NCBI GenBank assembly: GCA_028293125.1
Contig: JAQGPJ010000002.1
Coordinates: 1-64,000 of the forward strand
Origin: Verrucomicrobiales bacterium
GTDB lineage: Bacteria; Verrucomicrobiota; Verrucomicrobiia; Verrucomicrobiales; V1-33
Reading direction: 5' to 3'
Length of the DNA stretch: 64,000 nt
A model generated the notes under the pieces. It saw only the letters and a list, made by a program, of their open reading frames with translations. It did not search any database and had not been told where the DNA came from. The translations under genes were made by a program, and so were the position numbers. This document shows, one piece after another, positions 1-64,000 of the stretch; position 1 is the first letter of the stretch, and each line of letters starts with the position of its first letter.

Positions 1-391
1 AGAGCTGCTGAGCAGCCACGAGGTAATTTTTCCGACTTTTGGAGGTGAATTTCCCCGGGAATTCCGGAGAAAATCCGCCGTGGCACTAAAATTTGCAAAG
101 CAGTCCCGGAACCACCAAGCGAGTCCATTTCGTGGGCGATTTCCCCGTGGAAACACGTCTTACCGTACGATTTATTCCGTTTTCCCTGAGGACCCCGAGT
201 TGTTGTTTTTAACTGAACTTAAAGCAGGGATTAAACTATTTAATGTGCCATCCCCGGTGGCGTTATCCACGTTATCCAAACAGTTCCGGTTTCAAAGGAC
301 GGAGCCGATTGATTTTTCATCTCAGGGAGCCGGGAAGTCCTGCCGCCGCTCCCCTGAACCCTGATTTATTTCATCATCACCTCCAAAAAGC
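1..391. other. Leading non-coding stretch
   Basis: No open frame here looks like a protein; the short ORFs have no domain-like pattern and no ribosome site. A 13-nt perfect palindrome (GCTGCTGAGCAGC, 4-16) could be the foot of a terminator for a gene left of the window. The downstream gene's promoter is probably in the AT-richer part around 170-245, but I cannot place the boxes. Confidence 0.5.
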
Positions 392-2380
392 ATGTCATCC
401 AATCATTCCCGCCGGGGCGGTGCGGCCGGGAAAACCGGCAACCGGATTCTGGCCGCCGGAGGCATTCTGGCAGGCCTGGGCGCGGGGCAGGGCCTGAATG
501 CGGCTCCCCACCGTTACGACCATGTGGTGATCGTTATTGAGGAGAACAAAACCTCTGAGCAGATCATAGGGGATGTGGCCAGCGCGCCCTACATTAATTC
601 ATTGGTGGAAAATGGCGTTTTTCTGACACGGATGTTTGCGCTTCAGCACCCCAGCCAGCCGAATTATCTCCATCTCTTCGCAGGATCCGATCAGGGTGTG
701 AAGGGCGATAGCCGTCCTTGGAATTTTTCCACCACCCCCACCGCCACCTATCCTTTCACGACCCCCAACCTGGGGGCGTCGCTGATAAGCGCCGGATTCA
801 CTTTTGGTAGCTACAGTGAGAGCCTGGAGATGGCGGGTGGGCAGGATTACGCTGACTACGATCCGCAGTCAGGAGCCGATCCCATCACCTATTACCGCCG
901 GAAACACAACCCGGTCACCAATTGGGTGGGCAAGATTTCACCACTCCCGCCCAACCAGCTGCCTCCCGCCGTGAATATGCCTTTCAGTCTGTTCCCGGCG
1001 GATTTCTCCCAGCTGCCGACTCTTTCCCTGGTGGTGCCCAATCAGCTGAATGACATGCATGACGGCACCCGCGTGATGGGGGATGACTGGCTGAAAACGC
1101 ATCTGGACGCATATGCGCAGTGGGCCAAAAGCCACAACAGCCTGCTGATCATCACCTGGGATGAGGACAACCGCATCACAGGCAACCGGATTCCCACGAT
1201 TTTTTACGGGGCGGCCCTGCGTGACGGCACCGCCGCCGCCGGCACCTGGACTCTCCATAATCTTCTCCGCACTCTTGAGGACATGTATGGACTCGGTGTG
1301 CACGCGGGAAGCGCAGCCCAGGTGGGACCAATCACAGGACTTTTCTCAGAGGATGCCCCGGTTTCGGTTTTGAACCTGCAGCAGGGCCTGAATGGGTACA
1401 GCGGGGTCCGGGACACGGTGCTGACGCAGGAAATCCCGGCCGCCAGCAACGCGGCAGCCGTGGATTTGGCGGTGGACAGGGGAGCTGCCGCAGTCCGGGA
1501 GGTTCTGGCGCTGGTGCGCTTCGAGAGCCTTTTCGGGGATGGCCCCAATCTGGTGCCGGTGAATGCCGTTCTCAGATCAGCCAAGCTTGTGGTCAGCACC
1601 CCGGCCAATGCCGGCACCTCCGGTTACGACTCGAACAGCCGCATTGAACTGCACCGGATGATCCGCGACTGGGCGGATACCGACAACTGGGGCAGCCTCA
1701 CGGACGGTGTTTCGGCGGACGGCACCGAAGCGGAGGCGGAGGCGGCATTCACCCTCATTCCCTCCGAGGCGGATGCGCCCGCCATCTTTGATGTCACCGC
1801 CGATCTCAAATTGTTCCAGTCGGGGGCGGCAGCCAACCGGGGATGGCTGCTGCGGGCCTCCGCCGCTGATGCGGCGGACCTGTGGACATTCAAATCCAGT
1901 GAAGCCCCGGATGCCGGCCTGCGCCCCGCGCTTGAGATTGTTTACTCCCCGGCCTCCGCCACTCCCTCTCCCTACAGCGTGTGGGCGGCGGCCAACGGCC
2001 TTTCCCGTGCCGGTGCCATGGCCGATCCTGACCATGATGGCGCGGTCAACCTCATCGAGTTTTCCTTCAACCTCAATCCGCTCGTGCCCGACAGTCTGCC
2101 CGCGCAGCCGGACGGTGCCGGCGGCCTTCCTTTCCTGCGCGCGGTCGACGGGCCGGAGGGAATGACACTGGAGATCACTTTCCTGCGGCGGAAAGGTCCG
2201 GGCGCCATGGGCTTGGAATACACCGCCGGATTTTCCCCGGATCTGAGGACATGGAGTGCGGGACAGACTTCGGCCGCGGATTCCGTGGATGCCGACTGGG
2301 ACCGGGTCACGGTCCGGAAAAGCGGGGCGGGGATTTCAGGCGCGCGCTATGCCCGTGTCAAAGTGGGCCTCACCCAGTGA
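392..2380 (+). CDS. Secreted phosphoesterase with DNRLRE-like domain and C-terminal Verrucomicrobia module
   Basis: A 662-aa exported protein. Residues 1-38 hold arginines followed by an Ala/Gly-rich hydrophobic stretch, a signal-peptide-like start (twin arginine at 7-8, not a full Tat motif). Residues 43-310 match the phosphoesterase/phospholipase C-acid phosphatase family (PF04185 type): HVVIVIEENKT (44-54), HPSQPNYLHLFAG (86-98), VPNQLNDMHDG (215-225) and LLIITWDEDN (251-260) supply the metal and phosphate ligands known in that family. Residues about 335-515 look like a DNRLRE/CBM96-type beta domain. The tail has the acidic DPDHDGAVNLIEF segment that Verrucomicrobiota exported proteins carry. 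It likely cleaves phosphomonoesters or phosphodiesters outside the cytoplasm; substrate unknown. It stands alone: the next gene is 1.9 kb away. Confidence 0.85.
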   Translation: MSSNHSRRGGAAGKTGNRILAAGGILAGLGAGQGLNAAPHRYDHVVIVIEENKTSEQIIGDVASAPYINSLVENGVFLTRMFALQHPSQPNYLHLFAGSDQGVKGDSRPWNFSTTPTATYPFTTPNLGASLISAGFTFGSYSESLEMAGGQDYADYDPQSGADPITYYRRKHNPVTNWVGKISPLPPNQLPPAVNMPFSLFPADFSQLPTLSLVVPNQLNDMHDGTRVMGDDWLKTHLDAYAQWAKSHNSLLIITWDEDNRITGNRIPTIFYGAALRDGTAAAGTWTLHNLLRTLEDMYGLGVHAGSAAQVGPITGLFSEDAPVSVLNLQQGLNGYSGVRDTVLTQEIPAASNAAAVDLAVDRGAAAVREVLALVRFESLFGDGPNLVPVNAVLRSAKLVVSTPANAGTSGYDSNSRIELHRMIRDWADTDNWGSLTDGVSADGTEAEAEAAFTLIPSEADAPAIFDVTADLKLFQSGAAANRGWLLRASAADAADLWTFKSSEAPDAGLRPALEIVYSPASATPSPYSVWAAANGLSRAGAMADPDHDGAVNLIEFSFNLNPLVPDSLPAQPDGAGGLPFLRAVDGPEGMTLEITFLRRKGPGAMGLEYTAGFSPDLRTWSAGQTSAADSVDADWDRVTVRKSGAGISGARYARVKVGLTQ

Positions 2381-2576
2381 AAAATCCGACCCGGTTCCAG
2401 CTGCTGCCGGCAATCCGCCCGTGTTTCCTCCGGCACTTGAGGATTTGCGGGCATTCGACCGTGAACTCCCTGTAGTTTCCGAGGATTCCGGCGTGCTGGC
2501 AGGAGTGTGGCGGACGAAACCATGCCTGCGGGCGGACAGTTGCCCCTGCCACAGGCAGATCGTTTATTCCAAATAC

Positions 2577-2751
2577 AATTATACCCCATTATTGAGTCCG
2601 TTTCCTTTGGCTTGGCGCGCCAAGGATGGCCGGTCATCCAGGCGGCCCCGCCATCCGGGCTGCGATGCCCCGCAGGGTGTCATGTGCCGCCCCGGAAAGA
2701 AGTTTCCGCGCCCCGGCCCCTCCGGCGGCCCCCTGCGGATGCTGGACCCGG
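2577..2751 (+). repeat. Dispersed intergenic repeat, copy A
   Basis: Reads along + as ACCCCATTATTG, GTCCGTTTCCTTTGGC, then GCAGGGTGTCATG and CGCCCCGGCCCCTCCGGCGG. The same blocks in the same order occur on the minus strand at about 12997 down to 12780. Homology is patchy, with indels between blocks. I find no transposase or clear terminal inverted repeat. It could be a decayed non-autonomous element, a conserved non-coding RNA or a lost gene. Confidence 0.7.
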
Positions 2752-2810
2752 AGAGGCAGGAAAAAGTACAGCAGGCGTCTTCCCTAAGGCGGCCTGGGCG
2801 CGAGCTGTGT

Positions 2811-2864
2811 CCACTTGTGTCCAGTTGTTGCCAGTTGTTGCCAGTTGTTGCCAGATGTGTCCAC
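2811..2864 (+). repeat. Tandem 10-bp direct repeats (CCAGTTGTTG type)
   Basis: Three exact copies of CCAGTTGTTG (2821-2850) are flanked in the same 10-bp register by CCACTTGTGT (2811-2820) and CCAGATGTGT (2851-2860). A complementary stretch GGCAACAAGTGG follows near 2883. The register is one helical turn, as in iterons or multi-site protein binding, but no replication gene is nearby. Confidence 0.7.
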
Positions 2865-3570
2865 GCGGAGTCCGGCTTTTTGTGGCAACAAGTGGAAACA
2901 TCCGGCAGCACCCGGCGGCATCCCCCACCGCGCCCGGCAACATCCGCCGCACCGGGCAGCGCCTCCAAATGCGTCCCCTTCGCCGGACAGCGCGGCCGCC
3001 CTGTTCCCGTGAGACGGGCCCAGGAGCTCCGGAATGACGTCTGTTTGCGTCCGGAAGGCCCGTCCCCGCCCCTTGGGAGTCGCCTGAGCCCGCCGGGCGC
3101 AGGCGCGCGCTCCTGAGAGCCCATGCGGCATGTCCGCCGCGATGCAGGGAGAAGCAAGTCCGGGCCCTATCCGCCGCCGCGCGGGAGACCGGCGGTAAAG
3201 CTTCCGGGGACCGGGATTCCCAAAAAGGCCCCGCACCGCGGGCCCGGCGCTCAGGACCGGAATGGAGTGTCCATTTTTTGCAGCTTGGGTTGAGCGTCCA
3301 TGAAAACCGCGCCGGCCCCGCCGGAGCGCGGGAACCGCCCTCCGGCGGAAAACCGGCACCGGTTCCGTGCCCGGACAAACCGGATTTCCGCCCCTCCGGA
3401 GGCGCGCGTTTTCCTAACTTTTTAAAAACCCTTTTCCGGCCCGTTCCGGTGGAAGCCCGAAAAATCCAATCACACATGTCCCTAAGGGTGAACCCCTGGG
3501 TCCGTGAAAGCCGAAAAAAGCCCGAAAAATGGACCCATCCGGCACTTGGGCATTCGGTCTATTTTCGGTG

Positions 3571-3614
3571 TTTTTTCGGGCATCCGGCACGCGCCATGGC
3601 AAAGCCCGAAAAAA
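3571..3614. repeat. Inverted repeat with 11-bp stem
   Basis: TTTTTTCGGGC (3571-3581) pairs perfectly with GCCCGAAAAAA (3604-3614) across a 22-nt loop. It lies in the CCCGAAAAA-rich part of the intergenic region, with no gene to terminate nearby. Confidence 0.5.
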
Positions 3615-4307
3615 GTTGGGAAAAAGTTGGAAAAAGCCCGAAAAAACCCCGGAAAAGGACGGTGGGGGGATTCCGCCCGCGCCGGCGGAGGCGGCCTCCC
3701 CCAAGGCCCGCGCCAATGGCTCCCCCAGGGGCCCCGGGGGATGACTGCACAGCTTTCCGGACCTCGCTGCCCGCCTCCCGCGGCGCGTGTGTCCGTGCCG
3801 CGCGCCTCCCTGCGGTCCACTCATTTCAGCCCGTTTTAATCAACCTCCAGCCTTTTACCGCCAGTTGGGGGGCATAGGGGCGGAACATGCGCGGCTCCGG
3901 GTCTTGTGACAGCTGCCGGTTTGCGGCTTCCGGCCATGCCCGCCGGGAACCAGTCCTCCCGGCATCACCGCTGTCACAGGGGCGGCTTTGATCTCCCAAG
4001 TCCTGGTTTCCGGAGATGGCGCTCCAAAGCCGGAGTCGGACAACGGCGCGGCGGAGCTTCTCCATCCTCCGGAAACCGTCATCAATGAGGACTTCCGGCG
4101 GCCGTCCGGCTTCCGGAGACCTGGCGGGGGCCGATGGGCGCATCATCGGGCAGCATCCCGGACACACCAAACTCGAAACCACGCAAATCCCACCGGACTC
4201 CTCCTCCTCCGCCGGGACATCCACTCCCGCCCCCCCGCCAGCAGGCGGCACACGTTCGGCGGAGCACCCTCGACAACCCCCGATCCATCCCTTAACCTGC
4301 CGGCATC

Positions 4308-4547
4308 ATGAGCACCGTGCCTGAAATTGAAAAGGCCATCGGGCGCCTGCCCACCCGGGAAATGCTGGAGCCCGCGCAGTGGCTCGACGTACAGCTCCGC
4401 GCCCGGCTTGAGGACGACGACGACGGCCAACTCTCTCCCGCCTGGCGCGGAGAGCTTGACGCCCGTGTCCGCCGCCGTCAGAGCGGCGAAACCAGCGTCC
4501 TGGGCCGTGAGGAGGTGCATGGGCATATCAAAGCCCTCCCTGCCTGA
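4308..4547 (+). CDS. Putative addiction-module antitoxin
   Basis: A 79-aa protein whose N-terminus (EIEKAIGRLPTREMLEPAQW) and acidic middle (EDDDDGQLSPAWRGELDARV) follow the pattern of the unstable antitoxins encoded beside ParE/RelE-type toxins (PF09720 type, with the LSPAW..EL..R core). It would neutralise the toxin encoded next and repress the pair. Its TGA (4545-4547) overlaps the toxin ATG as TGATG, so the two are translationally coupled. The ATG at 4308 is the only good start. Confidence 0.75.
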   Translation: MSTVPEIEKAIGRLPTREMLEPAQWLDVQLRARLEDDDDGQLSPAWRGELDARVRRRQSGETSVLGREEVHGHIKALPA

Positions 4548-4843
4548 TGCGTCTGACCTGCACCCGCGAGGCCATGGAGGAACTGGCCCATGCCGTGAAG
4601 CACTGCCGCGCCCCCGGCGACGGACTGGGCGGCGCGTTTTTCCAGCGGATCGAAGCCGCCGGGGAGGAAATCATCACCTGGCCGGAAGCCTGGCGCAGTG
4701 TCGGCGGGCCATACCGCCGGAGGCGGCTGAAGCGGTTCCCCTGCGGGCTCATCCATCATCAGCCGGAACCCGGCTGGCTGGAAGTGGCCGCCGTGATGCA
4801 CCTGCACCGCGGGCCGGATTACTGGCGCGGCGGCGTGGAGTGA
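4547..4843 (+). CDS. ParE/RelE-family toxin
   Basis: A 98-aa protein. The core A..F..RIEAAGEEIITWPEAWR, followed by a run of basic residues (YRRRRLKRFPCGLIHH) and a final beta pair with VAAVMHLHRGPDYW, is the layout of ParE-type ribosome-independent toxins (RelE/ParE fold). The conserved R..L..FPY-like turn is present as RFPCGLIHH, and HLHRGPDYW matches the usual H..R.P.YW end. The target (gyrase or ribosome) cannot be read from the sequence. It is coupled to the antitoxin by a 1-nt overlap. Such pairs commonly mark plasmid or island DNA, which fits the ArdC gene 1.6 kb downstream. Confidence 0.8.
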   Translation: MRLTCTREAMEELAHAVKHCRAPGDGLGGAFFQRIEAAGEEIITWPEAWRSVGGPYRRRRLKRFPCGLIHHQPEPGWLEVAAVMHLHRGPDYWRGGVE

Positions 4844-4871
4844 GGCGGGAGCACGCGCCCGGAGCCGGAAT

Positions 4872-5324
4872 TTGGGGGCGGGGCCAGACCGCAAACGGGT
4901 TGGGGGCCTCCGGCACCCGGTGAAGGAACGCGGGGGCGGCCTTCACCTGAAGGTCGGGGGCGGCTCCGCCGCCAAACTCCGCGCCGACGCCCTGCCGGGC
5001 AATCCGCGGACGAAAATTTTCCATCGGAACGCGGATCCGGAAACCAGCCGCCGGGCGGCGGAAACCCTGACCCGCGGGCTGCGGACGCGGGCCCCGGTCA
5101 GCGGCGGCGTCCCGCTCGGGGAGCGCGGACTTCCGCAGGCGCAGGCCGGATCCCCGCGGCGGGAGGTCCGGGAGTCCGAGGCCGCGCCCCGCGAGTTCCT
5201 CGGGCCGGCGCGGGACGGACCGGAATCCGATTATGTGGTGACCGCGCCCCTGTTCCAGGGAGGACGGATTTTTCCCAACGGACGCCACCGCATCGGGGTG
5301 GCGTTCCGCCAGCCGGACAGGTGA
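4872..5324 (+). CDS. Hypothetical protein, possible
   Basis: A 150-codon frame, rich in Arg/Gly/Pro, with no recognised domain. The part most like protein is the second half (ADPETSRRAAETLTRGL and the end DYVVTAPLFQGGRIFPNGRH). Its stop lies 5 nt before the ATG at 5330, so it may belong to a string of small accessory genes. The start is uncertain; it could begin well inside. It may equally be a chance frame in GC-rich DNA. Confidence 0.3.
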   Translation: MGAGPDRKRVGGLRHPVKERGGGLHLKVGGGSAAKLRADALPGNPRTKIFHRNADPETSRRAAETLTRGLRTRAPVSGGVPLGERGLPQAQAGSPRREVRESEAAPREFLGPARDGPESDYVVTAPLFQGGRIFPNGRHRIGVAFRQPDR

Positions 5325-5329
5325 CGGCC

Positions 5330-5812
5330 ATGAACCTTCTCCTCCGGTATTTCCAGCTGCTGCGGGCGGTGGTCCCGCATGTGACCGCCCCGCCCGCGGT
5401 GGTGGTGTTCGGGCGGGGATGGGGCGTGCATCACGCGTCATTTCCACGGTTCATCATGGGCTGGATGATGGGCATTCCGCTGACCCCCGTCTCCGCGCTG
5501 GTGCCGGGCCCCGAGCGGGCCGACGCGGCGCTGGCCCTGGAGATCACGCGCCCGTGGCAATGCATGGACCTGTTCGGCATGGTATCCGCCGCCGTGTTTG
5601 CCGTCGGGCGGATCCGGCTGGCCCCGCGCCCGCCCTCGGGGCTTTCCAACGACGTGGGCCGGGTCCGTTTTCCGCCGTGCGGGACATTCTGGCAGCTGGT
5701 GTCCTGGCCGGGCTGGGTCTGGCGGATTATGGCCTCTGGAAGCAGCTCCGCCCCCTTTCCGCCCTCGGAGCGTGATGATGGTGTGGGATTATCTGAAAGC
5801 CCGCCACCATGA
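5330..5812 (+). CDS. Hypothetical, hydrophobic protein; possibly frameshifted near 5660
   Basis: It opens MNLLLRYFQLLRAVVPHV and keeps a natural-looking composition to about residue 110 (WGVHHASFPRFIMGWMMGIP, ALALEITRPWQCMDLF), then becomes Trp/Ser/Pro-rich and less protein-like. From about 5660 the neighbouring frame instead reads VRDILAAGVLAGLGLADYG, a good transmembrane segment, and stops at 5775 exactly where the next ORF starts (TGATG). Either there is a frameshift joining the two, or a small overlapping gene with a GTG start at 5677. I do not recognise the family. Confidence 0.35.
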   Translation: MNLLLRYFQLLRAVVPHVTAPPAVVVFGRGWGVHHASFPRFIMGWMMGIPLTPVSALVPGPERADAALALEITRPWQCMDLFGMVSAAVFAVGRIRLAPRPPSGLSNDVGRVRFPPCGTFWQLVSWPGWVWRIMASGSSSAPFPPSERDDGVGLSESPPP

Positions 5813-5945
5813 CCGCATGATGCGCGTGGAGGTCCATGACGCCGTGATCCTGTCCGGCCGGGTGATGCCCCCGGCGGATTCCAGCCCGGATGGAGATGGC
5901 ACCGCCGAACTGGTGCGCCTTTACGGGAGAAACGCCGGGAAATGA
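5775..5945 (+). CDS. Small hypothetical protein (56 aa)
   Basis: It starts with ATG at 5775, whose A is the last base of a TGA stop in the preceding frame (5773-5775). This coupling supports both being read. The product (MMVWDYLKARHHDRMMRVEV...) has ordinary composition and no known domain. It is the last member of the possible small-gene string 4872-5945. Confidence 0.4.
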   Translation: MMVWDYLKARHHDRMMRVEVHDAVILSGRVMPPADSSPDGDGTAELVRLYGRNAGK

Positions 5946-6451
5946 TCAATCATTGTTTTCCTGATATTCATAAAAACAGTTAGGCAATGGAAAGGACTTT
6001 CCCTTCGTGGCTACTGTGTGCGCCACTACCCATTCCGCGGGGACACCCCGCGACGCCCCGCCGGAAAGCTGAAAAAGTGGCTCCGCGCCGCCCGCCGCGG
6101 CCAGCCCGTTCCATCGACCGGACCGCGGGGCTGACACCCCCCTTCGCGGTCCGGCCGCCGGAACCGGCAGGCCCCCCGCCCGCCGTCCTGGACCGGGCGC
6201 GCGGCGCCCCGTCCGCCTATGTGCATACAGCCGCCCTGACGGGCGGTGCCCGCCGCCCCGCCGCTCCTTCTCCCGCTCCGGGGCTCCGAAGGCCTCACAG
6301 CCGTCCGGCCGGTCAAGGGCATCCACCGGCAGTCCCTGAAGGGCGCCCTCCGGCGGAGCCTCCCTCTGACAGTCCCGCCGTCCTCCGGCCAGGGGTCGGG
6401 ATCGGTTCGCAAAGCCGCAGTGCTTTTGCGAACCCAAAACCAACCAACAAC
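5946..6451. other. Intergenic region before the ArdC-like gene
   Basis: About 500 bp, very GC-rich in its second half. The downstream gene's frame stays open through it from 5987, but that translation is Pro/Arg/Ala-rich with no domain, so I treat it as non-coding. I see no clear promoter. Confidence 0.5.
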
Positions 6452-7351
6452 ATGAAAACGGACCTGTATGAGGAAATCACCCTGCGCGTCATCGCCCTGC
6501 TGGAATCCGGCGTGACGCCATGGAGCCCCCGGTGCCTTTGCCGCGGCGGCCTGCCCCGCAACTATGCCACCGGCCGGGAATACCGCGGCGTCAACGTGTT
6601 CCTGCTGGGAAGCGCCGGGTTCACCTCCCCGGACTTCCTGACGTTCATCCAGGCCAAAGAGCTGGGCGGCCATGTGCGCAAAGGGGAGAAGGGATTCATG
6701 GTGGTGAAATGCGGCACTTATTCCAAGGCCGAGGAGAGCGCCGCCGGGGAGTCCGGCACGGCGGAGGGGGAGGCGGAAACCCGCCGCTATCTGAAGGCTT
6801 ATACGGTTTTCCATGCCTCGCAGATCGAGGGCATCGACTTTCCTCCCGCCGTGGTTGCGCCGGAACTGCCTTTGACCGAAAGGACCGCGCGGGCGCGGGG
6901 GATTGTGGCGGGCATGCCCAATCCCCCGGAGATCCGCACCGGCGGCGCTGTTCCCTCCTACTGGCCGTCGGTGGATTGCGTGAGGATGCCGGAGCGGGGA
7001 TTTTTCGAGGATGAGGAGAAATGGTTCGCCACCCTCTATCATGAATTGACGCACGCCACCGGCGCCCCGGGCCGTCTGGCCCGCAAATCCCTGCTGGAGA
7101 ACAAGGGGTTCCAGGCCGACGGCCCGGAGGAGCGAAAAGTCTATGCCGGGGAGGAGCTGGTGGCGGAGATGGGATCCGCGTTCCTGTGCGCCCGCGCGGG
7201 AATCTGCCGGGACGGGCTGGAGAATTCCGCCGCCTATCTGCAGGGGTGGATCAAAGCCCTCAAATCGAAGGACGCCAAAGGCTGGATCATCCGCGCGGCC
7301 TCGCAGGCGCAGAGGGCGGCGGATTACATCCTGAACGCGCCTTCAGCCTGA
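6452..7351 (+). CDS. ArdC-like antirestriction protein (ssDNA-binding domain plus zincin metallopeptidase)
   Basis: A 299-aa protein. Residues 1-125 match the ArdC N-terminal ssDNA-binding domain (DUF1738, PF08401): YEEITLRVIALLESGVTPW, NYATGREYRGVNVFLL and the HVRKGEKG.MVVK strand. Residues 150-299 are the associated zincin-like metallopeptidase: HELTHATG at 197-204 is the HExxH zinc site, and E239 in the GEELVAEMG segment is the likely third ligand. ArdC proteins on conjugative plasmids protect incoming DNA from restriction, and the N-terminal domain also occurs in TraC primases. The ATG at 6452 is chosen because it begins exactly at the domain boundary. With the toxin-antitoxin pair upstream and the coupling-protein relic at 60.8 kb it suggests a former conjugative element. 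Confidence 0.92.
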   Translation: MKTDLYEEITLRVIALLESGVTPWSPRCLCRGGLPRNYATGREYRGVNVFLLGSAGFTSPDFLTFIQAKELGGHVRKGEKGFMVVKCGTYSKAEESAAGESGTAEGEAETRRYLKAYTVFHASQIEGIDFPPAVVAPELPLTERTARARGIVAGMPNPPEIRTGGAVPSYWPSVDCVRMPERGFFEDEEKWFATLYHELTHATGAPGRLARKSLLENKGFQADGPEERKVYAGEELVAEMGSAFLCARAGICRDGLENSAAYLQGWIKALKSKDAKGWIIRAASQAQRAADYILNAPSA

Positions 7352-7468
7352 CAGTGAAAACGGCAGCGGGGCAGGACAGGCCTGCCCCGCTGGCCGCTGT
7401 CGGAGCGGCGTCATGGAGCGCAGCCGCCATGGCCGGATCAGCCATGGCCGCGCGGCCGGGTCCAAAAT

Positions 7469-7493
7469 CCTGGGGGAGCTTTGCTCCCCCAGG
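7469..7493 (+). terminator. Strong hairpin downstream of the ArdC-like gene
   Basis: CCTGGGGGAGC (7469-7479) and GCTCCCCCAGG (7483-7493) form a perfect 11-bp stem with a TTT loop, 118 nt after the ArdC stop. No U-run follows, so it may be a terminator of the Rho-assisted kind or an mRNA-stabilising hairpin. Confidence 0.5.
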
Positions 7494-7581
7494 CCCCCTC
7501 GTCTGATTCCAGCCCCGTTCCCCGGACTCCCCCGCCAACAGAAGTTGGATCCGGATAAGCGATGGGGTTCCGGAGGCGGAG

Positions 7582-7882
7582 GTGCCGCTGCTGCGGGACC
7601 TGCTTTTCGAGGCCATCGCGGATCCGGCGACGGCGGCAAGGGCGCGGGCTATCCTTCAGCTGGACAACCTCTCCGGGCCGGAGATTGCCGCGGGGCTCGA
7701 CAGCCGGCCGGAGACCAAGGCCGGGGGAACCCGGCGGGAGTCAGGGATGTCTGCCGGAAGCCTTGCAGGAGCGGGCGAGGGCGGAAGCCGAGGAGCGGAA
7801 ACAGGCGATCACAGGTTCCCCGCAAGCCATCACCAGCCCCTGTCGAACCTGCGGATTCCCCAAATTCACGGCGTGTGGGTGA
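7582..7882 (+). pseudogene. Frameshifted small ORF of unknown function
   Basis: From a GTG at 7582 the frame reads VPLLRDLLFEAIADPATAAR and continues with ILQLDNLSGPEIAAGL, natural-looking helices. After about 7735 the natural-looking translation moves to the neighbouring frame (EALQERARAEAEERKQA), ending CRTCGFPKF at the TGA 7880-7882. A single indel near 7735 would join them into a protein of roughly 100 aa. Upstream codons are also open, so the start may lie earlier. It overlaps the antisense end of the ELWxxDGT gene by 17 nt. Family not recognised. Confidence 0.35.
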
Positions 7883-10800
7883 TTTTCAGCCTCACGAAAA
7901 GGCGCTGGGCGGCTCCCCGGGGAATTTGCGCTTTCACCCACTGGGCGCCACCCTCCGCTGAGATGATTTCCTCGCTGACCCCTTCACGGCTCCATAGACT
8001 GGCGGCCGGGTCGGAAGTCCATTCCACCGCAAACCCCACTCCATCCCCGGGCGCATCGCTGTTTCTGAGGTAACTGAATTCCAGGACGTCCGGACCCGCC
8101 TGGACTTCCAAAGGCTGGGATCCGGCCTGCGTGGGATTGGTGAGCAGGGCCCACTCCATCAGATTGATCATTCCATCCTGATCCGGATCCGCCGTATCCG
8201 AGGCGTCGCCCGTGTTGGCCGGAGTGCCAAACCACTGCCGGCGCCATGCCTCCCTTGCTGATGCAGCACCGGGGGCCACGCCTTTCAGCGAAACAGTGAA
8301 GGGGTTCTGCGCGGCATCGGAATCATTGTTGGGGATGCTCAGCAGGGCGGACTTCAGTCCGGGGGAGGTGGCGGCCAGTTCAATCTCAAAGCGGGTGCTG
8401 GCACCGGCGGCGAGTGAAAGGGCGGGCTGGACCGCCACGCTGAACTCTCCAGCCTGCGGCCCTGAGAGAACCATGCCGCCAAGGTTCAAATCCGCTCCTC
8501 CGGCATTTCTGATTACCCATCCGCGGCGGACCGGTCCACCGTCCGCCGGAAGCTCTCCAAAGTCGCTCACCGCTCCAGGTTCGACCAGCTGACCATTCTC
8601 CATCACAGTGATCTCCGGAACCCGGGTGGAGAGGCTCCACAGCTCGATGCCGCAGGCTTCAGTGGCGGCGGAGAAGTATAAATGGTCTCCATGCACCGCC
8701 AGATGATCAGGAACGGAGCCGCCGCTGTCGCCGGTGAGGTCGGCCGCCAATACCGTGCCCGCCACTGTGCCGTCACTTTTCCAGAGCTCGTCCCCGTGCT
8801 CCCTGTCATTCCTTGCGAAATACAGCATATTTCCAACAGCCTGCCACCTGCTGTCCCTGGTTTCGAAAACGCCAATTGTGTCCTCATGGAGCTTCTTTGT
8901 GCCGGATGGACTGCCATCGGTGCGCCAGAGGCTGCTCTGATAAGGCCGCAACTGGCCCTTATTGGGGGACACGCTTCTGAAAAAGATCAGATTGCCCTCC
9001 GTGGCCACCAGCTCCTCCTGAATCCCGTGCTCAAGAAAGTGGGTGCCTCCGGAGGTGCCATCGGTGCTCCAGAGCCCGGTTGTCAATGTGGAGAAAAATT
9101 CAGCCGTGAGAAAAACCAGGTCCCCGACACCCTGAATTCCGAGGGGCCTGATACGCTGACCCTCGGATTCAATGACTGTCTGCACCGCCGTGCCGTCCGC
9201 GGTCCCGTCACTGGCCCATAGTTCCACCCCCGCGTCGGAATCCGTGCCAAAAGCAAACCACAGGCGGTTTTTCGAAACCGCAAGCTTGGTCCGGGAGGCG
9301 AATGGGTGCCGGGTGAAGGTCCTCACCACCATGGTGCCGCCGGCCGTGCCGTCACTTTTCCATAACTCCAAACCGGCGGAGAAAAAGGTGAAGAAATAGA
9401 CGCTGCCTCCAAAGGATGTCAGGCTCTCCAGAGGGGCGCCTGGATTGCCGGGGTAAAGGTCCGCCACCATCCTGGTGCCTGCCGCGGTCCCGTCGGTTCT
9501 CCACAGCTCGCGGCCGGCCGCCGCGGTCTCCGCCGTGAAAAAAAGCAGACTGCCCGCCGCGATGAAGTTCCCGGGGGATGAGGAATCACTCCCGGGACTG
9601 ATATCCTTCAGCAGTGCGGCGCCCGCTGCTGTCCCGCCGCTTTTCCAGAGCTCATGGCCTGCGGATTCGCTGTGCTGACAGTAGATCAGTGAGTTTCCAA
9701 AGGCGGCTGATCCACTGATTATCCCGGACCCCGGAAGCTTGACGGTCCCGGAGGCGGTGCCATCGCTTCTCCACAGGCTTAGCGAATCCCCGAAAAATCC
9801 GGTGGTTTCAAAATAAAGCAGTCCGCCGGCGCTCTTCAGATGCATGGGACGGGAGCTGGCCGTGCCCTCCATCGCCCCCGCCACCCTGACTGTGCCCGCC
9901 CCGGTTCCATCGGTTTTCCATATTTCACCCCAGCTCTGAAAATAGACGCCCTGGCTGAAAGCGGTGAGCTGGTTGGGCCAGCCGGATTCAATCCCCGGCA
10001 CCAGATCCAGCACCAGAGCGGTGCCGGCGGTCGTTCCATCGGTTTTCCAAAGCTCCGAGCCATGCGCGCCGTCATCGGCCGTGAAGAACATCCAATCCCC
10101 CACCGCTTTGAATCCGCCCGGCATTGAGGATTCCGCACCGGGTCTGATATCCCGGAGAAGGAACGTGCCTGGAGCCGTGCCGTCCGTCACCCACAGCTCG
10201 GAGCCGTTCTCCGGCGTTTTCACGCTGAAGCACATTTTGTCCCCCAGCCGGCAGACCAAGCCGTAAATATCCCAAGGCCACTCCGGGGAATACGCGCCGG
10301 GAACAATGTCCTTGACCATATAGGTTCCCGCCGCCGTGCCGTCGCTCCTCCAGAGCTCCATCCCGTCAGCCTCCGTATAAGCCACAAAAAACAAGTGGTC
10401 CGCCCCGGCCATCAAAAGCTTCAGGCCGGAGGAGGCCGGTCCCGGGCGGATGTCCCGCACCATCCGGGTTCCCGTGGATGTTCCGTCCGTCCGCCATAGC
10501 TCGGCCCCATGCGCCGCATCCTCGTTGATGAAGAAAATCTGATTTCCGGCAGCGATGCCAAAAGCCGGATACAGAGGTGAGCTCGGGCGGAAACCCGTGA
10601 ATACAGGAACCGTCCCCGCTTCGGAGCCGTCCGATTTCCATAGCTCGCGTCCCTTTCCCACGTCCACCATGAAATAGAGCGTGCCGCCAAGCATCGTGAG
10701 GGAGTCCAAAGGGTAGCTGTCCGCAGGGCGGGACGGTCCTGGATAAATGTCCTTCACCATAACCGTCCCCTCCGGCGTGCCATCCGTTTTCCAGAGCTCC

Positions 10801-11279
10801 GTGCCGTGCAGCGCATCCGTGGCCGTAAAATAAAGGGTGGATCCCACCGGGGTGAGATACGCGGGATTTGAGCCGTCGTAACCCTCCATAATGTCCCTGA
10901 GTATAAAGGTGCCCTCGCCGGTCCCGTCGCTCCTCCACAACTCAATACCGTGAACGCCGTCATCCACGCCGATATAAAGAATGGAGCCCATGGCCGCCCG
11001 CCATATTAAGCCGCTGGCGGATGAGGCTCCGGACCAAATATCCTTCACGAGCTGGCTTTTGCCGGATGCGTCGCATTTCCAAAGCTCGGTGCCGTGTGTC
11101 AGATCATACCGGGTGAAAAACAAATTGTCCCCCGCCGCCAACAGGCCATCCGGAGCCGCCGACCAGTCCCGAACCGGCGTGGGGTTCAAATCCTTGACCA
11201 GCTGAGGCTCCGCCCCGTCGGCCATGGTGCCGCTGACTCCCAGAATAAAAACGAAAACGCAAAAGACAATGCACCGCAT
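7866..11279 (-). CDS. Exported ELWxxDGT-repeat protein
   Basis: A 1137-aa protein with a signal peptide (MRCIVFCVFVFILGVSGTMA, about 1-23). About 17 copies of the ELWxxDGT motif follow at 45-65-residue spacing (for example GIELWRSDGTGEGT, GRELWKSDGSEAGT), each after a LYF or LFF strand. This is the known secreted ELWxxDGT repeat, likely a set of propeller blades. A choice-of-anchor-D/Ig-like domain comes next (VVMENG-type start near 890 to SLKGVA near 1000), then WRRQWFGTPANTGD...ADPDQDGMINLMEWAL and a last beta domain, the Verrucomicrobiota tail. Role unknown; probably surface or secreted. One degenerate repeat has ELWKSGGTAAGA. It is transcribed towards the ArdC side. Confidence 0.9.
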   Translation of the reverse strand: MRCIVFCVFVFILGVSGTMADGAEPQLVKDLNPTPVRDWSAAPDGLLAAGDNLFFTRYDLTHGTELWKCDASGKSQLVKDIWSGASSASGLIWRAAMGSILYIGVDDGVHGIELWRSDGTGEGTFILRDIMEGYDGSNPAYLTPVGSTLYFTATDALHGTELWKTDGTPEGTVMVKDIYPGPSRPADSYPLDSLTMLGGTLYFMVDVGKGRELWKSDGSEAGTVPVFTGFRPSSPLYPAFGIAAGNQIFFINEDAAHGAELWRTDGTSTGTRMVRDIRPGPASSGLKLLMAGADHLFFVAYTEADGMELWRSDGTAAGTYMVKDIVPGAYSPEWPWDIYGLVCRLGDKMCFSVKTPENGSELWVTDGTAPGTFLLRDIRPGAESSMPGGFKAVGDWMFFTADDGAHGSELWKTDGTTAGTALVLDLVPGIESGWPNQLTAFSQGVYFQSWGEIWKTDGTGAGTVRVAGAMEGTASSRPMHLKSAGGLLYFETTGFFGDSLSLWRSDGTASGTVKLPGSGIISGSAAFGNSLIYCQHSESAGHELWKSGGTAAGAALLKDISPGSDSSSPGNFIAAGSLLFFTAETAAAGRELWRTDGTAAGTRMVADLYPGNPGAPLESLTSFGGSVYFFTFFSAGLELWKSDGTAGGTMVVRTFTRHPFASRTKLAVSKNRLWFAFGTDSDAGVELWASDGTADGTAVQTVIESEGQRIRPLGIQGVGDLVFLTAEFFSTLTTGLWSTDGTSGGTHFLEHGIQEELVATEGNLIFFRSVSPNKGQLRPYQSSLWRTDGSPSGTKKLHEDTIGVFETRDSRWQAVGNMLYFARNDREHGDELWKSDGTVAGTVLAADLTGDSGGSVPDHLAVHGDHLYFSAATEACGIELWSLSTRVPEITVMENGQLVEPGAVSDFGELPADGGPVRRGWVIRNAGGADLNLGGMVLSGPQAGEFSVAVQPALSLAAGASTRFEIELAATSPGLKSALLSIPNNDSDAAQNPFTVSLKGVAPGAASAREAWRRQWFGTPANTGDASDTADPDQDGMINLMEWALLTNPTQAGSQPLEVQAGPDVLEFSYLRNSDAPGDGVGFAVEWTSDPAASLWSREGVSEEIISAEGGAQWVKAQIPRGAAQRLFVRLKITHTP

Positions 11280-11982
11280 GATGAGGATTACATGTCATGA
11301 ACGCTGTGTTCCGTAAAGGGCTTCCGGAGTGCGGGGGAAGTGAAGGGATCACACTCCTTCAGCTTCCGCCTGAACTTCCGCGGCGGTCCTGACGCCCAGT
11401 TGGGAAGCCGCTGGCAGCACTCGAGGTTCCCGCCTGATCGCGGAACGGTCCGTCAGGCCGCAAGCCGCTTTACGGATCCGGGATGAGGATGATGCTTTCC
11501 ATCTCGCCATGATCCCGCTCCGCGCCGTAGCCTTTCAGTTGGAGAGACTGCCTGAAAAACTGGTCTGGCAGGAATCACTCCTTGTCCTGATCATCCCCGG
11601 CACCGCGTTTGAAGGGGTTCCGGCGGAGGTTCCCTCCCAGGACTGCTTCGACAACTGCCTGGAGCGCCTGCGCGCCTGGCTCGGGGAGCGTTAGTCCCTT
11701 CACAGGGAAAGCCCGCGTCCGGCTCCCAGGGCCGGGACCGGACCGGCGCTTCCACCCCCAATCCCTGACAACAGCGCGCTGACCGGTGCGCGATTGCCAG
11801 GCCTGCGGCGGGAAGGGACGCGCCGGACGGAGGGAATTGTGGCCGGAACCCTTTGAATTTCAGAAATGCGGTGCCGGCCCGCCCGCCGCCGGACTCACCG
11901 CTCCATTTCATGGAGTCCCGGCTCCATAGCGGGTCCGGAAATGGGAGGAAAACAAGGGCCAAAAGGGGTCGTCAAAAAATAT
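11280..11982. other. Intergenic region between divergent genes
   Basis: No convincing gene. On + a frame is open from about 11376 to 11694 with no ATG before 11509; its end (FEGVPAEVPSQDCFDNCLER) has only a faint protein-like look, and I would not annotate it. The region must hold the promoter of the ELWxxDGT gene, which I cannot place. Confidence 0.4.
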
Positions 11983-11997
11983 ACAATTTTAAATTGT
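11983..11997. promoter_or_regulatory. 15-nt AT palindrome upstream of the RiPP precursor
   Basis: ACAATTTTAAATTGT is a perfect inverted repeat about a central T, in an abruptly AT-rich patch 143 nt before the precursor ATG. It may be an operator or part of a promoter; no regulator gene is adjacent. Confidence 0.45.
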
Positions 11998-12139
11998 TCC
12001 AAATCAACGTGTTATGAATTTGCTAAATTCGCTGGCACGGCCTGAGCTTTATTCCCTCCCATCACCAAAACCGCCATCCGCGGCGACCGGGAGTAACAAC
12101 TCCACATCAACAGCAACCGCCCGCAAGGGCACCAAAAAT

Positions 12140-12496
12140 ATGGCCGAAACACTGACACGCAATGAGATCGAGGAAATCGTGGTGGGCAACGCCGCCCGCC
12201 ATCCCGAATACCGCGAGGCCCTCCTGAAGGACCCCAAAAAGGTCATCGAGACCCAGCTCAACAACAGGCTGCCCGAGGGCATGGAGGTGAAAGTGGTCCA
12301 GGAGACCGGCGACACCATCTACCTGCGCCTGCCCCATGTGATCACCGAGGGCTCCGAACTCTCCGACTCCGACCTGGAGCAGGTCGCCGGCGGCAAGGAC
12401 GACGCCGACAGCGGCAACACCACCTACACCTGCAACAACGCCACCGGCGGCTTCAACACCCGCAACGAGTTCAGCAGCGAGGTCTCCCTGATCTGA
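12140..12496 (+). CDS. NHLP-type RiPP precursor peptide
   Basis: A 118-aa peptide. Residues 1-68 resemble the nitrile-hydratase-alpha-like leader (NHLP/TOMM propeptide, TIGR03793 type): helix TRNEIEEIVVGNAARHPEYR, then ALLKDPKKVIE, LPEGMEVKVVQETGDTIYLR and LP. ELSDSDLEQVAGG (73-85) carries the usual acidic helix and double-glycine cleavage site. The core would be residues 86-118, a hydrophilic 33-mer rich in Ser/Thr/Asn with one Cys (98). A Met 42 codons upstream at 12014 is in frame, but the leader homology begins at 12140. Leaders of this class are read by cyclodehydratases, lanthipeptide synthetases or radical SAM enzymes and exported by peptidase-containing ABC transporters. None is in this window, so the precursor is an orphan here. 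Confidence 0.85.
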   Translation: MAETLTRNEIEEIVVGNAARHPEYREALLKDPKKVIETQLNNRLPEGMEVKVVQETGDTIYLRLPHVITEGSELSDSDLEQVAGGKDDADSGNTTYTCNNATGGFNTRNEFSSEVSLI

Positions 12497-12520
12497 GGCT
12501 CTCCCCCTTCCCTCCTTTCC

Positions 12521-12542
12521 CCCGCCGCTTCCCTCCGGCGGG
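12521..12542 (+). terminator. GC-rich hairpin after the RiPP precursor
   Basis: CCCGCCG (12521-12527) pairs with CGGCGGG (12536-12542); flanking TTTCC and GGAAA extend the stem with one bulge. It lies 25 nt after the stop. There is no U-tract. Confidence 0.4.
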
Positions 12543-12679
12543 CGGAAAGGGGACGCGGAAGCCCTGTGAATCCCCCTGCCGGATATCCCACTTCCCCCTC
12601 CCCCGCCGGGCCCGACAGCCCGGCGTTTTCATGCTTCCGGGGAATAGGGATTTTCAGGCCTGAGCGGCCTTCCAATCCT

Positions 12680-12997
12680 CTTTCCGGTCTTTTTTCCAAC
12701 TTTTTACGGGCTTTGATATGGTGCGCGCCCGATGCGGAACAGGCGACCGCGCCGGTTTTCCGCGCCACGCTCCGTGTCACCCGGCCAGCGTCCGCCGGGG
12801 CCGCCGGAGGGGCCGGGGCGCAGGAACTTCTCCACGGGGCGGTCCATGACACCCTGCGGGCTGGCATGGCCGCCGAGCACGCCGCTGTGCCGGCGGTTGG
12901 CCAGCGGCGGCACCGGTGCCTGCGGGGGAACGGAAAGGAGCCTTTGGCCCGGGGCGCCCAGCTAAAGGAAACGGACACAATAATGGGGTATTATTGA
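12680..12997 (-). repeat. Dispersed intergenic repeat, copy B (inverted relative to copy A)
   Basis: Read on the minus strand it gives ACCCCATTATTGTG, GTCCGTTTCCTTTAGC, GCAGGGTGTCATGGACCGCC and CGCCCCGGCCCCTCCGGCGG, the same order as copy A at 2577-2751. It then gives AAAGCCCGTAAAAAGTTGG (about 12717-12699), matching AAAGCCCGAAAAAAGTTGG at 3601. In copy A that last block is about 850 bp further away, so copy A may contain an insertion, or copy B a deletion. Confidence 0.7.
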
Positions 12998-13103
12998 ATT
13001 TCCCCGCGGAAGCGGCCCCGCCACCGCATTGGCCTGAATTGCATGTTTGAACAAATGTCAGCTTGAAGTTATGAAGCGGGAAATGGTTTTTAATGTTTAA
13101 CTT

Positions 13104-15104
13104 ATGACGGACTTTCACGGTTTTTCCAAAGCGGCTCCGGGAAAGGCGGGCGCGGGGTGGCTCTGCCTTCATCTGACTCTTTTCGCGGCGCACGCCAATC
13201 AGGTCCGGATGGATGCGCCGCCGGGCAGCGGCTTTTACGGCTCCGATATGGCGGCGCTGCCGAACGGGAATATCGTGGTCACGGATCCGGAATACGACGC
13301 GCCGGGCCCGGTCTCCAATGTGGGCGCGGCCTATCTGTACGACGGCCGGACGCTGGAGCTGATCAGCGTGCTCACGGGCACGCGCGCCGGGGACAGCGTC
13401 GGAGTGTCCATCACGGTGCTGAAAAATGGAAATTATCTGATTGGAAGCCCCGGCTGGGCCAACGGCGGCAAAGCCAAAGCCGCCGGCGCGCTGACCTGGG
13501 GCAGCGCCGTGACCGGGGTTTCCGGCAGGGTCTCCCCGGACAACTCCCTGGTGGGGACCGCCGCCGCGGACCGCGCGGGATCGGGGCTCATTTATCCTCT
13601 CAGCAACGGAAACGCGGTGGCATGCAGTCCGGAGGCAGGCAACGGCGACGGGATCAAAACCGGCGCGGTGACATGGATAAACGGCGGCACCGGCACAACA
13701 GGGCCTCTCTCCGCCGCGAATTCCCTGGTGGGATCAACAGCGTACGACAGCATCGGGAATTATGTGACTGTCCTGCCGACGGACGACTACGTGGTCATCA
13801 CCCCGCTCTGGGACAGTGGGACGGCGGAGAATGCGGGAGCTGTGACACTGGGAAGAGGGCGCACGGGGGTCAGGGGGCTCATCTCGGCGTCCAACTCCCT
13901 GACCGGGAGCGCCGCGAATGACGGCGTGGGAAGCGGCGGGGTCACCAGTCTTGGAAATGGCAATTTTCTGGTCAGCTCCCCCTACTGGAATAATGGTGCC
14001 GCGGCGGCGGCCGGAGCCATGACCTGGTGCGGCGGGCTGACGGGAACGGCGGGTTCCGTCACGCCGTCCAATTCCCTGGTGGGCACGCGCAGCAATGACC
14101 GGCTCGGCCGGCCATGGGCGACGGACACCGTCGGGGGCATCACGGTCCTGACAAATGGGAATTATCTGGTCCTCGCCCCCTCGTGGGACAACGGGCCGGT
14201 GACCGATGCGGGTGCTGTTGTCCGGGGTGATGGAAAAACCGGCATCACCGGAACGGTGTCGGCGGACAACGCCCTTGTGGGGGGGAGCCAATATGATCAC
14301 GTGGGCACGGGGGCCTGCGCGCTGGCCAATGGAAACTACGTCGTGATATCCCCCGGATGGAGCAACGGGGATGAGGCATCCGCCGGCGCGGTGACCTGGT
14401 GCGATGGCGCGGCCGGAAAGACCGGAATGGTCACAGCGGAAAACTCCCTTGTGGGTTTAAGGGAGGATATGGTGGGCGGCAGCGGGCAGATCTGGGAGCA
14501 GAGCAGCGGGGTGGCGGCTCTGAGCAATGGAAATTATGTGGTCATCAGCCCGCTTTGGAACGGCCGGAGGGGCCGGGAGACATTCGGGGCCGTGACCTGG
14601 GGCGACGGGAACGCGGGCGTGAGCGGCCTGGTCTCGACGGAGAATTCCCTTGTGGGAAGCGTGGGCGGCGATTCCGTGGGCAGTCAGGGGGTGGCCGCCC
14701 TCGCCAACGGCAATTACGTGGTCTGCAGCCCGAACTGGAGCGGCTCCCCCGAATACAACCGCACGCTGAGGGGCGCGGTGACCTGGGGCAGCGGGATCAC
14801 GGGTGTGGCCGGCAGGGTTTCCCATGAAAACTCGCTGGTGGGAAGGCGGAGGGGGGATCATGTGGGCTGGGGACGCGTGACCGCCCTGAGCAACGGCCAT
14901 TATGTGGTCGGCAGCCCGGAATACCAGAATCAGGGAATTCCCGAAAGCGGGGCCGCCACCTGGGGCAATGGCTTTTCAGGAACCGCCGGGGAGGTGTCGG
15001 AGTCAAATTCCCTGGTGGGCGGGCATTACCGGGATGAGATCGGCGATACTGTCAGGATCAAGGCCCTGAAAGGAGTTTGGCGGCTCCTCCCTGCTCTGTT
15101 TTGA
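13104..15104 (+). CDS. DUF5650-type repeat protein, 3' end replaced by IS DNA
   Basis: A 666-aa protein with a signal-like N-terminus (GWLCLHLTLFAAHA, about 18-31). About ten repeats of roughly 60 residues follow: D.VG.....L.NGNYVV.SP.W.NG....AGAVTW....G..G.VS..NSLVGS (DUF5650, a predicted beta-propeller blade). The last full NSLVGGHYRDEIGD ends near residue 648. The final 12-17 codons read on into the truncated 3' edge of the ISKra4-type element (boundary about 15070), so the native C-terminus, probably more blades or an anchor, is lost. It may still fold. Probably secreted or surface-located; function unknown. Confidence 0.8.
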   Translation: MTDFHGFSKAAPGKAGAGWLCLHLTLFAAHANQVRMDAPPGSGFYGSDMAALPNGNIVVTDPEYDAPGPVSNVGAAYLYDGRTLELISVLTGTRAGDSVGVSITVLKNGNYLIGSPGWANGGKAKAAGALTWGSAVTGVSGRVSPDNSLVGTAAADRAGSGLIYPLSNGNAVACSPEAGNGDGIKTGAVTWINGGTGTTGPLSAANSLVGSTAYDSIGNYVTVLPTDDYVVITPLWDSGTAENAGAVTLGRGRTGVRGLISASNSLTGSAANDGVGSGGVTSLGNGNFLVSSPYWNNGAAAAAGAMTWCGGLTGTAGSVTPSNSLVGTRSNDRLGRPWATDTVGGITVLTNGNYLVLAPSWDNGPVTDAGAVVRGDGKTGITGTVSADNALVGGSQYDHVGTGACALANGNYVVISPGWSNGDEASAGAVTWCDGAAGKTGMVTAENSLVGLREDMVGGSGQIWEQSSGVAALSNGNYVVISPLWNGRRGRETFGAVTWGDGNAGVSGLVSTENSLVGSVGGDSVGSQGVAALANGNYVVCSPNWSGSPEYNRTLRGAVTWGSGITGVAGRVSHENSLVGRRRGDHVGWGRVTALSNGHYVVGSPEYQNQGIPESGAATWGNGFSGTAGEVSESNSLVGGHYRDEIGDTVRIKALKGVWRLLPALF

Positions 15105-16163
15105 GCCGGTGCAGGACCTTGTCGATCCATTGCGCGGCGGTGAGTCCGCCATACGGACCGGTGGCCGCAGTCATGGCCGGACTGGCGGAGACAATGTATC
15201 CGGCGGCGTGCCAAAAATCCAGGATGAGCTGCCCGCAGTGCCTTCCCAGCTCCGCGCACAGATCGGCGGCCCCGTCGCTGACGCCCACCGACAGCGCGTC
15301 CGGATAACGGGTTTTGAGCGCCGCCACCTCACGGTCCATCCGGGACAGAAAGGTGGCTTTGCCATCCTCCGGCGCGTTGGCCAGGTGAAGGGTTTCGAGG
15401 GGCTCACCGCCGCTGTCGTAAAGCGTCATGGTTCCCACCATGACCTGTTTCCAGCCTTCCTCACAGGTTTGAGCGCAGGTGCCGTCATACCCCAGGGCGA
15501 TGACCGCGGCCTGCTCCGGAGGGGTCACAGGAGTGTAAGTCCAGCGGTCCTCCCGCTCCATGGCCACTTTGGCGGTCTCCGCCGCCAGGGCCTGAATGAA
15601 GGTCAGCGACACTTCACGGGCATGATGCTCCCTCAGATCGCGCTGCACAGCCCGTCCGCCGGATTCGCTGTATTTGGCCGCGATGGAGCTGGCAAAGAGC
15701 GGCGTGCTCAGGCCGATGATGCGGGCGCAGTCCTCCAGCGGCACATAGGTTTTGCCGCCCGAGGGCGGCTGATACACGGGGCGGGCTATGGTGAGCGCCC
15801 CAAAGCTGGTCTGATAGGTTTCGCTCTGTTGGCCCTTGGAGGTCAGGCGCGGGCCGCCCCCATGAAGGATTTCGCCCTCGGTGTCGAAGGCGGCGAGGCC
15901 ATACTCCATCAGCGCCAGACCGATTTTGGCCGTGGCGCTCTGGACATCCCTCTCGAACACCATCGTGCTGGAGATCATCTCCCGCGGCGGCACCCTCACG
16001 ACAAAATGCATCTCCACCGTGCCGTCGGGCAGGGTCACGGTGCGCACGGGAGAGGGGGACTTGGCGGGCATGGCCGCATGCTGCATCTGAACCGCGCTGG
16101 TACAACCGGGAATTCGCCGAACGCGTGTTTTTCCCCAAGCTACATCACTAACCGGTCACACCC
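15058..16163 (-). mobile_element. ISKra4-family IS, copy 1, 3'-truncated
   Basis: The transposase frame 16086-15058 gives 342 aa ending KTEQGGAAKLL, after which the homologue at 38-39 kb has about 95 more residues that are missing here. The 5' part is complete (MQHAAMPAKSPSPVRTV...). The region IALGYDGT, VSDGAADL and LDFWHAAGY is typical of ISKra4/UPF0236 transposases, with presumed acidic catalytic residues in YDGT and SDGA. The outer end carries ACATCACTAACCGGTCACACCC (16142-16163), matching the end of copy 2. The left border at about 15070 cuts the DUF5650 gene. It cannot transpose by itself. Confidence 0.85.
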
Positions 16164-16201
16164 CTCTGAAACAGAAAACGTCTCCACGTCCATTTATAAA
16201 A

Positions 16202-16780
16202 TTATTTGACCAAGCATGTGTAAAATGTGTTTCCTGCCAGATCGCCACCATCCTTCATAGGAATGGCACGAGCATATTTAGTAGGACTAGAAGCGCCTTT
16301 GGTCTTCATCCAATAACAGCGACCAGTGGTTTTGTCGTTGCCGACTTTGAAGATGTTGATGAACGGATCGCAATTAGGATCAAATTTCCCCTCGCCCAGC
16401 TGCCGGGCGAGCTCGAGGGCGTATTTGATTGTTTCCGTTATCTGACCCGGCGTGCCGGTGTTGGCGAGCTTGACTCGATCGTTAACTCGGTCGGAGTATT
16501 CCTTGGCCAAGGTGTATCCAGAACTGTTCTTGCCAAATCCGTCGAACTGATTTGAGGCGGCAAGGATCTCACGATAGTCGGTGGTGGTGGTGTTGGCGAT
16601 GTCCTTCTGGGTGTACTTGGCGGGGATGAGATTGACGCGATTGTAGAGAACGGCGGCGAGAGCCATCATGCAGTTCCTCTGGATCGGCCAGTCATCGACG
16701 GAGTTCCGGAATGATGGTTCGCCGATGAGGACCCGTGCGACGAGTCCCTGGACGGTTTGCATGTCGGGAAGAGTGATCAT
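16202..16780 (-). CDS. Putative SleB-like cell-wall hydrolase, last gene of the giant operon
   Basis: A 192-aa protein. MALAAVLYNRVNLIPAKY followed by YREILAASNQFDGFGKN and the end DLAGNTFYTC recall the Hydrolase_2/SleB fold (PF07486: A.A.VI.NRV, then QF, then G.H.FY), which cleaves peptidoglycan glycan strands. The usual N-terminal peptidoglycan-binding domain and a signal peptide are absent. The resemblance is partial; it could be an unrelated small alpha protein. It begins 44 nt after the 2718-aa gene and is surely cotranscribed with it. A lytic function would make sense if the giant proteins leave the cell by lysis, but that is speculation. Confidence 0.5.
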   Translation of the reverse strand: MITLPDMQTVQGLVARVLIGEPSFRNSVDDWPIQRNCMMALAAVLYNRVNLIPAKYTQKDIANTTTTDYREILAASNQFDGFGKNSSGYTLAKEYSDRVNDRVKLANTGTPGQITETIKYALELARQLGEGKFDPNCDPFINIFKVGNDKTTGRCYWMKTKGASSPTKYARAIPMKDGGDLAGNTFYTCLVK

Positions 16781-16824
16781 GGTTGATGGTTCTTAGTTGA
16801 TGGAGGATAGATGGAGAGAGTAGG

Positions 16825-19800
16825 TTATGGGATGAAATGAGTGGCTCCGTTGGGGGCGATTTTTTGGAGGAAGTAGTAGGGGCTGCGGGCCGCCCGGCAA
16901 CTGTCGGTCCATTGATAGACGGCGCGGCGGCGCACGAAGCCGCTGTCAAGATCGGCGGGATTCACCAGTTCGATCCGCTGCGGTTGCGGGGTCCAGGCGA
17001 AGCGCGCGCACTCCACACAAGACGCTTCCCCTTCGGCACCCTTGAGCGCGAGCAGCGCGTAGGCGGATTCCGGCGCGGGCAGCACCGGGCTCTCGACGAT
17101 GAAGGCCTCCAGGGTGATCAGGGGCTCGAAGGTGCCGTTCGGGGCCGCCTTCACCAGCAGCTTGATGAGCAGCACATCGTCGGGCCGCAGCAGCGCTTGT
17201 TCCTCATGCGGCAGCGCCTTGAGCCCGACCAAGGCGGTGAGCGGCAAGGCGTAGAGCTGGCCCTTGTGTAGGGTATGCCAAGGCGGCGCGACATCGCTGC
17301 CGAATTCCGAGCGCAGGCGAAGCTGCGTGAGCATCCCGGCACGATCCCGGCGCACAAACTCGATCGCCTGGTAGAGCGGCGGCAGGTTGGTGCTGAATTT
17401 AAGATACAGCGTGCTGGTGGGATTGAAGTGGGAGCGATCCACCGTCAGCGAGTATTCCACGTTTCCGGCCGCGGTGCGGAAGGTCATGCGGCGGGTCACG
17501 GCAGGCGATTCGAGCTTCTCATTGTAGGCGGGATCCTCGAAGCGGAAGAAGCGCGGGCGCAGCGGCAGCGGGAGCAGTCGCGAGTCGCCGATCTCCAGGC
17601 GGAAGCGCAGCTCCTGGTGATAGAGCAGGACGCTACTGAAGGGCAGATCGGCACCATCGGCGGTGGCAAGAGGGTCGAAGGTGCCGGGGGGGAAGCAGCG
17701 CAGCACGGCGTAAACGGCGCTGCCGCGGCGGCGGGCGGCTGCCATGCTTTCCTTGAGCCGCTCGTGTTCGGTGGCGTTGTCCACGATCCGTTGCGGGTCG
17801 GGGGAGTTCTTCACGCCTTTCAGCGAGCGCGTGCCATCCGGGGCGGTGAGGCTGTCCCAAAGGACCTCGCCCTGGGCGGTGATGAAGCTGATCGTTAAGC
17901 GCCAGCGGGGATCGGCGTCGGAACCGAATTGGAAGCTGAGGAAGCCATTCCAGCCTGGGTCGATCAGGCCGGCGGTGGGGGCGGCCAGGCGCACGGTGGC
18001 GCGGCCGGTGAAGGTGTCGGTGCCGCGGCGGAGCGGGAGGATGGAGGCCTCGTCAAAGGGTAGATCGCTGGCATCCCTGCCGCGGCCGGGGTTAATACTA
18101 GGTTCATAGTAGCTGGGCCAAGCTTGCTGGCAGAAGCCCTCGCGGCGGTCCTCGCGGTTGGGCGGGATGGCCACGGGGCGCGGGAAGCGGGCTTGGAAGG
18201 GCAGGCTGGAGGCGATGAAAGAGCCGGCGTCCCCGGACTCGAAGGAGGTCTGCGTGAAGAGCACGTGGCGCAGGCTGTAGATCACGCCGGGGCGGCTGTT
18301 GATCATCAGGGTGCGGGTGGCCCCGGGCAGCACGGCTTGGGTCTGGGCGTAGCCCTGCCAGTCGGGCTCGCTGAGGTAGAGCGGTTCCTTTCCCACCGGC
18401 GGCGGCATGGCAGAGGGGATCAGGGGTGACAGCGCCTCGATCGGCTCCGCGCGGAAGTCATCCGGCAGATCGCTGCCACCATCCGGGTGGGTGTTGGGGC
18501 GGTACTCCACATCCTGTTGCAGCGATTGCCACCAGATGCGGAACTTAAAGGCGGTGGCCCGGTCCCCGGCGGTCGCGGTGGTGGCGGAGACGCGATCCTG
18601 CGCGAATTGCACATCCATGCGGTAGGCGCTGTAGCCGTAGGGCCAGCGGTCGTAGACCGCCTGCTCCCTTGCCGATCCCGGCGGCTGCGGATTGGAGATC
18701 CGGATCGGCAGCGCCTCGCAGACGAGCGGCGGGGCGAGCTCGAAATCATCCGCCTGCGCATGGGCCGGCAGGGTGATCCCGCCGAAGTGGGCCTCGCGGA
18801 AGACCAGCTCGAGCGCCGCCGGGCGCAGGGCGAAGAGCGGCTGCTGGAGCGCGGGTGGGCGGGCAGTGAGCGGCAGGAAGTGGTACTGCAGGCTGACCAC
18901 CCGGTCCGCCGCGGGCACGCGGTTCCTGCCCACTGCACTGCGGCCCACGGTGACCTCGCGGGCGCGGACCAAGCCCACCGGGGATTCCGGTGCCATCCGC
19001 CGCAGCATGCCATCCCCCCAAGATTTCATCACCCGGACCAGATCCTCCGGCGTGGCCCCGGGCGTCAGGCTGAGGAAGCGGGTGGCGATCACGCCCAGCT
19101 TCGCGCTGAGCGGATCGATGGCGATCAATTCGAGGTGGCGGCCCAGCACCTCGCGGGCAGGGCCGGGCGAGCCGGGGGTGGGCTCCTCGATCAGGCGGAG
19201 GTTGAGCTTGGCGTAGGGGGAGCAGACCAGCGAGAGCGGGCGCTCGGCCGCATCCGGCACCAGCGCGGCGGGGAAGACGATGGTGGCGGCGGCGTGATGG
19301 GCCAGCCGCGGTGCCGGCTCCGCAGCGCCCGGCGGCGGGAAGATGCCGCCGCGCAGCAGATGGAGACCGGGGGCGATCCAAGCATGCTCGGGGCCGACAG
19401 GGGTGCTGGCCGCGTAGCACGCCTGGAAGACCATGAGCGCGGCCCGCAGCCAGGTGAGCGCGCCGCCGGCAACGCCCGCGGCGGGATCCGGCACTGCCAG
19501 GATCTTTCCGGCTTGTGCATGGTCCGGCGCGAAGCGGCGTTGCAGCGCCAGCGGATCGCCGTAGCCAGCGGCCTCACTCGGGACGGCCTCGATCACGGAG
19601 GGCAGATCGCGGTGCACCAGCGGCAGGCCCATCACGGCGCGCTCCTGGTTGCGCAGCAGCATCAGGCTATCCAGCGCGGGCAGCTTGCGGCGGCGGGGCA
19701 GATCGTGGATCCCCAGCGTGAGGGTCAGGCCGACGAGTTGTTCCGCGCGGTGGCTCATCCAGCGGCCGAGCTTGGTTTTGAGCTCGTCCTCCTGCAGGGG

Positions 19801-22800
19801 ATCCGGCCACTCGCAGCCGCCGGGACCCTTGCCCGCCTTGGAGAGGCGGCCCAGGAAGGGCATCTGCAGCAGCAGCCAGAAGTCCTCCGGCTCCTCCGGC
19901 TTGCGGACGAAGTCCTCCGGCAGGCTCAGGGCCGCCTCCGCCTCGCCGGAGGGCAGAATTAGCAGATCGGTCAGCGCCAGCTCCGCGGGCAGGGTGGCGC
20001 GGTGGCCCAGCCAGGCGCTGGTGCCGGCCTCCACCACCAGGGATTTCTTGAGCGTCTTCAGGCGCTGGACCAGCTCGTCCTTCAGGCCCTCGCGGAAATA
20101 GCCGTCGCAGCATTCCTGGATCTGGCTGAGTCGGCTGGTGATCCGGTGCGAGTGGGTCTTGTGTTCGCCCAGATCCTCCAGCATGTCCGCGAACTTCGCC
20201 GGCATGAAGAGCCTGACTTCCTGCACCGTGGTCCAGCGGTGCGCCATGGTCGCCTCGTAGAATTCGCCATCCTGCTTCAGCAGCAGGACCTGGTGCTCCA
20301 CCGGGCACAGCAGGCGGGCCGAGGAGCCGATGTCGAGCATGGTCTCGCCCTCCCGGCCGGGGCCGAAGGCGGTGGCCAGGTCATGCTGGTTCAGGAAGCA
20401 GCGGATGCTGTGGCGGGCATGGTGGTGCGGCGCGCTGATGGGCGGGAGTTTCACGGTTTCAGTGCCGCCGCCATCGGCCAGCCACTCCGTGGGCCAAGAG
20501 ATCAGGTTGTGGCACTCCAGCAGGCCGCAGAAGAGGAAGCGGCCCCGGCCCCAGGTGTCCCGGGTGGTAGTGCCATGAGCCGGCGTGAAGTTGGACACAA
20601 ATGCGGCATCCAGCACCGCATGGCAGGGCTCGTGGTGAAGTTCATCGGCCTTGACCTTCCACTCCCCGGTCTCTGGCAGATCGGCGAAGAGGGATCTCCC
20701 GCCGCGCACGGCGAGCAGCAGCTCGACATGACCGGAGAGCAGGCCGAAGGCGCGGAAGCCGGCCGCCGTCCTAGCCGCTGCCATCGTGAAATGGCAGGTC
20801 CCGGAGCCACTGCACTTCCCGGGCAGCAGCGGCAGGCCATCAATGAGGCTAATCTCCTGCTCGAGTCCCTTCCAGGAAAGGGCCAGGGAACGATCGGTGG
20901 CCTCGATCACCGTGGTCGGGTCCGTAGCTGTGCCGATCTTGCAGGGGGCCTTGAAGGCGCTGGCCCCGGTCAGCGAGACGCCCTTCAGGATCCCATCCTG
21001 CGAGTGGCGGACCTGCATGAGATCGTATTTCAGGGTGAAATCGAGCGGCGGCCAGGCTGCCGGGGTATCCGTGCCGAGGCGGAGCTGGAGCTCCAGCTTG
21101 GCTTGGTGTTGGCCGCTGGCGGGATCCAGGGTCACCTCGATCCGGCGGGCCCGCAGCGCATCGTCCGGCGATGCATCCGAGTCCTTCTGGAGCAGGATCG
21201 GGGCGGGCCTGAAGGGGCTGCCGGCGGGCAGCCCGGGCGGCGGGACCAGTTCCGCGGGGTCCAGGCTCACGGACCAGTCCGCGGCGAATTCGCGGAACGC
21301 CAGGGTCAGGCCCTCCAGGCGCAGCCGCCTGGGGGCTGTGGCGGTGGCTTGGGAGAGCAGCACCCTTTGCGCGCGCAGGCGCGGCTTCATGGTCACCTCT
21401 TCGCGCTCGAGCGCGAGCGGCCACTCGATCCCCTGGCTGGAGACCGCCTCCACCGCCGCCAGTTGGTAGGTTTGGCCATCCGTGCTGCTGAAGGTGATCC
21501 GGATCACGTTGCGCACTTGTGGCTGCTCCACCAGGCGGGGCTGCAGGGGGTCTTCAGGTGCCAGCGTCAGTTGCAGGCGGCCCAGGATCACCAACCGGGT
21601 GGGGCTGTATTCTTCCAGTTGCAGCGGCAAGAACAGGAGCCCGAAGAAATCCAGGCCCGGGGCCACCGGCGGCGGCGGGTCCGAGGGGTCCGGCTCCGCT
21701 GCTGCGACCGCGGTGAGCGCAGCGGCGGCGAGCCGCCACTCATAGCCGCGCAGGTGATTGCGCTCGCGGGTCATCGCATCCTCATCATTCACGGTCAGCG
21801 GGGCGTAGCCGATGCCCGGGCGCGAGAACTTGCCGCTGGCGTCGCAGGGCAGATCGCAGAAGAAGCAGCTCCAGGAGAACTCGCCCGACGGTGCGTCCAG
21901 AGACAAGGGAATGCGGGTGCTAATCAGGGCGGTGGTGGTCTGCCCGAGCGCCGGCACCGGGGCCGGGGCAGTCAGCGCGGTGCGCAGCAGGTGGTCGCCC
22001 GCGGCCGGGCGCCCGGTGGCGGCGCGCAGCAGGCCGCGCTGGTCCGCCAGCAGGGTGTTTTCCGGAGCGGTGCCGGGGATGTTGCGGGCGCTCATGCTGC
22101 CGGCGAGCAGGTGCAGGTCGCCATCCGCGGCGACGAATCTCAGGGTCGGGTTGCCTCCGACATTCACGATATTGAAGGAGGCGCTCAGGCCCTCGAGCGC
22201 GGATTCCCCCGATAGGTTCAGCGATCCGTCCGCGAAGTGCAGGACCGGCAGGAAGGCCTTCTTCTCATCCCCGCCAGAGGTCGTCCAAGCGATGCTGGCG
22301 GCCGTGGTCCAGGGGAGATCGGCATAGATCCACTGCAGCGCCGTCCCATTGGCGGGTGCCACGGCGATGTCGTGCGCGGCGATCGCCAGCACGCCATCGG
22401 CCGCGGCCAAGATGGCGAGTTCATTGAGGTTCTCCCAGTGGGCCGTGAAGGTGGGAGGCGCAAGTATGGCCGGCTCCTGCACATCCTGGAGCAGCGCCTC
22501 TTCCAGCTCGATCGAGGCGGACTTCTTCTTAGGCAGGCGGGCCAGTGCGTGGAGTTCATCGCAGTACGGCAGATCATGGCGCAGCGTGAGCGGATGGGCC
22601 GGCTGGTAGTCCGCCGGGGTGGCGATGGCGGTCCAGCGGGTGGCGACGCGGCGGAGGTCCTGCTGCACGCCCGGCAGCAGCAGCGCGGCGGCGCTGAGGT
22701 CCGCGAACTGATCGCCCACGCAGGGCAGGGGAGCACTGGCGATGATGGCAGACTGCTGGAAGGCGGGCCACTCGCGGGCATCCAGGCCCAGGGTGAAGCA

Positions 22801-24981
22801 CCAGTTCTCGAAACGGTCATGCACCGCGCCATAAAAGGTGACCCGTCTGGTGACCCGCGGCAGCTTGCGGGGCAGGAGCTGGCGGCTCGGGCTGGGGTAG
22901 GCGGGCGGCGAGAGCGTCTGGGTCAGCGGCAGGTTCTGCACATGCGGCAGCCGCGGGTCGCGCTGCCAGAGCAGGGGCTGGAAGTCCATGAAGGGGGCCT
23001 GATCGAGGACCTTTTCCCAGATGTCCCAGTGGTGATGCTGGCGCTGGAAGATGAGGGTGGCGGCGGCCAGCCCGGGGAAGGCGATGCCCGCCTCCGCCGG
23101 ATCGCTGCCCACGGACTTCTGCGTGAGGAAATCCGCGATGGCCACCGAGAGCAGCGCCGGCAGATGGGTGGTGAAGGCGCGATGCGTGAACAAGCCCAGC
23201 GGCACCGCGCTGGAGGACCAGAAGTCGTGATCGCTGATCGCATCCGCAGCGCTGGGTGCCCTGGTCCCAAGCCACAGGGCCCCGAGCAGGGTCAGGCGCG
23301 GCTCGCGGAAGGCGACCCAGGCCCGGTCCAGGTTGGCGACGAGCTCCGGCCCGGCGGGGGTCAGGGTCAGGATCCACTTCCCCTTCAGGCCCGCCGCATC
23401 ATCCAGATTGAGCGACCAGGGCTGGCGGTCGGGACGGCGGGCGAGCAGCTCGGGGCGATGGATGCCGAGCGAGAGCGCGCCCTCTAACAGGACATCCGTG
23501 GCCGAGGCCGCTCCGCCCGCGGTGGTGGCGGTGGTGGCGCTGGCGGGGCTGTCGAAATGATCGCGGAATAAGCGCTCGGAGAGATTGGGCAGCGGCAGTT
23601 GCGCCCAGCCATCGGCCAGCGGCATGAAGGCCCAGATCACCGGATCGCGCTTCAGGATCCAGGGGCTGTTGGCCACGCCCGGGTCGCGTGCTTCATCGAG
23701 CGGCTCGGGCATGCCCCAGGCCTCGCGGACGAGGGCCGGGGCTTCGACCGGATCCAGGTAGAGGATGGCGGGCTGCTTGGGCGTGGGCATGCCAGCCGCG
23801 GGGAAGTCCGGTCTCCGGTTGAGCTCACCGAGCGAGAAGTTCTCCGCGATGCCGGCGGGGGTGCCGCCGCTGGCGAGGTATTCCAGCACCGTGGCGGGCC
23901 AGCGCTCGTCGAGCTTGGGCTGCTCATCCTGCTCGAAGCTGAATTCGAGCGTGTCGGGCATGCCGGGCTTCTTTTCCCTCTTGACGACGGTCCAGCCGAA
24001 GGTGGCGGTGGCTGCGGTCAGCGGGCCTAACAGGGCCGCAGGTGCCGCCGCCGGGTGCTGGTCGGTCAGGCGCAGGCGCAGGGTACCGGGCTCAAGATTG
24101 AGATGGTGATGACGCCGGAAGATCTGCGGCCGGCTCTCGTCCTGGGTGCCGACGAACCAGGTCAGCGCCTCCGCCGCGGCCATGCCGGTGAGTTCCAGAT
24201 TCGCCCAGGCGGGCGAGCGCTGCGCATGGATTTCCAGGAAAGAGCCGATCTGCGCGAAGACCGCGGCGAATTGGTCCATCTCATCAGCGCTGGTGCGGGT
24301 GGGATCGATGCGCATGCGGAACCAGCCGAACTCGTGGGCGATCACTGGATCCGTGTCCACCTCGTGAATGGGACGGGGATCGCGCGGGGGATCCTTCTTG
24401 CCGCGGCCCACGAGATCGAAGACGCCGCCAAGCAGCTCATCCGACCAAGGCAGGCGGATCACGCCGCCCAGCTTGAAGCCGGCGGAGGTGATCCAGAATT
24501 GGCGGGTCCTCAAGCGGGCGGCGTCGTCAATCAGGATCTCATCGAAGAAATCCCGGATCTGCGGCTTCCGGTTAAATTCCCCGGCCGCATCGCTGAGCAG
24601 AACTTCCGCAGCAACACAGGTGAAGACGCCCGGTGCCGACCGCAGAGTGTTCTGGGGATTCGGCGGCTCCTGCGGCAACCAGATCCTTTCCTGGCGGCAA
24701 ACGATGAAACTGGCTTCTTCGATCTTTAGTCCGCTGATGGATGGCCAAGAGCTTCCGGGCAGGAGCTTCAAGGATACAATCCTCCCGGCGACGTGGAGTA
24801 GCAGCGGGTGGTGGCCATCGTTGCCGTCGAGGTCCTGGCGCTCGATCGCCAGGCTGCGCATGGCCGTGTAGTCGTGCCCGGCTTCGGCATCCTTCTGGCG
24901 GTAAACCTCGAGTTCCACCCTCCAGCCGGGACCGTGGATGAAGATGATCCGGTCGTCGGTTTGTTCTTTGTTCGCGCTCAT
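16825..24981 (-). CDS. Giant protein of unknown function (2718 aa)
   Basis: One uninterrupted 8.2-kb frame. No signal peptide or transmembrane segment is visible. The composition is that of a folded, beta-rich protein with many short W/F/L strands (for example LRLRLTDQHP, KFRIWWQSLQQDVEYRP, RWRLTISFITAQGEVLWDS). One helical, charged stretch of about 80 residues lies around 1600-1690 (MLEDLGEHKTHSHRITSRLS). There is a His cluster (PHHHARHS) near 1525 and paired cysteines in several places (SWSCFFCDLPCD; CSGSGTC). I find no Rhs/YD, haemagglutinin, PKS/NRPS or protease motifs. It lies 37 nt downstream of the 4165-aa gene and 44 nt upstream of the 192-aa gene, so the three form an operon. Its style (Pro-rich linkers, strand repeats) resembles the larger neighbour. 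Confidence 0.85.
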   Translation of the reverse strand: MSANKEQTDDRIIFIHGPGWRVELEVYRQKDAEAGHDYTAMRSLAIERQDLDGNDGHHPLLLHVAGRIVSLKLLPGSSWPSISGLKIEEASFIVCRQERIWLPQEPPNPQNTLRSAPGVFTCVAAEVLLSDAAGEFNRKPQIRDFFDEILIDDAARLRTRQFWITSAGFKLGGVIRLPWSDELLGGVFDLVGRGKKDPPRDPRPIHEVDTDPVIAHEFGWFRMRIDPTRTSADEMDQFAAVFAQIGSFLEIHAQRSPAWANLELTGMAAAEALTWFVGTQDESRPQIFRRHHHLNLEPGTLRLRLTDQHPAAAPAALLGPLTAATATFGWTVVKREKKPGMPDTLEFSFEQDEQPKLDERWPATVLEYLASGGTPAGIAENFSLGELNRRPDFPAAGMPTPKQPAILYLDPVEAPALVREAWGMPEPLDEARDPGVANSPWILKRDPVIWAFMPLADGWAQLPLPNLSERLFRDHFDSPASATTATTAGGAASATDVLLEGALSLGIHRPELLARRPDRQPWSLNLDDAAGLKGKWILTLTPAGPELVANLDRAWVAFREPRLTLLGALWLGTRAPSAADAISDHDFWSSSAVPLGLFTHRAFTTHLPALLSVAIADFLTQKSVGSDPAEAGIAFPGLAAATLIFQRQHHHWDIWEKVLDQAPFMDFQPLLWQRDPRLPHVQNLPLTQTLSPPAYPSPSRQLLPRKLPRVTRRVTFYGAVHDRFENWCFTLGLDAREWPAFQQSAIIASAPLPCVGDQFADLSAAALLLPGVQQDLRRVATRWTAIATPADYQPAHPLTLRHDLPYCDELHALARLPKKKSASIELEEALLQDVQEPAILAPPTFTAHWENLNELAILAAADGVLAIAAHDIAVAPANGTALQWIYADLPWTTAASIAWTTSGGDEKKAFLPVLHFADGSLNLSGESALEGLSASFNIVNVGGNPTLRFVAADGDLHLLAGSMSARNIPGTAPENTLLADQRGLLRAATGRPAAGDHLLRTALTAPAPVPALGQTTTALISTRIPLSLDAPSGEFSWSCFFCDLPCDASGKFSRPGIGYAPLTVNDEDAMTRERNHLRGYEWRLAAAALTAVAAAEPDPSDPPPPVAPGLDFFGLLFLPLQLEEYSPTRLVILGRLQLTLAPEDPLQPRLVEQPQVRNVIRITFSSTDGQTYQLAAVEAVSSQGIEWPLALEREEVTMKPRLRAQRVLLSQATATAPRRLRLEGLTLAFREFAADWSVSLDPAELVPPPGLPAGSPFRPAPILLQKDSDASPDDALRARRIEVTLDPASGQHQAKLELQLRLGTDTPAAWPPLDFTLKYDLMQVRHSQDGILKGVSLTGASAFKAPCKIGTATDPTTVIEATDRSLALSWKGLEQEISLIDGLPLLPGKCSGSGTCHFTMAAARTAAGFRAFGLLSGHVELLLAVRGGRSLFADLPETGEWKVKADELHHEPCHAVLDAAFVSNFTPAHGTTTRDTWGRGRFLFCGLLECHNLISWPTEWLADGGGTETVKLPPISAPHHHARHSIRCFLNQHDLATAFGPGREGETMLDIGSSARLLCPVEHQVLLLKQDGEFYEATMAHRWTTVQEVRLFMPAKFADMLEDLGEHKTHSHRITSRLSQIQECCDGYFREGLKDELVQRLKTLKKSLVVEAGTSAWLGHRATLPAELALTDLLILPSGEAEAALSLPEDFVRKPEEPEDFWLLLQMPFLGRLSKAGKGPGGCEWPDPLQEDELKTKLGRWMSHRAEQLVGLTLTLGIHDLPRRRKLPALDSLMLLRNQERAVMGLPLVHRDLPSVIEAVPSEAAGYGDPLALQRRFAPDHAQAGKILAVPDPAAGVAGGALTWLRAALMVFQACYAASTPVGPEHAWIAPGLHLLRGGIFPPPGAAEPAPRLAHHAAATIVFPAALVPDAAERPLSLVCSPYAKLNLRLIEEPTPGSPGPAREVLGRHLELIAIDPLSAKLGVIATRFLSLTPGATPEDLVRVMKSWGDGMLRRMAPESPVGLVRAREVTVGRSAVGRNRVPAADRVVSLQYHFLPLTARPPALQQPLFALRPAALELVFREAHFGGITLPAHAQADDFELAPPLVCEALPIRISNPQPPGSAREQAVYDRWPYGYSAYRMDVQFAQDRVSATTATAGDRATAFKFRIWWQSLQQDVEYRPNTHPDGGSDLPDDFRAEPIEALSPLIPSAMPPPVGKEPLYLSEPDWQGYAQTQAVLPGATRTLMINSRPGVIYSLRHVLFTQTSFESGDAGSFIASSLPFQARFPRPVAIPPNREDRREGFCQQAWPSYYEPSINPGRGRDASDLPFDEASILPLRRGTDTFTGRATVRLAAPTAGLIDPGWNGFLSFQFGSDADPRWRLTISFITAQGEVLWDSLTAPDGTRSLKGVKNSPDPQRIVDNATEHERLKESMAAARRRGSAVYAVLRCFPPGTFDPLATADGADLPFSSVLLYHQELRFRLEIGDSRLLPLPLRPRFFRFEDPAYNEKLESPAVTRRMTFRTAAGNVEYSLTVDRSHFNPTSTLYLKFSTNLPPLYQAIEFVRRDRAGMLTQLRLRSEFGSDVAPPWHTLHKGQLYALPLTALVGLKALPHEEQALLRPDDVLLIKLLVKAAPNGTFEPLITLEAFIVESPVLPAPESAYALLALKGAEGEASCVECARFAWTPQPQRIELVNPADLDSGFVRRRAVYQWTDSCRAARSPYYFLQKIAPNGATHFIP

Positions 24982-25018
24982 GGCAGAATGAAGTCAGGTC
25001 AGGTCAGGGCGGGTCGGA

Positions 25019-28000
25019 TCAGATCGGATCAGGCGCAACTTTCACCTTGATGGTGCCGGGCGTGGCACCACCGCGGCGGGTGCGGAGCAGGGGCTTCCAG
25101 CCATCCAGCGCCCGGTGGAGGGTGGCCAACTTCATGCGCTTGACGGCTTCCTTGTCGGCAGCGGAGCCGAAGAAGTCCGCCAGCTCTTGCGCATGCGCGC
25201 TGCCCAGGATGCCGGTGTAGCGGATCTGCCACTGGCAGAGCTGGAGCCTGTTCTCCAGACCCGCCGGGATTTGGAGCGCGGTGCCCGTGGGGAGGCGCTG
25301 CTCGAAGGAATTCGGCTCCGTGTTGTCAGGCCAGGGGGCCCTGTTGAGCGCCAAGGCGGCGCGCTCGACTTGCGGATTGCCGGGGTTCGCCGCGATGATC
25401 GCCTCGATATCGTTCCGCCCGGGCTTGGCACCCAGCCAGCGGAAGACCGGGGCCGGGTTCTCCTCCTCGTCCTCGAGCTGCTCCACCTTGAGCCGGTACT
25501 TCCAGTGCCGCTCGTTTGAAGTCCAATCATCCTCGCCCAGGAAATCGGTGGGATCCTGCTCAAAGATCTCCACCGCCCCGAAGGCCCGCTGCATGCGGTT
25601 CTGGAAATCCTGATGGGCGGCCAGGCGCGGGACTGCGCGCAGATCCATGGGCTCAAAGGGCAGGCCCTGGTAGTAGTTGGCGATTTCCGCGACCACTGCG
25701 GGCGAGCCTTCCCGCAGCAAGCGCGTGCCCACGATCAACACGTCATTCACGCGCCGGTTCACCGGCGGCACAGGCAGGGCTTCGGCCCGGCCCGGGACCA
25801 CATTCGTGAGGTGATGTTCGACCTGATTCCACAGCGCGGCCAGCCGCGCCTCATCAGCGTGGCCCGCGGAGCTTGCCCGCAGGGTCGGGAGATCGGGTCC
25901 GGGAGCGTGGCGCGCGGAGTAGATGAAGATCACACCGCCGCCGGTCCGCGCCACGAAATGGTCCGTGGCATCGGTCAGGCCGAAGTGCGCGTTGAGCTCC
26001 GCGGCGCTGGCGGCCATCGCAGCTTCCGGGAACTCATCCCTGAGCGGCAGGAGCCTCTCCGCAGCCACGCGGAAGGGCAGCCCGGCGGGCAAGCCTTGCA
26101 GGTAGGCTCCGGCCTTGAACTCGATGCGGCCGTGCGGATCCCAGCCGAAGGTCGCAGCTTGCGGGAAGAAGCCGCTGCCGTCCGGGTCCGCGGTAGCGGG
26201 GAGCAGCGGCATCCAGAGCACGGACTCGCGCTGGTAATCGTCCTCGGGGCCGTTGCGGATCCTGTCGAGCATGTCGGCGAGCTCCTGATAGCCGGGCGCG
26301 GCTGCCTGCAGGGTAGCAAGGTAGCCGCCGTGAAGCGTGCCGAGCCTGCCCTTGCGAACGATCATCAGGTGCCCCGTCTCTAACAGCATGTCCGGAGGGA
26401 GCTCTGCGGCGACCAAGGTGCAGGGATGGCCGCGCGAGACCGGATCCTTCCCGGCGCGGATGCTGGCGAGGGTAATGTCCGCCTCTCTGCCCAGGTTCGA
26501 GAGTTCCCAGCAGGACTTGTAGATCCGCTGGTGGAGCGCCACCGGGCCCTCGCTGCCCTTCATATGGATGATCGCGGTTTCATCCTTGGCCTGAGGCGGC
26601 AGGATGCTTCTCAGCGGTGATGCCAGGCAGCTCATCTGCAGGCGGGTCGCAGGTGCCGCTGCTGGCGGCAGGCTCACGAGGGGCCGGCCTTCCAGCAGGA
26701 TGCGGCGTCCCTTGCCCTCGATCGCGGGGATCCAGTTCATCGGCTCATTGTTGAGCGGATTGCGCGGCGGACTGCCATCGTTGCTTGCGATCTTGAAGTG
26801 CAGCTCATCCTGCCGGGCGACATCCCCGCCCTGTGTCAGGAGGAACTCATAGCCCACATCCGGATCGGGCAGGCTGGTGTAGAAGCGCTCATTCCCGGTG
26901 GCATTTGCCGGATCCTCGCAGGGCCACTGGGTGCGGACATCCTGCGGCAGGCAATCCCAGAAGGATGCCAGCTCGAAGGACAGCACCAGCAGCTCCGTGA
27001 GGTCATCCTGGCGGAGCGTCGCGGGATCGGCCGGACTGTCGGGCGGCCGGTTGTCCGCGGCCAGGAAGGCCGTGAGACCGCCCGGTGAGATGAATTGGAA
27101 ATCCTTCTGCAGGATCTCGGTGAGGGGCGATGCGATCTGCCCGCTGATCGCACAGGCGATGAAGCGGTGCGCGTAGCAGTAGGGCTGCGCATCCCACTGC
27201 ACCACCATGGCACCATCGTGGAATTTCAGCCCGCGCGGCGGCAGGGCCAGCTCTAACAGATTGTCGCGCTCGACCTCCAGCGGCGTCTTGGAGATCGGGC
27301 CCAGGGCGGTGGCGGGATACTGTGGCAGGGTGTCTGGGCGGTGGGCCGGGAAGACCACGCTGGTGCCCGGCGGCAGCCATTGGGTCTCCGCATGGGACTT
27401 CCACTTCAGGTAGATCGGCCGGCGCAGCAGCGCCCACTGCACGCGGCGGAAGGACAGGCGGCGGCGCAGGGTGGAATTGTGATCGGCCAGCGCCTGCTCC
27501 GGGTGGCGCGCGAGGATTACTTCCCAGGTCTTGCCGGGAGTGAGGGCCTGATCGCCGGGAACGATTTCATCGAGTCGCCGCGAGGCCAAGATCAGCGGTG
27601 CCTCGACTTCCTCGATGCGGGCGATGCTGGCATCCACATGGCGCTTGATGAAGTCCTGGGGCCGGAAAGCGATGGCAGCGCTGGAGAGGCGGCGGACTGC
27701 TGGCAGGCGGCTGCCATTTAGGCGGGTAAGGAGCTCGGCGGCCGGGTGGCCCTCCACCAGGCCGTGCCAGAAGCGGTCATAGCGGCTAAAGGGCCACAGG
27801 TAGTAGCGGCGGGCGTGGGCCCAGCGGTCTTCCAGGAAGTGGTCATAGCGCAAGCGGCCATCATCCTCCGGCACGGCGAAGGCGGGCGCGCCGCTGCGCG
27901 GGTAGGCCGTGGCCTGCCAGGGACCTTCCGTGCCATCAGCGCCGGAGTTGCAGCCGCGGTGCTCGTGGAAGCGTACCGTCCAAGCCAAGAAGTTCGCCGC

Positions 28001-31000
28001 CAGCGTATCGATGGAGGCCGTATCGAGCGGCAGGAGTTGTTTGGCGGGAGTAGAGGGATCGACAGGCCGCAGCGATTCGACCAGGGCCTTGAAGAGATGC
28101 CACTGGGCTTGCGGGCTGTTGCGGTCCTCGGTTTCGGGGGCCTCCTCGTCCTCGTCCTCGTCGCCGTCGCCGTCGTCGGGCTGCCGGGGTTCGGGGATGC
28201 AGGTGGCGGTGCCGAAGAAGGCGGGCCAATCGCCGAAAGTACGATAAACATCGTACGGAGCATCATCCGGCGCGGGCAATCCCTCGGCCGGGGTGGAGGC
28301 CTGGCCGGGATGAGCCACGCGCTCCAGCACCACCGTGGGATGGGAGCGCGCGATGTAGAGGAAGGGCTCCGGCTCCCGGGGCAGGGCAGGGGTGGTATCC
28401 TGCGGGGGCGCGCCCCGGGTCCAGGTGCGGCTGGCGTGGCCGTCGAGCGGGGCCCAGAGGTTGTCGGCTGGCGCGGTGACATTCACCGTGGCGCTGGTGA
28501 GCTCCTTGCCGGAGACGAAGCGATCCAGGACCAGGACCCCGAAGCGGGCCGGGTCATTCGGATCGGAGATGAATTTCACCGGTGGGCTTCCTGTCACCAC
28601 GGGACCGGCGTCGTAAGTCAGCGATACATTGCAGGTGATGCGGAGCGGTTCGGCCGGCACCCCGGCACCGGAGTAGCGGAAGCGGAAGGCGATCTGATTG
28701 CCGCCGGGCAGCTCGGCGCCATGGCCGATGCTGAGGTGGCGCTTGGTCAGCGCGGCGCGGATCTGCTTGCGGTTCTCCGGGGCCTGCAGGCCAATGAAAA
28801 TGCCATCATCCCAAGAGGTCCAGATGGCCCCCGTTTCGTCCTGGTGGGTCTCGATGAAGCGAGCGCTGAGAGCTCCCAGGAAATGGCGCGTGATGCCTGC
28901 CTCCGGGATGACCACGCGGACATCGGCCACTTCTTCCTGGCGGAGACCGCGGAAGAGCAGGTGGCAGCGCCCGGCGGAGTCCGTGCGGACCCTCACCAGG
29001 GTGCCGGGATTGGCGCGCCGGTTCGTGTTCAGCAAGGTGACGGCGGCGGCCCCGGGGGCGGTGGCCTCGATCATCTCGCAGCGGTCGTCCAGGGAATGGA
29101 AGCGGACGAAGAGGGTGAGTTCTTGGCCCGGCGGTGCGGTGATGATCGCGCGCTGGTAGTGGAGCAGGCGGCGCGGCAGCGGGCGCAGGCTGAGCTGCAT
29201 CGCGGCCAGCAGCCCGCGGGTATTGAACTTATTCTCCAAGCGCACGCCGGTGGCGAAGCCGCGCTGGATCAGGAACTCGACATGCAGGTGGGCGCGCAGC
29301 AGGGCCCAGCCCGGCTGGCTGTCGAGGGTGCGCTGGATGGCGGTGCGCAGCCGTTCCTCCGCCTGCTTCTGCGAGACGGGCTCGCCGGTGGAGAAGTGGC
29401 GGAGCGTGAAGGTCAGGCTGAGGCCGAGGCGCTGAAGCAGGCCCCAGCCGTATTCATCCGTGCCTGGCGGGCTGTCCGCCAGGAAGTCCTCCCACTTCTC
29501 CGTCCTGGCTTCCGGCAGGCCCTGGATCTCGCAGTTGTAGAGCTGCTTCCGGTTCTCCGTCTCCATGGCGCGGACCACGGCTCCCAAGAAGGGATGCAGG
29601 GTATCGGCGGCGCGCGGCGGCTTCTCCGCGCTGTGCTGGCCGGCGTAGCGCTCAATCACCGGCACTTGGTCCGTGGTAATGAGCGCGATTTCGGCCTCTT
29701 GGTTGTTGAAGCCTTGCCCCAAGGGCGGCTCCAGTGGCAGCTCTAGGCGCAGCTTCACGCGGAAGCTCTCCTGCTGCGGCGGCCTCATCGCGAAGAGGAG
29801 ATAGCGCACAGCTTCCAAGATCACGCGGCGAGCCGTGATTTCCCCGACGACATCGCTGAAGGTGATCCCCAGGCCCTTGGACTGCGGATCGTAGATCGCG
29901 CTGGCGGTGGTTCCGGGGTGGACCTGCGGATTGTAGAGCAGGATGCGCGAGTTCGGATCGTCTGTCTCGCCGGGGATGAATTGCAGCGAGAGGATGGCCC
30001 CCGGGGTGATCGCGGTGTCGATGAAGACGGGCAAGGCGGTGGTGGCGAAAGCGAGCTGGGCCGGGTGCGGCCGGAGGTTGAAGGCCGGGCGGATCCGCGG
30101 CTGGCCTTCCGGCGTCAGGGCATCCGGCTCAAGCGGGTCTTCCTCCGTGGCTCCGGAAGACCACTCCGGCCAGATGAGGTAGGACTCCCGCCACGACCAC
30201 CAGGCATGCTCCTTCCCGTCCGGCTGCTCCTTGGCGCGGGTCACGCTGCTGGGATACCAGGCTTCCCATTCATTGGTGGCCAGGGTCGAGTGGGGGACCA
30301 GCGCCGCTTCATCCGCGGGCACCAGTTGGATTTCCGAGAGGTGCCGGGTCTTCGCCCAGATCTGGTTGCGGTACTCTTCCAGGTCGGGATAGTTCCCGCC
30401 CGTGCCCGGCTTGGCCTTCTTGAGGAGCCGCGAACTGATGCTATCGAGATCGAGCTCGTGGAGGGTGAAGCCGGCATTGAGGGCGGCGGGATAGCCGGGC
30501 TTGTCATGGTGGGCGGGATTCCAGCGCATGCGCAGCATCCGCGGGTGCTTGGGGTGCCGCAGGAAGCCGATGCCGGCGAGGAGCGGCGAGTCGGTAGGAT
30601 TCACATCGTAGGTGCCGGAGACGGGCATCGGCACGTGGGCGAACTCGACCTGCTTCTGCAAGTCGCGCTCGGGATGGAGCTCGGAGATGAAGTTGCGCGG
30701 CAGCCACTCCAGCAGCGCGGGCCGGCGGACCTTGCGGAGCGGATCATCCTCAGCCAGGGTGTCGCCCTGGTTGCTGAAGCGCAGCGCGAGCCGCGCCGGA
30801 GTCAGGCTGCTCTCTGCTCTAACAGTCAGGGTGAGGCGGCCATCCGCCGCGGTCTCGTAGGCGACGGCCTGGACGAAGACGCTCCACGCTTCCGGCTGCC
30901 AATCGGTTGCGTGCTTGATGCGCGCTTGCTCCAGCTCCTCGGGCGTCACGGTATAGCGGACCCAGCGGCCGCTGCGGTTCGGGGGGGGATTCGGGTCGAG

Positions 31001-34000
31001 CGTGACGAGCGGGACGATGACATCGGTGGGCGCGCGGCTGGTGTTGAGCGAGGGATTGCGGACCGTGGCATGATCGCGGGTGCCGCCATCCAGGCCGTAG
31101 CTGCCGAGCGCGAGGGTGGCCTCCTTGCGGAAGACCAGGCGGTAGCCGCCATCCGTGAAGTCATCCGGCCGTGGGAAGAGCACCTCGATCGCTTGGACCG
31201 CGAGGAGCTTGCGGGACTCCGCCAGGTCATTGTCCGGATTGACGGCGTATTGAGGATCGTAGAGGGTCAGGTCCAGGCTGTGGTTCGGCCTGACGAATTC
31301 GTAGCAGATGGAGAATTCCGCCTCGCTGAGTGCCTGCGGCAGTACTTCCGGGAAACGGGTCGCCTCCACGGTGCGGGCCGGACCAGCCTGGCCGAATTGA
31401 TCCACCGGCACGATCGTGTAGTAGTAGGTGATGCCGGAGAGCGGCAGCTTGTCCGCGCCCGTGCCGGCCTGATCCTGGCCGTGGAAGTAATCGGTGAACT
31501 GGTAGCGCGGTGCGAGGCGCCGGTTGACCACCACGGCCGTTTCGAGCCGGTGCGGCGCGAGCGAGTCGGCGGCCTTGATGCGGAATTTCCTGGGTGCCTC
31601 GCGGCCCTGCAGGGTGATGCGGGTCACCTCGTAGTAGGCCAGGTGGTGCTCGATGTCGCGCTGGGCATCGCTGAGCTGGTCCTGCGCCGCGAACTTGCTC
31701 AGATCCCAGTCGAGCTGCCATGACACGCCGATCGAGGCGGCATCGGCGAAGACCCGGGCATTGCGGAAGATCGGGGCGATCTTCTTGAAGCCGAGCGAGC
31801 GCGAGGCGAAAGCCCGGACGATCTTCTCGTCGGAATCCGGATTTTCGGCTGCGGGCCCGAGGCGTTGCCGGATGCGGGGGGCGTCGGTGTCCGGAGCCGC
31901 GGGATCCGGCGTGGGGTTGTCGAGCCAGCCCAGATTGATCTCGCCGTTCTCGGGCAGGACGACGCGGAAGACGAGGCCGAAGGCGAAGGGCAGCAGCGGC
32001 CGGGTGGCGGCTTCGGCTTCCAGCGCTTGCTTGGCGGTGAAGTCCTTGGCGGCGTAGTCGCGGAACTGGCTGATCATCTGCTGCAGCATCACGCCGCGAG
32101 TGTGCAGGGCATTCTCATGCCGCCGCACCCAGGGCGGCGGCTCCTGCGGGGTCGCCCCCGGATCAGTGACATGGTAGGTGGAGCTGTCCCCGCCGAAGGC
32201 CTGGCGCAGGAACTGGTCATACTCCGAATTCGGATCGTGGCGGAAGTGCGGCGAGCGCCGGAGCTGCTGCACGGAGGCGAGCAAGGCGGCCTCGTAGGCA
32301 TTGTCGGCAGGGTTCTCGATCCGCGAATCGCGCAGGCTTGCGCCGGGTTCGAGTTGCGGCAGGGCCGGCTGATGGGCGGCCCGGATCAGGCTGATGCCCT
32401 CCGTTTCAAAGGCGTCCTCGTCAAAGGAGGTGTGGCCTGTCCCATCTGCCGCGGTGAATTCGGAGATGAAGGCACCGGTGACGTAGCGCTTGAGGGAGAG
32501 CGGCTGCGGCTGCGCATCCTGCCTGGGGGTGGCCTCTTGGCCCGCCTGCACATTGTAGACCCCGCCGGGCTCGGAGATGGTGGCATCCCAATCGACCGAG
32601 GTCGGGAACTGGCGATTGTCCCGCGACCGCCACCCGTAGTTCCCGCCTTCACGGCTGAATTGTTCGATCGGATAAGTGCAGTCGCCATTCAGATGGCGGA
32701 TCAGGAAGTCGACGTGGGGACGATCGACATCCTGCTCATGGTGCGCGCCATGTTCGTCGGTCGTGAAGCTGACCGGCGGCGGCGGCGGCAGGAAGGCGGG
32801 CTCTTCCTCCCACTCGCCCGGCGCGCCGTTCCGCGGCCTTTCACCGCGTGGCACAAGCATGAAGTAAACGTAGCGCAGCCGTGTGCCGCCGCCATCGGTC
32901 CCGCTCCACTCGGCATGCAGCACCGTATAGTCCGGTCCCGTGATGTCCGCGGGGATGGGCTCCGCCGGGAAGGCCTGTCTTGCTCCAGGCGCAGCCTCGT
33001 GGAATCCCGGCGCACCATCCCGGAAGGTCTTGGGCCCGGTCATGCCGGGCAGTTCGGGGATGCCGTCATTCGCCTCCAGTCCGAGGTTCATGATCTCCGC
33101 GGTGAGGTCCCGCGCGCGCTGCAGCTCATTCTTGCGGAAGCCGACATCCACGCCGATGCGCAGCGTGCGGCCGAGCACCTTCAGCCCCAGGGTGCCCTTC
33201 GCGCGCAGTCCCGGCAGGTCGATCCCATCCATGCCGATCTCCACCAGCGCGGTGAAGACCAGGCGGAAGGTGAAGCCGAAGCGCAGGGTGATCTTGCAGA
33301 AGCCGATCTTGATCCGCAGCCAGGCCTCCACCCCGAACTCCGCATCGATGCTCAGGCCGATGCCCATGTAGAGGGCCGAGTCCTTGATCGGATTGCGCAG
33401 GCCGATGACGGTGATAAGGCGCGCGCCGAAGGCGACATCCGCCCGGGCGACGACGCGCACGCCGAAGAAGCCCATGGAGAGGCCGGCCTCCAGGTCGAGC
33501 CGGCCGCGGGCCATCAGGCTCAGGCCGGAGATATAGCGCCGCGTCTCCACGCGCTGCAGCAGGCCGGCGCTGATCTCCACCTGGAGGATCCCGCCCATCT
33601 TGTAGCCGTAGCGCAGGTTGTTCGGCCAGCCGAGTTCCATGTGCACCAGCCCGGGCTTCGCTAGGAAGGTCGCGGAGAAGCGCGTCGACTTGATCGCCGC
33701 TTCCAGGATGTCCCACAGCTCGGGATTGCCGCCGAAGACCGCATTCTCGTTCGAGGACATGTGCGCCAGGAACATCCGCTTGCGCGGCGAGAGCAGCATG
33801 AAGCCGGACACCAGCGGATTCTCTTGAAGCCCGGGCTTCACCTTCTCCACATACGCGTGGTAGTTCGTGAAGAGCCAGCCCCGCATCGTCATCAGGAAGG
33901 TCAGGTCGCTGCGCAGCGCCATCACCACATCGAAGAGCGCCAAGTTCGGCAGCGCCTTCTCCTTGGTCGCATTCCACTCCGTGGGGCTGCCCGCGGCGGA

Positions 34001-37000
34001 GGCGAAGGAGAACATCGCCCGCAGCACCACCGTCCAGCGCGGGCTCTCGCCCGGCTTCTCCAAGTCGATCGTCCAAGCCCGGCGGTCGGACAGGTTCCCC
34101 TGGCTGCGCGACAGCACCTTCAGCTCCGAGAGCAGCGCGCGGATGTCATCAATGAGGTCCGCCTTCTTGATGCTGGTGAGCGTGAAGCGGTAGCCGAAGC
34201 CCAGGCCCACCTCGCGCAGGTAGAGCGGCAGCGCCGCCATCTGCAGGCTGAACTTGCGGGCTTCTAGATACACGAACCAGGCCCGCACCCACTCCTCGCT
34301 CTCCGGCCGCCGCACCCGCAGGAAGGCGAAATTCGCCCCCAATTCGGGCAGCCCGTTGATCAGCAGGGTGCCGGTCCCGGCGAAGCCCTTCGCCTCGATC
34401 CCGGAATCGTCGAAGGCCTCGCCATCGAAGTAATCCAGCGAGCCGCCGATCTTGAAGGCGGAGCCGAAGGCCACGCTGAGGGCGAGCCCGGAGGCCTTGA
34501 TCCGCGGGAAGGGATTGTTTCCCTTCGGCAGGCCCAGCAGCATCTCATGGAAGTCGAAGCGCGCATCGATGATATCGCCGCCCGCCAGCGCGAACTTGAT
34601 CTGGCCGACCAAGGCGATCGCCGGATCCCCGCCGAAGGCATCCGCTGCGGGCAGGAAGCCGATCCCGCGCAGCTCGAATTCGAAGCAGCCCAGGAACTTG
34701 AACTTCTTCACCGTGGGCAGCGTCACGGTGAATTTCACGTGCTTCTTCAGCACGCTCCAGTCGGAGGTCAGCGGGCAATTCAGCAGGTCTAGCTTGATGC
34801 CCGGCAGAAAGGCCAGCGCATTCGAGTCCGGGATCGCGCCGGGGTCGAATTCGGCGCTGCCGGTCAGGGTGAAGTAAAAGTGCGCCTTCGGCTCTCCGGC
34901 GAAGCGCAGGCCCAGGCCGCTGAGGGAGGTCTTGAACTTGGTGCCCTCGCACTTCAGCGGCTTGTTCAGCTTGAGCTCCGCACCCGAGTTCAGGACCTTG
35001 AAGTTGCCCGCGCGCTCGCCCATGGAGATCCACGCGCTCACTTCCGCATCTCCCACCAGGTCCGGTGGCAGGGAGCCCTCGCCCTTCAGGGTGAAGTCCT
35101 GGACCCGCCCTTGGCGCAGCGCCAGCTTGCCCTCGCTGAAGCGGAACTTGGTGCCCACCCCGTTAAGCCGCACCGGCTTGTCCGCCTCGATCACGGCATC
35201 CAGGTCGATGCCGTTGCCATTCACCACGAAGTGATCCACGCGGAAGACCAGCGGCTCCGCGGAGATGGTATTCGCCTCGATCCGGATCCGCGCTCCGGGC
35301 ACCGGCCGGATCTGGAAATTCCCGCCGGCCAGGTGCACCTCCAAGTAGCGCATCAGCCCGCCTGGTGCCAGCACCCCTTCGAAGATGAAGCGCAGGCCGG
35401 GCAGGAATTCCTGGTCGATCTTCGGCGCGGTGTCGGCCAGCACCAACTTGTCGCCGACGTTGATCTTGAAGGCGAATTGATCGAGGTCGAAGGCCAGCGC
35501 GATCCGGCCCTCCGCGCGCATGCGGCCCAGGATGACGCGCAGGTCCGCGCTGCAACGGATCGCCGGGATCTCGATGCTGGTCTGGAAGTTCCCGACTTCC
35601 ACGTATTGCGCCAGCGCCTGGCCGATCGCGCCGCCGGCATTCTGCAGCTCTTCCTTCGCCTTCAGGAAGGGCAGCATGAAGCGGTCGCTGAACTTGGCAT
35701 CGAGAGCCCACTCCGCCGCACTGAAGTTCGCGATGTTTTCGATATCGATCCCAAGCGCTCCGGCGGCGACCTGGTCGGGCAGGGAAGGGTTCAGCTCCTT
35801 GAGGAATCTCCGGCGCGGCCCGCTGCCATTCAGATACTGGCCGAAGTAAACCACGGAGCGCGGCGAGGTGCGTGGCGTGGCGGTGAGCGTGAGGAAGGGC
35901 TCCTTCTTCTCGTCCTTGCCATCTTCCTCGCCCAGATAGCGGCCGCTTCCGCCCTCCGGTCCACCATCGCCACCGAGTGCGAAGCTGGGATAGAGCTTGG
36001 CCGTCTGACCCGGACAGATCGTCTGCAGGAAGAGGACCTGGGGATCGCCCTTGTCCAGGCCATCCACGATCAGGCTGTAGGAAAAGCCGCTGCAGCTTTC
36101 CACCGGCAATTCCAGCGTGACGCCCGGCAGCTTGAAGTGCCTGACGGTCGGCTGCTGCGGATTCTGCGCGCGCTGCCAGTCGAAGCGCAATTGGGCCGGC
36201 CGGCCATCGTGCCACACGGTCGAGATCGCGACCTTTTCCTGCACTGCCTGCGCGACCTCCTGGCCGGCGGTGACGAGTCGCTCGCCGGTGTCCTGGATCT
36301 GGTCGCCGATCTGGCGCAGCAGGCGCGAGGCGTCGCTCTGCTGCCAGCGGATGCCGAGTTCGCGGACTTCCTGCTTCAGCTTGCGGGCGACGCGGTCGAG
36401 GATCTGCTCGAGCTTGAGCTCCACCCTTTCGCCGAGCGCGCGGAAGTCGAGCGCGAGCTGGCAGTCATCGGGCTGGAGCTTGCCGTTCTTGAAGACGATG
36501 ACGACGCCATTTGCCTGCACGAGCTCGCCGCCGGCCACCGCGCTGGCGAGGCTGAGCTGGCGGATGCTGAGGGTGCTGGTGAGATCGGGGCTGGTGTAGT
36601 CGTTCTTCAGCCGCGCGCCGGTCCAAGCGAGCGCCAGCACTTGATGCGCGCCGGTCCCGAACTGCAGCACATGATCCGGAATGTCCGTGCTGGCGGCCCC
36701 GGCCGCGGTGATACTGAGCCGGCGGTGATCCAGCGCCACGCTCAGACCGGGAGCGGTGACCGTGCCCAGCTCGGTGCCGGTGCCCGCATCCAGGATCGTG
36801 AGTGAGGTGGCGGAGAAGGCCGCCGTGCCGGTGGCCCCGGCACCGGTGAAATTGGCCTGGAAGCCCTGCGCCCGGATCTTGAAAGGGAGCTTCGGCAACT
36901 GGAAGTTGAAGTCCGGCCAGGCCAGGGGGAAATGGAAGGAGGGCAGGAGATTGCTCAGATCGAGATCGAAGGGCAGGCTCAGCCCCAGCTTGGGCAGGCG

Positions 37001-37516
37001 GAACCGGAACTTCGGCACCAGGGTATCCGGGCTCAGGAGGATGAAGCCGGCGCGCAGCAGATGCTCCATGTCGGTCCCATCCTGGCTAATCAGGAACCAG
37101 GCGAAACCGGTGATCTCGAAGAAGGGCCGCTCGTCACTGTAGTCATCCAGCGGCGCGAAGCGCAGGCAGGCCCATATCCTGGCCCGTGCGGCCAGGTCCG
37201 GTCCTTGGAATTCTAGGCTGCCAAGCTGGAAGTGGCCGGGAGCGCCCGCGGCCAGATCCATCTCCCACTCCAAGGTCTGCGCCGGGATAGTCCAGGTGGC
37301 GGGGTCCCTGAAGCGATACACGCCATTTCCATCGGGACCCTCCAGCAGCTCCATGGGAATCTCCCGGGCCGTGCCATGGCATTGGTACCTGACCGATCTG
37401 GTGATGGTGAGTAGAACCGAGACGACGGAGAAGTGCGTGCCTTTCACATCGCCGGAGAGCAAGATTTCCAAAATCGTGCCGCTGTCTTCTTTTTTGACGA
37501 GTTCTATGGAAGCCAT
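25019..37516 (-). CDS. Giant multidomain protein of unknown function (4165 aa)
   Basis: A single 12.5-kb frame. ATG at 37516 is preceded by AAGGA 11-15 nt upstream. There is no signal peptide or classical transmembrane helix. Rough map: 1-350 beta-rich; 360-430 amphipathic helix with coiled-coil character (ELKLEQILDRVARKLKQEV); 500-1100 many strands of the type LRG.G...F.F, AsmA/lipid-transfer-like; 1090-1460 a segment rich in G.G/F strands (LREVGLGFGYRFTL; GIGLSIDAEFGVEAWLRIKI), possibly DUF6603-like; 1920-2030 fibronectin-III-like (ITYYYTIVPVDQFGQAGP); an acidic linker near 3120 (DDGDGDEDEDEEAPETED); 3200-4165 mixed domains. It could be a structural scaffold, a polymorphic-toxin-like effector or a lipid carrier; nothing decides. 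First gene of the operon. Confidence 0.85.
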   Translation of the reverse strand: MASIELVKKEDSGTILEILLSGDVKGTHFSVVSVLLTITRSVRYQCHGTAREIPMELLEGPDGNGVYRFRDPATWTIPAQTLEWEMDLAAGAPGHFQLGSLEFQGPDLAARARIWACLRFAPLDDYSDERPFFEITGFAWFLISQDGTDMEHLLRAGFILLSPDTLVPKFRFRLPKLGLSLPFDLDLSNLLPSFHFPLAWPDFNFQLPKLPFKIRAQGFQANFTGAGATGTAAFSATSLTILDAGTGTELGTVTAPGLSVALDHRRLSITAAGAASTDIPDHVLQFGTGAHQVLALAWTGARLKNDYTSPDLTSTLSIRQLSLASAVAGGELVQANGVVIVFKNGKLQPDDCQLALDFRALGERVELKLEQILDRVARKLKQEVRELGIRWQQSDASRLLRQIGDQIQDTGERLVTAGQEVAQAVQEKVAISTVWHDGRPAQLRFDWQRAQNPQQPTVRHFKLPGVTLELPVESCSGFSYSLIVDGLDKGDPQVLFLQTICPGQTAKLYPSFALGGDGGPEGGSGRYLGEEDGKDEKKEPFLTLTATPRTSPRSVVYFGQYLNGSGPRRRFLKELNPSLPDQVAAGALGIDIENIANFSAAEWALDAKFSDRFMLPFLKAKEELQNAGGAIGQALAQYVEVGNFQTSIEIPAIRCSADLRVILGRMRAEGRIALAFDLDQFAFKINVGDKLVLADTAPKIDQEFLPGLRFIFEGVLAPGGLMRYLEVHLAGGNFQIRPVPGARIRIEANTISAEPLVFRVDHFVVNGNGIDLDAVIEADKPVRLNGVGTKFRFSEGKLALRQGRVQDFTLKGEGSLPPDLVGDAEVSAWISMGERAGNFKVLNSGAELKLNKPLKCEGTKFKTSLSGLGLRFAGEPKAHFYFTLTGSAEFDPGAIPDSNALAFLPGIKLDLLNCPLTSDWSVLKKHVKFTVTLPTVKKFKFLGCFEFELRGIGFLPAADAFGGDPAIALVGQIKFALAGGDIIDARFDFHEMLLGLPKGNNPFPRIKASGLALSVAFGSAFKIGGSLDYFDGEAFDDSGIEAKGFAGTGTLLINGLPELGANFAFLRVRRPESEEWVRAWFVYLEARKFSLQMAALPLYLREVGLGFGYRFTLTSIKKADLIDDIRALLSELKVLSRSQGNLSDRRAWTIDLEKPGESPRWTVVLRAMFSFASAAGSPTEWNATKEKALPNLALFDVVMALRSDLTFLMTMRGWLFTNYHAYVEKVKPGLQENPLVSGFMLLSPRKRMFLAHMSSNENAVFGGNPELWDILEAAIKSTRFSATFLAKPGLVHMELGWPNNLRYGYKMGGILQVEISAGLLQRVETRRYISGLSLMARGRLDLEAGLSMGFFGVRVVARADVAFGARLITVIGLRNPIKDSALYMGIGLSIDAEFGVEAWLRIKIGFCKITLRFGFTFRLVFTALVEIGMDGIDLPGLRAKGTLGLKVLGRTLRIGVDVGFRKNELQRARDLTAEIMNLGLEANDGIPELPGMTGPKTFRDGAPGFHEAAPGARQAFPAEPIPADITGPDYTVLHAEWSGTDGGGTRLRYVYFMLVPRGERPRNGAPGEWEEEPAFLPPPPPVSFTTDEHGAHHEQDVDRPHVDFLIRHLNGDCTYPIEQFSREGGNYGWRSRDNRQFPTSVDWDATISEPGGVYNVQAGQEATPRQDAQPQPLSLKRYVTGAFISEFTAADGTGHTSFDEDAFETEGISLIRAAHQPALPQLEPGASLRDSRIENPADNAYEAALLASVQQLRRSPHFRHDPNSEYDQFLRQAFGGDSSTYHVTDPGATPQEPPPWVRRHENALHTRGVMLQQMISQFRDYAAKDFTAKQALEAEAATRPLLPFAFGLVFRVVLPENGEINLGWLDNPTPDPAAPDTDAPRIRQRLGPAAENPDSDEKIVRAFASRSLGFKKIAPIFRNARVFADAASIGVSWQLDWDLSKFAAQDQLSDAQRDIEHHLAYYEVTRITLQGREAPRKFRIKAADSLAPHRLETAVVVNRRLAPRYQFTDYFHGQDQAGTGADKLPLSGITYYYTIVPVDQFGQAGPARTVEATRFPEVLPQALSEAEFSICYEFVRPNHSLDLTLYDPQYAVNPDNDLAESRKLLAVQAIEVLFPRPDDFTDGGYRLVFRKEATLALGSYGLDGGTRDHATVRNPSLNTSRAPTDVIVPLVTLDPNPPPNRSGRWVRYTVTPEELEQARIKHATDWQPEAWSVFVQAVAYETAADGRLTLTVRAESSLTPARLALRFSNQGDTLAEDDPLRKVRRPALLEWLPRNFISELHPERDLQKQVEFAHVPMPVSGTYDVNPTDSPLLAGIGFLRHPKHPRMLRMRWNPAHHDKPGYPAALNAGFTLHELDLDSISSRLLKKAKPGTGGNYPDLEEYRNQIWAKTRHLSEIQLVPADEAALVPHSTLATNEWEAWYPSSVTRAKEQPDGKEHAWWSWRESYLIWPEWSSGATEEDPLEPDALTPEGQPRIRPAFNLRPHPAQLAFATTALPVFIDTAITPGAILSLQFIPGETDDPNSRILLYNPQVHPGTTASAIYDPQSKGLGITFSDVVGEITARRVILEAVRYLLFAMRPPQQESFRVKLRLELPLEPPLGQGFNNQEAEIALITTDQVPVIERYAGQHSAEKPPRAADTLHPFLGAVVRAMETENRKQLYNCEIQGLPEARTEKWEDFLADSPPGTDEYGWGLLQRLGLSLTFTLRHFSTGEPVSQKQAEERLRTAIQRTLDSQPGWALLRAHLHVEFLIQRGFATGVRLENKFNTRGLLAAMQLSLRPLPRRLLHYQRAIITAPPGQELTLFVRFHSLDDRCEMIEATAPGAAAVTLLNTNRRANPGTLVRVRTDSAGRCHLLFRGLRQEEVADVRVVIPEAGITRHFLGALSARFIETHQDETGAIWTSWDDGIFIGLQAPENRKQIRAALTKRHLSIGHGAELPGGNQIAFRFRYSGAGVPAEPLRITCNVSLTYDAGPVVTGSPPVKFISDPNDPARFGVLVLDRFVSGKELTSATVNVTAPADNLWAPLDGHASRTWTRGAPPQDTTPALPREPEPFLYIARSHPTVVLERVAHPGQASTPAEGLPAPDDAPYDVYRTFGDWPAFFGTATCIPEPRQPDDGDGDEDEDEEAPETEDRNSPQAQWHLFKALVESLRPVDPSTPAKQLLPLDTASIDTLAANFLAWTVRFHEHRGCNSGADGTEGPWQATAYPRSGAPAFAVPEDDGRLRYDHFLEDRWAHARRYYLWPFSRYDRFWHGLVEGHPAAELLTRLNGSRLPAVRRLSSAAIAFRPQDFIKRHVDASIARIEEVEAPLILASRRLDEIVPGDQALTPGKTWEVILARHPEQALADHNSTLRRRLSFRRVQWALLRRPIYLKWKSHAETQWLPPGTSVVFPAHRPDTLPQYPATALGPISKTPLEVERDNLLELALPPRGLKFHDGAMVVQWDAQPYCYAHRFIACAISGQIASPLTEILQKDFQFISPGGLTAFLAADNRPPDSPADPATLRQDDLTELLVLSFELASFWDCLPQDVRTQWPCEDPANATGNERFYTSLPDPDVGYEFLLTQGGDVARQDELHFKIASNDGSPPRNPLNNEPMNWIPAIEGKGRRILLEGRPLVSLPPAAAPATRLQMSCLASPLRSILPPQAKDETAIIHMKGSEGPVALHQRIYKSCWELSNLGREADITLASIRAGKDPVSRGHPCTLVAAELPPDMLLETGHLMIVRKGRLGTLHGGYLATLQAAAPGYQELADMLDRIRNGPEDDYQRESVLWMPLLPATADPDGSGFFPQAATFGWDPHGRIEFKAGAYLQGLPAGLPFRVAAERLLPLRDEFPEAAMAASAAELNAHFGLTDATDHFVARTGGGVIFIYSARHAPGPDLPTLRASSAGHADEARLAALWNQVEHHLTNVVPGRAEALPVPPVNRRVNDVLIVGTRLLREGSPAVVAEIANYYQGLPFEPMDLRAVPRLAAHQDFQNRMQRAFGAVEIFEQDPTDFLGEDDWTSNERHWKYRLKVEQLEDEEENPAPVFRWLGAKPGRNDIEAIIAANPGNPQVERAALALNRAPWPDNTEPNSFEQRLPTGTALQIPAGLENRLQLCQWQIRYTGILGSAHAQELADFFGSAADKEAVKRMKLATLHRALDGWKPLLRTRRGGATPGTIKVKVAPDPI

Positions 37517-38150
37517 GCAAAAATATTTCCTTATTTCACCACGATGGAGGACTGAAAGTCGAGTCTATTTTCTCCCGACTAACTTGAATTGTTACGCCGC
37601 GGCGGGGAGGAGGGTCAGGCCGAGGGCTGCTGCTTGTTTTTCAAGAGGTCCTGAGGGAAAACGGTGCACTGAGGGAGCATTTTCTCCAATGACGTGCACA
37701 TCAAGTGCACTAACGGTTCCATTGCTCATCGAACCCTTTTACCTCCCTTCACAGCGGACTATCTCTCCCCCTGTTCGGCTTGGAATTTGAATCCAAGGCA
37801 TGACAACAGGGCTATTGCGGACCAGTGCTGTCTCTGGAATTTCACTGTCTGTCCAAAGGAATACCGAGTCTCCATTTCGGTTTTTCTTTCGATGGCGGGA
37901 TCATTGTCTGGCAGAAAACTGTCTGCCAGGCTCTGGAACCAATCGGCCAAATCCGTCGGCGCTCCGCCCGATGACCTCTTCACGGAAAAGGCTTTCCACC
38001 GCCGCCTCCCCCAGCGCGCGGTAGGCCTCAAACTGGGCCTCGTCATAGAATTGGTCACCGGTGCTCTGATGGTACCGGTCACCGCGAGTTTCAGATACAG
38101 CATCCAGCCCAAACTTTCCGAAGTTTCGTGCGCCTGGGTGAGGGCGCCGC
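37517..38150. other. Spacer upstream of the giant operon with decayed coding fragments
   Basis: It must hold the operon promoter. The minus strand at 37901-38128 reads TKLRKFGLDAVSETRGDRYH and continues with DQFYDEAQFEAYRALGEAAV, a clearly protein-like stretch without start and closed by a TGA: a remnant of an unknown gene. Another minus-strand remnant ends LTLLPAAA plus TAA near 37590. At 37703-37727 lies a match to the end of the inverted-repeat element at 61.4-61.7 kb. Confidence 0.5.
37703..37727 (+). repeat. Solo copy of the AAGTGCAC...CCATTGCTC terminal repeat
   Basis: AAGTGCACTAACGGTTCC followed by ATTGCTC matches, with a small difference in the middle, the right terminal repeat at 61671-61695. 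No partner inverted copy of the same length is seen within 600 bp, so it is a lone end left upstream of the giant operon. Confidence 0.55.
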
Positions 38151-38154
38151 CGGG

Positions 38155-39142
38155 GCGGAGCGCGGGCGGCGGATCACAGTGCAGCGGGATCTGAGGGAGC
38201 ATCATGACCGCGAGGTGTCGCTGGCCCTCATTCAAAGCCTAGCGGCGGAGACCGCCAAAGTGGTCATGGCCCGTGAGGACCGCTGGACTTACACTTCGCT
38301 GACTCCTCCGGATCAGGCGGCGGTCATCGCCCTGGGGTATGACGGCACCTGCGAGCAGACCTGCGGGGAGGGCTGGAAACAGGTCATGGTGGGCACCATG
38401 ACCCTTTACGACAGCGGCGGTGAACCCTTGGAGACCCTGTGCCAGGCCAATGCGCCCGAGGACGGCAAAGCCACCTTTCTGTCCCGCATGGACCGGGAGG
38501 TGGCGGCGCTCAAAAACCGTTATCCGGACGCGCTGTCGGTGGGCGTCAGCGACGGGGCCGCCGACCTGCGCGCGGAGCTGGGCAAACACTGCGGGCAGCT
38601 CATCCTGGACTTTTGGCACGCCGCCGGATACATAGTCTCCGCCGGTCAGGCCATGACCGTGGGCGCCGGCGCGCATGGCGAACTCACCGCCGCGCAATGG
38701 ACGGATCAGGCCCTCCACCGTCTCAAAACGGAGGAGGGAGGGGCCGTCGGACTGCTGGCCGAAATGGAGCGCCGGCTGGACAACGGCCCCCGCCTGGCCA
38801 AAGCTGAGCGCGCGGAACTGGAACGCGCAGCGGGATACTTCGCCAACAACCTTGACCGCATGGACTACGCCGCCGCCCTGCGTGAGAACCTGCCCATCGG
38901 CAGCGGCATCACGGAGGCCGCCTGCAAAACCATCGTCAAGGCGCGCCTGTGCGGCGGAGGCATGCGCTGGCACCCGGGCTCCATGCAGCAGGTTCTCAGT
39001 CTCAGAGCCCTGCGGCGCAGCTCCAACCGATGGGACCAGTTCTGGACGCGCATTGACCGTCAGGGCTTCTGAAAAACTCACCTTCACAACCCATTGCGGC
39101 ACCGTTTTTCCGAGCCTCGAACATCACTAACTAGTCACACCC
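38155..39142 (+). mobile_element. ISKra4-family IS, copy 2, 5'-truncated
   Basis: The frame to 39072 reads VQRDLREHHDREVSL onward, about 86% like copy 1 by eye over the shared region, and continues through LLAEMERRL, GSGITEAACKTIVKARL, GGMRWHPGSMQ and FWTRIDRQGF, the C-terminal part missing from copy 1. The first 145 or so codons are absent. The ATG at 38128 is in foreign sequence, so the product is not functional. The right end carries ACATCACTAACTAGTCACACCC (39121-39142). The two copies overlap by about 190 codons, so they are independent insertions, not halves of one. Confidence 0.85.
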
Positions 39143-39168
39143 GATTAAACCGGAAGTGGTTTTAAACG

Positions 39169-39406
39169 GTCTGCCACGGCGTGAAATTAACTGGAAGCAG
39201 CCTCCACTGGCAGCCGGTTTTACTGACATACAGGATGGCGTTGATGATTTCCCGCATGGAATGACGGCGGGCCGCTCCCCGCGGATCGGGTCGGACGGTG
39301 AACTCCCTAATCAGAGCCCATTGCGCATCATTAAGATCACTTGAATATTTCATGCTCCCAAGGTAGCAGACCACACGAATCAAGAAATTTTAGCCAAACG
39401 GGCTCT
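39169..39406 (-). mobile_element. IS5-family IS, 5'-terminal relic
   Basis: From ATG at 39353 on the minus strand: MKYSSDLNDAQWALIREF, then RRHSMREIINAILYVSKTGC and QWRLLPVNF. This is the N-terminus of an IS5-family (DUF4096-type) transposase. It is cut after about 62 residues at the ISKra4 end. The outer tip CCAAACGGGCTC (39395-39406) is a plausible terminal repeat. Confidence 0.75.
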
Positions 39407-39540
39407 AAGGCGTTTTTTTCTTGATTGTAAAATCTAAAAGGAGTAATTTTTGATTAATCGGCAACTTACTGGCCCCGATTTCCAGTAGGATTGATTTTGG
39501 AATATATTAAATTAAGCATTTATTAATTAAATTCACGATT

Positions 39541-39798
39541 ATGGCTTGGCAAATTCGTTTCATTCCTGATGAGGTTGAAGGAATCACCGTCTTATGCAAT
39601 GGCGCTCATGCATTGGATTGGTCTTCTGCTGAGGGTGAGGTAACCAAAGCGGTTCCAGCCCAATGGGCCACACTACCTCATGTTAATTTTCGCGCTGACG
39701 GGAGTCCTAATGGGGATAATGCTCATATACAAATATTTTGGAATGATCAATTTAGGCACAACATGGAATTCGATAATGGGGAGGATTGGGATTCTTAG
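39541..39798 (+). CDS. Small orphan protein (85 aa)
   Basis: MAWQIRFIPDEVEGITVLCN... is an acidic, Trp/Asp-rich soluble protein ending FDNGEDWDS. The gene is clearly AT-richer than the surrounding DNA, with an AT-rich leader (39400-39540), and lies between two IS5 relics. No family recognised. The composition suggests recent transfer; it could be a stranded immunity-type or cargo gene. Confidence 0.6.
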   Translation: MAWQIRFIPDEVEGITVLCNGAHALDWSSAEGEVTKAVPAQWATLPHVNFRADGSPNGDNAHIQIFWNDQFRHNMEFDNGEDWDS

Positions 39799-39804
39799 CG
39801 CTTG

Positions 39805-40532
39805 TTGACATTGGGCATCAGAGGTTGTCAACCGTATAAATGGAGGCTAAGGCGTAGCGGATGAACGCGAAAAACATGCGTTTAGTCTTTTCAGAGTGGC
39901 TGGCCAGCCTCTAAAACACCTTGAGACGCTGCAAGACGTTCTCCAAGGCATGCCGTGTCCGGTAAAGCGCGGCGTCATAGGGCTCAGGATCCTTGACGTT
40001 TTTGCGAGCCGGAATGCATGGTTCACAGTCCAAGGCGGATTTTGTCCCGTAGCGGCCGGCTGTTATACCCGTTGGCTTCGCCTGTCTCCGCTTGCTCCGG
40101 CTGTCGCCCACCACGATGTGTATCTTGGTGTTGAGCCCTCCGCGCGATTTCCCGATGGCCTTGTCCTTAGGACTTCCCGGCCCGTTCGCGTGCTGGTGGA
40201 CTTTGCAGTGCGTGCTGTCCATGAACACGGTTTCGGACATATCTCCAGTGAGCATCCGGTCTTGGAGGAATTTAAAAAAGCCCGTCCTCGAAAGGCGGTT
40301 GAAATACTGGTGAATGGCGCACCAGGGGCCAAACTCCGAGGGCAAAGCCCGCCAGGCGCAGCCATTGCGCAGGAGACACCACAGGGCGTTCAGGTTGGCA
40401 TCGATGGCGGGCACCCGCCCGCCTCCAACGCCTCCAAGGGGGGGATCCATGGTTGGCGTCACGGAACTCCCCGATCATCTTTTTCAGGAGCCCGCGCAGT
40501 GTCCCCGGCATGAAACTGTGAAAGTCAGTCAT
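39805..40532 (-). pseudogene. IS5-family transposase, frameshifted and internally deleted
   Basis: It starts MTDFHSFMPGTLRGLLKKMI (ATG at 40532). At a run of seven C on the coding strand (40444-40438) the sensible frame changes to one reading LNALWCLLRNGCAWRALPSE, FGPWCAIHQYFNRL, FMDSTHCKVHQHANG (first catalytic Asp), GLNTKIHIVVG and ALYRTRHALENVLQRLK (catalytic Glu region). About 40 residues between the second strand and the CIPARKN motif look deleted. The C7 run could be a programmed slip or a mutation. The element is dead because of the deletion. Confidence 0.75.
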
Positions 40533-40540
40533 AAGTCAGA

Positions 40541-40969
40541 CCGCAAAAGTCAGTCGTCACACCGCCATTTCAAGCCTGCACTTTGTTCAAAAGAGCAACC
40601 CGAGGCAATGGCGACAGGCCCTTGAGCGGTGGCCCGCTAATCAATTACAACTTGACCCTCCCTACCTAGATTCAGCTTGGATCATCCGGCAAATCACCCA
40701 CTATGACAAAGCTTGTTGGCAGCTGTGTACCCAATTTACTGTTGACACAAAATTCTTTTTCGCATCAGAAGTCGTATTTTTGCGTTTGGGAAAGAATTAT
40801 ATTGCTTTTTGCATAATATTCTCCAAATGTTTTATGGAACGGGCAGTGATTTCAATCTTCTTCTCTGACACTACATCTGCACGGGACCCGCTCGTGCAAT
40901 CAAGTCGATGATGGAAGGATTGGCATTGCTACACTCAAACCCTCCAAAACTACAAACTAATAAACACAA
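40541..40969. other. AT-rich intergenic region
   Basis: No gene seen. From about 40640 the sequence becomes AT-rich like the following gene. A TTGACA (40744-40749) could be a -35 box, but no good -10 box sits at the right distance. Confidence 0.4.
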
Positions 40970-41593
40970 ATGGGGCACCGCGTTAACAACTTTGATGAGT
41001 TTTCTGAAATGGTAGTTAGAGCACAACCCGATGAAATATTCGGTTTCTTTCTTTTTGATAGCCACTTTGAGAGCGAAGGAGTTCAGAGATTTGCAGCAAG
41101 GAATTTTAGTTGGCTCGATGAGCTAGCGACACGAACAGGAATTACCTTCTTCGTTCCCCTCAGTAAAATGAAAGACCGAAAGGAAGGTTCGGAATTCCAG
41201 AACATTAGTCAACGAGTTGCAGGGAGCTTTGGAATTGAAAACAAGAATCTCCCAGGAATCATCCTCTTTTCACACGTACACGAGGATAGCGCTGTCTATC
41301 TCCCTTTGTCTGCAAAAGACTTCAAGGTCGACCTTGATTCCGTAACAAAAATCCTTCGAGAGCTTTTTGCTTTAATTGAAGACGCCCTTAGAGAAAACAC
41401 CGGCAATAATATCCAAATTGTTCTCGTGGATATACGCCGTAGAATCGAAGCGCTTAAAATATCGAACAAAAAATCCAAACTTATTAAGACAATTGGTAGA
41501 GGAATAATACAAACACTAATATTCTCTTTTTCCCAATTAAGAGACTTAGCTCATACTTTTGTTGGTAGTTTAGGACAGAGCGTCGATACGTAA
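40970..41593 (+). CDS. Orphan protein of unknown function (207 aa)
   Basis: MGHRVNNFDEFSEMVVRAQP..., an AT-rich gene unlike its neighbours. The pattern IFGFFLFDSHFESEGVQRFA, then WLDELATRTGITFFVPL, then FGIENKNLPGIILFS resembles a thioredoxin-like or Rossmann-like alternation of strand and helix, ending in a basic helix (KISNKKSKLIKTIGRG) and a hydrophobic helix. No CxxC. I cannot name the family. It sits between an IS5 relic and an IS1182-type element, so it is probably stranded cargo of an older mobile island. Confidence 0.7.
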   Translation: MGHRVNNFDEFSEMVVRAQPDEIFGFFLFDSHFESEGVQRFAARNFSWLDELATRTGITFFVPLSKMKDRKEGSEFQNISQRVAGSFGIENKNLPGIILFSHVHEDSAVYLPLSAKDFKVDLDSVTKILRELFALIEDALRENTGNNIQIVLVDIRRRIEALKISNKKSKLIKTIGRGIIQTLIFSFSQLRDLAHTFVGSLGQSVDT

Positions 41594-41640
41594 TTGATTA
41601 GGGCTTGTTTACATTGGTGGCCAAAGCCCAATGCCTTTAG

Positions 41641-43166
41641 GAGCCTGTTGAAAAACATCCACCTCACGGCAATCCGGATTGATGGGCCGGAAAAATTTTT
41701 CCTGGAGTCCGCCGCGGAACCTGGCAGGGTGGCGCGGAGATGAGCAAATTCCGCCGCAAAGACCCGAAGGCCCTGCGGGCCGATCTCTGAATTCAGCCCG
41801 GTGAACTGACCAAAGGCCCAAAGGACGGCTTCTATTCCAAACTTCTTGAAGTGCTTGAGGGGATGGATTTCACCGGCCGGATCCACCGGCTCTGCGAGGT
41901 CCACTGCAAGGCCGGCATGGGCAGCGGCGGACGCCCGCCGACGGATCCCGCGGTGATGTTCAAGATGATGATGGTGGGGTTCCTTGAGGGCATCGGCAGT
42001 GACCGGGGCATCGCCGCGCGCTGCGCCGACAGTCTGATCATCCGCCGCTTCCTGGGCTATAATCTCACGGAGGAGACGCCCGACCATTCCAGCTTCACGG
42101 TGTTCCGCAAACGGCTGCCGGACACCGTTTTTCAGGCCGCGCACGAGGTGGTGGTTGAGGGGCTGCGCGCCCACGGCCTGCTCAAAGGGCGCCACTTGGG
42201 CATCGACTCCAGTGTCATCGAGGCCAACGCCAGCCTGAGCGGCCTGGTCCAGCGCAACACCGAAACCAGTTATTGGGATTACGTCAAAGGGCTGGCCGGG
42301 GAGGCCGGGGTGGATGTCAACGACCCCGTCGCCGTGGCGCGGTTCGACCGCGGGCGCAAGGGCCGCAAAACCTCCAACAGGGAGTGGTATAATCCGGATG
42401 ACCCCGACGCCAAGGTGGGCAGGACCAAGGACGGGGCCTGCGATATGATTTACAAACCGGAGCACAAGGTGGACCTGGAGACCGGAGCCATCATCGCCGC
42501 CGAAGTGCGCCCCGGGGACGCCGGGGACACGGCGGACCTCTCCACCCGGATCATCGGAGCCGTGGAGCTGGTGGGGGAGATGCATAGCGGGGACCACGCG
42601 GAGGGCGCCTCCCGCGTGCGGGACGTCACCGCCGACAAGGGCTTCCACAGCCCGGAGGAGCTGGGCATCATCCGGAATGAGACCGGCGCGCGCACCGTCA
42701 TCGGCGACGCCGGCGCCGCGCGCCGCAAGCCTGAAAACCTCGATCCCGAGGCCCGTCAGGCGGTGGGGAGGGCCGCCCGCGCGGTGAAAAGCAAAAGCGG
42801 CAAAGCGCTTCTCAAAAAACGCGGCATGCATATCGAACGGGGCTTCGCCCACGTCCTGGACTGCGGGGGGCTCAGGCGCACGGCGCTGCGGGGTCTGGCC
42901 AATATCAACAAACTCTATCTCTGCGGCATCCTCACGTTCAACCTCAGCCTGATCATGCGCAAACTGACCGGCCTGGGCACCCCGCGCCAGGCGGCGGCGG
43001 TTTTTTTGGGCCTGTTATGAGTGCTTGCTGGCGTTCCTCCCCGCCTTCATCGGCAACCTGATTTTGCTTGCCCGCCGCTCAGCTCCGGTTTTGACATGGA
43101 GGGCTGCGGTTTGCTGATTTTCAGATTTTAGCTGTTTCTTGATTCCGATGGTTTTTCAACAGGCTC
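41641..43166 (+). mobile_element. IS1182-type insertion sequence
   Basis: 1526 bp bounded by the inverted repeat GAGCCTGTTGAAAAAC (41641-41656) and GTTTTTCAACAGGCTC (43151-43166), enclosing one transposase gene. I see no convincing target duplication (TTAG left, TTAA right). Confidence 0.85.
41740..43020 (+). pseudogene. IS1182-type transposase with early stop codon
   Basis: The natural start appears to be ATG 41740 (MSKFRRKDPKALRADL), but codon 17 is TGA (41788-41790). The frame then continues IQPGELTKGPKDGFYSKLLE and on to 43020. Without readthrough, translation could restart at GTG 41851, giving 389 aa. Family marks: GGRPPTDPAVMFKMM, YNLTEETPDHSSFTVFRKRL, LGIDSSVIEANAS (Asp), VTADKGFHSPEE (Asp) and the C-terminal ERGFAHVLDCGGLRR (Glu). 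The restart product keeps the catalytic core but loses the N-terminal helix. Confidence 0.75.
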
Positions 43167-43702
43167 TTAAGGATTCAGCGGCTGTTTGAAAAAATGAGGG
43201 CACCTCTAAAAACCTCCCCAACAGTTTGCAATCGGTCCGGAACTTGGTAAAGACGCTGACAACACCATGGCCAAACGCCGCAGTCAGCGCCCCGTAGGGG
43301 CTTTTTCACCCGGTAGGAATGGGAGACCAAAGTGGCCGTCAAAACCACGGTCCTTGACGTTTTGGATCTGACCCTGGACTGGGAGATGTTCCGCCCGGTG
43401 CTGGACCAGAAACTGGATTTCAGGCATCCGGAGCTCGCCAAGCCCGTCAAAGGCGGAAGTGCGCCCCCCTTTCCTGACAGCGCCGGACTCGGCACCCACA
43501 TCTCCGGCCTCCTCCTCACGCGCCCTCCTTCTCCAGGCCAGCACTGTGCTGTATGCCAGACCCGCCCGCCGGCAGAACTCCGCCAGCGAAAGGCCGCTGA
43601 TTCAAATTCGCGCAGCAGTGCCGCGCGCCTCTCCCGTGCTTTTGATTGCGTCATGCCCCACCGTGGCACACCGCCGCCGCCCCGCCCGCCTTACCGGACG
43701 GT
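43167..43702. other. Mosaic of IS debris
   Basis: At 43332-43440 (+) the translation VLDLTLDWEMFRPVLDQKLD is the N-terminal signature of another IS5-type transposase. It then degenerates into Pro/Arg-rich noise. Nothing else is recognised. Confidence 0.5.
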
Positions 43703-43712
43703 CATCCGTCAA
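43703..43712 (+). repeat. Target-site duplication, left (CATCCGTCAA)
   Basis: This 10-bp word directly precedes the IS4-type element and is repeated exactly at 45282-45291 directly after it. Ten bp is within the 9-13 bp range of IS4-family duplications. Confidence 0.9.
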
Positions 43713-45281
43713 CTTCCGATTACCCACAAGTTTTCTGGATTTGCACGCCGAGCATGATGTCGGCAAGCCTTCGCAGGCCCCGCCAGATGACCATATTGCC
43801 GGGCGGAGGGTCCCGCCTCCGCGCCAGATAACCTCCAAGGCGTGCAATGGCGGTGAGATAGTGTGACATGCTGTGCGGTCCTGAATCATGAGGCGGATCA
43901 GGATTAGTCAGTTGATCCAGCGCCCGGCACCCGTCCTCCGTCAACGCAAGGTCCGGCGGTGCGTCCGGCACGGCCCGGTTGAGCATGGTCATCCGGAAGA
44001 CGCGCCAGCTCACAATGCAAAACACGGAAATGAGCTTTACCAGCCGCTCTGAGGACCTCAGCAGAGACTCCTCCGCTTTGCAGCCGGATTTAAGAATCTT
44101 ATGGAATATTTCAATTTTCCATCGCAGCGCATACCAGCCTGTTTTTTCGAGGGCCTCCTCCACGGAGGTGACCGGAAGGTCCGTCAGAAGCCTCCACTTT
44201 ACCGGTTCCCTGCCTTCAGGTTCACCGTTTTCCATGACATGAATGACGGTGAGTTCCAGCGCCGGATACCGTTTCTTTTTGCCCTCCGGGGGCAGGATGC
44301 GCAGGCGGCGGTATCTGATCTCCACTTGTGCCTCCGACAGCTTTCCGTCCTTTGTTTTAAGCTGCAGCGTGCGCATGCCGCGTCCGTCAGGCGTCTCCAT
44401 CTCTTTGGCTGTCGTCAGTCCCCGCCCGCCGGCGTAACGGTCCACGCAGGTGCGGAACAGGAAGTGCGTTTTCTCCTCCTGTGCCGCGCAGAACAACTCA
44501 AAGATGTCACTTCCACGGTCACCAATGTGAACACAGCGTCCGGGATCATTAAGAGGACGGGTGGACTGCCGCAGATTCTCCAGCCAGCAGAAACTCTCCT
44601 TCTCCCTGATGGGAATGCGGGTGGTATTGACATGCCGCTTCAGTTCCGCAGCACCTTTAAATTTGCTGCGGGTCCAGAACTTGATGGCGGTCAGCCCGGG
44701 GGGCAGCCCGTCCAGGGTGAAGGCCATGCTGGAATGCATGAGCATCCCTCTTACCGTCAGGCAGGCAGGGCGCCCGGTTTTCCGGAAGTCTCTGCAGGCA
44801 AAAGCGCGTTTGAGAAGACCCATGCCCGTAATGCCCTGTCTTTGATAGGTGAACTCCGTGGTGTCATGCATGATCAGAAAGGGGCCGGCCGCCGCCTGCT
44901 CGCGGACCCGCGATGCCTCGAAATGCCCCGCCAGGATTCCCTCCTCACTCACACGCGGGTTGGAGAAAAACCGGTAAGCCGCCTTCGTGGCCGCCCAGTC
45001 CTGACAGGCAAGCGGAATGCTGCCGCCGATGCAGCGAAAGAGACTGTCCAGGAGCGTTTTAAACCTCCGGTCCAGCCGCGCGTCTCCAAAGCCTCCTTCA
45101 GCCGTTTCCCCATCCATCGGGGACATATCAGTAACTTCATTGATCCGGGGATTTTCCGGTGCTTTTCCGCGCTGCTTTCCGACGGTCATGCACAGCTTTT
45201 GAGCAAAAACGTATCACGTTGTACAGACAATTCGGCAGGGATCGCCGGTTTTTCAGACCGAAACTTGTGGGTAATTGGAAG
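43713..45281 (-). mobile_element. Intact IS4-family insertion sequence
   Basis: 1569 bp. The left end CTTCCGATTACCCACAAGTTT and the inverted right end CTTCCAATTACCCACAAGTTT differ at one base. It is flanked by the 10-bp duplication CATCCGTCAA. One intact transposase gene fills it, so it may be active. It landed beside a 65-bp terminal relic of a related element (45293-45357). Confidence 0.93.
43720..45189 (-). CDS. IS4-family transposase, intact
   Basis: 489 aa, complete. FGDARLDRRFKTLLDSLF and QDWAATKAAYRFFSNPRVSE at the N-terminus are those of Tn5/IS4-type transposases. Catalytic Asp in LIMHDTTEFTYQ, second Asp in VHIGDRGSDIFELF, and the YREK-like signature region around GWYALRWKIEIFHKILKSGC with the catalytic Glu. 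The stop codon TAA (43722-43720) lies inside the terminal repeat. A homologue with the same layout is broken at 55.8-58.4 kb. Confidence 0.93.
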   Translation of the reverse strand: MTVGKQRGKAPENPRINEVTDMSPMDGETAEGGFGDARLDRRFKTLLDSLFRCIGGSIPLACQDWAATKAAYRFFSNPRVSEEGILAGHFEASRVREQAAAGPFLIMHDTTEFTYQRQGITGMGLLKRAFACRDFRKTGRPACLTVRGMLMHSSMAFTLDGLPPGLTAIKFWTRSKFKGAAELKRHVNTTRIPIREKESFCWLENLRQSTRPLNDPGRCVHIGDRGSDIFELFCAAQEEKTHFLFRTCVDRYAGGRGLTTAKEMETPDGRGMRTLQLKTKDGKLSEAQVEIRYRRLRILPPEGKKKRYPALELTVIHVMENGEPEGREPVKWRLLTDLPVTSVEEALEKTGWYALRWKIEIFHKILKSGCKAEESLLRSSERLVKLISVFCIVSWRVFRMTMLNRAVPDAPPDLALTEDGCRALDQLTNPDPPHDSGPHSMSHYLTAIARLGGYLARRRDPPPGNMVIWRGLRRLADIMLGVQIQKTCG

Positions 45282-45291
45282 CATCCGTCAA
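45282..45291 (+). repeat. Target-site duplication, right (CATCCGTCAA)
   Basis: Exact partner of 43703-43712. Confidence 0.9.
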
Positions 45292-45292
45292 A

Positions 45293-45357
45293 GGCTTACA
45301 GCCAATTTGCTGAAAACCCAATATTTTGCACGCTGAAGTTGTGGGTAATCAAAAGTC
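45293..45357 (-). mobile_element. 65-bp terminal relic of a second IS4-type element
   Basis: Read on the minus strand it begins CTTTTGATTACCCACAACTT and continues with CAGCGTGCAAAATATTGGGT and TTTCAGCAAATTGGCTGT, almost the same as the left end of the element at 55755. The rest of that element is gone. Confidence 0.8.
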
Positions 45358-45381
45358 CAAAAGGAAGGACTCGTGGGCTTT

Positions 45382-46758
45382 CTAACGAATCCTAAGCCTA
45401 GCTGCGGGATCGCCGCATAAAACGTAGTTTCGGGCGTCCATCGCGGCAGTCCAATAACGTGCCAAACGTGAAGCTGTGCCCCGGCGAAGGTGAGTTCCCT
45501 TTTGCAACGCTGTGATCATCTCCACTGCCAGTAAAGTGGAGAGGCTGGCGTAACGTTGACCAAGATTGTGAAGGGCATGCCCCAGACGTTCGCCTCTTAT
45601 GATGCGTTCCAATGTTTGCCTGAAGTCTTCGGTCTGAGAGTCAGCGGAGCCAAACTTGAATGAAGTGGTCCAAGCTAGGTCCACGTGTCCGAAGAACCCT
45701 AACGCTGGACCTGCCGGGTGCGCGAGCAGTTGAGTAGCAAGCGCAGATTGGAAGGTGTGAGGCGCAATTTGCTCCACTTTGAGGAGATTGGGATTACCAG
45801 GGAAATTATCCATCCGTGGCGTACCGGCTCCAAAGCAAGCGAAAGAAAACCATACCAACCCACGAAGGTCCCCGGCCTGCTGCAAATCAGCGGCTGTGAA
45901 CTGTTCGCCGTTCTCGCACAGAATCGCTCCCTGACCCTTAAGTTGACCGGCGTCACCCATATCAAATCCGACGCCGTGCGTAGCACTGAACACCACCGGT
46001 ACACGTTCGCTTCCGTGCAGAAAACGTGCAAGACGATCCTTGGTGGCCTGTGGACCTGTGACGCTTTGAATCTTCCAACTGCCCGGTACGATCTTCATGG
46101 CCAAGGGCTCAATCAACTGCTTTGCGCTGAGCGAGGTCGATGGGTCGCCGTCATTGGTGGGGCCAAAGAACGCCAGCTTCTGGGTGAAGATCAGTTTCTT
46201 TTCCGCTGCGACGACTGCTTCAGCGTAGCGTTGCCACTCCTCAGGCTGGGTGAGCGTGAGGCGGCCAACGGCGTAGTCCACAGCCAACGCAGTTTGGAAC
46301 TCATACGGCACTATGACCGGCTCTCCCACAATCAAGAGGTAGTAGGGCAGCTTTGCTGGGTTGATGGTACCTGGACTGACTTGATGGCGTTCAAGCAAGG
46401 CCGATACGTCTTCTAGCTCGCCGGAGTTTGATACCTGAAGGTCAATCTCGCGGTAGAGCGGGCCGGCTACTGCCTTGCGCTCCTGCAAAAGTGGCGCGAG
46501 GGCATCCTTCACAGCGGCGGGTGTGTTGGGTGCCCAGAGCACCGCCCATCCGGTGCTGCTCAAGTCGTCGGGCACGATGCCATCAGGCAATCCGCCCTTG
46601 AACTCAATATTATCTGGCACCACCGCCACGGGCTCTGCGCGACGCACGCCACCCAAGGTCTGAAGGATCCACGAGGCCAGTACCTCCGCGCTTACGGGCG
46701 GGCGGAGGGGTTTGCCTGTGCCCGCATGGATCCCCATGGGTTGAAACTTTTCTAACAT
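45382..46758 (-). CDS. Gingipain-like (C25 / clan CD) cysteine peptidase
   Basis: 458 aa, no signal peptide. VDYAVGRLTLTQPEEW (160-175) is the C25-like strand motif (D.a.GR...). VVFSATHGVGFDMG gives the catalytic His261, LVWFSFACFGAGTP gives the catalytic Cys308; the C-terminal YVLCGDPAARLR matches the GDPa.rl end seen in C25 and CHAT peptidases. Gingipains cleave after Arg or Lys, but specificity is not readable here. Lack of a leader suggests a cytoplasmic enzyme, unlike secreted gingipains. It is the last gene of the eight-gene operon, 57 nt after the 472-aa gene, whose product may be a partner or substrate. Confidence 0.75.
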   Translation of the reverse strand: MLEKFQPMGIHAGTGKPLRPPVSAEVLASWILQTLGGVRRAEPVAVVPDNIEFKGGLPDGIVPDDLSSTGWAVLWAPNTPAAVKDALAPLLQERKAVAGPLYREIDLQVSNSGELEDVSALLERHQVSPGTINPAKLPYYLLIVGEPVIVPYEFQTALAVDYAVGRLTLTQPEEWQRYAEAVVAAEKKLIFTQKLAFFGPTNDGDPSTSLSAKQLIEPLAMKIVPGSWKIQSVTGPQATKDRLARFLHGSERVPVVFSATHGVGFDMGDAGQLKGQGAILCENGEQFTAADLQQAGDLRGLVWFSFACFGAGTPRMDNFPGNPNLLKVEQIAPHTFQSALATQLLAHPAGPALGFFGHVDLAWTTSFKFGSADSQTEDFRQTLERIIRGERLGHALHNLGQRYASLSTLLAVEMITALQKGTHLRRGTASRLARYWTAAMDARNYVLCGDPAARLRIR

Positions 46759-46815
46759 AACTTCGAATTGGGGAAAAGTGTTGTGGAGAAGCCAGCGCCG
46801 ACGCGACCGCAGTAT

Positions 46816-48234
46816 CTACTTCTGCTGGGCGACAAGGACTGCGGGCTTCAGCACGGTCCCGTCTGCGTTGCTGAACAGCTGCCCGCGCACGGTGGTGAAA
46901 GGTGACTTCCAATCGATACTGGCATAGAGCGGACGGATGGCATTCACGGCTGATTCTACTTCCGCGTCCCGATTCCCTTTCTCATCCTCAATCAGCAGCT
47001 TGAGCCCGTCCATGAGCATGCGCGCCCCAAGAGTACAACAGGGCATGCCACGCTGGATGGCGGCGAGGAATCGTTCGCGAGCCTGTGGTAGGCGACCGCA
47101 CCGCAGGTGCTGGCTGGCATTGATGATGGCCCCATCAGCCAAATGTTTAAAATATTGGTCGAGATTGTCTACCCATTGGGTGAGTTCCACAGCTGTGACA
47201 CCCGCGATCCTAGACCGCTTGCGAGTCCAAGGGGGGGTCATCAGCAACAGATAGTATCCACCGATAAGGGCCGCGGAGAGATTACGGAACTTGCCCTCCA
47301 AGGCACGGATTGCATGCGATAGATACTCGTCCGCAATCACGCGGGCTTGGTTAAAATGTCCGCCGCTCAGATAGCTGTAGAGCACCATGGCGTGACGATC
47401 ATTGAACTCGGGCATGAGATTCCAAGGGGATGCGACCTCGCAGACCTGCTTCTGAGTCGGGTCAAAGATTACAAGCAATCGTGTCGTCTCTGGCGGCAAA
47501 AAAGCAAAAGTTTGGAGTGGGAACTTCGATGCCTCCGCCTGAGTCACTGGTGAATCATCGATTGCCAGCACCGGCACCGTGCCCGCAGGAAAATGGCACT
47601 CGAACTCAGCGACCACGTTGGGATCATTCGTCGCGCTGTACAGTCCCGAAAGTCTCTCCAACACATACTCTGTCCCCGCTGGAGCAAGACGTAGCAGTGA
47701 TCCCGGCTGCCTCAGTGGCTGGGAGTCCGCCATTTGCAAATACAGGTCAGCCTTGAACCAATGTCGCAGGATGGATGCTGATGGCTGTTCTATTGGGATG
47801 CTTCTTGCTTCTGCGGCGGGCTCGAACGCAGCAGATTCTAGGGTCGAAAGAACTTGGATGCTTGCGGTTGTCTGGGGAGCCTTGAATTGCGAGCCTAATG
47901 ATTTGAGGGCTGAGGTACTCAACGCCCGCCTGCCCGGATGAAGTAGATAACCCCAGGCAGCGGTCTCATTCGGTGAAAAGATGCTATCCAGATAGAATTC
48001 CCCCTGGCCTTTGCCTTCCATTACTTCGATGTTTTTGGCCACCAATCCACCGTTTGGCAGTCGCAAGCGTACCACATAGCGCCCATCCGCGACGCCAGAT
48101 ATGGTCTCCGTGCTGCCCAATTTCAGAGCAACGCTTCTGGTTCTTCTACCCTTGCGAAGTGGGATGATTTCAGCCGCGACGATCGAGCCATTCGCCGAAC
48201 CGCCGTGCACATGGAGAGTCAAGCTGCTATTCAT
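46816..48234 (-). CDS. Unknown protein with N-terminal beta-sandwich and helical C-terminus
   Basis: 472 aa from ATG 48234; an in-frame TTG at 48246 overlaps the caspase stop. Residues 1-80 (SSLTLHVHGGSANGSIVAAE; ISGVADGRYVVRLRLPNGG) look like a carboxypeptidase-regulatory-like or prealbumin-like beta-sandwich. The middle (about 150-290) is mixed alpha/beta with no motif. The C-terminal 200 residues are helical and Cys/Arg-rich (LRCGRLPQARERFLAAIQRG), TPR-like in character. No catalytic motif. It lies between two caspase-fold peptidase genes, so it could be their substrate, adaptor or inhibitor. Family not recognised. Confidence 0.75.
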   Translation of the reverse strand: MNSSLTLHVHGGSANGSIVAAEIIPLRKGRRTRSVALKLGSTETISGVADGRYVVRLRLPNGGLVAKNIEVMEGKGQGEFYLDSIFSPNETAAWGYLLHPGRRALSTSALKSLGSQFKAPQTTASIQVLSTLESAAFEPAAEARSIPIEQPSASILRHWFKADLYLQMADSQPLRQPGSLLRLAPAGTEYVLERLSGLYSATNDPNVVAEFECHFPAGTVPVLAIDDSPVTQAEASKFPLQTFAFLPPETTRLLVIFDPTQKQVCEVASPWNLMPEFNDRHAMVLYSYLSGGHFNQARVIADEYLSHAIRALEGKFRNLSAALIGGYYLLLMTPPWTRKRSRIAGVTAVELTQWVDNLDQYFKHLADGAIINASQHLRCGRLPQARERFLAAIQRGMPCCTLGARMLMDGLKLLIEDEKGNRDAEVESAVNAIRPLYASIDWKSPFTTVRGQLFSNADGTVLKPAVLVAQQK

Positions 48235-48242
48235 GGCTTCAA

Positions 48243-49355
48243 TCAAACATCAGGAACTTCCACTGGGTAAACCGGGGGCACGAGACGTTCCTCCTCCTTG
48301 GTCCGGACAGGGGAGTTTTTCATGTGAATTTTGATATCGTAGTCGCCCACAGCAAATGCATGCCGGTAGGGATGGCACACCGGGTGCTCCGCACCATCCC
48401 TTCGGTCTGTGAAAATACAGCTGTCAACTTCATCCAAGGCTTGCCCCAAATCCACGTTCGTCAGTACTTCCGGCTCCTTAATGCTGCAGATGCGTTTGGT
48501 GCCTGCGGTGCTTTCCATATTCAAGGCAAGGACAGGGGCTTCGCCCTGCCCGCGACGGTCGAGATATTCCTCAAGCGCTCTGCCTAAGGAGGTGGTCGTC
48601 ACCCTCCAAGGATTGCGGCCATCATTCGCCGAGGCTCCGTAACGCTTTAGGCATTCAATCAGGCCCACAGTAAAATCCGAAGGGAGGTTCTTCTGGCTTG
48701 CAGCACGCTGGCCCTCCGCCGCAGAGTGGTAGACCGGCGCTTCGCGTTTGGGAGTAAAGCCCTTCTCGGGAGACGCCAGCGTGCGGCCAACGGGCCCGGT
48801 GGTCAACAGGGCCTGGCGCGCAAGGTCCTGACAGGCATCGATGAAGAAACACTGGGTCTCCGCCCGGCACCTGGCCATTCCCTTGTGCGTCGCATTGAGG
48901 TCGATGCAGTCCTCCCAAGGAGTGTTTTTGTCCGAGCATACATCTTCCGGCAGGATATAGGATGATTCATTGATGAAGCCGTGCCCACAGAAGTAGAAAA
49001 GGGCCACGCAATTCTTGTGCTCATTGCACGCTTCGATCCAGTCATTGAAGTGCCTCTTGATGTTGCCAAACGTGGGGGTATCCACTGTTGTCTCCGAATT
49101 GTCCGACCGGACGAACTTACCACCACTCAACAATACACGAGCCGATCCAAAGGGGACCGCCAAGCTGGCTTTCTCGTCCAGCAGCCAATTGGCAAACAGG
49201 GAGGCCGAAGGCACCGGTGAAGTCAGCTGCTTCAAGGTGCTCAGTATGGTGGCGTCCGCTTTCACTCCACCTGCAAGGTGCGGATAATCATTGACCCCGA
49301 TGATCAGGGCGTGGGTCGCGGGTGAGGCGGTGGTGCGTTCTACAATTGTGGCCAT
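48243..49355 (-). CDS. Caspase-fold peptidase (metacaspase type)
   Basis: 370 aa. THALIIGVNDYPHLAGGVKA (14-33) is the first strand of the p20 unit (usual form ALLIG...Y). VALFYFCGHGFINESSYILP (117-136) contains catalytic His125, and CFFIDACQDLARQ (169-181) contains catalytic Cys175. About 190 residues follow, including NPWRVTTTSLGRALEEYLDR (the p10-like region) and a short beta tail. There is no signal peptide or fused sensor domain. Prokaryotic metacaspases cleave after basic residues and act in regulated death or defence; this is family knowledge, not shown here. It is followed immediately by the 472-aa gene and preceded by the nuclease 30 nt upstream. Confidence 0.9.
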   Translation of the reverse strand: MATIVERTTASPATHALIIGVNDYPHLAGGVKADATILSTLKQLTSPVPSASLFANWLLDEKASLAVPFGSARVLLSGGKFVRSDNSETTVDTPTFGNIKRHFNDWIEACNEHKNCVALFYFCGHGFINESSYILPEDVCSDKNTPWEDCIDLNATHKGMARCRAETQCFFIDACQDLARQALLTTGPVGRTLASPEKGFTPKREAPVYHSAAEGQRAASQKNLPSDFTVGLIECLKRYGASANDGRNPWRVTTTSLGRALEEYLDRRGQGEAPVLALNMESTAGTKRICSIKEPEVLTNVDLGQALDEVDSCIFTDRRDGAEHPVCHPYRHAFAVGDYDIKIHMKNSPVRTKEEERLVPPVYPVEVPDV

Positions 49356-49385
49356 GACACCAAGAGATATGACGAACTGGACGGG

Positions 49386-50324
49386 TCACCTGAGCACAAT
49401 GTCTTCAAGTCCCTCAAGCACCAATCCCGGAACGTCCTTCCCCTCGGCAAAGCCGAGTGACAGATCCTTCAACGGGTCGACACTGGCCACTTCGCCGAAG
49501 TCCAGACCGGTGATTTTCTCCAAGTCGGAGACTTTGATCTGGTCGGTTTTGAAATCCCCAGGGGAAAAGCCTTTGAACGAGCCAGGTTTGGGCATGGTGA
49601 GGCATTTCTTTTTGAACGCCAGGGCCAGCAATCCATTTCCACTTTCATTGCGCGTTACCACCAGCTTGTAGAAGGAGTCTGGGACCGCGATGGTATCATC
49701 CAAATAAAGCGGGTCGTCGTCCGTAAGGATGGGGCCGGTGAATACGGTGACCCGGCTGTGGCGATCCCCAGCCTCCTCAATGATGTGATCCTCCAAGTCC
49801 CCCCAAAGGCCGTCATTGAAGGTCTGCACCTGCGGCAACGCGTTGGGATAATGGGAAGTGTCTGCATTGGCTTGCGTTGCCGCCTCGACCGAGCCCCAGA
49901 GGGGATCCGTCCTGCGCACCATGTGGCCGCGACTGAAGGTATCCGGTCCGTAGAGCGTTTCGTCATCAATCTGGCAGTCCACCGCGCGGGGATCGCGCCT
50001 GAAGGAGCGCCGCTTGATTTTGAAAAAGGGCTCGTCGCCCGCGATATTTACCACCGCCACCCGGCAGAACTTCCGGCTTGCGCTCATGATTACTGAGAAA
50101 TTCCTGTAGCAGAGTTCCGTGGGCAGATGTCCCTCATGAGGTTCCTTGATTTTGAATCCGTCCGCCTCGTGAATCCCGAGAATGCCTTCGAGAGGAACGA
50201 TGAATTTCTCCGCGCCCTCGGAGATGTTACCATTTTCGTCACGTGTGAGGAAAGCGGGATCATAACCATTGCGGTCAGCAAAATCCGTTGCTTTGATGGC
50301 GAAACTTTCGAGTTCGTCTGACAT
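49386..50324 (-). CDS. DNA/RNA non-specific endonuclease (NUC1 family)
   Basis: 312 aa, no signal peptide. FSRGHMVRRTDPLWG (130-144) is the DRGH motif of Endonuclease_NS (PF01223) with Ser in place of the first Asp; the general base is His134. NALPQVQTFNDGLWGDLE (161-178) supplies the Mg-binding Asn (N170) and the E178 helix. Serratia-type nucleases cut both strands of DNA and RNA; most are secreted, but this one lacks a leader and so could degrade the cell's own or invading nucleic acid. The first 70 residues and last 60 are extensions not seen in minimal members. It sits between the subtilase (35 nt) and the caspase (30 nt). Confidence 0.9.
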   Translation of the reverse strand: MSDELESFAIKATDFADRNGYDPAFLTRDENGNISEGAEKFIVPLEGILGIHEADGFKIKEPHEGHLPTELCYRNFSVIMSASRKFCRVAVVNIAGDEPFFKIKRRSFRRDPRAVDCQIDDETLYGPDTFSRGHMVRRTDPLWGSVEAATQANADTSHYPNALPQVQTFNDGLWGDLEDHIIEEAGDRHSRVTVFTGPILTDDDPLYLDDTIAVPDSFYKLVVTRNESGNGLLALAFKKKCLTMPKPGSFKGFSPGDFKTDQIKVSDLEKITGLDFGEVASVDPLKDLSLGFAEGKDVPGLVLEGLEDIVLR

Positions 50325-50359
50325 AGGTCGCAGGAATGGAAGTTGTGGCGGATTGATGA

Positions 50360-52438
50360 CTACTGGCTGATGCGAACAACCAGTGCGTAAGATTGGGGGC
50401 GCAGAGTAATTCGAGCAGCTTTGACCGTGATGGTAAGCACGCCGGCGGCGGGGTCATCCCATGCCACCTGCTCCACGTTATTTGCGCGATCAAAGCTGGG
50501 ATCATTCGGCTGCCGGTTCCCATGACATTCGGTGCCGGCGCTGTCACGAACGATGAGGTCCAAGTCACTCTGCAAGTCCGGACCGGGTGGGTCGGTCCAT
50601 ACGAGAGTCACCTTTATCTTCGTTCCAGCAGCAAGAGTTACGTCGCGGCTCTCGATTTCCTGGGTATCCAGTTCGCTGCCTTCATCAAAAAAGGACAGTG
50701 TCACCGAAGCTTCGTGATTGATGGTATCCGCCACGTTGACGCGGCCAAAGCCTTCGCTGTTGTTCGGAACGGCAGGCGCCTCAGAGGGATTGTATTGGCC
50801 GGTCATGTCGGTCGCACCATTGATCAGCAGCGCCTTCATCAACGCCGCACTGGGATTAGTAGTGACATGTTGCGTGGCCAGCCATTCCCGGACCAGCGCC
50901 GCGCAACCCGCCACCAATGGAGTGGACATGCTGGTGCCCCGGGAAAAGCGGTAGTCGGGATCAACTGTTGGCATGACCACCGAGGCTGCGGGCATCTTCC
51001 GTGATCGGGCGGAAAGTATGAATGTGCCTGGCGCCACGACATCAGGCTTGATGCGTCCATTCAAGGTGGGACCCCTTCCGCTGAATGCTGCCATGCCATC
51101 GGCATTGTGCGCTTGGTGATCATCGCTGATCGGCGGAACAGGCCAGCGATTGTCTGGCCCCCAGGTCAGTGATACCGGTGACGGACTGGGAGCAAAGGGG
51201 TTACTGGGTCTCAGGTTTTCACTCGCACCAACCGTGAGGCAATTCTTCGCCGTTCCGGGAGCGGTCACAGACTTGGGCGCGATCACGCCACTGGAGTTGA
51301 TATCCCTGCCCTCATTCCCAGCGGCAAACAGGACCAGCATGTTACGATTTTTGTAGACGAAGTCATCCACCTCCTCGGAGCTGGCACTGTAGGTTCCGGC
51401 GGAACCGGCGGTCCCCCAGGAATTCGTATGCGTGCGAGCGCCATCGTTGGCATAGGGCGGGTGAAGCAATTGGTGCATATCAACTGGAAGACCGCCAAGT
51501 GTATCGTTGGCATTTCTATAGCAGCTTTGCAGCACCAGCATGGCCTCCGGGGCCGTGCCCTGCACCCGCACTCCAAGAGCAGTTGAGTTCCCGTCCCCCA
51601 GTACCGATCCGGCCACGTGAGTGCCATGCCCATGTGGGTCACTTGCATCCGGGGGGCTTTTGCGCCCCAGGGCATATAGCGTCTTAACCTTGCCGAGGAA
51701 GGCCGGATGAATGGTCGAGTCCTTCATTCCATTGTCGAATCCCGTGTCGGCCACTGCTACCACCTCACCTTCTCCTGTGAAAGCCGGTTGCCCGGTAGCG
51801 CTCGCCAAAGGGACGGCGAGAATGCCGCGTGCCACATTGTTGCTGAGTTCAGGTGGGAAGACTCTTTCGATTTGGCTGACCACGTCGAGCCTTTTCATCT
51901 GTTCAATCGCGGATGGTGCGGCACGCAATCTGACCTTGCGAGTGCCCCGGGATTCCTGAGGGATCTCCTGATCGATGGCCGCTTCCACCTGCTTGACCCC
52001 CTGCTCCAAGGCGACATCCTGGTGAAAAACCACGTCCACTTCCTGCACTTCGTCACGGGGACGGCCTTGTGGTGAAGCCATCTCTTCAAAAGCAACGACA
52101 TCAGGCTTTTTCGTAAGATGCGTCAGCGCCGGGTCCACTTTGAAAATTTCATAGTAGGGAAGGACCGTCTTGACGAAGGGCAGCGCCAGTAATGAGTCCG
52201 CGTTGGAAGGCAGGAACCGGCATTTGACAGTGCTGTCTGACTTGTACTCCAGAACTTCACCGCCAGCATCAGCCAGCGCTTGAGCCAGCCCCTTCTTCAC
52301 GTCGGGATCCGCCAAATCGGAAACCACCACCAAAGCGTAGTTGGTCTTAGCGACGGACTCGGGAAGCATGGCCGCAGCTGAATCGAAGGACGCTGGCGCA
52401 TCGAGATCGAAAACAATATTGTTGATGGTAATCTGCAT
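50360..52438 (-). CDS. Subtilisin-like serine peptidase (S8), leaderless
   Basis: 692 aa. Residues 1-215 are an unusual N-terminal region with strand/helix pairs (ALVVVSDLADPDVKKGLAQA) like a tandem inhibitor-I9 prodomain. The catalytic domain spans 220-540: VVAVADTGFDNG (Asp231), DPHGHGTHVAG (His271), AAGNEG (oxyanion Asn375) and SRGTSMSTPLVAG (Ser503). The last 120 residues are a P-domain-like beta-sandwich (VTLVWTDPPGPDLQSDLDL). No signal peptide, so it probably works in the cytoplasm after prodomain removal. The position upstream of a nuclease and a caspase suggests a possible activator or executioner role; this is inferred only from the operon. Confidence 0.92.
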   Translation of the reverse strand: MQITINNIVFDLDAPASFDSAAAMLPESVAKTNYALVVVSDLADPDVKKGLAQALADAGGEVLEYKSDSTVKCRFLPSNADSLLALPFVKTVLPYYEIFKVDPALTHLTKKPDVVAFEEMASPQGRPRDEVQEVDVVFHQDVALEQGVKQVEAAIDQEIPQESRGTRKVRLRAAPSAIEQMKRLDVVSQIERVFPPELSNNVARGILAVPLASATGQPAFTGEGEVVAVADTGFDNGMKDSTIHPAFLGKVKTLYALGRKSPPDASDPHGHGTHVAGSVLGDGNSTALGVRVQGTAPEAMLVLQSCYRNANDTLGGLPVDMHQLLHPPYANDGARTHTNSWGTAGSAGTYSASSEEVDDFVYKNRNMLVLFAAGNEGRDINSSGVIAPKSVTAPGTAKNCLTVGASENLRPSNPFAPSPSPVSLTWGPDNRWPVPPISDDHQAHNADGMAAFSGRGPTLNGRIKPDVVAPGTFILSARSRKMPAASVVMPTVDPDYRFSRGTSMSTPLVAGCAALVREWLATQHVTTNPSAALMKALLINGATDMTGQYNPSEAPAVPNNSEGFGRVNVADTINHEASVTLSFFDEGSELDTQEIESRDVTLAAGTKIKVTLVWTDPPGPDLQSDLDLIVRDSAGTECHGNRQPNDPSFDRANNVEQVAWDDPAAGVLTITVKAARITLRPQSYALVVRISQ

Positions 52439-52474
52439 TGCGTTGCCAGTGGTTTAAAGGATGGTGGGAGAAAC

Positions 52475-53434
52475 TCACGCAATGGCCTTGGAGGCGTAGT
52501 GAACCTTGTCGCGATCGCCCTGTCTCCAAGCATAGTTCAAGGTCTTGTTTTTCTCACCTGAGCCGCCCAACCTTCCCCAGTAGGCGGTGGGATACTTCCC
52601 GTGAGCCAATCCTCCAGTCACAACCACCACAACGTGGCCATGCGATGAAGGCTGTGCCTGCTCGTTGCCGCGAAGACCTCCCACCACAAACTCGCCGCTG
52701 TCAGCCGCCGCCTTCGCAGCTGCGCCGTCGGCAATCTGGCGCCAACCAGGCCCTGTGATGATGTCGGTGATGTGATTGGCGTCACCGTCTAGGCCGGCTA
52801 CTCCGACCAAGGCAGCCACCGCTTTTGCAAACGCATTGCAGTCGGCCTTGTTGCCTTCCCATTGGTCTTCACAGGAAGCGAGAATGCGGGCAGCCTTGGC
52901 ATTGACCGTATCCATGACCACAGGCGTTTCTGCGCTGGGCGCAAAAGCGGCAAAGGTATCACCCGCCAGAACAGCCGATTCCTGCCCCGGAGGTGACAGG
53001 GCCAGCCGGTTCAATCTGTCTTCCATGATCGCCACCCGGTCTGCCATGGGTCTCTGCTCTGGCGGTTGCGAGCCTCCTGGATAGTCTTCGCCTTCTTCCT
53101 TTCGTGGGTTCTTGCGCCGACCATCAAGGAACCATGTCCAAGTGAAGACGCCGTTAGAATTTTTCACCAAGATCATGAGCAAGGCGAAGTAACTGAAAAA
53201 GCCCATGAACAGGCCTATCCCGTAGGCGCCGAACATTTCTTCCTTGGTCAACTCCTGATTCTTGGACTCAAACAAGGTCATGACCGAACCGCCACCGATG
53301 ATGCCGATGAGCGTGGTGAGATCGCTGAACTGGACATCACCCTTGCGATAACGGTTGATGTAGTAAACAAACCAACCAATGAGGACACCGAAGGCGGCGG
53401 ATCCAAGCAGTGGAAGCGTGTGCGCGGAAGTCAT
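52475..53434 (-). CDS. Membrane-anchored papain-like hydrolase (putative amidase/NlpC-like)
   Basis: 319 aa. Three hydrophobic segments: LPLLGSAAFGVLIGWFVYYI (7-26), LTTLIGIIGGGSVMTLF (39-55) and YGIGLFMGFFSYFALLMILV (71-90). A charged, Pro-rich linker follows to about 175. Residues 180-319 look papain-like: KADCNAFAKAVAALVGV puts Cys199 at a helix start, and SSHGHVVVVVTGG gives His265/His267 at a strand, the order found in NlpC/P60, CHAP and type VI amidase (Tae) proteins. The substrate could be peptidoglycan or a protein; the side of the membrane is not clear. Overlaps the preceding 87-aa gene by 4 nt (ATGA), so the two are coupled. Confidence 0.7.
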   Translation of the reverse strand: MTSAHTLPLLGSAAFGVLIGWFVYYINRYRKGDVQFSDLTTLIGIIGGGSVMTLFESKNQELTKEEMFGAYGIGLFMGFFSYFALLMILVKNSNGVFTWTWFLDGRRKNPRKEEGEDYPGGSQPPEQRPMADRVAIMEDRLNRLALSPPGQESAVLAGDTFAAFAPSAETPVVMDTVNAKAARILASCEDQWEGNKADCNAFAKAVAALVGVAGLDGDANHITDIITGPGWRQIADGAAAKAAADSGEFVVGGLRGNEQAQPSSHGHVVVVVTGGLAHGKYPTAYWGRLGGSGEKNKTLNYAWRQGDRDKVHYASKAIA

Positions 53435-53694
53435 GAGTCAGATGTGTTGGATTGAATTGCAGACAGGAATGCGGTGTGAAGGGCGGCCCCCAGCAAAAAT
53501 CCGGTGGGCGCTCCCCACCAAGCCCCGGTAAACATGATGCTCACGAGGAAACTTGTGAGCAGGCAGGCGGCAACCATGACAATACCCGGCAGCAATCGGA
53601 GCCATGCGCGCCCCACCAACACCGCAGCCCAGCCAAGCACCAGCCCGACTATTCCGTGAGGCAATGTACGCCATAGGTCAGATTCAATGTTCAT
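53431..53694 (-). CDS. Small integral membrane protein (87 aa)
   Basis: Three hydrophobic segments: GIVGLVLGWAAVLVGRAWL, LLPGIVMVAACLLTSFLVSI and WWGAPTGFLLGAALHTAFLS. The arrangement resembles the N-terminal three-helix part of the next gene's product. It overlaps both neighbours by 4 nt, so the three are translated together. It could be a partner of the membrane hydrolase, or a small pore or anchor; no family recognised. Confidence 0.75.
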   Translation of the reverse strand: MNIESDLWRTLPHGIVGLVLGWAAVLVGRAWLRLLPGIVMVAACLLTSFLVSIMFTGAWWGAPTGFLLGAALHTAFLSAIQSNTSDS

Positions 53695-55523
53695 GGTTTG
53701 AAGGCAAATTCCAAGGACTCGATCTCCAGCAGCACGTGGGCATCTTTCTTGGATGCCACCTGCAGACCCAGCACAAGGGCGGCGTTACTGACAGATTGAA
53801 TCACTTCTCTGGCGTGGCCCTTGCCCAAGAAGTCCAGATAACGCTTCACCAGATCTTCGGCGAGAGCATTCACTATCCTATATTTGTAATCAATTGGCAG
53901 GATGAGAAACGCGCTGGTAAAACGTTGCATGCCGGCGGAGAAGGAATGCTTACAGTCCACTCGCAGGTCGTAATAGCCACACAGTTGAATGCCTAGCACA
54001 TGCTTAAGCACGGCCTTGATTCTCGCTTTCAAAGTGTCTTCGCTCAACATATCGGGCGGAATGGCCCCCACCTCAATGGGTGAGAAGAAGCGGTTGGCCA
54101 TCCGCACCAACTCAGGGTAATAAACGGGGGCACACACATAGACCAAGCAGGAGGTGGCCTTGAAATCTAGGAAGCTGTCGTTCCGTGCTAACCGTAGATT
54201 GGGCCGGAAGGCGGTGGCGCTCTTCTCACCGAACAAGCTCAATATCCCATTGTCTGCCACCCCATCCGCTTCCGCCTTGATGACAAACCGCGTTATTCCC
54301 GTCGCGGGGGCAATTTCACCGTCCTCAATGGGCGCAATCTGCGCCACCACGCGCCTGCGTTTCTGATTGTCGGAGTGGCCAGCAACGATTATGGGAGTTC
54401 CCGACAGTGACAAATCGCCTTCCGTCGGCTTTTCGGTTTTGGATGACAGAACGGTCCGTTTGCGAAGATCAAATTCGTTAAATATAGGCACAATTTTATT
54501 CGCAGCATTATCTCCGAATGGCAGGAGGTTATAGTCCCTGATGGCGCTTGGTGGTTCAAGAGTGAGGTTACCGCCGACTATGGCAGTGGTGAGGCGTCCC
54601 ATCGCCTTCCTTGAGTGGGTGGATAGAATGCATTTTCCGGATTCGCTGGTCAGCTCGACAAACGAGGCTTCCGTAGTCGTCTGGCGAGTGATATTTTCAA
54701 ACCCAAAGCCATATACGGCGGTGCCGCCCCAATGAATTGCCAGCCTCATCCCGAGCCGCAGCGGCACAACTCCCAGCTTTTCACCAGCCAATGTTCGAGC
54801 AGAATCGGCAACGCGGATGAACTGCTGAGGAAAGTAACGAATGTAGGGAGCCGTCGAAGGTTTGAGCGCATCCAAAGGTAGTGGCTCCTGCCAGGAAAAG
54901 AAGTCGTCAAACCTCGCCGTATACACCACCTTGCGCCAGAAGTTCCTCAGCTTCTCTTCAAATAGGTCCGCAAAGCCCGCAATCGGCTTGTTCAGACAGT
55001 TCAAAAGATACTTCGGCTGGTTTTGCCGTACCAGCCAACAGCCAAATTTGTGCTGCAATGACCTGAACTCATTCCAGCTTAGCTTGCGAATCTCCCGAAC
55101 CGTGGCAGCACTCGCGATGATGACCAATTTCCCTTCCTTGGCAGCCGGACGGAGCACCTCAATCTTATGCGCCGGCGTCCTAGACAATGGATAACCCAAG
55201 ATTACGGCGGGGTTGCGGTTATCCTTGAGCAGGAAGTCATTCATCTCCGACCGTGCCCTAGTGGCAGGTATCCCCATATTGTTCTTCCTTGAGCGAAATA
55301 CAAGTGCACCCTCGGCATCGCCTACTGCGATACTCTCGCGGCATTCGCACCCCGTCCCAGTGATCCAAGCCAACGGCACGATATCAAACGAATCGCTGGC
55401 GTGCAAAGTGGATGCAATGGTGCCTGCTGCACCGACCAAAGCAAAAACATGAAAGATACACCGGACAATCTGATGGGCCAACGTCGCAGGCAAGCGACTT
55501 TGAGTGATGCTTATAGGCCACAT
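53691..55523 (-). CDS. Unknown 610-aa protein, first gene of the hydrolase operon
   Basis: ATG at 55523 is preferred over a TTG two codons earlier. A hydrophobic stretch near the N-terminus (IVRCIFHVFALVGAAGTIAS, about 19-38) looks like a signal anchor. The next 150 residues (AVILGYPLSRTPAHKIEVLR; KLVIIASAATVREIRKLSWN) are alpha/beta. The middle has beta strands with the phrase IHWGGTAVYGFGFENITRQT, and the C-terminal 200 residues are helical with LGIQLCGYYDLRVDCKHSFS. No catalytic motif is seen and I do not know the family. As the promoter-proximal, probably membrane-anchored member it is the best candidate for a sensor or regulator. Confidence 0.75.
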   Translation of the reverse strand: MWPISITQSRLPATLAHQIVRCIFHVFALVGAAGTIASTLHASDSFDIVPLAWITGTGCECRESIAVGDAEGALVFRSRKNNMGIPATRARSEMNDFLLKDNRNPAVILGYPLSRTPAHKIEVLRPAAKEGKLVIIASAATVREIRKLSWNEFRSLQHKFGCWLVRQNQPKYLLNCLNKPIAGFADLFEEKLRNFWRKVVYTARFDDFFSWQEPLPLDALKPSTAPYIRYFPQQFIRVADSARTLAGEKLGVVPLRLGMRLAIHWGGTAVYGFGFENITRQTTTEASFVELTSESGKCILSTHSRKAMGRLTTAIVGGNLTLEPPSAIRDYNLLPFGDNAANKIVPIFNEFDLRKRTVLSSKTEKPTEGDLSLSGTPIIVAGHSDNQKRRRVVAQIAPIEDGEIAPATGITRFVIKAEADGVADNGILSLFGEKSATAFRPNLRLARNDSFLDFKATSCLVYVCAPVYYPELVRMANRFFSPIEVGAIPPDMLSEDTLKARIKAVLKHVLGIQLCGYYDLRVDCKHSFSAGMQRFTSAFLILPIDYKYRIVNALAEDLVKRYLDFLGKGHAREVIQSVSNAALVLGLQVASKKDAHVLLEIESLEFAFKP

Positions 55524-56233
55524 AATCAAATCTTGAGAAGCGCGAAGTCAACTGAGCATGCTAATTTTTCTCGTATTACATATGAGCAAATATAAGAGAA
55601 ATATTCTTGGGGCAAGTTTTTTTTCGATTCTTTTGCGAATTTAGTGGGTTGGACTGTAAGCGTCACCTCAAGCGCCTTGGGGATTGATTTGACTCAGGCG
55701 ATGCGCGCTTTACGGGGTTTGGCCCATGCGGCTGAGGTATAGCCGGGAAGGCCGCTTTTGATTACCCACAACTTCAGCGTGCAAAATATTAAGTTTTCAG
55801 CAAATTGGCTGTGCAACCGTAAAGCCAATTTGCTGAAAAGCCGGGATGAAAAACCAAAAACCGGACCGCGGCGGCAGCAATCGCGCACCTCTCCGTCCTG
55901 AAGGCGGTGATCCTGACGGCTGGGCTGATGAGGAGGCGCGGGCGTCAACTTTCGCGGACGAGCGGCTCCGGAAACGGTTCCGGCGGCTGCTGGGCGAGGT
56001 TCATGACCGCATCGGCGGCGGCATTCCGCACGCCTGCCAGGACTGGGCGGCGGTGAAGGCGGCCTATCGCTTCCTTTTCAATCCCAAAGTGAGCGGGGCC
56101 GGCATCCTGGCCGGCCATTTTGAGGCCCCACGCGCGCGGTTCCAGGCCGCGTCCGGCACGGTTCTGATTCTCCACGACACCACGGAGTTTGTGTTTCAGC
56201 GGGAGAGCGCGGCCGGTTTCGGCCTGCTCACTA

Positions 56234-57380
56234 GTGTCCTGATGGATTAATTCGTTGAAAAATTCTTGGTTGAGTTCAAGATGACCTCATGTCCTCCGGC
56301 CGCCCTGTCGCCATCATTGAACTCACCCCTGAGGAGCGCACCAAACTGGAGGAGCTGGCCCGGCGCCGCAAAACCTCCCAAGCCATGGCTCTGCGGTCCC
56401 GCATCATTCTGGACTGCGCCGGCGGCCTGACCAACACTCAGGTGGCGGCAAAGCTTTCCGTGGCCATGCCGACCGTCGGCAAGTGGAGGACAAGGTTTGC
56501 AAAGGAGCGCCTGCATGGCCTCTCAAATGCGCCGCGGCCCGGCCAGCCACGCAAAATCACCGACGCCAAAGTGGAGGAGGTGGTCACCCGCACCCTGGAG
56601 AGCACCCCGTCCACCGCCACCCACTGGAGCACCCGTTCCATGGCCAAAGCCTCAGGCCTGACGCAGAACGCCATCCTGCGGATCTGGAAAGCCTTCGGAC
56701 TCAAACCCCACCTTCAGGACACGTTCAAACTCTCCACAGATCCATTCTTTGTGGAGAAGGTGCGCGACGTTGTGGGTCTGTATGTCAACCCGCCGGAGCG
56801 GACCCGCGCGCTGGTGCTGTGTGTGGATGAAAAGAGTCAGGTGCAGGCTCTGGAGCGCACTCAGCCGCTGCCGCCTCTGGGGCCGGGCCAGCCGGAGCGG
56901 CGCACCCACGATTATGTCCGCCACGGCACCACCTCCCTGTTCGCCGCTTTGGACATCGCCACAGGCAAGGTGATTGGCCAGTGCCACCGGCAGCACCGCC
57001 ATCAGGAGTTTCTCTCCTTCCTCCGGCGTATTGATAAAGAGGTTCCGGCGGAGCTGGAAATTCATCTGGTAATGGACAATTACGCCGTCCACAAAACCCC
57101 GAAAGTGACCGCATGGTTTCAAAAGCGGCCGCGCTATCACCTGCATTTCACTCCGACGAGCGCCTCGTGGCTCAATCAGGTGGAGCGATGGTTTGCCAAA
57201 ATCACGGAGGAGCGCATCCGCCGCTCAGCCTTCCGCTCCGTGGCTGAACTGGAGCGCGCCATCCACAGCTATATTGAGGATAACAACCGCAATCCGAAGC
57301 CTTTCGTCTGGACCGCCAGCGCTGATCTCATCCTCGGTAAAGTTCAGGCAGTTTGTGAACGAATTAATCAATCAGCATAC
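56234..57380 (+). mobile_element. Intact IS630-family element nested in IS4
   Basis: 1147 bp flanked by duplicated TA (56232-56233 and 57381-57382), the hallmark of IS630/Tc1 insertion. Imperfect ends: GTGTCCTGATGGATTAATTC left and, inverted, GTATGCTGATTGATTAATTC right. It carries an apparently intact transposase. Confidence 0.92.
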
Positions 57381-57383
57381 TAG
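56289..57383 (+). CDS. IS630-family transposase
   Basis: 364 aa. N-terminal helix-turn-helix ([20 protein letters not shown]) and a second winged helix ([20 protein letters not shown]); the DDE domain has [13 protein letters not shown] (Asp), [14 protein letters not shown] (Asp) and [12 protein letters not shown] (Glu). The gene runs to the very tip of the element: its stop TAG (57381-57383) is made of the duplicated TA plus the first host base G. Insertion before C or T would have lost that stop, so protein length depends on the target. Confidence 0.93.
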
Positions 57384-58509
57384 GGCCCGCCTGGGCGACG
57401 GACGGGAGATGACAGTGCGCGGCCTGCTGATGCACTCCAGCATGGCCCTGACGCTGGATAGCGTGCCGCTGGGCCTTGCCGCCGTCCAATTCCGGAGCCA
57501 CCAGCGGTTCAAGGACGCCAACGCTTTCAGGCTCAAAGCCAATTCGGCCCGTATTCCCATTGAGGAGAAGGAAAGCCACCGCTGGCTGGAGAATCTCGGG
57601 GAGCCCGGTCGCCTGCTGGGCAATCCGGAGCGGCAGGTGCATATCGGAGACCGGAAAAGTGATATTTATGAGCTTTTTTGCATGGCGCAAAGCGGGCATG
57701 CGCACTTTTTGGTCCGCACCTGCGCGGACTGCCTGACGGAGGCGGAGGGACACACGATGGCCAAAGCCATGGAGAAATCGGATGGCTCCGGTTCCCACAC
57801 TTTGTTTTTTGATGCCGGGGACGGGCGTGTGGAGGAGGCCTGGCTGGACGTCCGCTGGCGGCGGTTGCGGATCCTGCCGCCCGTCGGCAAACGGGTGCGC
57901 TGGCCGGAGCTGGAGCTGAGCGTGATCCACGCCACGGAGCGCGGCGCGCCCGCAGGACGCGAACCCATTGATTGGAAACTGCTCACCAGCCTGCCGGTCT
58001 CCAGCCTTGGATAGGCCGTCGGGAAAATGGACTGGTACGCCCTGCGTTGGAAAATCGAAACTTTTCATAAGATCCTCAAATCCGGCTGCCGAGCGGAGGA
58101 CTCCCAGTTGAGGACCTCGGAGCGGGTGGTGAAACTGATCGCGCTTTATTGCATTGTAAGCTGGCGTGTGTTCTGGATGACCATGCTCAACCGGGCCAAC
58201 CCGCGGGCGGAGGTTTCGCAGGTCCTGACACCGGAGGAGCAGGCGGCGCTGGGCGCCGCCGTTCCTCCAAAGAGGGGCCATCCGCCACACAGCACCCTTG
58301 GTGATTATCTCAAGGCGTTGGCCAGGCTTGGAGGCTGGCTGGCGCGGGCCGGGGACAGCCCGCCGGGAAACATGGTCATCTGGCGCGGCTGGCTGCGACT
58401 GGGGGACATGCTATTGGGCTTCAAAATCGCCGAAACTTATGGGTAATCAAAAGGGTCACACCCCTCCTATGTGATTTCCGGAATTATTTGCCCTAAGGCC
58501 TAACCGTAA

Positions 58510-58761
58510 TTACAGTGCCTCTTGGAGGCGATCAGTGACCTTTTTCCATAATGAAAACAATTCGGTGGCCGGTGGAGTCCCGACAAGATCAGACCTGATT
58601 TCATTATCCGCCAATGGCTTCGTGATTTGTCGTGACACCACATATAAACACAGTGCGTCGTAAATGGTCTTTTTTGAGGGAAAATAAATAATGCGCTTGA
58701 CAAGGATGGAGTTTATTGCATTTTCGTTAAATCGTGGTAGATCATGGCCGAATTCGGGTGG
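58510..58761 (-). pseudogene. C-terminal fragment of an unknown gene
   Basis: The minus strand reads PPEFGHDLPRFNENAINSIL, then VKRIIYFPSKKTIYDALCLY and on to WKKVTDRLQEAL and TAA. It has natural composition but no start codon; the frame is closed upstream by TAA at 58764-58762. GHDL at a helix start is common in HEPN-like proteins, a weak hint only. It is a truncated remnant between the IS4 element and the protease cassette. Confidence 0.5.
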
Positions 58762-58811
58762 TTAACCATTAATTTCATAAATGGGGAAGTAATTTTTCTC
58801 ACCTTTTTACT

Positions 58812-59687
58812 ATGCTAATCGCGATCAATAATCCTACTTTTGGAACAAAAAATATTGCTTCAGATACGGAGACGCAAGAGAATATGCGTTTGGAGACAGA
58901 GGCTTTTGAAGGCAAAGGTGTCAATACGAAATCTCGCGTAGCCCAGAAGCGCATCGTTTTAGCAAATGCCCCATTACCAACAACCGAGTCGTGGATCGGT
59001 GGTGATGATAGGGAGCGGATATACGATACTGATCTATCTCCTTGGCGAATGATTTGTTCCCTTGCTATAACTGCTCCTAACGGTCATTTTATGGGTACGG
59101 GGTGGTTGGCAGGCCCTCGGACCATAATAACTGCAGGACATTGTATTTTTCATTCATTGATGGGGGGATGGGCTTCCAAAATTGTTGTTGCCCCCGGACG
59201 CGACGACACAGACTATCCTTTTTCCAAGTTTCCATCTACGCGCTTCTCGGTTTTAGAGAAATGGGGAAAAGATCAACTTCCTGATTTTGATATTGGGTGC
59301 ATCCATTTGGATCAAGACATTGGGGAGACTTTAGGATGGTTTGGCATGGCATCACTGCCGAATTCCGAGTTAAATCAAAAACGGATTAATGTAGCTGGAT
59401 ACCCCTCTGATAAAGACAGCGGGCGTTTTCTTCTTCACCATCAAGATTTAATAGTGGATGTGCAGGATCGACGCATTTATTACACTGTTGATACCTTCGG
59501 TGGCCAAAGCGGAGCTCCAGCATGGATTCAAAATTCGATAGACGGAGCTCCAATGGTCGTTGGCGTGCATGCATATGGAGTTGGGGGCACAACAACGCCA
59601 AATTTGAATGCAAACTCCGCCCCCAGACTGATTCCAGAGGTTATTGATATTATAAAACTTTGGATTAATGAAGCAAAACCAACATAA
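58812..59687 (+). CDS. Trypsin/V8-like serine protease
   Basis: 291 aa, AT-rich gene. After a leader of about 80 residues without signal-peptide character, WRMICSLAITAPNGHFMGTG and TIITAGHCIFHS give catalytic His; LPDFDIGCIHLDQDIG gives Asp; VDTFGGQSGAPAWIQ gives Ser in the Gly-x-Ser-Gly form. This matches V8-type glutamyl endopeptidases (S1B-like). The N-terminal region may be a propeptide (VAQKRIVLANAPLP before the mature start). Its last 20 nt overlap the next ORF, and a small Cys-rich peptide gene follows, so it may process or be controlled by that peptide. Confidence 0.88.
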   Translation: MLIAINNPTFGTKNIASDTETQENMRLETEAFEGKGVNTKSRVAQKRIVLANAPLPTTESWIGGDDRERIYDTDLSPWRMICSLAITAPNGHFMGTGWLAGPRTIITAGHCIFHSLMGGWASKIVVAPGRDDTDYPFSKFPSTRFSVLEKWGKDQLPDFDIGCIHLDQDIGETLGWFGMASLPNSELNQKRINVAGYPSDKDSGRFLLHHQDLIVDVQDRRIYYTVDTFGGQSGAPAWIQNSIDGAPMVVGVHAYGVGGTTTPNLNANSAPRLIPEVIDIIKLWINEAKPT

Positions 59688-59934
59688 AATCACTGGCTGT
59701 ATTGTGGACGAAAATTGCCATCCCATTCAAGATGCAACTGTTTCAGTTGTAGAGAGCTCCGTTATAATGCCAGAAATATCTCAACAAGTTGGTCCTGATG
59801 GCTGGTTCCAGCTTACACTTCCAGTGGGTGCCTTCTCAATAAAAGCAACATCGAGCCGGGGAGAATCGAATCAAATTTCCGTGAATATTCCATGCTCCGA
59901 ACGATCAATTAGATTGGTTCTTAAAGCGCATTGA
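59668..59934 (+). CDS. Carboxypeptidase-regulatory-like single-domain protein (88 aa)
   Basis: KITGCIVDENCHPIQDATVS, then VGPDGWFQLTLPVGAFSIKA and the ending RSIRLVLKAH match the CarboxypepD_reg beta-sandwich (G.V.D..g.pi..A.V, d..G.f.l.lp.G.y.i.a). Such domains bind or stabilise partners. The ATG overlaps the protease 3' end by 20 nt. Standing alone, it could be a chaperone or inhibitor of the protease; a similar domain seems to begin the 472-aa protein of the hydrolase operon. Confidence 0.75.
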   Translation: MKQNQHKITGCIVDENCHPIQDATVSVVESSVIMPEISQQVGPDGWFQLTLPVGAFSIKATSSRGESNQISVNIPCSERSIRLVLKAH

Positions 59935-60012
59935 AGATGCAAGCATGAGATACCCACTAATCTGTCCTAGTAAATGGGACCCATCAAAAACATACACAAA
60001 AATAAAAATAAA

Positions 60013-60306
60013 ATGGCTGACATCAAAATTAATTCCGAAGCTTGGTCTAGCATAAATTCTGATGACCAACAGAAAATCGAAGCTATTCTCCGAAATTCTA
60101 ATTTACTTCATGAAGGCAGTAAAATTGTTGCAAGCTCAGCTGAGGTTGAGAGCGCAGAGCAGCCAGAATCTTTCTGGTGCGAGTTGGCCTGCAATGCAGC
60201 AGAAGCTGCGGCAGTTGCTGCATGTGCTGGGCTTTCAGGGCCCGCGATGGGCGTATGTATAGCTGCTGCACATGCCGGGGGCGCGCTATGCAGGAGTAAA
60301 TGTTAG
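60013..60306 (+). CDS. Six-cysteine small peptide, putative bacteriocin or RiPP precursor
   Basis: 97 aa from ATG 60013 (an in-frame ATG at 59974 would add a Lys/Asn-rich stretch and is less likely). Residues 1-52 are a hydrophilic helical leader (INSEAWSSINSDDQQKIEAI; LRNSNLLHEG). The second half, after about residue 55, is Ala/Gly-rich with six Cys: FWCELACNAAEAAAVAACAG, MGVCIAAAHAGGALCRSKC. This leader-plus-hydrophobic Cys-core layout fits an exported antimicrobial or signal peptide with disulfides or modified residues. No transporter or maturase is adjacent; the V8-like protease two genes upstream could cleave it. Confidence 0.7.
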   Translation: MADIKINSEAWSSINSDDQQKIEAILRNSNLLHEGSKIVASSAEVESAEQPESFWCELACNAAEAAAVAACAGLSGPAMGVCIAAAHAGGALCRSKC

Positions 60307-60324
60307 TGTGACTCAACCAAGTCC

Positions 60325-60350
60325 AACCTGCCCCAATTTCGGGGCAGGTT
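60325..60350 (+). terminator. Intrinsic-type terminator of the protease cassette
   Basis: AACCTGCCCC (60325-60334) and GGGGCAGGTT (60341-60350) form a perfect 10-bp stem with an AATTTC loop, 18 nt after the peptide gene; GCCTCATTATTTT follows. Confidence 0.8.
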
Positions 60351-60405
60351 GCCTCATTATTTTGGTGCTACGGAAATCCGTGTAATATAAGCGGTGCGCG
60401 CAGCC

Positions 60406-60787
60406 TTTTGATTACCCACAACTTCAAAGTGAAAAATATTTGGTTTTCAGGAAAATTGGCTGTGCAACGTAAAGCCAATTTGCTGTAAAGCCGGGATGAA
60501 AAACCAAAACCAGACCGCAGTGGCAGCAATCGCGCACCTTTCCGTCCTGAAGGGGGAAATCATGACGGCTGGGCTGATGAGGAGGCGCGCGCTTCCACCT
60601 TCGCGGACGAACGGCTCCGGAAACGGTTCCGCCGGCTGCTGGGTGAGCTTCATGACCGCATCGGCGGCAGCCTTCCATACGCCTGTCAGGATTGGGCGGC
60701 GGTGAAGGCTGCCTGCCGGTTCCTTTCCAACCTCAAAGTGAGTGAGGCCGGCATCTTGGGCGGCCATTTTGAAGCCACCCGCGCGTG
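60406..60787 (+). mobile_element. IS4-type element, 5'-terminal relic
   Basis: It begins CTTTTGATTACCCACAACTT and follows the element at 55755 closely through the start of its transposase (QDWAAVKAACRFLSNLKVSE) up to FEATRAW. It breaks off about 60787, where the coupling-protein relic begins. Confidence 0.85.
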
Positions 60788-60796
60788 GGCGGGAGT

Positions 60797-61127
60797 CGCG
60801 CCCGGTCGGCCAGACCGCCGTGGGGATCCAGCAGGGCAAAACCGCGCCCGTTTTCCAGATCCTGCCGCATTAAATCGAAGAGGAGGGTGCTCTTTCCGGT
60901 TCCGGTGCCGCCCAGAATATGAAAATGCCGCACCCGTTGCTCGCGGGTGAGCCACACCTCCCGGCTTTTTCCCGCGTGGGTGTTGATGCCCACCAACAGA
61001 CTGTGTCCGTCCCTCGGAAGTTCCGGCGCCTTATGGGCGCTGCCGGAGAGCCGAAGGAGTCTGGGGGATCGCACCGCCGCCGAGGGAAACCGCAAAAGCC
61101 TAGCAGCTTCTCGCGGTTGAGGATCAT
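60797..61127 (-). pseudogene. Type IV coupling protein / conjugative ATPase fragment
   Basis: The minus strand reads FPSAAVRSPRLLRLSGSAHK, then SLLVGINTHAGKSREVWLTR, REQRVRHFHILGGTGTGKST and GRGFALLDPHGGL. Walker A GTGTGKS lies at 60909-60889, followed by the DPHG motif of VirD4/HerA-type ATPases of conjugative systems. An upstream piece (NREKLLGF, from ATG 61127) is in another frame, and the 3' side stops at the IS4 relic. Both ends and the frame are damaged, so it is a remnant of a conjugative element. Confidence 0.75.
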
Positions 61128-61936
61128 GCCGCACCGGCGGCTTTGGGATCGCCGCAGTGCTCCTCAGGATTGTAACCGTTATTGCAGAGCGGCTGCAGGT
61201 GGTTGCCCTCCCGGTCGGCGAAAAGCCGCTGGGGAGCGGCCATGTGGCGGAGTCTGTCCCACATCCGGTCCGGGCTTCGGGACTGCGCGGCAAGGCGCAC
61301 CGCGCACCCGAAGAGCGGACTGGAGACTTTTCTGGCAACGCCTTTGAGAAGGACGTCTCCGCCATCGAAAACGGTTTTCCATCCGCCCTCGCTAAGGAGG
61401 GAACAATCTCCTCATGCTAGGGTTGGGGTTCGGGGAGCAATGGAACCGTAAGTGCACTTAAGGAGCGTCCCATCGGGGAAAGTGCTTCCCAGCGCACCGT
61501 TGTTCCCGCTCATTTTTCCCTGAACTTGCGCGCATCAGAAAGATTTTGAATTCACAGGCTTGAGGGAGGCCACGATAAGCTCAAATCTCGGATTTTACCC
61601 GGTAAAAGTCGTTCGACACGGGGATTTTGGATCCTCCGAAACTCTCGTTCGCAATCGTCGCTCGGGCGCAAAGTGCACTTACCGTTCCATTGCTCCCCAG
61701 ACCCCGATCCCGTGCGTGGCTGCGTATTTTAATTCTTGCTGTGATTCAGCTTACGCATTTATAATGTGTTTTCAATCGCGAGACAGCCATCGCAGCCTTA
61801 CTCCCACTGGAGGTTTCACCGGACCTTCCTCACGCGCCCATATCCGATATCCTGGTATCCGCATGGGCATGCGTTTCCCCATAAACCTCCGCCGCCGCTC
61901 GCCTTCCCTACGTCCGTCACCACGCCGCTTCCGCCT
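61128..61936. other. Intergenic region with a short inverted-repeat element
   Basis: No gene seen. It contains the 267-bp element 61432-61698 and the leader of the ferritin-like gene, including an AT-richer stretch near 61725-61770 that could hold its promoter. Confidence 0.5.
61432..61698. repeat. MITE-like element with 28-bp inverted repeats
   Basis: GGGGAGCAATGGAACCGTAA plus GTGCACTT (61432-61459) is repeated inverted at 61671-61698 with one mismatch. The 211 bp inside encode nothing recognisable. A solo copy of one end lies at 37703-37727, upstream of the giant operon. This suggests a non-autonomous element mobilised by an absent transposase. Confidence 0.75.
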
Positions 61937-62968
61937 ATGATCCTTTTAAAACTACCTGTCTTCCAATCATTGGCCGATGTCCAGGCCGGTGTGCAGACAG
62001 CCATCAATCTCGAGTTCGCCACGCTCCCGCCCTACCTCCACGCGGCTAATTCCATCCTGCCAGGCTGCAATGCCCCGGCCACCATGCGCCTTCGGGAAAT
62101 CACGCACGAGGAGATGATCCACCTCTGCCTGGCCTGCAACATCATGAACGCCATCGGCGGCACGCCCCGGATCACCGTGCCCAGCTACCCCGGTCCCCTG
62201 CCCGGTGATGTCGGGCGCAATCCGGACGGTTCCCAGTTCAACATCCATCTCTACCCCTTCTCCCAGGCCGCCATGCAGCAGGGCATGAAGATCGAGGAAC
62301 CGGATGATCCCCTTGATCCCCCGCAGGCCGATGTCCTTGAGGCGGCGGTGACTTCTGAAACCGGCACCATTGGCGACTACTACCACCACTTGGAGCAGGC
62401 GCTTTCCGAGCTCCCCGCCTCCGCCTGGCATGCTGACCGCAGCCAGATTGATGACAGCCAGTTCTTCCAGGGTCAGCTCTTCAAGGTGAACAACTTCGCC
62501 GATGCCCAGCAGGCCATCAGCGACATCGTTTCCGAGGGCGAAGGCTCCACCACCAGCCCCCTGAATTTCGAGGGCGACATCTCCCACTACTACCGGTTCG
62601 AGGAAATCTATCGCAACCAGGTCCTCACCAAGGCGAACAACCCCGTGGGCTATGCCTGGGGCAAGCCTCTGGGCATCGACTGGACTGCCGTCTATCCCGC
62701 CATCACCGACCCCTGCATCCACGACTTCTCCCACGAGCCCGCCGCTGCCCAGGCTGCCCAGCAGCAGTGCAACAGCGCCTTCAGCGACATGGTGGACGCC
62801 CTCCAGCTCGCCTTCACCGGGCAGCCCGCCCAGCTCGGCGTCGGCGTGCGCTGCATGTTCACCCTCAGCCAAGCCATTAAGGTGGCCTTCACCACCCCGC
62901 TGGCGGATGGCAAGTCCGTCGCCGGCCCCAGTTTCCTTTACATCCTCAAAAATCAACGGCAGGCCTAA
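61937..62968 (+). CDS. Ferritin-like protein related to the VioB C-terminal domain
   Basis: 343 aa from ATG 61937; upstream in-frame codons are not protein-like. ADVQAGVQTAINLEFATLPP, then YLHAANSIL and REITHEEMIHLCLACNIMNA give the ferritin-like four-helix pattern (PF12902 type) with E (LEF), EE..H and later YYHHLEQAL ligands for a di-iron or similar site. In VioB and RebD this domain belongs to the iminophenyl-pyruvate dimer synthases of violacein and rebeccamycin biosynthesis. In free-standing relatives the reaction is usually unknown. The stop is 1 nt before the next ATG, so the two genes are coupled. No VioA/C/D/E homologue is in the window. Confidence 0.85.
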   Translation: MILLKLPVFQSLADVQAGVQTAINLEFATLPPYLHAANSILPGCNAPATMRLREITHEEMIHLCLACNIMNAIGGTPRITVPSYPGPLPGDVGRNPDGSQFNIHLYPFSQAAMQQGMKIEEPDDPLDPPQADVLEAAVTSETGTIGDYYHHLEQALSELPASAWHADRSQIDDSQFFQGQLFKVNNFADAQQAISDIVSEGEGSTTSPLNFEGDISHYYRFEEIYRNQVLTKANNPVGYAWGKPLGIDWTAVYPAITDPCIHDFSHEPAAAQAAQQQCNSAFSDMVDALQLAFTGQPAQLGVGVRCMFTLSQAIKVAFTTPLADGKSVAGPSFLYILKNQRQA

Positions 62969-62969
62969 T

Positions 62970-64000
62970 ATGAGCGTCCTCAGCACCCCACGCATCACTT
63001 TCCGCGGCGAGATCTCTTGGGATCCCATCGTGACCAACAACCAGCCGACCAGCTACGACGAGTCCACTGGCAACATCGTCCCCGCCGCCGACCCCGCCGA
63101 CGCCTTCCGCGCCTCCGCCATTGATCAAGTCACCACCGGCGGCAATTGGAACCCGCACGGCACCCACCGCTCCACCTTCTACAATGCCTACATCACCGAG
63201 GTGGATCTCGGCGCGGGCAATGTGCCGGGGGATCCCTTCATCGGTGTTCCCGTCGCCTTCTCCGGGATGCTCGTGGACCTAGAGCCCTACGGCGCCACCA
63301 CCTCCCAGTTGTTTTTCGATGAGATGAGCTTCGGCATCCAGGGCGGGTGCAGCATCCTCGCCCAGCGCGCCTACCGTTTCACCGACCGCAATCTCAACTT
63401 CGCCCGCAACAACGCCAATGCCATGATCGCCGGTGTGGCGGGCATCACCTGGCAGAGCTGCTTTCCCACGGCCAGCCTCGCGCTCGCCGCCTTCGATTCC
63501 CCCGTGCTCCAGGCACTCAAAGACGCGCTGCAAGCCCCCGGTGCCCTTGGCCTCATGGTGCGCTGGCAGGCTTACCGCACCGTCTATTTTGATGACCCCG
63601 CCCTTAGCAATGGCACCGCCGGCCCGGCCGGGCAGGCCCTGCAGGACAAGCTCAAAACAGGCGGCTGGCAACCCAACCCTGCCCGCAGCCTTCTCGTCGG
63701 CACCATCGGCGTGTGGCATGCGGATGATCCCATCCACGAGCCCGGCGACCGCGCCCTAGTGCCCCAGGGCGTCACTTTTGCGGGCGGCTCCCAGTTTGGC
63801 CCCGCCTTTGCCCTGCTGGGCGACTCCAGCCTCACCCTCGATTTGGGTGCCTTCGTTCCTGAGCGGGATCGCGCCACCAACAAGTACGATGTCGGCACCC
63901 TCAGCGTCATTGCGGTGAATCCCAAGAACCCCAACCGCGTGCTGGCCACCCTCGGCACCATCCCCTACGCCGCCTATGACAAGGCCGCCTACGAGGCCAA
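62970..64000 (+). CDS. VioB N-terminal-like protein, partial (runs off the window)
   Basis: 343 complete codons without stop to the edge. MSVLSTPRITFRGEISWDPI and TYN-type FYNAYITEVDL are close in pattern to the N-terminus of VioB (MSILDFPRIHFRG...). Later VGTIGVWHADDPIHEPGDRA and FGPAFALLGDSSLTLDLG also fit VioB's beta-rich N-terminal half. VioB itself is one long protein carrying both this region and the ferritin-like domain; here the order is reversed and the parts are separate genes with 1 nt between. The C-terminus is unseen. The partners likely form one enzyme. Confidence 0.75.
   Translation, partial: MSVLSTPRITFRGEISWDPIVTNNQPTSYDESTGNIVPAADPADAFRASAIDQVTTGGNWNPHGTHRSTFYNAYITEVDLGAGNVPGDPFIGVPVAFSGMLVDLEPYGATTSQLFFDEMSFGIQGGCSILAQRAYRFTDRNLNFARNNANAMIAGVAGITWQSCFPTASLALAAFDSPVLQALKDALQAPGALGLMVRWQAYRTVYFDDPALSNGTAGPAGQALQDKLKTGGWQPNPARSLLVGTIGVWHADDPIHEPGDRALVPQGVTFAGGSQFGPAFALLGDSSLTLDLGAFVPERDRATNKYDVGTLSVIAVNPKNPNRVLATLGTIPYAAYDKAAYEA

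Follow-up and report, generated by a model that had tools for sequence, protein, structure and literature searches.

What does a compact operon encoding several peptidases and a nuclease, set between insertion sequences, do in a Verrucomicrobiales bacterium, and does it belong to a conflict system that has already been described? We addressed this question in a stretch of 64,000 nucleotides (the window; contig C2:1-64000 of a 6.48-Mb draft genome), for which the original prediction had proposed that proteases set off by a membrane sensor free a nuclease for cell suicide or anti-phage defence. The reading that we favour, at a probability of roughly 55%, is that the operon would be a mobile programmed-death module, probably anti-phage, that combines a canu-type caspase–CanB pair with the NucA nuclease, subtilase and peptidoglycan amidase of a NucA–peptidase conflict system, System 3.

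Operon layout and genomic context

The operon consists of eight genes on the minus strand (45382-55529), whose neighbours overlap by 4 nt or lie 30-57 nt apart, so that the tight packing reported earlier was borne out. Two proteins originally given as 610 and 472 aa, called P610 and P472 here, have 612 and 476 aa when read by ORF. The features, with Pfam scores where a family was recognised, are as follows.

45298..45355: left inverted repeat of terminal type, 58 bp, 97% complementary to the right copy, 27 bp past the operon end
45382..46758, minus strand: C25-like cysteine peptidase, H261/C308 (Peptidase_C25, 27.6 bits)
46816..48246, minus strand: P472, putative CanB-type caspase partner by profile and neighbourhoods, 476 aa
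48243..49355, minus strand: caspase-family peptidase, CanA-like, H125/C175 (C14, 44.3 bits)
49386..50324, minus strand: NucA/EXOG-type nuclease with SRGH motif (Endonuclease_NS, PF01223, 123 bits)
50360..52438, minus strand: subtilase (S8), D231/H271/S503 intact, without signal peptide (Peptidase_S8, 142 bits)
52475..53434, minus strand: membrane-anchored Tse1/Tae1-type peptidoglycan amidase, 319 aa, C199 and H267
53431..53694, minus strand: tm3, 87 aa, about three membrane helices, 4-nt overlap with each neighbour
53691..55529, minus strand: P610, 612 aa, in-frame A/C fusion with its junction near 54407
55755..55812: right inverted repeat, 58 bp, inner end of an IS4-type element split by an IS630-type element
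58812..59687, plus strand: protein of 291 aa with a weak Trypsin_2-like match, shortly after the right IS

The catalytic residues named in the original prediction were all in place, including H125 (in FYFCGHG) and C175 (in FIDACQD) of the caspase, D231/H271/S503 of the subtilase, H134 of the SRGH motif and N170 of the nuclease; H261/C308 of the C25-like peptidase and C199/H267 of the amidase were found at the positions given, in the expected motifs. No significant family was found in the Pfam search for P472, P610 or the 319-aa amidase protein. A hydropathy scan of the C25-like peptidase, P472, caspase, nuclease and subtilase found neither a membrane segment nor a stretch resembling a signal peptide, in agreement with the earlier statement that the peptidases and the nuclease lack signal peptides.

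The GC content of the operon region was 56.1%, against 61.8% for the whole window, and was uniform across the operon genes. IS4-type ends were present on both copies of the inverted repeat, with an IS630-type element nested in the right IS4-type element, so that the operon does lie between IS elements as had been noted (the IS4 and IS630 family names are a reading of the transposase sequences, without a database match). The low GC content and the flanking inverted repeats therefore indicate transfer, and the operon is indicated to be a mobile module between IS4-type ends. The Trypsin_2-like protein behind the right IS scored 26.7 bits to Trypsin_2, below the Pfam cut-off of 27.6, and matched the trypsin part of a CanB fusion in another locus (L006) with an E value of 2.5e-8; it is possibly a displaced component of the system, related to conflict-type trypsins. 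Elsewhere in the window, an ArdC-like anti-restriction protein (5987-7351, plus strand) points to DNA of conjugative or plasmid origin.

The caspase and its partner

The conserved part of P472 is a C-terminal helical domain, and its N-terminal region is probably beta. A structure prediction of P472 gave a pLDDT of about 40. A tblastn search of plasmids with P472 returned three records, all three with a caspase gene immediately upstream, and the homologue from Sinorhizobium americanum led to ten plasmids, each of which (10/10) was also among the caspase matches; P472 as query found no relative in the genome-contig scan. We then used a profile built from the conserved C-terminal domain, which matched 16 loci including the window, several of them outside its training set. 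All 16 loci have a caspase beside the domain or in the same protein (the L050 match being weak), and the linkage holds too when the search starts from the partner rather than from the caspase. The third gene was an MBL nuclease in half of the loci (8/16; L013, L014, L019, L031, L044, L045, L046 and L047), and the MBL nucleases of L013, L014 and L019, which were checked directly, scored as LmuA/Avs1a-type.

This arrangement is that of canu, in which the caspase CanA with CanB turns the CanC pro-nuclease into an active nuclease (KaeCanABC; Tuck et al. 2025, Science, PMC12799240), and caspase-activated nuclease defence was shown in that study with an MBL nuclease (PMC12799240). Because the caspase–partner–MBL order of the eight loci corresponds to the canu layout, we assign P472 as a putative CanB-type partner, an assignment made by layout and by the domain shared with the partners in these loci.

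The same pair was found with other putative effectors. In L006 and L015 the CanB domain is fused to trypsin and PLD in single proteins directly behind caspase genes (L006:7356-12722, 1788 aa; L015:10245-14369, 1374 aa), and L006 was also the nearest neighbour of the window caspase in a tree, although its placement was unsure. A lipase fusion was found in L032, and alpha/beta-hydrolases alongside the pair in L008 and L050. In a further Verrucomicrobiales genome, G023, the gene order was SIR2-like, GDSL lipase, subtilase, caspase, CanB–lipase, small membrane protein, trypsin–NucA, trypsin–NucA and trypsin, so that a caspase–CanB pair together with NucA and a subtilase has now been seen twice in Verrucomicrobiales, in G023 and in the window. 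As a separate observation, in genome G015 (L031:4663-12036) caspase–CanB–MBL is immediately preceded by a Gabija-like pair of genes, for an OLD-like AAA/TOPRIM protein and a UvrD helicase, suggesting a Gabija–canu combination there.

H261 and C308 of the C25-like peptidase were invariant in four homologues. In Nostoc and Sinorhizobium, homologues of the peptidase come after an alpha/beta-hydrolase gene, and this conserved pair has CHAT-domain genes nearby (L010:8629-11410 and L011:7510-10506; Sinorhizobium and Nostoc). We considered P472 as the C25 partner in other genomes and rejected it, since the gene beside C25 there encodes an alpha/beta-hydrolase that has no relation to P472 (profile comparison probability 0.1%; GHSFG motif in A8).

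A collinear relative, the nuclease and the P610 fusion

Genome G311 holds, after a cluster of three genes that we call A, B and C, a collinear series encoding tm3, the amidase, the subtilase, trypsin–NucA, two trypsins and a STAND-like ATPase. The window proteins were 56% (tm3), 65% (amidase) and 74-75% (subtilase) identical to their G311 counterparts, with dN/dS values of 0.25, 0.16 and 0.11, respectively, and on these values (0.11-0.25) we take the three genes to be real. Relatives were rare: among 337 genomes of the order only G311 had a relative of the subtilase, and apart from the window and G311 the amidase was absent from 388 genomes in a sample of the phylum. The place of the G311 trypsins is occupied in the window by caspase–CanB and the C25-like peptidase.

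The G311 locus, which has a trypsin in the operon and fused to NucA, matches the published System 3 (Kaur et al. 2020; PMC7159879). NucA is accompanied there by several peptidases, by S8 and a peptidoglycan peptidase, and by STAND ATPases, and the authors suggested that a cascade of proteolysis deploys it. The window operon has the NucA/Endonuclease_NS nuclease, which is the only NS nuclease in its own genome and carries the N-terminal segment common to protease-linked NucA proteins, with their trypsin domain absent. By alignment, the protein begins at the D(F/Y)xxRxGYxxxF(L/I) segment (here DFADRxGYxxxFL) that trypsin–NucA fusions carry behind their trypsin domain, and after this segment it carries an extra stretch, about TRDENGNISEGAEK. 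We infer that the nuclease was derived from a trypsin–NucA fusion by loss of the trypsin. The N-terminal segment is likely the activation site, being the sole candidate, as no gating insertion was visible in the NucA catalytic core.

These comparisons also bear on whether the operon acts as one system. It could instead be a stack of independent modules brought together by transposition and acting separately (tm3–amidase–subtilase, perhaps with NucA; caspase–CanB; and C25), since caspase–CanB–MBL and C25 with an alpha/beta-hydrolase each exist alone elsewhere, and tm3–amidase–subtilase occurs with NucA in G311. However, the genes form a one-strand operon with overlaps or short gaps and uniform GC content, and the linkage of subtilase, caspase, CanB and NucA is found again in G023, so that we regard separate action as possible but doubtful and retain the reading of a single death module. 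The original prediction had called for the same eight genes to be sought elsewhere; the complete set recurred in no genome searched, and has thus been seen once only.

P610, which had been interpreted as a membrane sensor, proved to join the beginning of A to the end of C. Its residues from about 23 to 375 match A of G311 (43%), including the N-terminal hydrophobic segment of A, and residues 374-612 match the C-terminal ~235-240 aa of C (residues 1266-1500 of the G311 protein, 57%). Two other Verrucomicrobiales genomes, G311 and G079, each have the intact cluster, with A (about 550 aa) and C (1500-1600 aa) as distinct genes some 10 kb from each other and B (about 1750 aa) between them, and the proteins of the two genomes are homologous over their full length. 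By parsimony the split state is therefore ancestral and P610 is the product of a deletion, and we read it from these alignments as the remnant of an A-B-C cluster from which about 10 kb, including B, was lost. Neither B nor a second match to A or C was found in its own genome. The sensor role thus fails, as the ORF is a deletion scar.

Comparison of A, B and C with PDB, Pfam, NCBIfam, PADLOC and PHROGs gave no meaningful match, B being compared in part only, and a genome-contig scan with C matched only the G311 contig. The clusters extend from L027:14238 to L028:5685 and from L029:15837 to L030:7659, and in G079 the N-terminus of A is lipobox-like. On plasmids of Nostoc, Azospirillum, Tistrella, Lysinibacillus and Mycetohabitans (L034-L038), stretches related to B lie within giant LysM or Ig-like proteins. 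A-B-C is an undescribed three-gene cluster with relatives in several phyla. Two neighbouring giant ORFs of the window (16825-24981 and 25019-37516, minus strand; 2718 and 4165 aa; GC3 86%) belonged to no Pfam family and resembled none of the other proteins in the comparison, and were ruled out as B or C relatives on this lack of similarity.

With the A-B-C part deleted and no sensor ATPase left in the operon, the sensor that originally belonged to this copy may be gone, and the system may have become inactive through the deletion. The operon would then be in decay, the deletion having removed a sensor or assembly part while the remaining genes are being lost or only partly used, a picture that fits the in-frame scar, the IS elements and nested IS630 insertion around the operon, and the missing gene B. 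We consider this unlikely, because the seven downstream genes are open, all five with a recognised catalytic site retain their residues, the fusion stayed in frame and coupled to tm3 by 4 nt, and the caspase–CanB–NucA part of G023 needs no A-B-C.

The "papain-like hydrolase" of the original prediction, whose C199/H267 pair and membrane anchor stood, was identified by phmmer as a Tse1-family peptidoglycan amidase (E values against the PDB Tse1 entries, 1.4e-15 alone and 1.9e-24 as a profile), and the operon therefore encodes three protease families rather than the four classes first counted. The protein has two predicted TM helices and a C-terminal catalytic domain (about 181-317) of the papain-like amidase type; C199 and H267 were invariant across three homologues, and the pLDDT of its structure prediction was about 40. 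tm3, which had no match in PHROG, is possibly holin-like, and its pairing with the amidase resembles a holin and an endolysin, by an analogy in which topology and function are presumed. A Tse1-like membrane amidase was also seen on a Rhizobium brockwellii plasmid (L012:8503-9516), beside a giant gene of ~3950 aa on the opposite strand (1-8310).

As Tse1 is a type VI effector, the locus might alternatively be an antagonism or secretion cassette in which A-B-C formed an envelope machine and the amidase was the effector against other bacteria, an idea in keeping with the lipobox-like N-terminus of A in G079 and the LysM proteins among the B relatives. It appears improbable, given that neither secretion genes nor a T6SS adaptor was seen beside the amidase, that the amidase has its own membrane helices, and that in G311 it lies among conflict-type trypsins, NucA and a STAND ATPase.

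Proposed action and comparison with known systems

We return to the programmed-death module. In the model that we propose, the CanB-like partner would hold the caspase until a trigger makes it active, and the active caspase would cut the N-terminal segment of the NucA pro-nuclease, leading to DNA degradation. The subtilase and the C25-like peptidase would have an upstream or parallel role, and the three-helix protein and the tethered amidase would breach the membrane and the wall, so that the infected cell dies. Of the original cascade, the freeing of a nuclease by proteases for suicide or anti-phage defence gained support through homology to the canu caspase–partner pair and to System 3, while the trigger by a 610-aa sensor was lost.

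NucA/EndoG-type nucleases act in eukaryotic apoptosis too, which makes a caspase–NucA operon a direct prokaryotic parallel, testable in E. coli. The gathered loci indicate that the same caspase–CanB pair combines with NucA (EndoG/EXOG-like), PLD and lipase effectors, and the CanB-type partner gains a profile usable for annotation. A more tentative extension is that caspase–CanB might serve as a general activation hub for three or more unrelated nuclease folds (MBL, NucA and PLD–trypsin) as well as for lipases, and would here drive a double execution by NucA DNA shredding and holin-like/Tse1-type lysis; if true, a single operon would parallel, in a bacterium, caspase-activated DNase together with lytic death.

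Like canu, the operon has a caspase gene with intact His/Cys coupled to a partner in the CanB position, a nuclease and a mobile context. Unlike canu, its nuclease is of NucA/NS type and lies upstream of the caspase, no MBL match to a gated nuclease (CanC) was found in the window, and a subtilase, a C25-like peptidase, an amidase and a membrane protein are added. Like System 3, it has a NucA/Endonuclease_NS nuclease with the N-terminal segment of the trypsin–NucA family, an S8 peptidase and a peptidoglycan amidase; it differs in having caspase–CanB and C25 in place of trypsin and STAND, as the operon contained no trypsin, alone or fused to NucA, and neither STAND nor EAD1 was recognised within it (EAD1 being looked for without its own profile). 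Membership in IetAS (S8 peptidase with AAA ATPase) was rejected, as the shared S8 peptidase gave a partial PADLOC match confined to residues 441-583 and the IetA ATPase partner is absent. The amidase shares the catalytic domain and Cys/His pair of the Tse1/Tae1 amidases, but is tethered by two membrane helices and comes after the gene for a three-helix protein, outside any type VI context. Lacking the MBL nuclease of canu and the operon trypsin of System 3, the locus is filed as a canu/System 3 hybrid. The earlier view that no described system has the full set holds for the combination, which is new here, but was too strong as a claim that nothing resembles it, since each half was known before, and the locus joins the two literatures on canu and on NucA–peptidase conflict systems.

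Follow-up and report, generated by a model that had tools for sequence, protein, structure and literature searches.

A CanB-like protein encoded between caspase and C25-like peptidase genes of a Verrucomicrobiales bacterium is probably a regulatory partner of the caspase

The window analysed here is a stretch of 64,000 nucleotides (positions 1 to 64,000 of contig JAQGPJ010000002.1, assembly GCA_028293125.1) from a Verrucomicrobiales bacterium. Its (-) strand contains a run of six genes which, in 5' to 3' order, encode a 319-aa protein (52475..53434), an S8 subtilase (50360..52438), a DNA/RNA non-specific endonuclease (Endonuclease_NS, EXOG-like; 49386..50324), hereafter NUC1, a caspase (Peptidase_C14; 48243..49355), a 472-aa protein that we call CanB-like (46816..48234), and a C25-like cysteine peptidase (45382..46758). 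The same-strand gaps upstream of the caspase gene are short, i.e., 30 nt to the NUC1 gene, 35 nt between this gene and the subtilase gene, and 36 nt between the latter and the gene of the 319-aa protein. The stop codon of the caspase gene is separated by 8 nt from the ATG of the CanB-like gene, which ends 57 nt before the C25-like gene. No terminator-like site was detected on the (-) strand between positions 52438 and 45382, in a scan in which such sites were no more common than in shuffled sequences. The GC content of the six genes is 0.55-0.58, versus 0.62 for the window.

The catalytic motifs of the enzymes in this cluster are present. The 370-aa caspase matches PF00656 with 44.3 bits (cut-off 21.4; E 2.2e-11) and contains the CGHG and DAC motifs with H125 and C175. 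The best rows obtained with its structural model correspond to the MALT1 paracaspase (Z 21.9, 215 residues, rmsd 2.7). These MALT1-type alignments mostly span residues 9-293 only, and the C-terminal part of the model, where a caspase of the canu system (see below) would have an Ig-like domain, contains strands at 288-345 with a pLDDT of about 50-60. Assignment to the EACC1-associated caspases was rejected (NF047832, 32 bits versus a cut-off of 140). The C25-like peptidase matches Peptidase_C25 (E 2.2e-6, 27.6 bits, cut-off 23), with its His in ATHG (259-262) and its Cys in FACFG (306-310); the two neighbours of the 472-aa protein are thus those named in a preliminary description of this DNA. 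The subtilase contains the DTG, HGTH and GTSM motifs and NUC1 the RGH motif, and solved relatives of NUC1 include mitochondrial EXOG. The 319-aa protein, whose membership of the cluster is uncertain, has hydrophobic segments in its N-terminal third and matched no family over its cut-off. DCN and GH motifs are present in its C-terminal stretch, and our guess is that it might be a membrane-bound cysteine hydrolase.

A region of 10.4 kb containing these genes is bounded by 58-bp inverted repeats that are 97% alike (45298-45355 and 55755-55812). A Tn5-like transposase gene (43723-45189) adjoins the left repeat outside the cluster, and beyond the right repeat there are inverted arms about 70% alike to parts of this transposase gene. 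Since the repeats are flanked in this way, the cluster may move as a cassette, and it is possibly a composite transposon carrying the caspase genes. Additional copies of the repeat end are located at 58433-58453 (3 mismatches) and 60405-60425. A 612-aa ORF (53691-55529), which separates the gene run from the right-hand repeat, has no family match in Pfam or PADLOC, and a gene for a trypsin-like peptidase (58812-59687) is located just beyond the repeat-bounded cluster. Elsewhere in the window, two giant neighbouring ORFs on the (-) strand (16825-24981 and 25019-37516; 2718 and 4165 aa; GC3 0.86) gave no Pfam match at an E-value of 0.001.

The interval 46816-49355 comprises the CanB-like and caspase genes together. 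The CanB-like ORF itself spans positions 46816-48246, encoding 476 aa when read from an in-frame TTG and 472 aa from the ATG at 48234. Among 100 base-shuffled versions of the surrounding 11 kb, the longest ORF reached 248 aa. The ORF is therefore not due to chance, and the gene reported between the caspase and C25-like genes is real. Its product matched none of the families of Pfam, NCBIfam and PADLOC at an E-value of 1; a single match was obtained among PDB sequences, with an E-value of 0.3, and nothing was found in phage records or in a scan of viral contigs. AlphaFold2, using eight sequences, produced a model of moderate quality (mean pLDDT 57, pTM 0.59) with strands over residues 3-82 (pLDDT of ten-residue blocks 67-86), an unreliable middle, and helices over residues 280-438 (blocks 57-93). 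This matches the beta-sandwich start and helical, repeat-like end proposed in the preliminary description, and we delimit the parts as a beta-sandwich (1-82), a variable middle of low confidence (~84-272) and TPR-like helices (~277-440). A Foldseek search with the model gave no match at an E-value of 0.001 or better. VIA-align 2 placed the first 90 residues on beta-sandwich domains with Z-scores up to 9.0 (82 residues; 7.8 for a CnaB domain). For the helices it aligned TPR proteins (O-GlcNAc transferase over 136 residues, with a Z of 9.9 and an rmsd of 3.5); this Z is below the value of about 13 under which it is unsafe for repeats, and Pfam did not detect a TPR in the protein. On the basis of the model, the protein would have an Ig/CnaB-like N-terminus and a TPR-like C-terminus, with no named relative; because both arrangements are common, we define its fold no further. 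Of the original designation as a protein of unknown fold, it stands that no family library names it, but both ends resemble common folds.

Sequence and profile searches identified 34 further loci of the CanB-like family, distributed over five phyla (Pseudomonadota, Bacteroidota, Actinomycetota, Deinococcota and the phylum of the window). A tblastn search revealed three plasmid relatives, and matches in 3 of the 387 genomes of the window's phylum, its own included (two new). The profile matched 5 of these 387 genomes, 6 of 297 in the order of G388, 2 of 274 in the class of G389 and 3 of 241 in the order of G387; four of these 16 genomes have weak partial matches, and four (G000, G388, G389 and G387) were known beforehand. 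A scan of genome contigs yielded 7 loci from 46 pattern-matching stretches. The family is rare and patchy in distribution. Four weak matches (G261/L020, G315/L021, G536/L041 and G593/L042; profile E-values 9e-5 to 7e-4) were set aside before counting. Three of them cover only the N-terminal sandwich and that of L021 only a stretch of 49 positions, and none has a caspase-profile match in the 1.5 kb on either side. Near-copies were also left out (H35, H37, H41 and 18 other Agrobacterium records matching like H42, which is L014), and L023, being the same place as L006, was counted once. Residues shared across alignments of up to 19 sequences include W354, D367, G396 and P398. One homologue (L072) is annotated as a "pYEATS domain-containing protein".

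In 34 of the 35 loci, window included, a caspase is encoded directly upstream of the CanB-like family or is fused to it. Seven loci (L069, L071-L076) had been found via the caspase and one (L016) via the MBL nuclease described below; because these eight are excluded from it, the unbiased figure is that for the loci found by family queries, window not counted, of which 25 out of 26 have a caspase next to or fused to the family member. The exception, L014, is a fragment (142 aa of the family plus an MBL gene). Homologues are therefore not commonly found without a caspase, and the association suggested earlier held up. Since some of the counted loci contributed to the local profiles, the E-values that these give there are not independent; annotated records, with their label "caspase family protein", point the same way. 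A search with the window caspase gave 24 records, of which ten fell in loci already counted, eight were opened and six were left unopened (H176, H178, H185, H189, H194 and H196). Seven of the eight opened regions contain a CanB-like partner next to or fused to the caspase. In the eighth (L070, which belongs to this count and lies outside the 35 loci), the caspase match is split over two ORFs, followed by an IS21 gene, and there is no partner.

In five loci (L016, L047, L048, L053 and L075) the caspase and its CanB-like partner form a single ORF. Moreover, the distances between caspases correlate with those between their partners (Mantel r 0.60, with 0 of 5000 permutations as high; 27 loci, after 7 of 34 rows had been dropped as near-copies by caspase distance). 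Such co-divergence means that the two genes were inherited together, for which a shared operon is sufficient, and is not proof of contact. Over full-length alignments, identity to the proteins of the other loci does not exceed 32% for the window caspase and 28% for its partner.

The genes beside the pair vary. An MBL nuclease is encoded downstream in 17 loci (L009-L016, L025-L027, L047, L048, L051, L052, L055 and L071, with L014 having only the family fragment), and an alpha/beta-hydrolase upstream in 14 (L007, L008, L022, L024, L028, L049, L050, L053, L054 and L072-L076). Operons of alpha/beta-hydrolase, caspase and CanB-like genes form a second major branch; no MBL nuclease was seen in those 14 loci. 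In two loci, the CanB-like domain is fused to trypsin-like and phospholipase D domains (L006, 9356-14722; L069, 6245-10369), with the genes of an M12 metallopeptidase and then a caspase just upstream, and in L056 the CanB-like protein is fused to a class-3 lipase. The remaining locus is the window, with NUC1 and the C25-like peptidase. Except for the MBL of canu (see below), we regard these neighbours as putative effectors. Apart from the window, 31 of 34 loci encode their candidate effectors separately. Near the caspase-CanB loci L050 and L056, a NUC1-related nuclease domain is fused to a trypsin-like protease, whereas the NUC1 gene of the window is stand-alone and precedes the caspase gene.

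Mapped on a tree of 34 caspase rows, the effector label shows 7 changes, compared to a minimum of 4 and a mean of 14.3 for shuffled labels, none of 200 shuffles being as low as 7. Therefore, effectors have been exchanged, yet are mostly inherited. The branches of this tree are long and its forks weak, and the position of the window in it is unsupported. Two MBLs that were scanned match Avs1a with 211 and 195 bits, below the cut-off of 420, and the one that was scanned in PADLOC also scores to LmuA and RTasMBL. Neither the CanB nor the caspase profile matches in six regions that were reached only through the MBL (L063-L068); thus, this MBL family also works without the pair.

The closest described system is canu of Klebsiella aerogenes, an antiphage system comprising the caspase CanA, CanB and the pro-nuclease CanC (PMC12799240). 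CanA resembles MALT1 (DALI score of 20.7 for KaeCanA), CanA and CanB co-purify as a soluble complex that activates CanC, TPR and Ig-like domains are reported in canu loci, and the CanAB complex is proposed to sense a phage helicase, directly or indirectly (PMC12799240). The canu order, caspase-X-MBL with X belonging to the CanB-like family, is found in 16 of our loci, three of which have the caspase and X fused, in addition to L014 with its fragment of X. As in canu, in the window the gene of a MALT1-like caspase is directly followed by that of a non-catalytic protein; however, a C25-like gene takes the place of the MBL nuclease gene downstream, and the neighbours are the NUC1, S8 and C25 genes. 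One canu-type MBL query against the window's own genome, run with no positive control, found none. We rejected the window as a member of canu in the strict sense, since CanC is lacking. The label "CanB-like" is accordingly a provisional one, taken from the gene order in the 16 loci and the predicted architecture. MBL, caspase and CanB queries against plasmids and E. coli genomes did not reach the CanB of Klebsiella itself.

Caspase and alpha/beta-hydrolase pairs have been described within the VMAP ternary systems (Kaur et al. 2020, PMC7159879). These resemble 14 of the 35 caspase-CanB loci, in which the caspase is likewise encoded beside an alpha/beta-hydrolase, but the constant partner in our loci is the CanB-like protein. 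Placement of the window cluster in VMAP was rejected because there are no MoxR, vWA or VMAP genes alongside: the seven products of the cluster (45382-55529) gave no Pfam match to any of the three.

We consider it probable that the 472-aa protein is a non-catalytic regulatory partner, of the CanB type, of the MALT1-like caspase, wired here to other effectors. The observations behind this reading are the family itself, its architecture, gene order, fusions, co-divergence and the exchange of effectors. A bridging or regulatory subunit predicts a constant caspase and partner, fused to each other or to candidate effectors, as observed. Because the family is constant with the caspase while the neighbouring enzyme changes, the protein is probably the helper of the caspase rather than its victim, and because the caspase-X-MBL order is that of canu, where CanB co-purifies with the caspase, it is most likely of the CanB type. 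It would then form a complex with the caspase, probably keeping it inactive or in place until infection is sensed, and its TPR-like domain may serve to detect the trigger or to bring in the effector. Once active, the caspase would act on a co-encoded effector, which in canu is the MBL pro-nuclease. In the window, the effector candidates are NUC1 and, less surely, the S8 and C25 peptidases. Stand-alone NUC1, with mitochondrial EXOG among its solved relatives and with the trypsin-fused nucleases of L050 and L056 as its cousins, seems the most natural of these. By analogy with canu, the locus may have an antiphage role.

A second reading, in which the 472-aa protein is a sensor whose TPR-like domain binds the trigger and switches on the caspase with no contact to an effector, overlaps with the preferred one. 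It agrees with the TPR-like domain of the model, with the helicase sensing proposed for CanAB (PMC12799240), and with the candidate effector being a separate protein in most loci, but the effector fusions in L006, L056 and L069 suggest that CanB-like proteins also contact effectors. We regard a pure sensor as unlikely.

The preliminary description had proposed a caspase substrate or adaptor. A substrate, from which a cut between the sandwich and the helices would free an active or inhibitory fragment, is suggested by the adjacent caspase gene and by two ordered ends with some 190 poorly modelled residues between them. One would expect such a substrate to retain the site at which it is cut, and the middle region shows no basic site of this kind. 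When 19 sequences, that of the window among them, are aligned, Arg or Lys does not reach 70% of the rows at any column of the linker (residues 91-273), so the conserved basic linker site sought to support cleavage was not found. R157 is the only column that reaches 50%, the aligned linker varies from 108 to 229 aa, and the conserved K315 and R395 are located in the TPR-like domain. Moreover, the candidate effectors are separately encoded in most loci (see above), and the activation demonstrated for canu targets the nuclease (PMC12799240). These results make a substrate quite improbable. The adaptor half of the proposal, favoured by the lack of conserved Arg or Lys in the interdomain stretch, gained support from the caspase fusions in five loci, the effector fusions in three, the co-divergence, and the co-purification of CanB with CanA (PMC12799240).

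That the 472-aa protein and the C25-like peptidase form a second protease module, independent of the caspase, is very improbable: although the two genes are on the same strand, 57 nt apart and with no terminator-like site detected between them, none of the four opened regions around relatives of this peptidase (6 records found) contains the CanB-like family or a caspase-profile match, all four have a CHAT-domain gene, which in two of them directly adjoins that of the peptidase, and in 34 of its 35 loci the family goes with a caspase. The peptidase was likewise rejected as a conserved partner of the family. In the plasmid loci L059, L060 and L061, each peptidase gene related to that of the window is directly preceded by a hypothetical gene, and the region also contains a CHAT-domain gene.

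Returning to the CanB-type partner, we tentatively propose that caspase and CanB-like protein together make up a general, mobile core for signalling. Canu would be one of its branches, and the core would drive MBL, alpha/beta-hydrolase, PLD and class-3 lipase effectors and here an EndoG/EXOG-family nuclease, the CanB-like protein bridging the protease and an interchangeable effector. Should a single caspase-adaptor pair act through membrane, nucleic-acid and proteolytic effectors, infection sensing and target choice by bacterial caspases would best be studied in the adaptor. If so, the CanB-like family profile would also be a tool for finding unannotated defence loci, and the window would represent a bacterial caspase-EndoG pairing. 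With an EXOG-like nuclease beside its caspase, the locus would have a parallel in animal apoptosis and its nucleases. Already in print are canu (PMC12799240), which represents the nuclease branch, and the caspase-alpha/beta-hydrolase pairs in VMAP (PMC7159879), and caspases and NucA/EndoG-like nucleases have been named among shared effectors (PMC8195603). The accessible text of this literature was not found to describe a CanB-like partner joined to several effector types, or one with hydrolase or NUC1 effectors. Finally, TIR-domain genes and a second caspase gene are present beside canu-type operons (L012, 1655-3032; L016, 275-2151 and 6126-8174), which suggests stacked defence systems.
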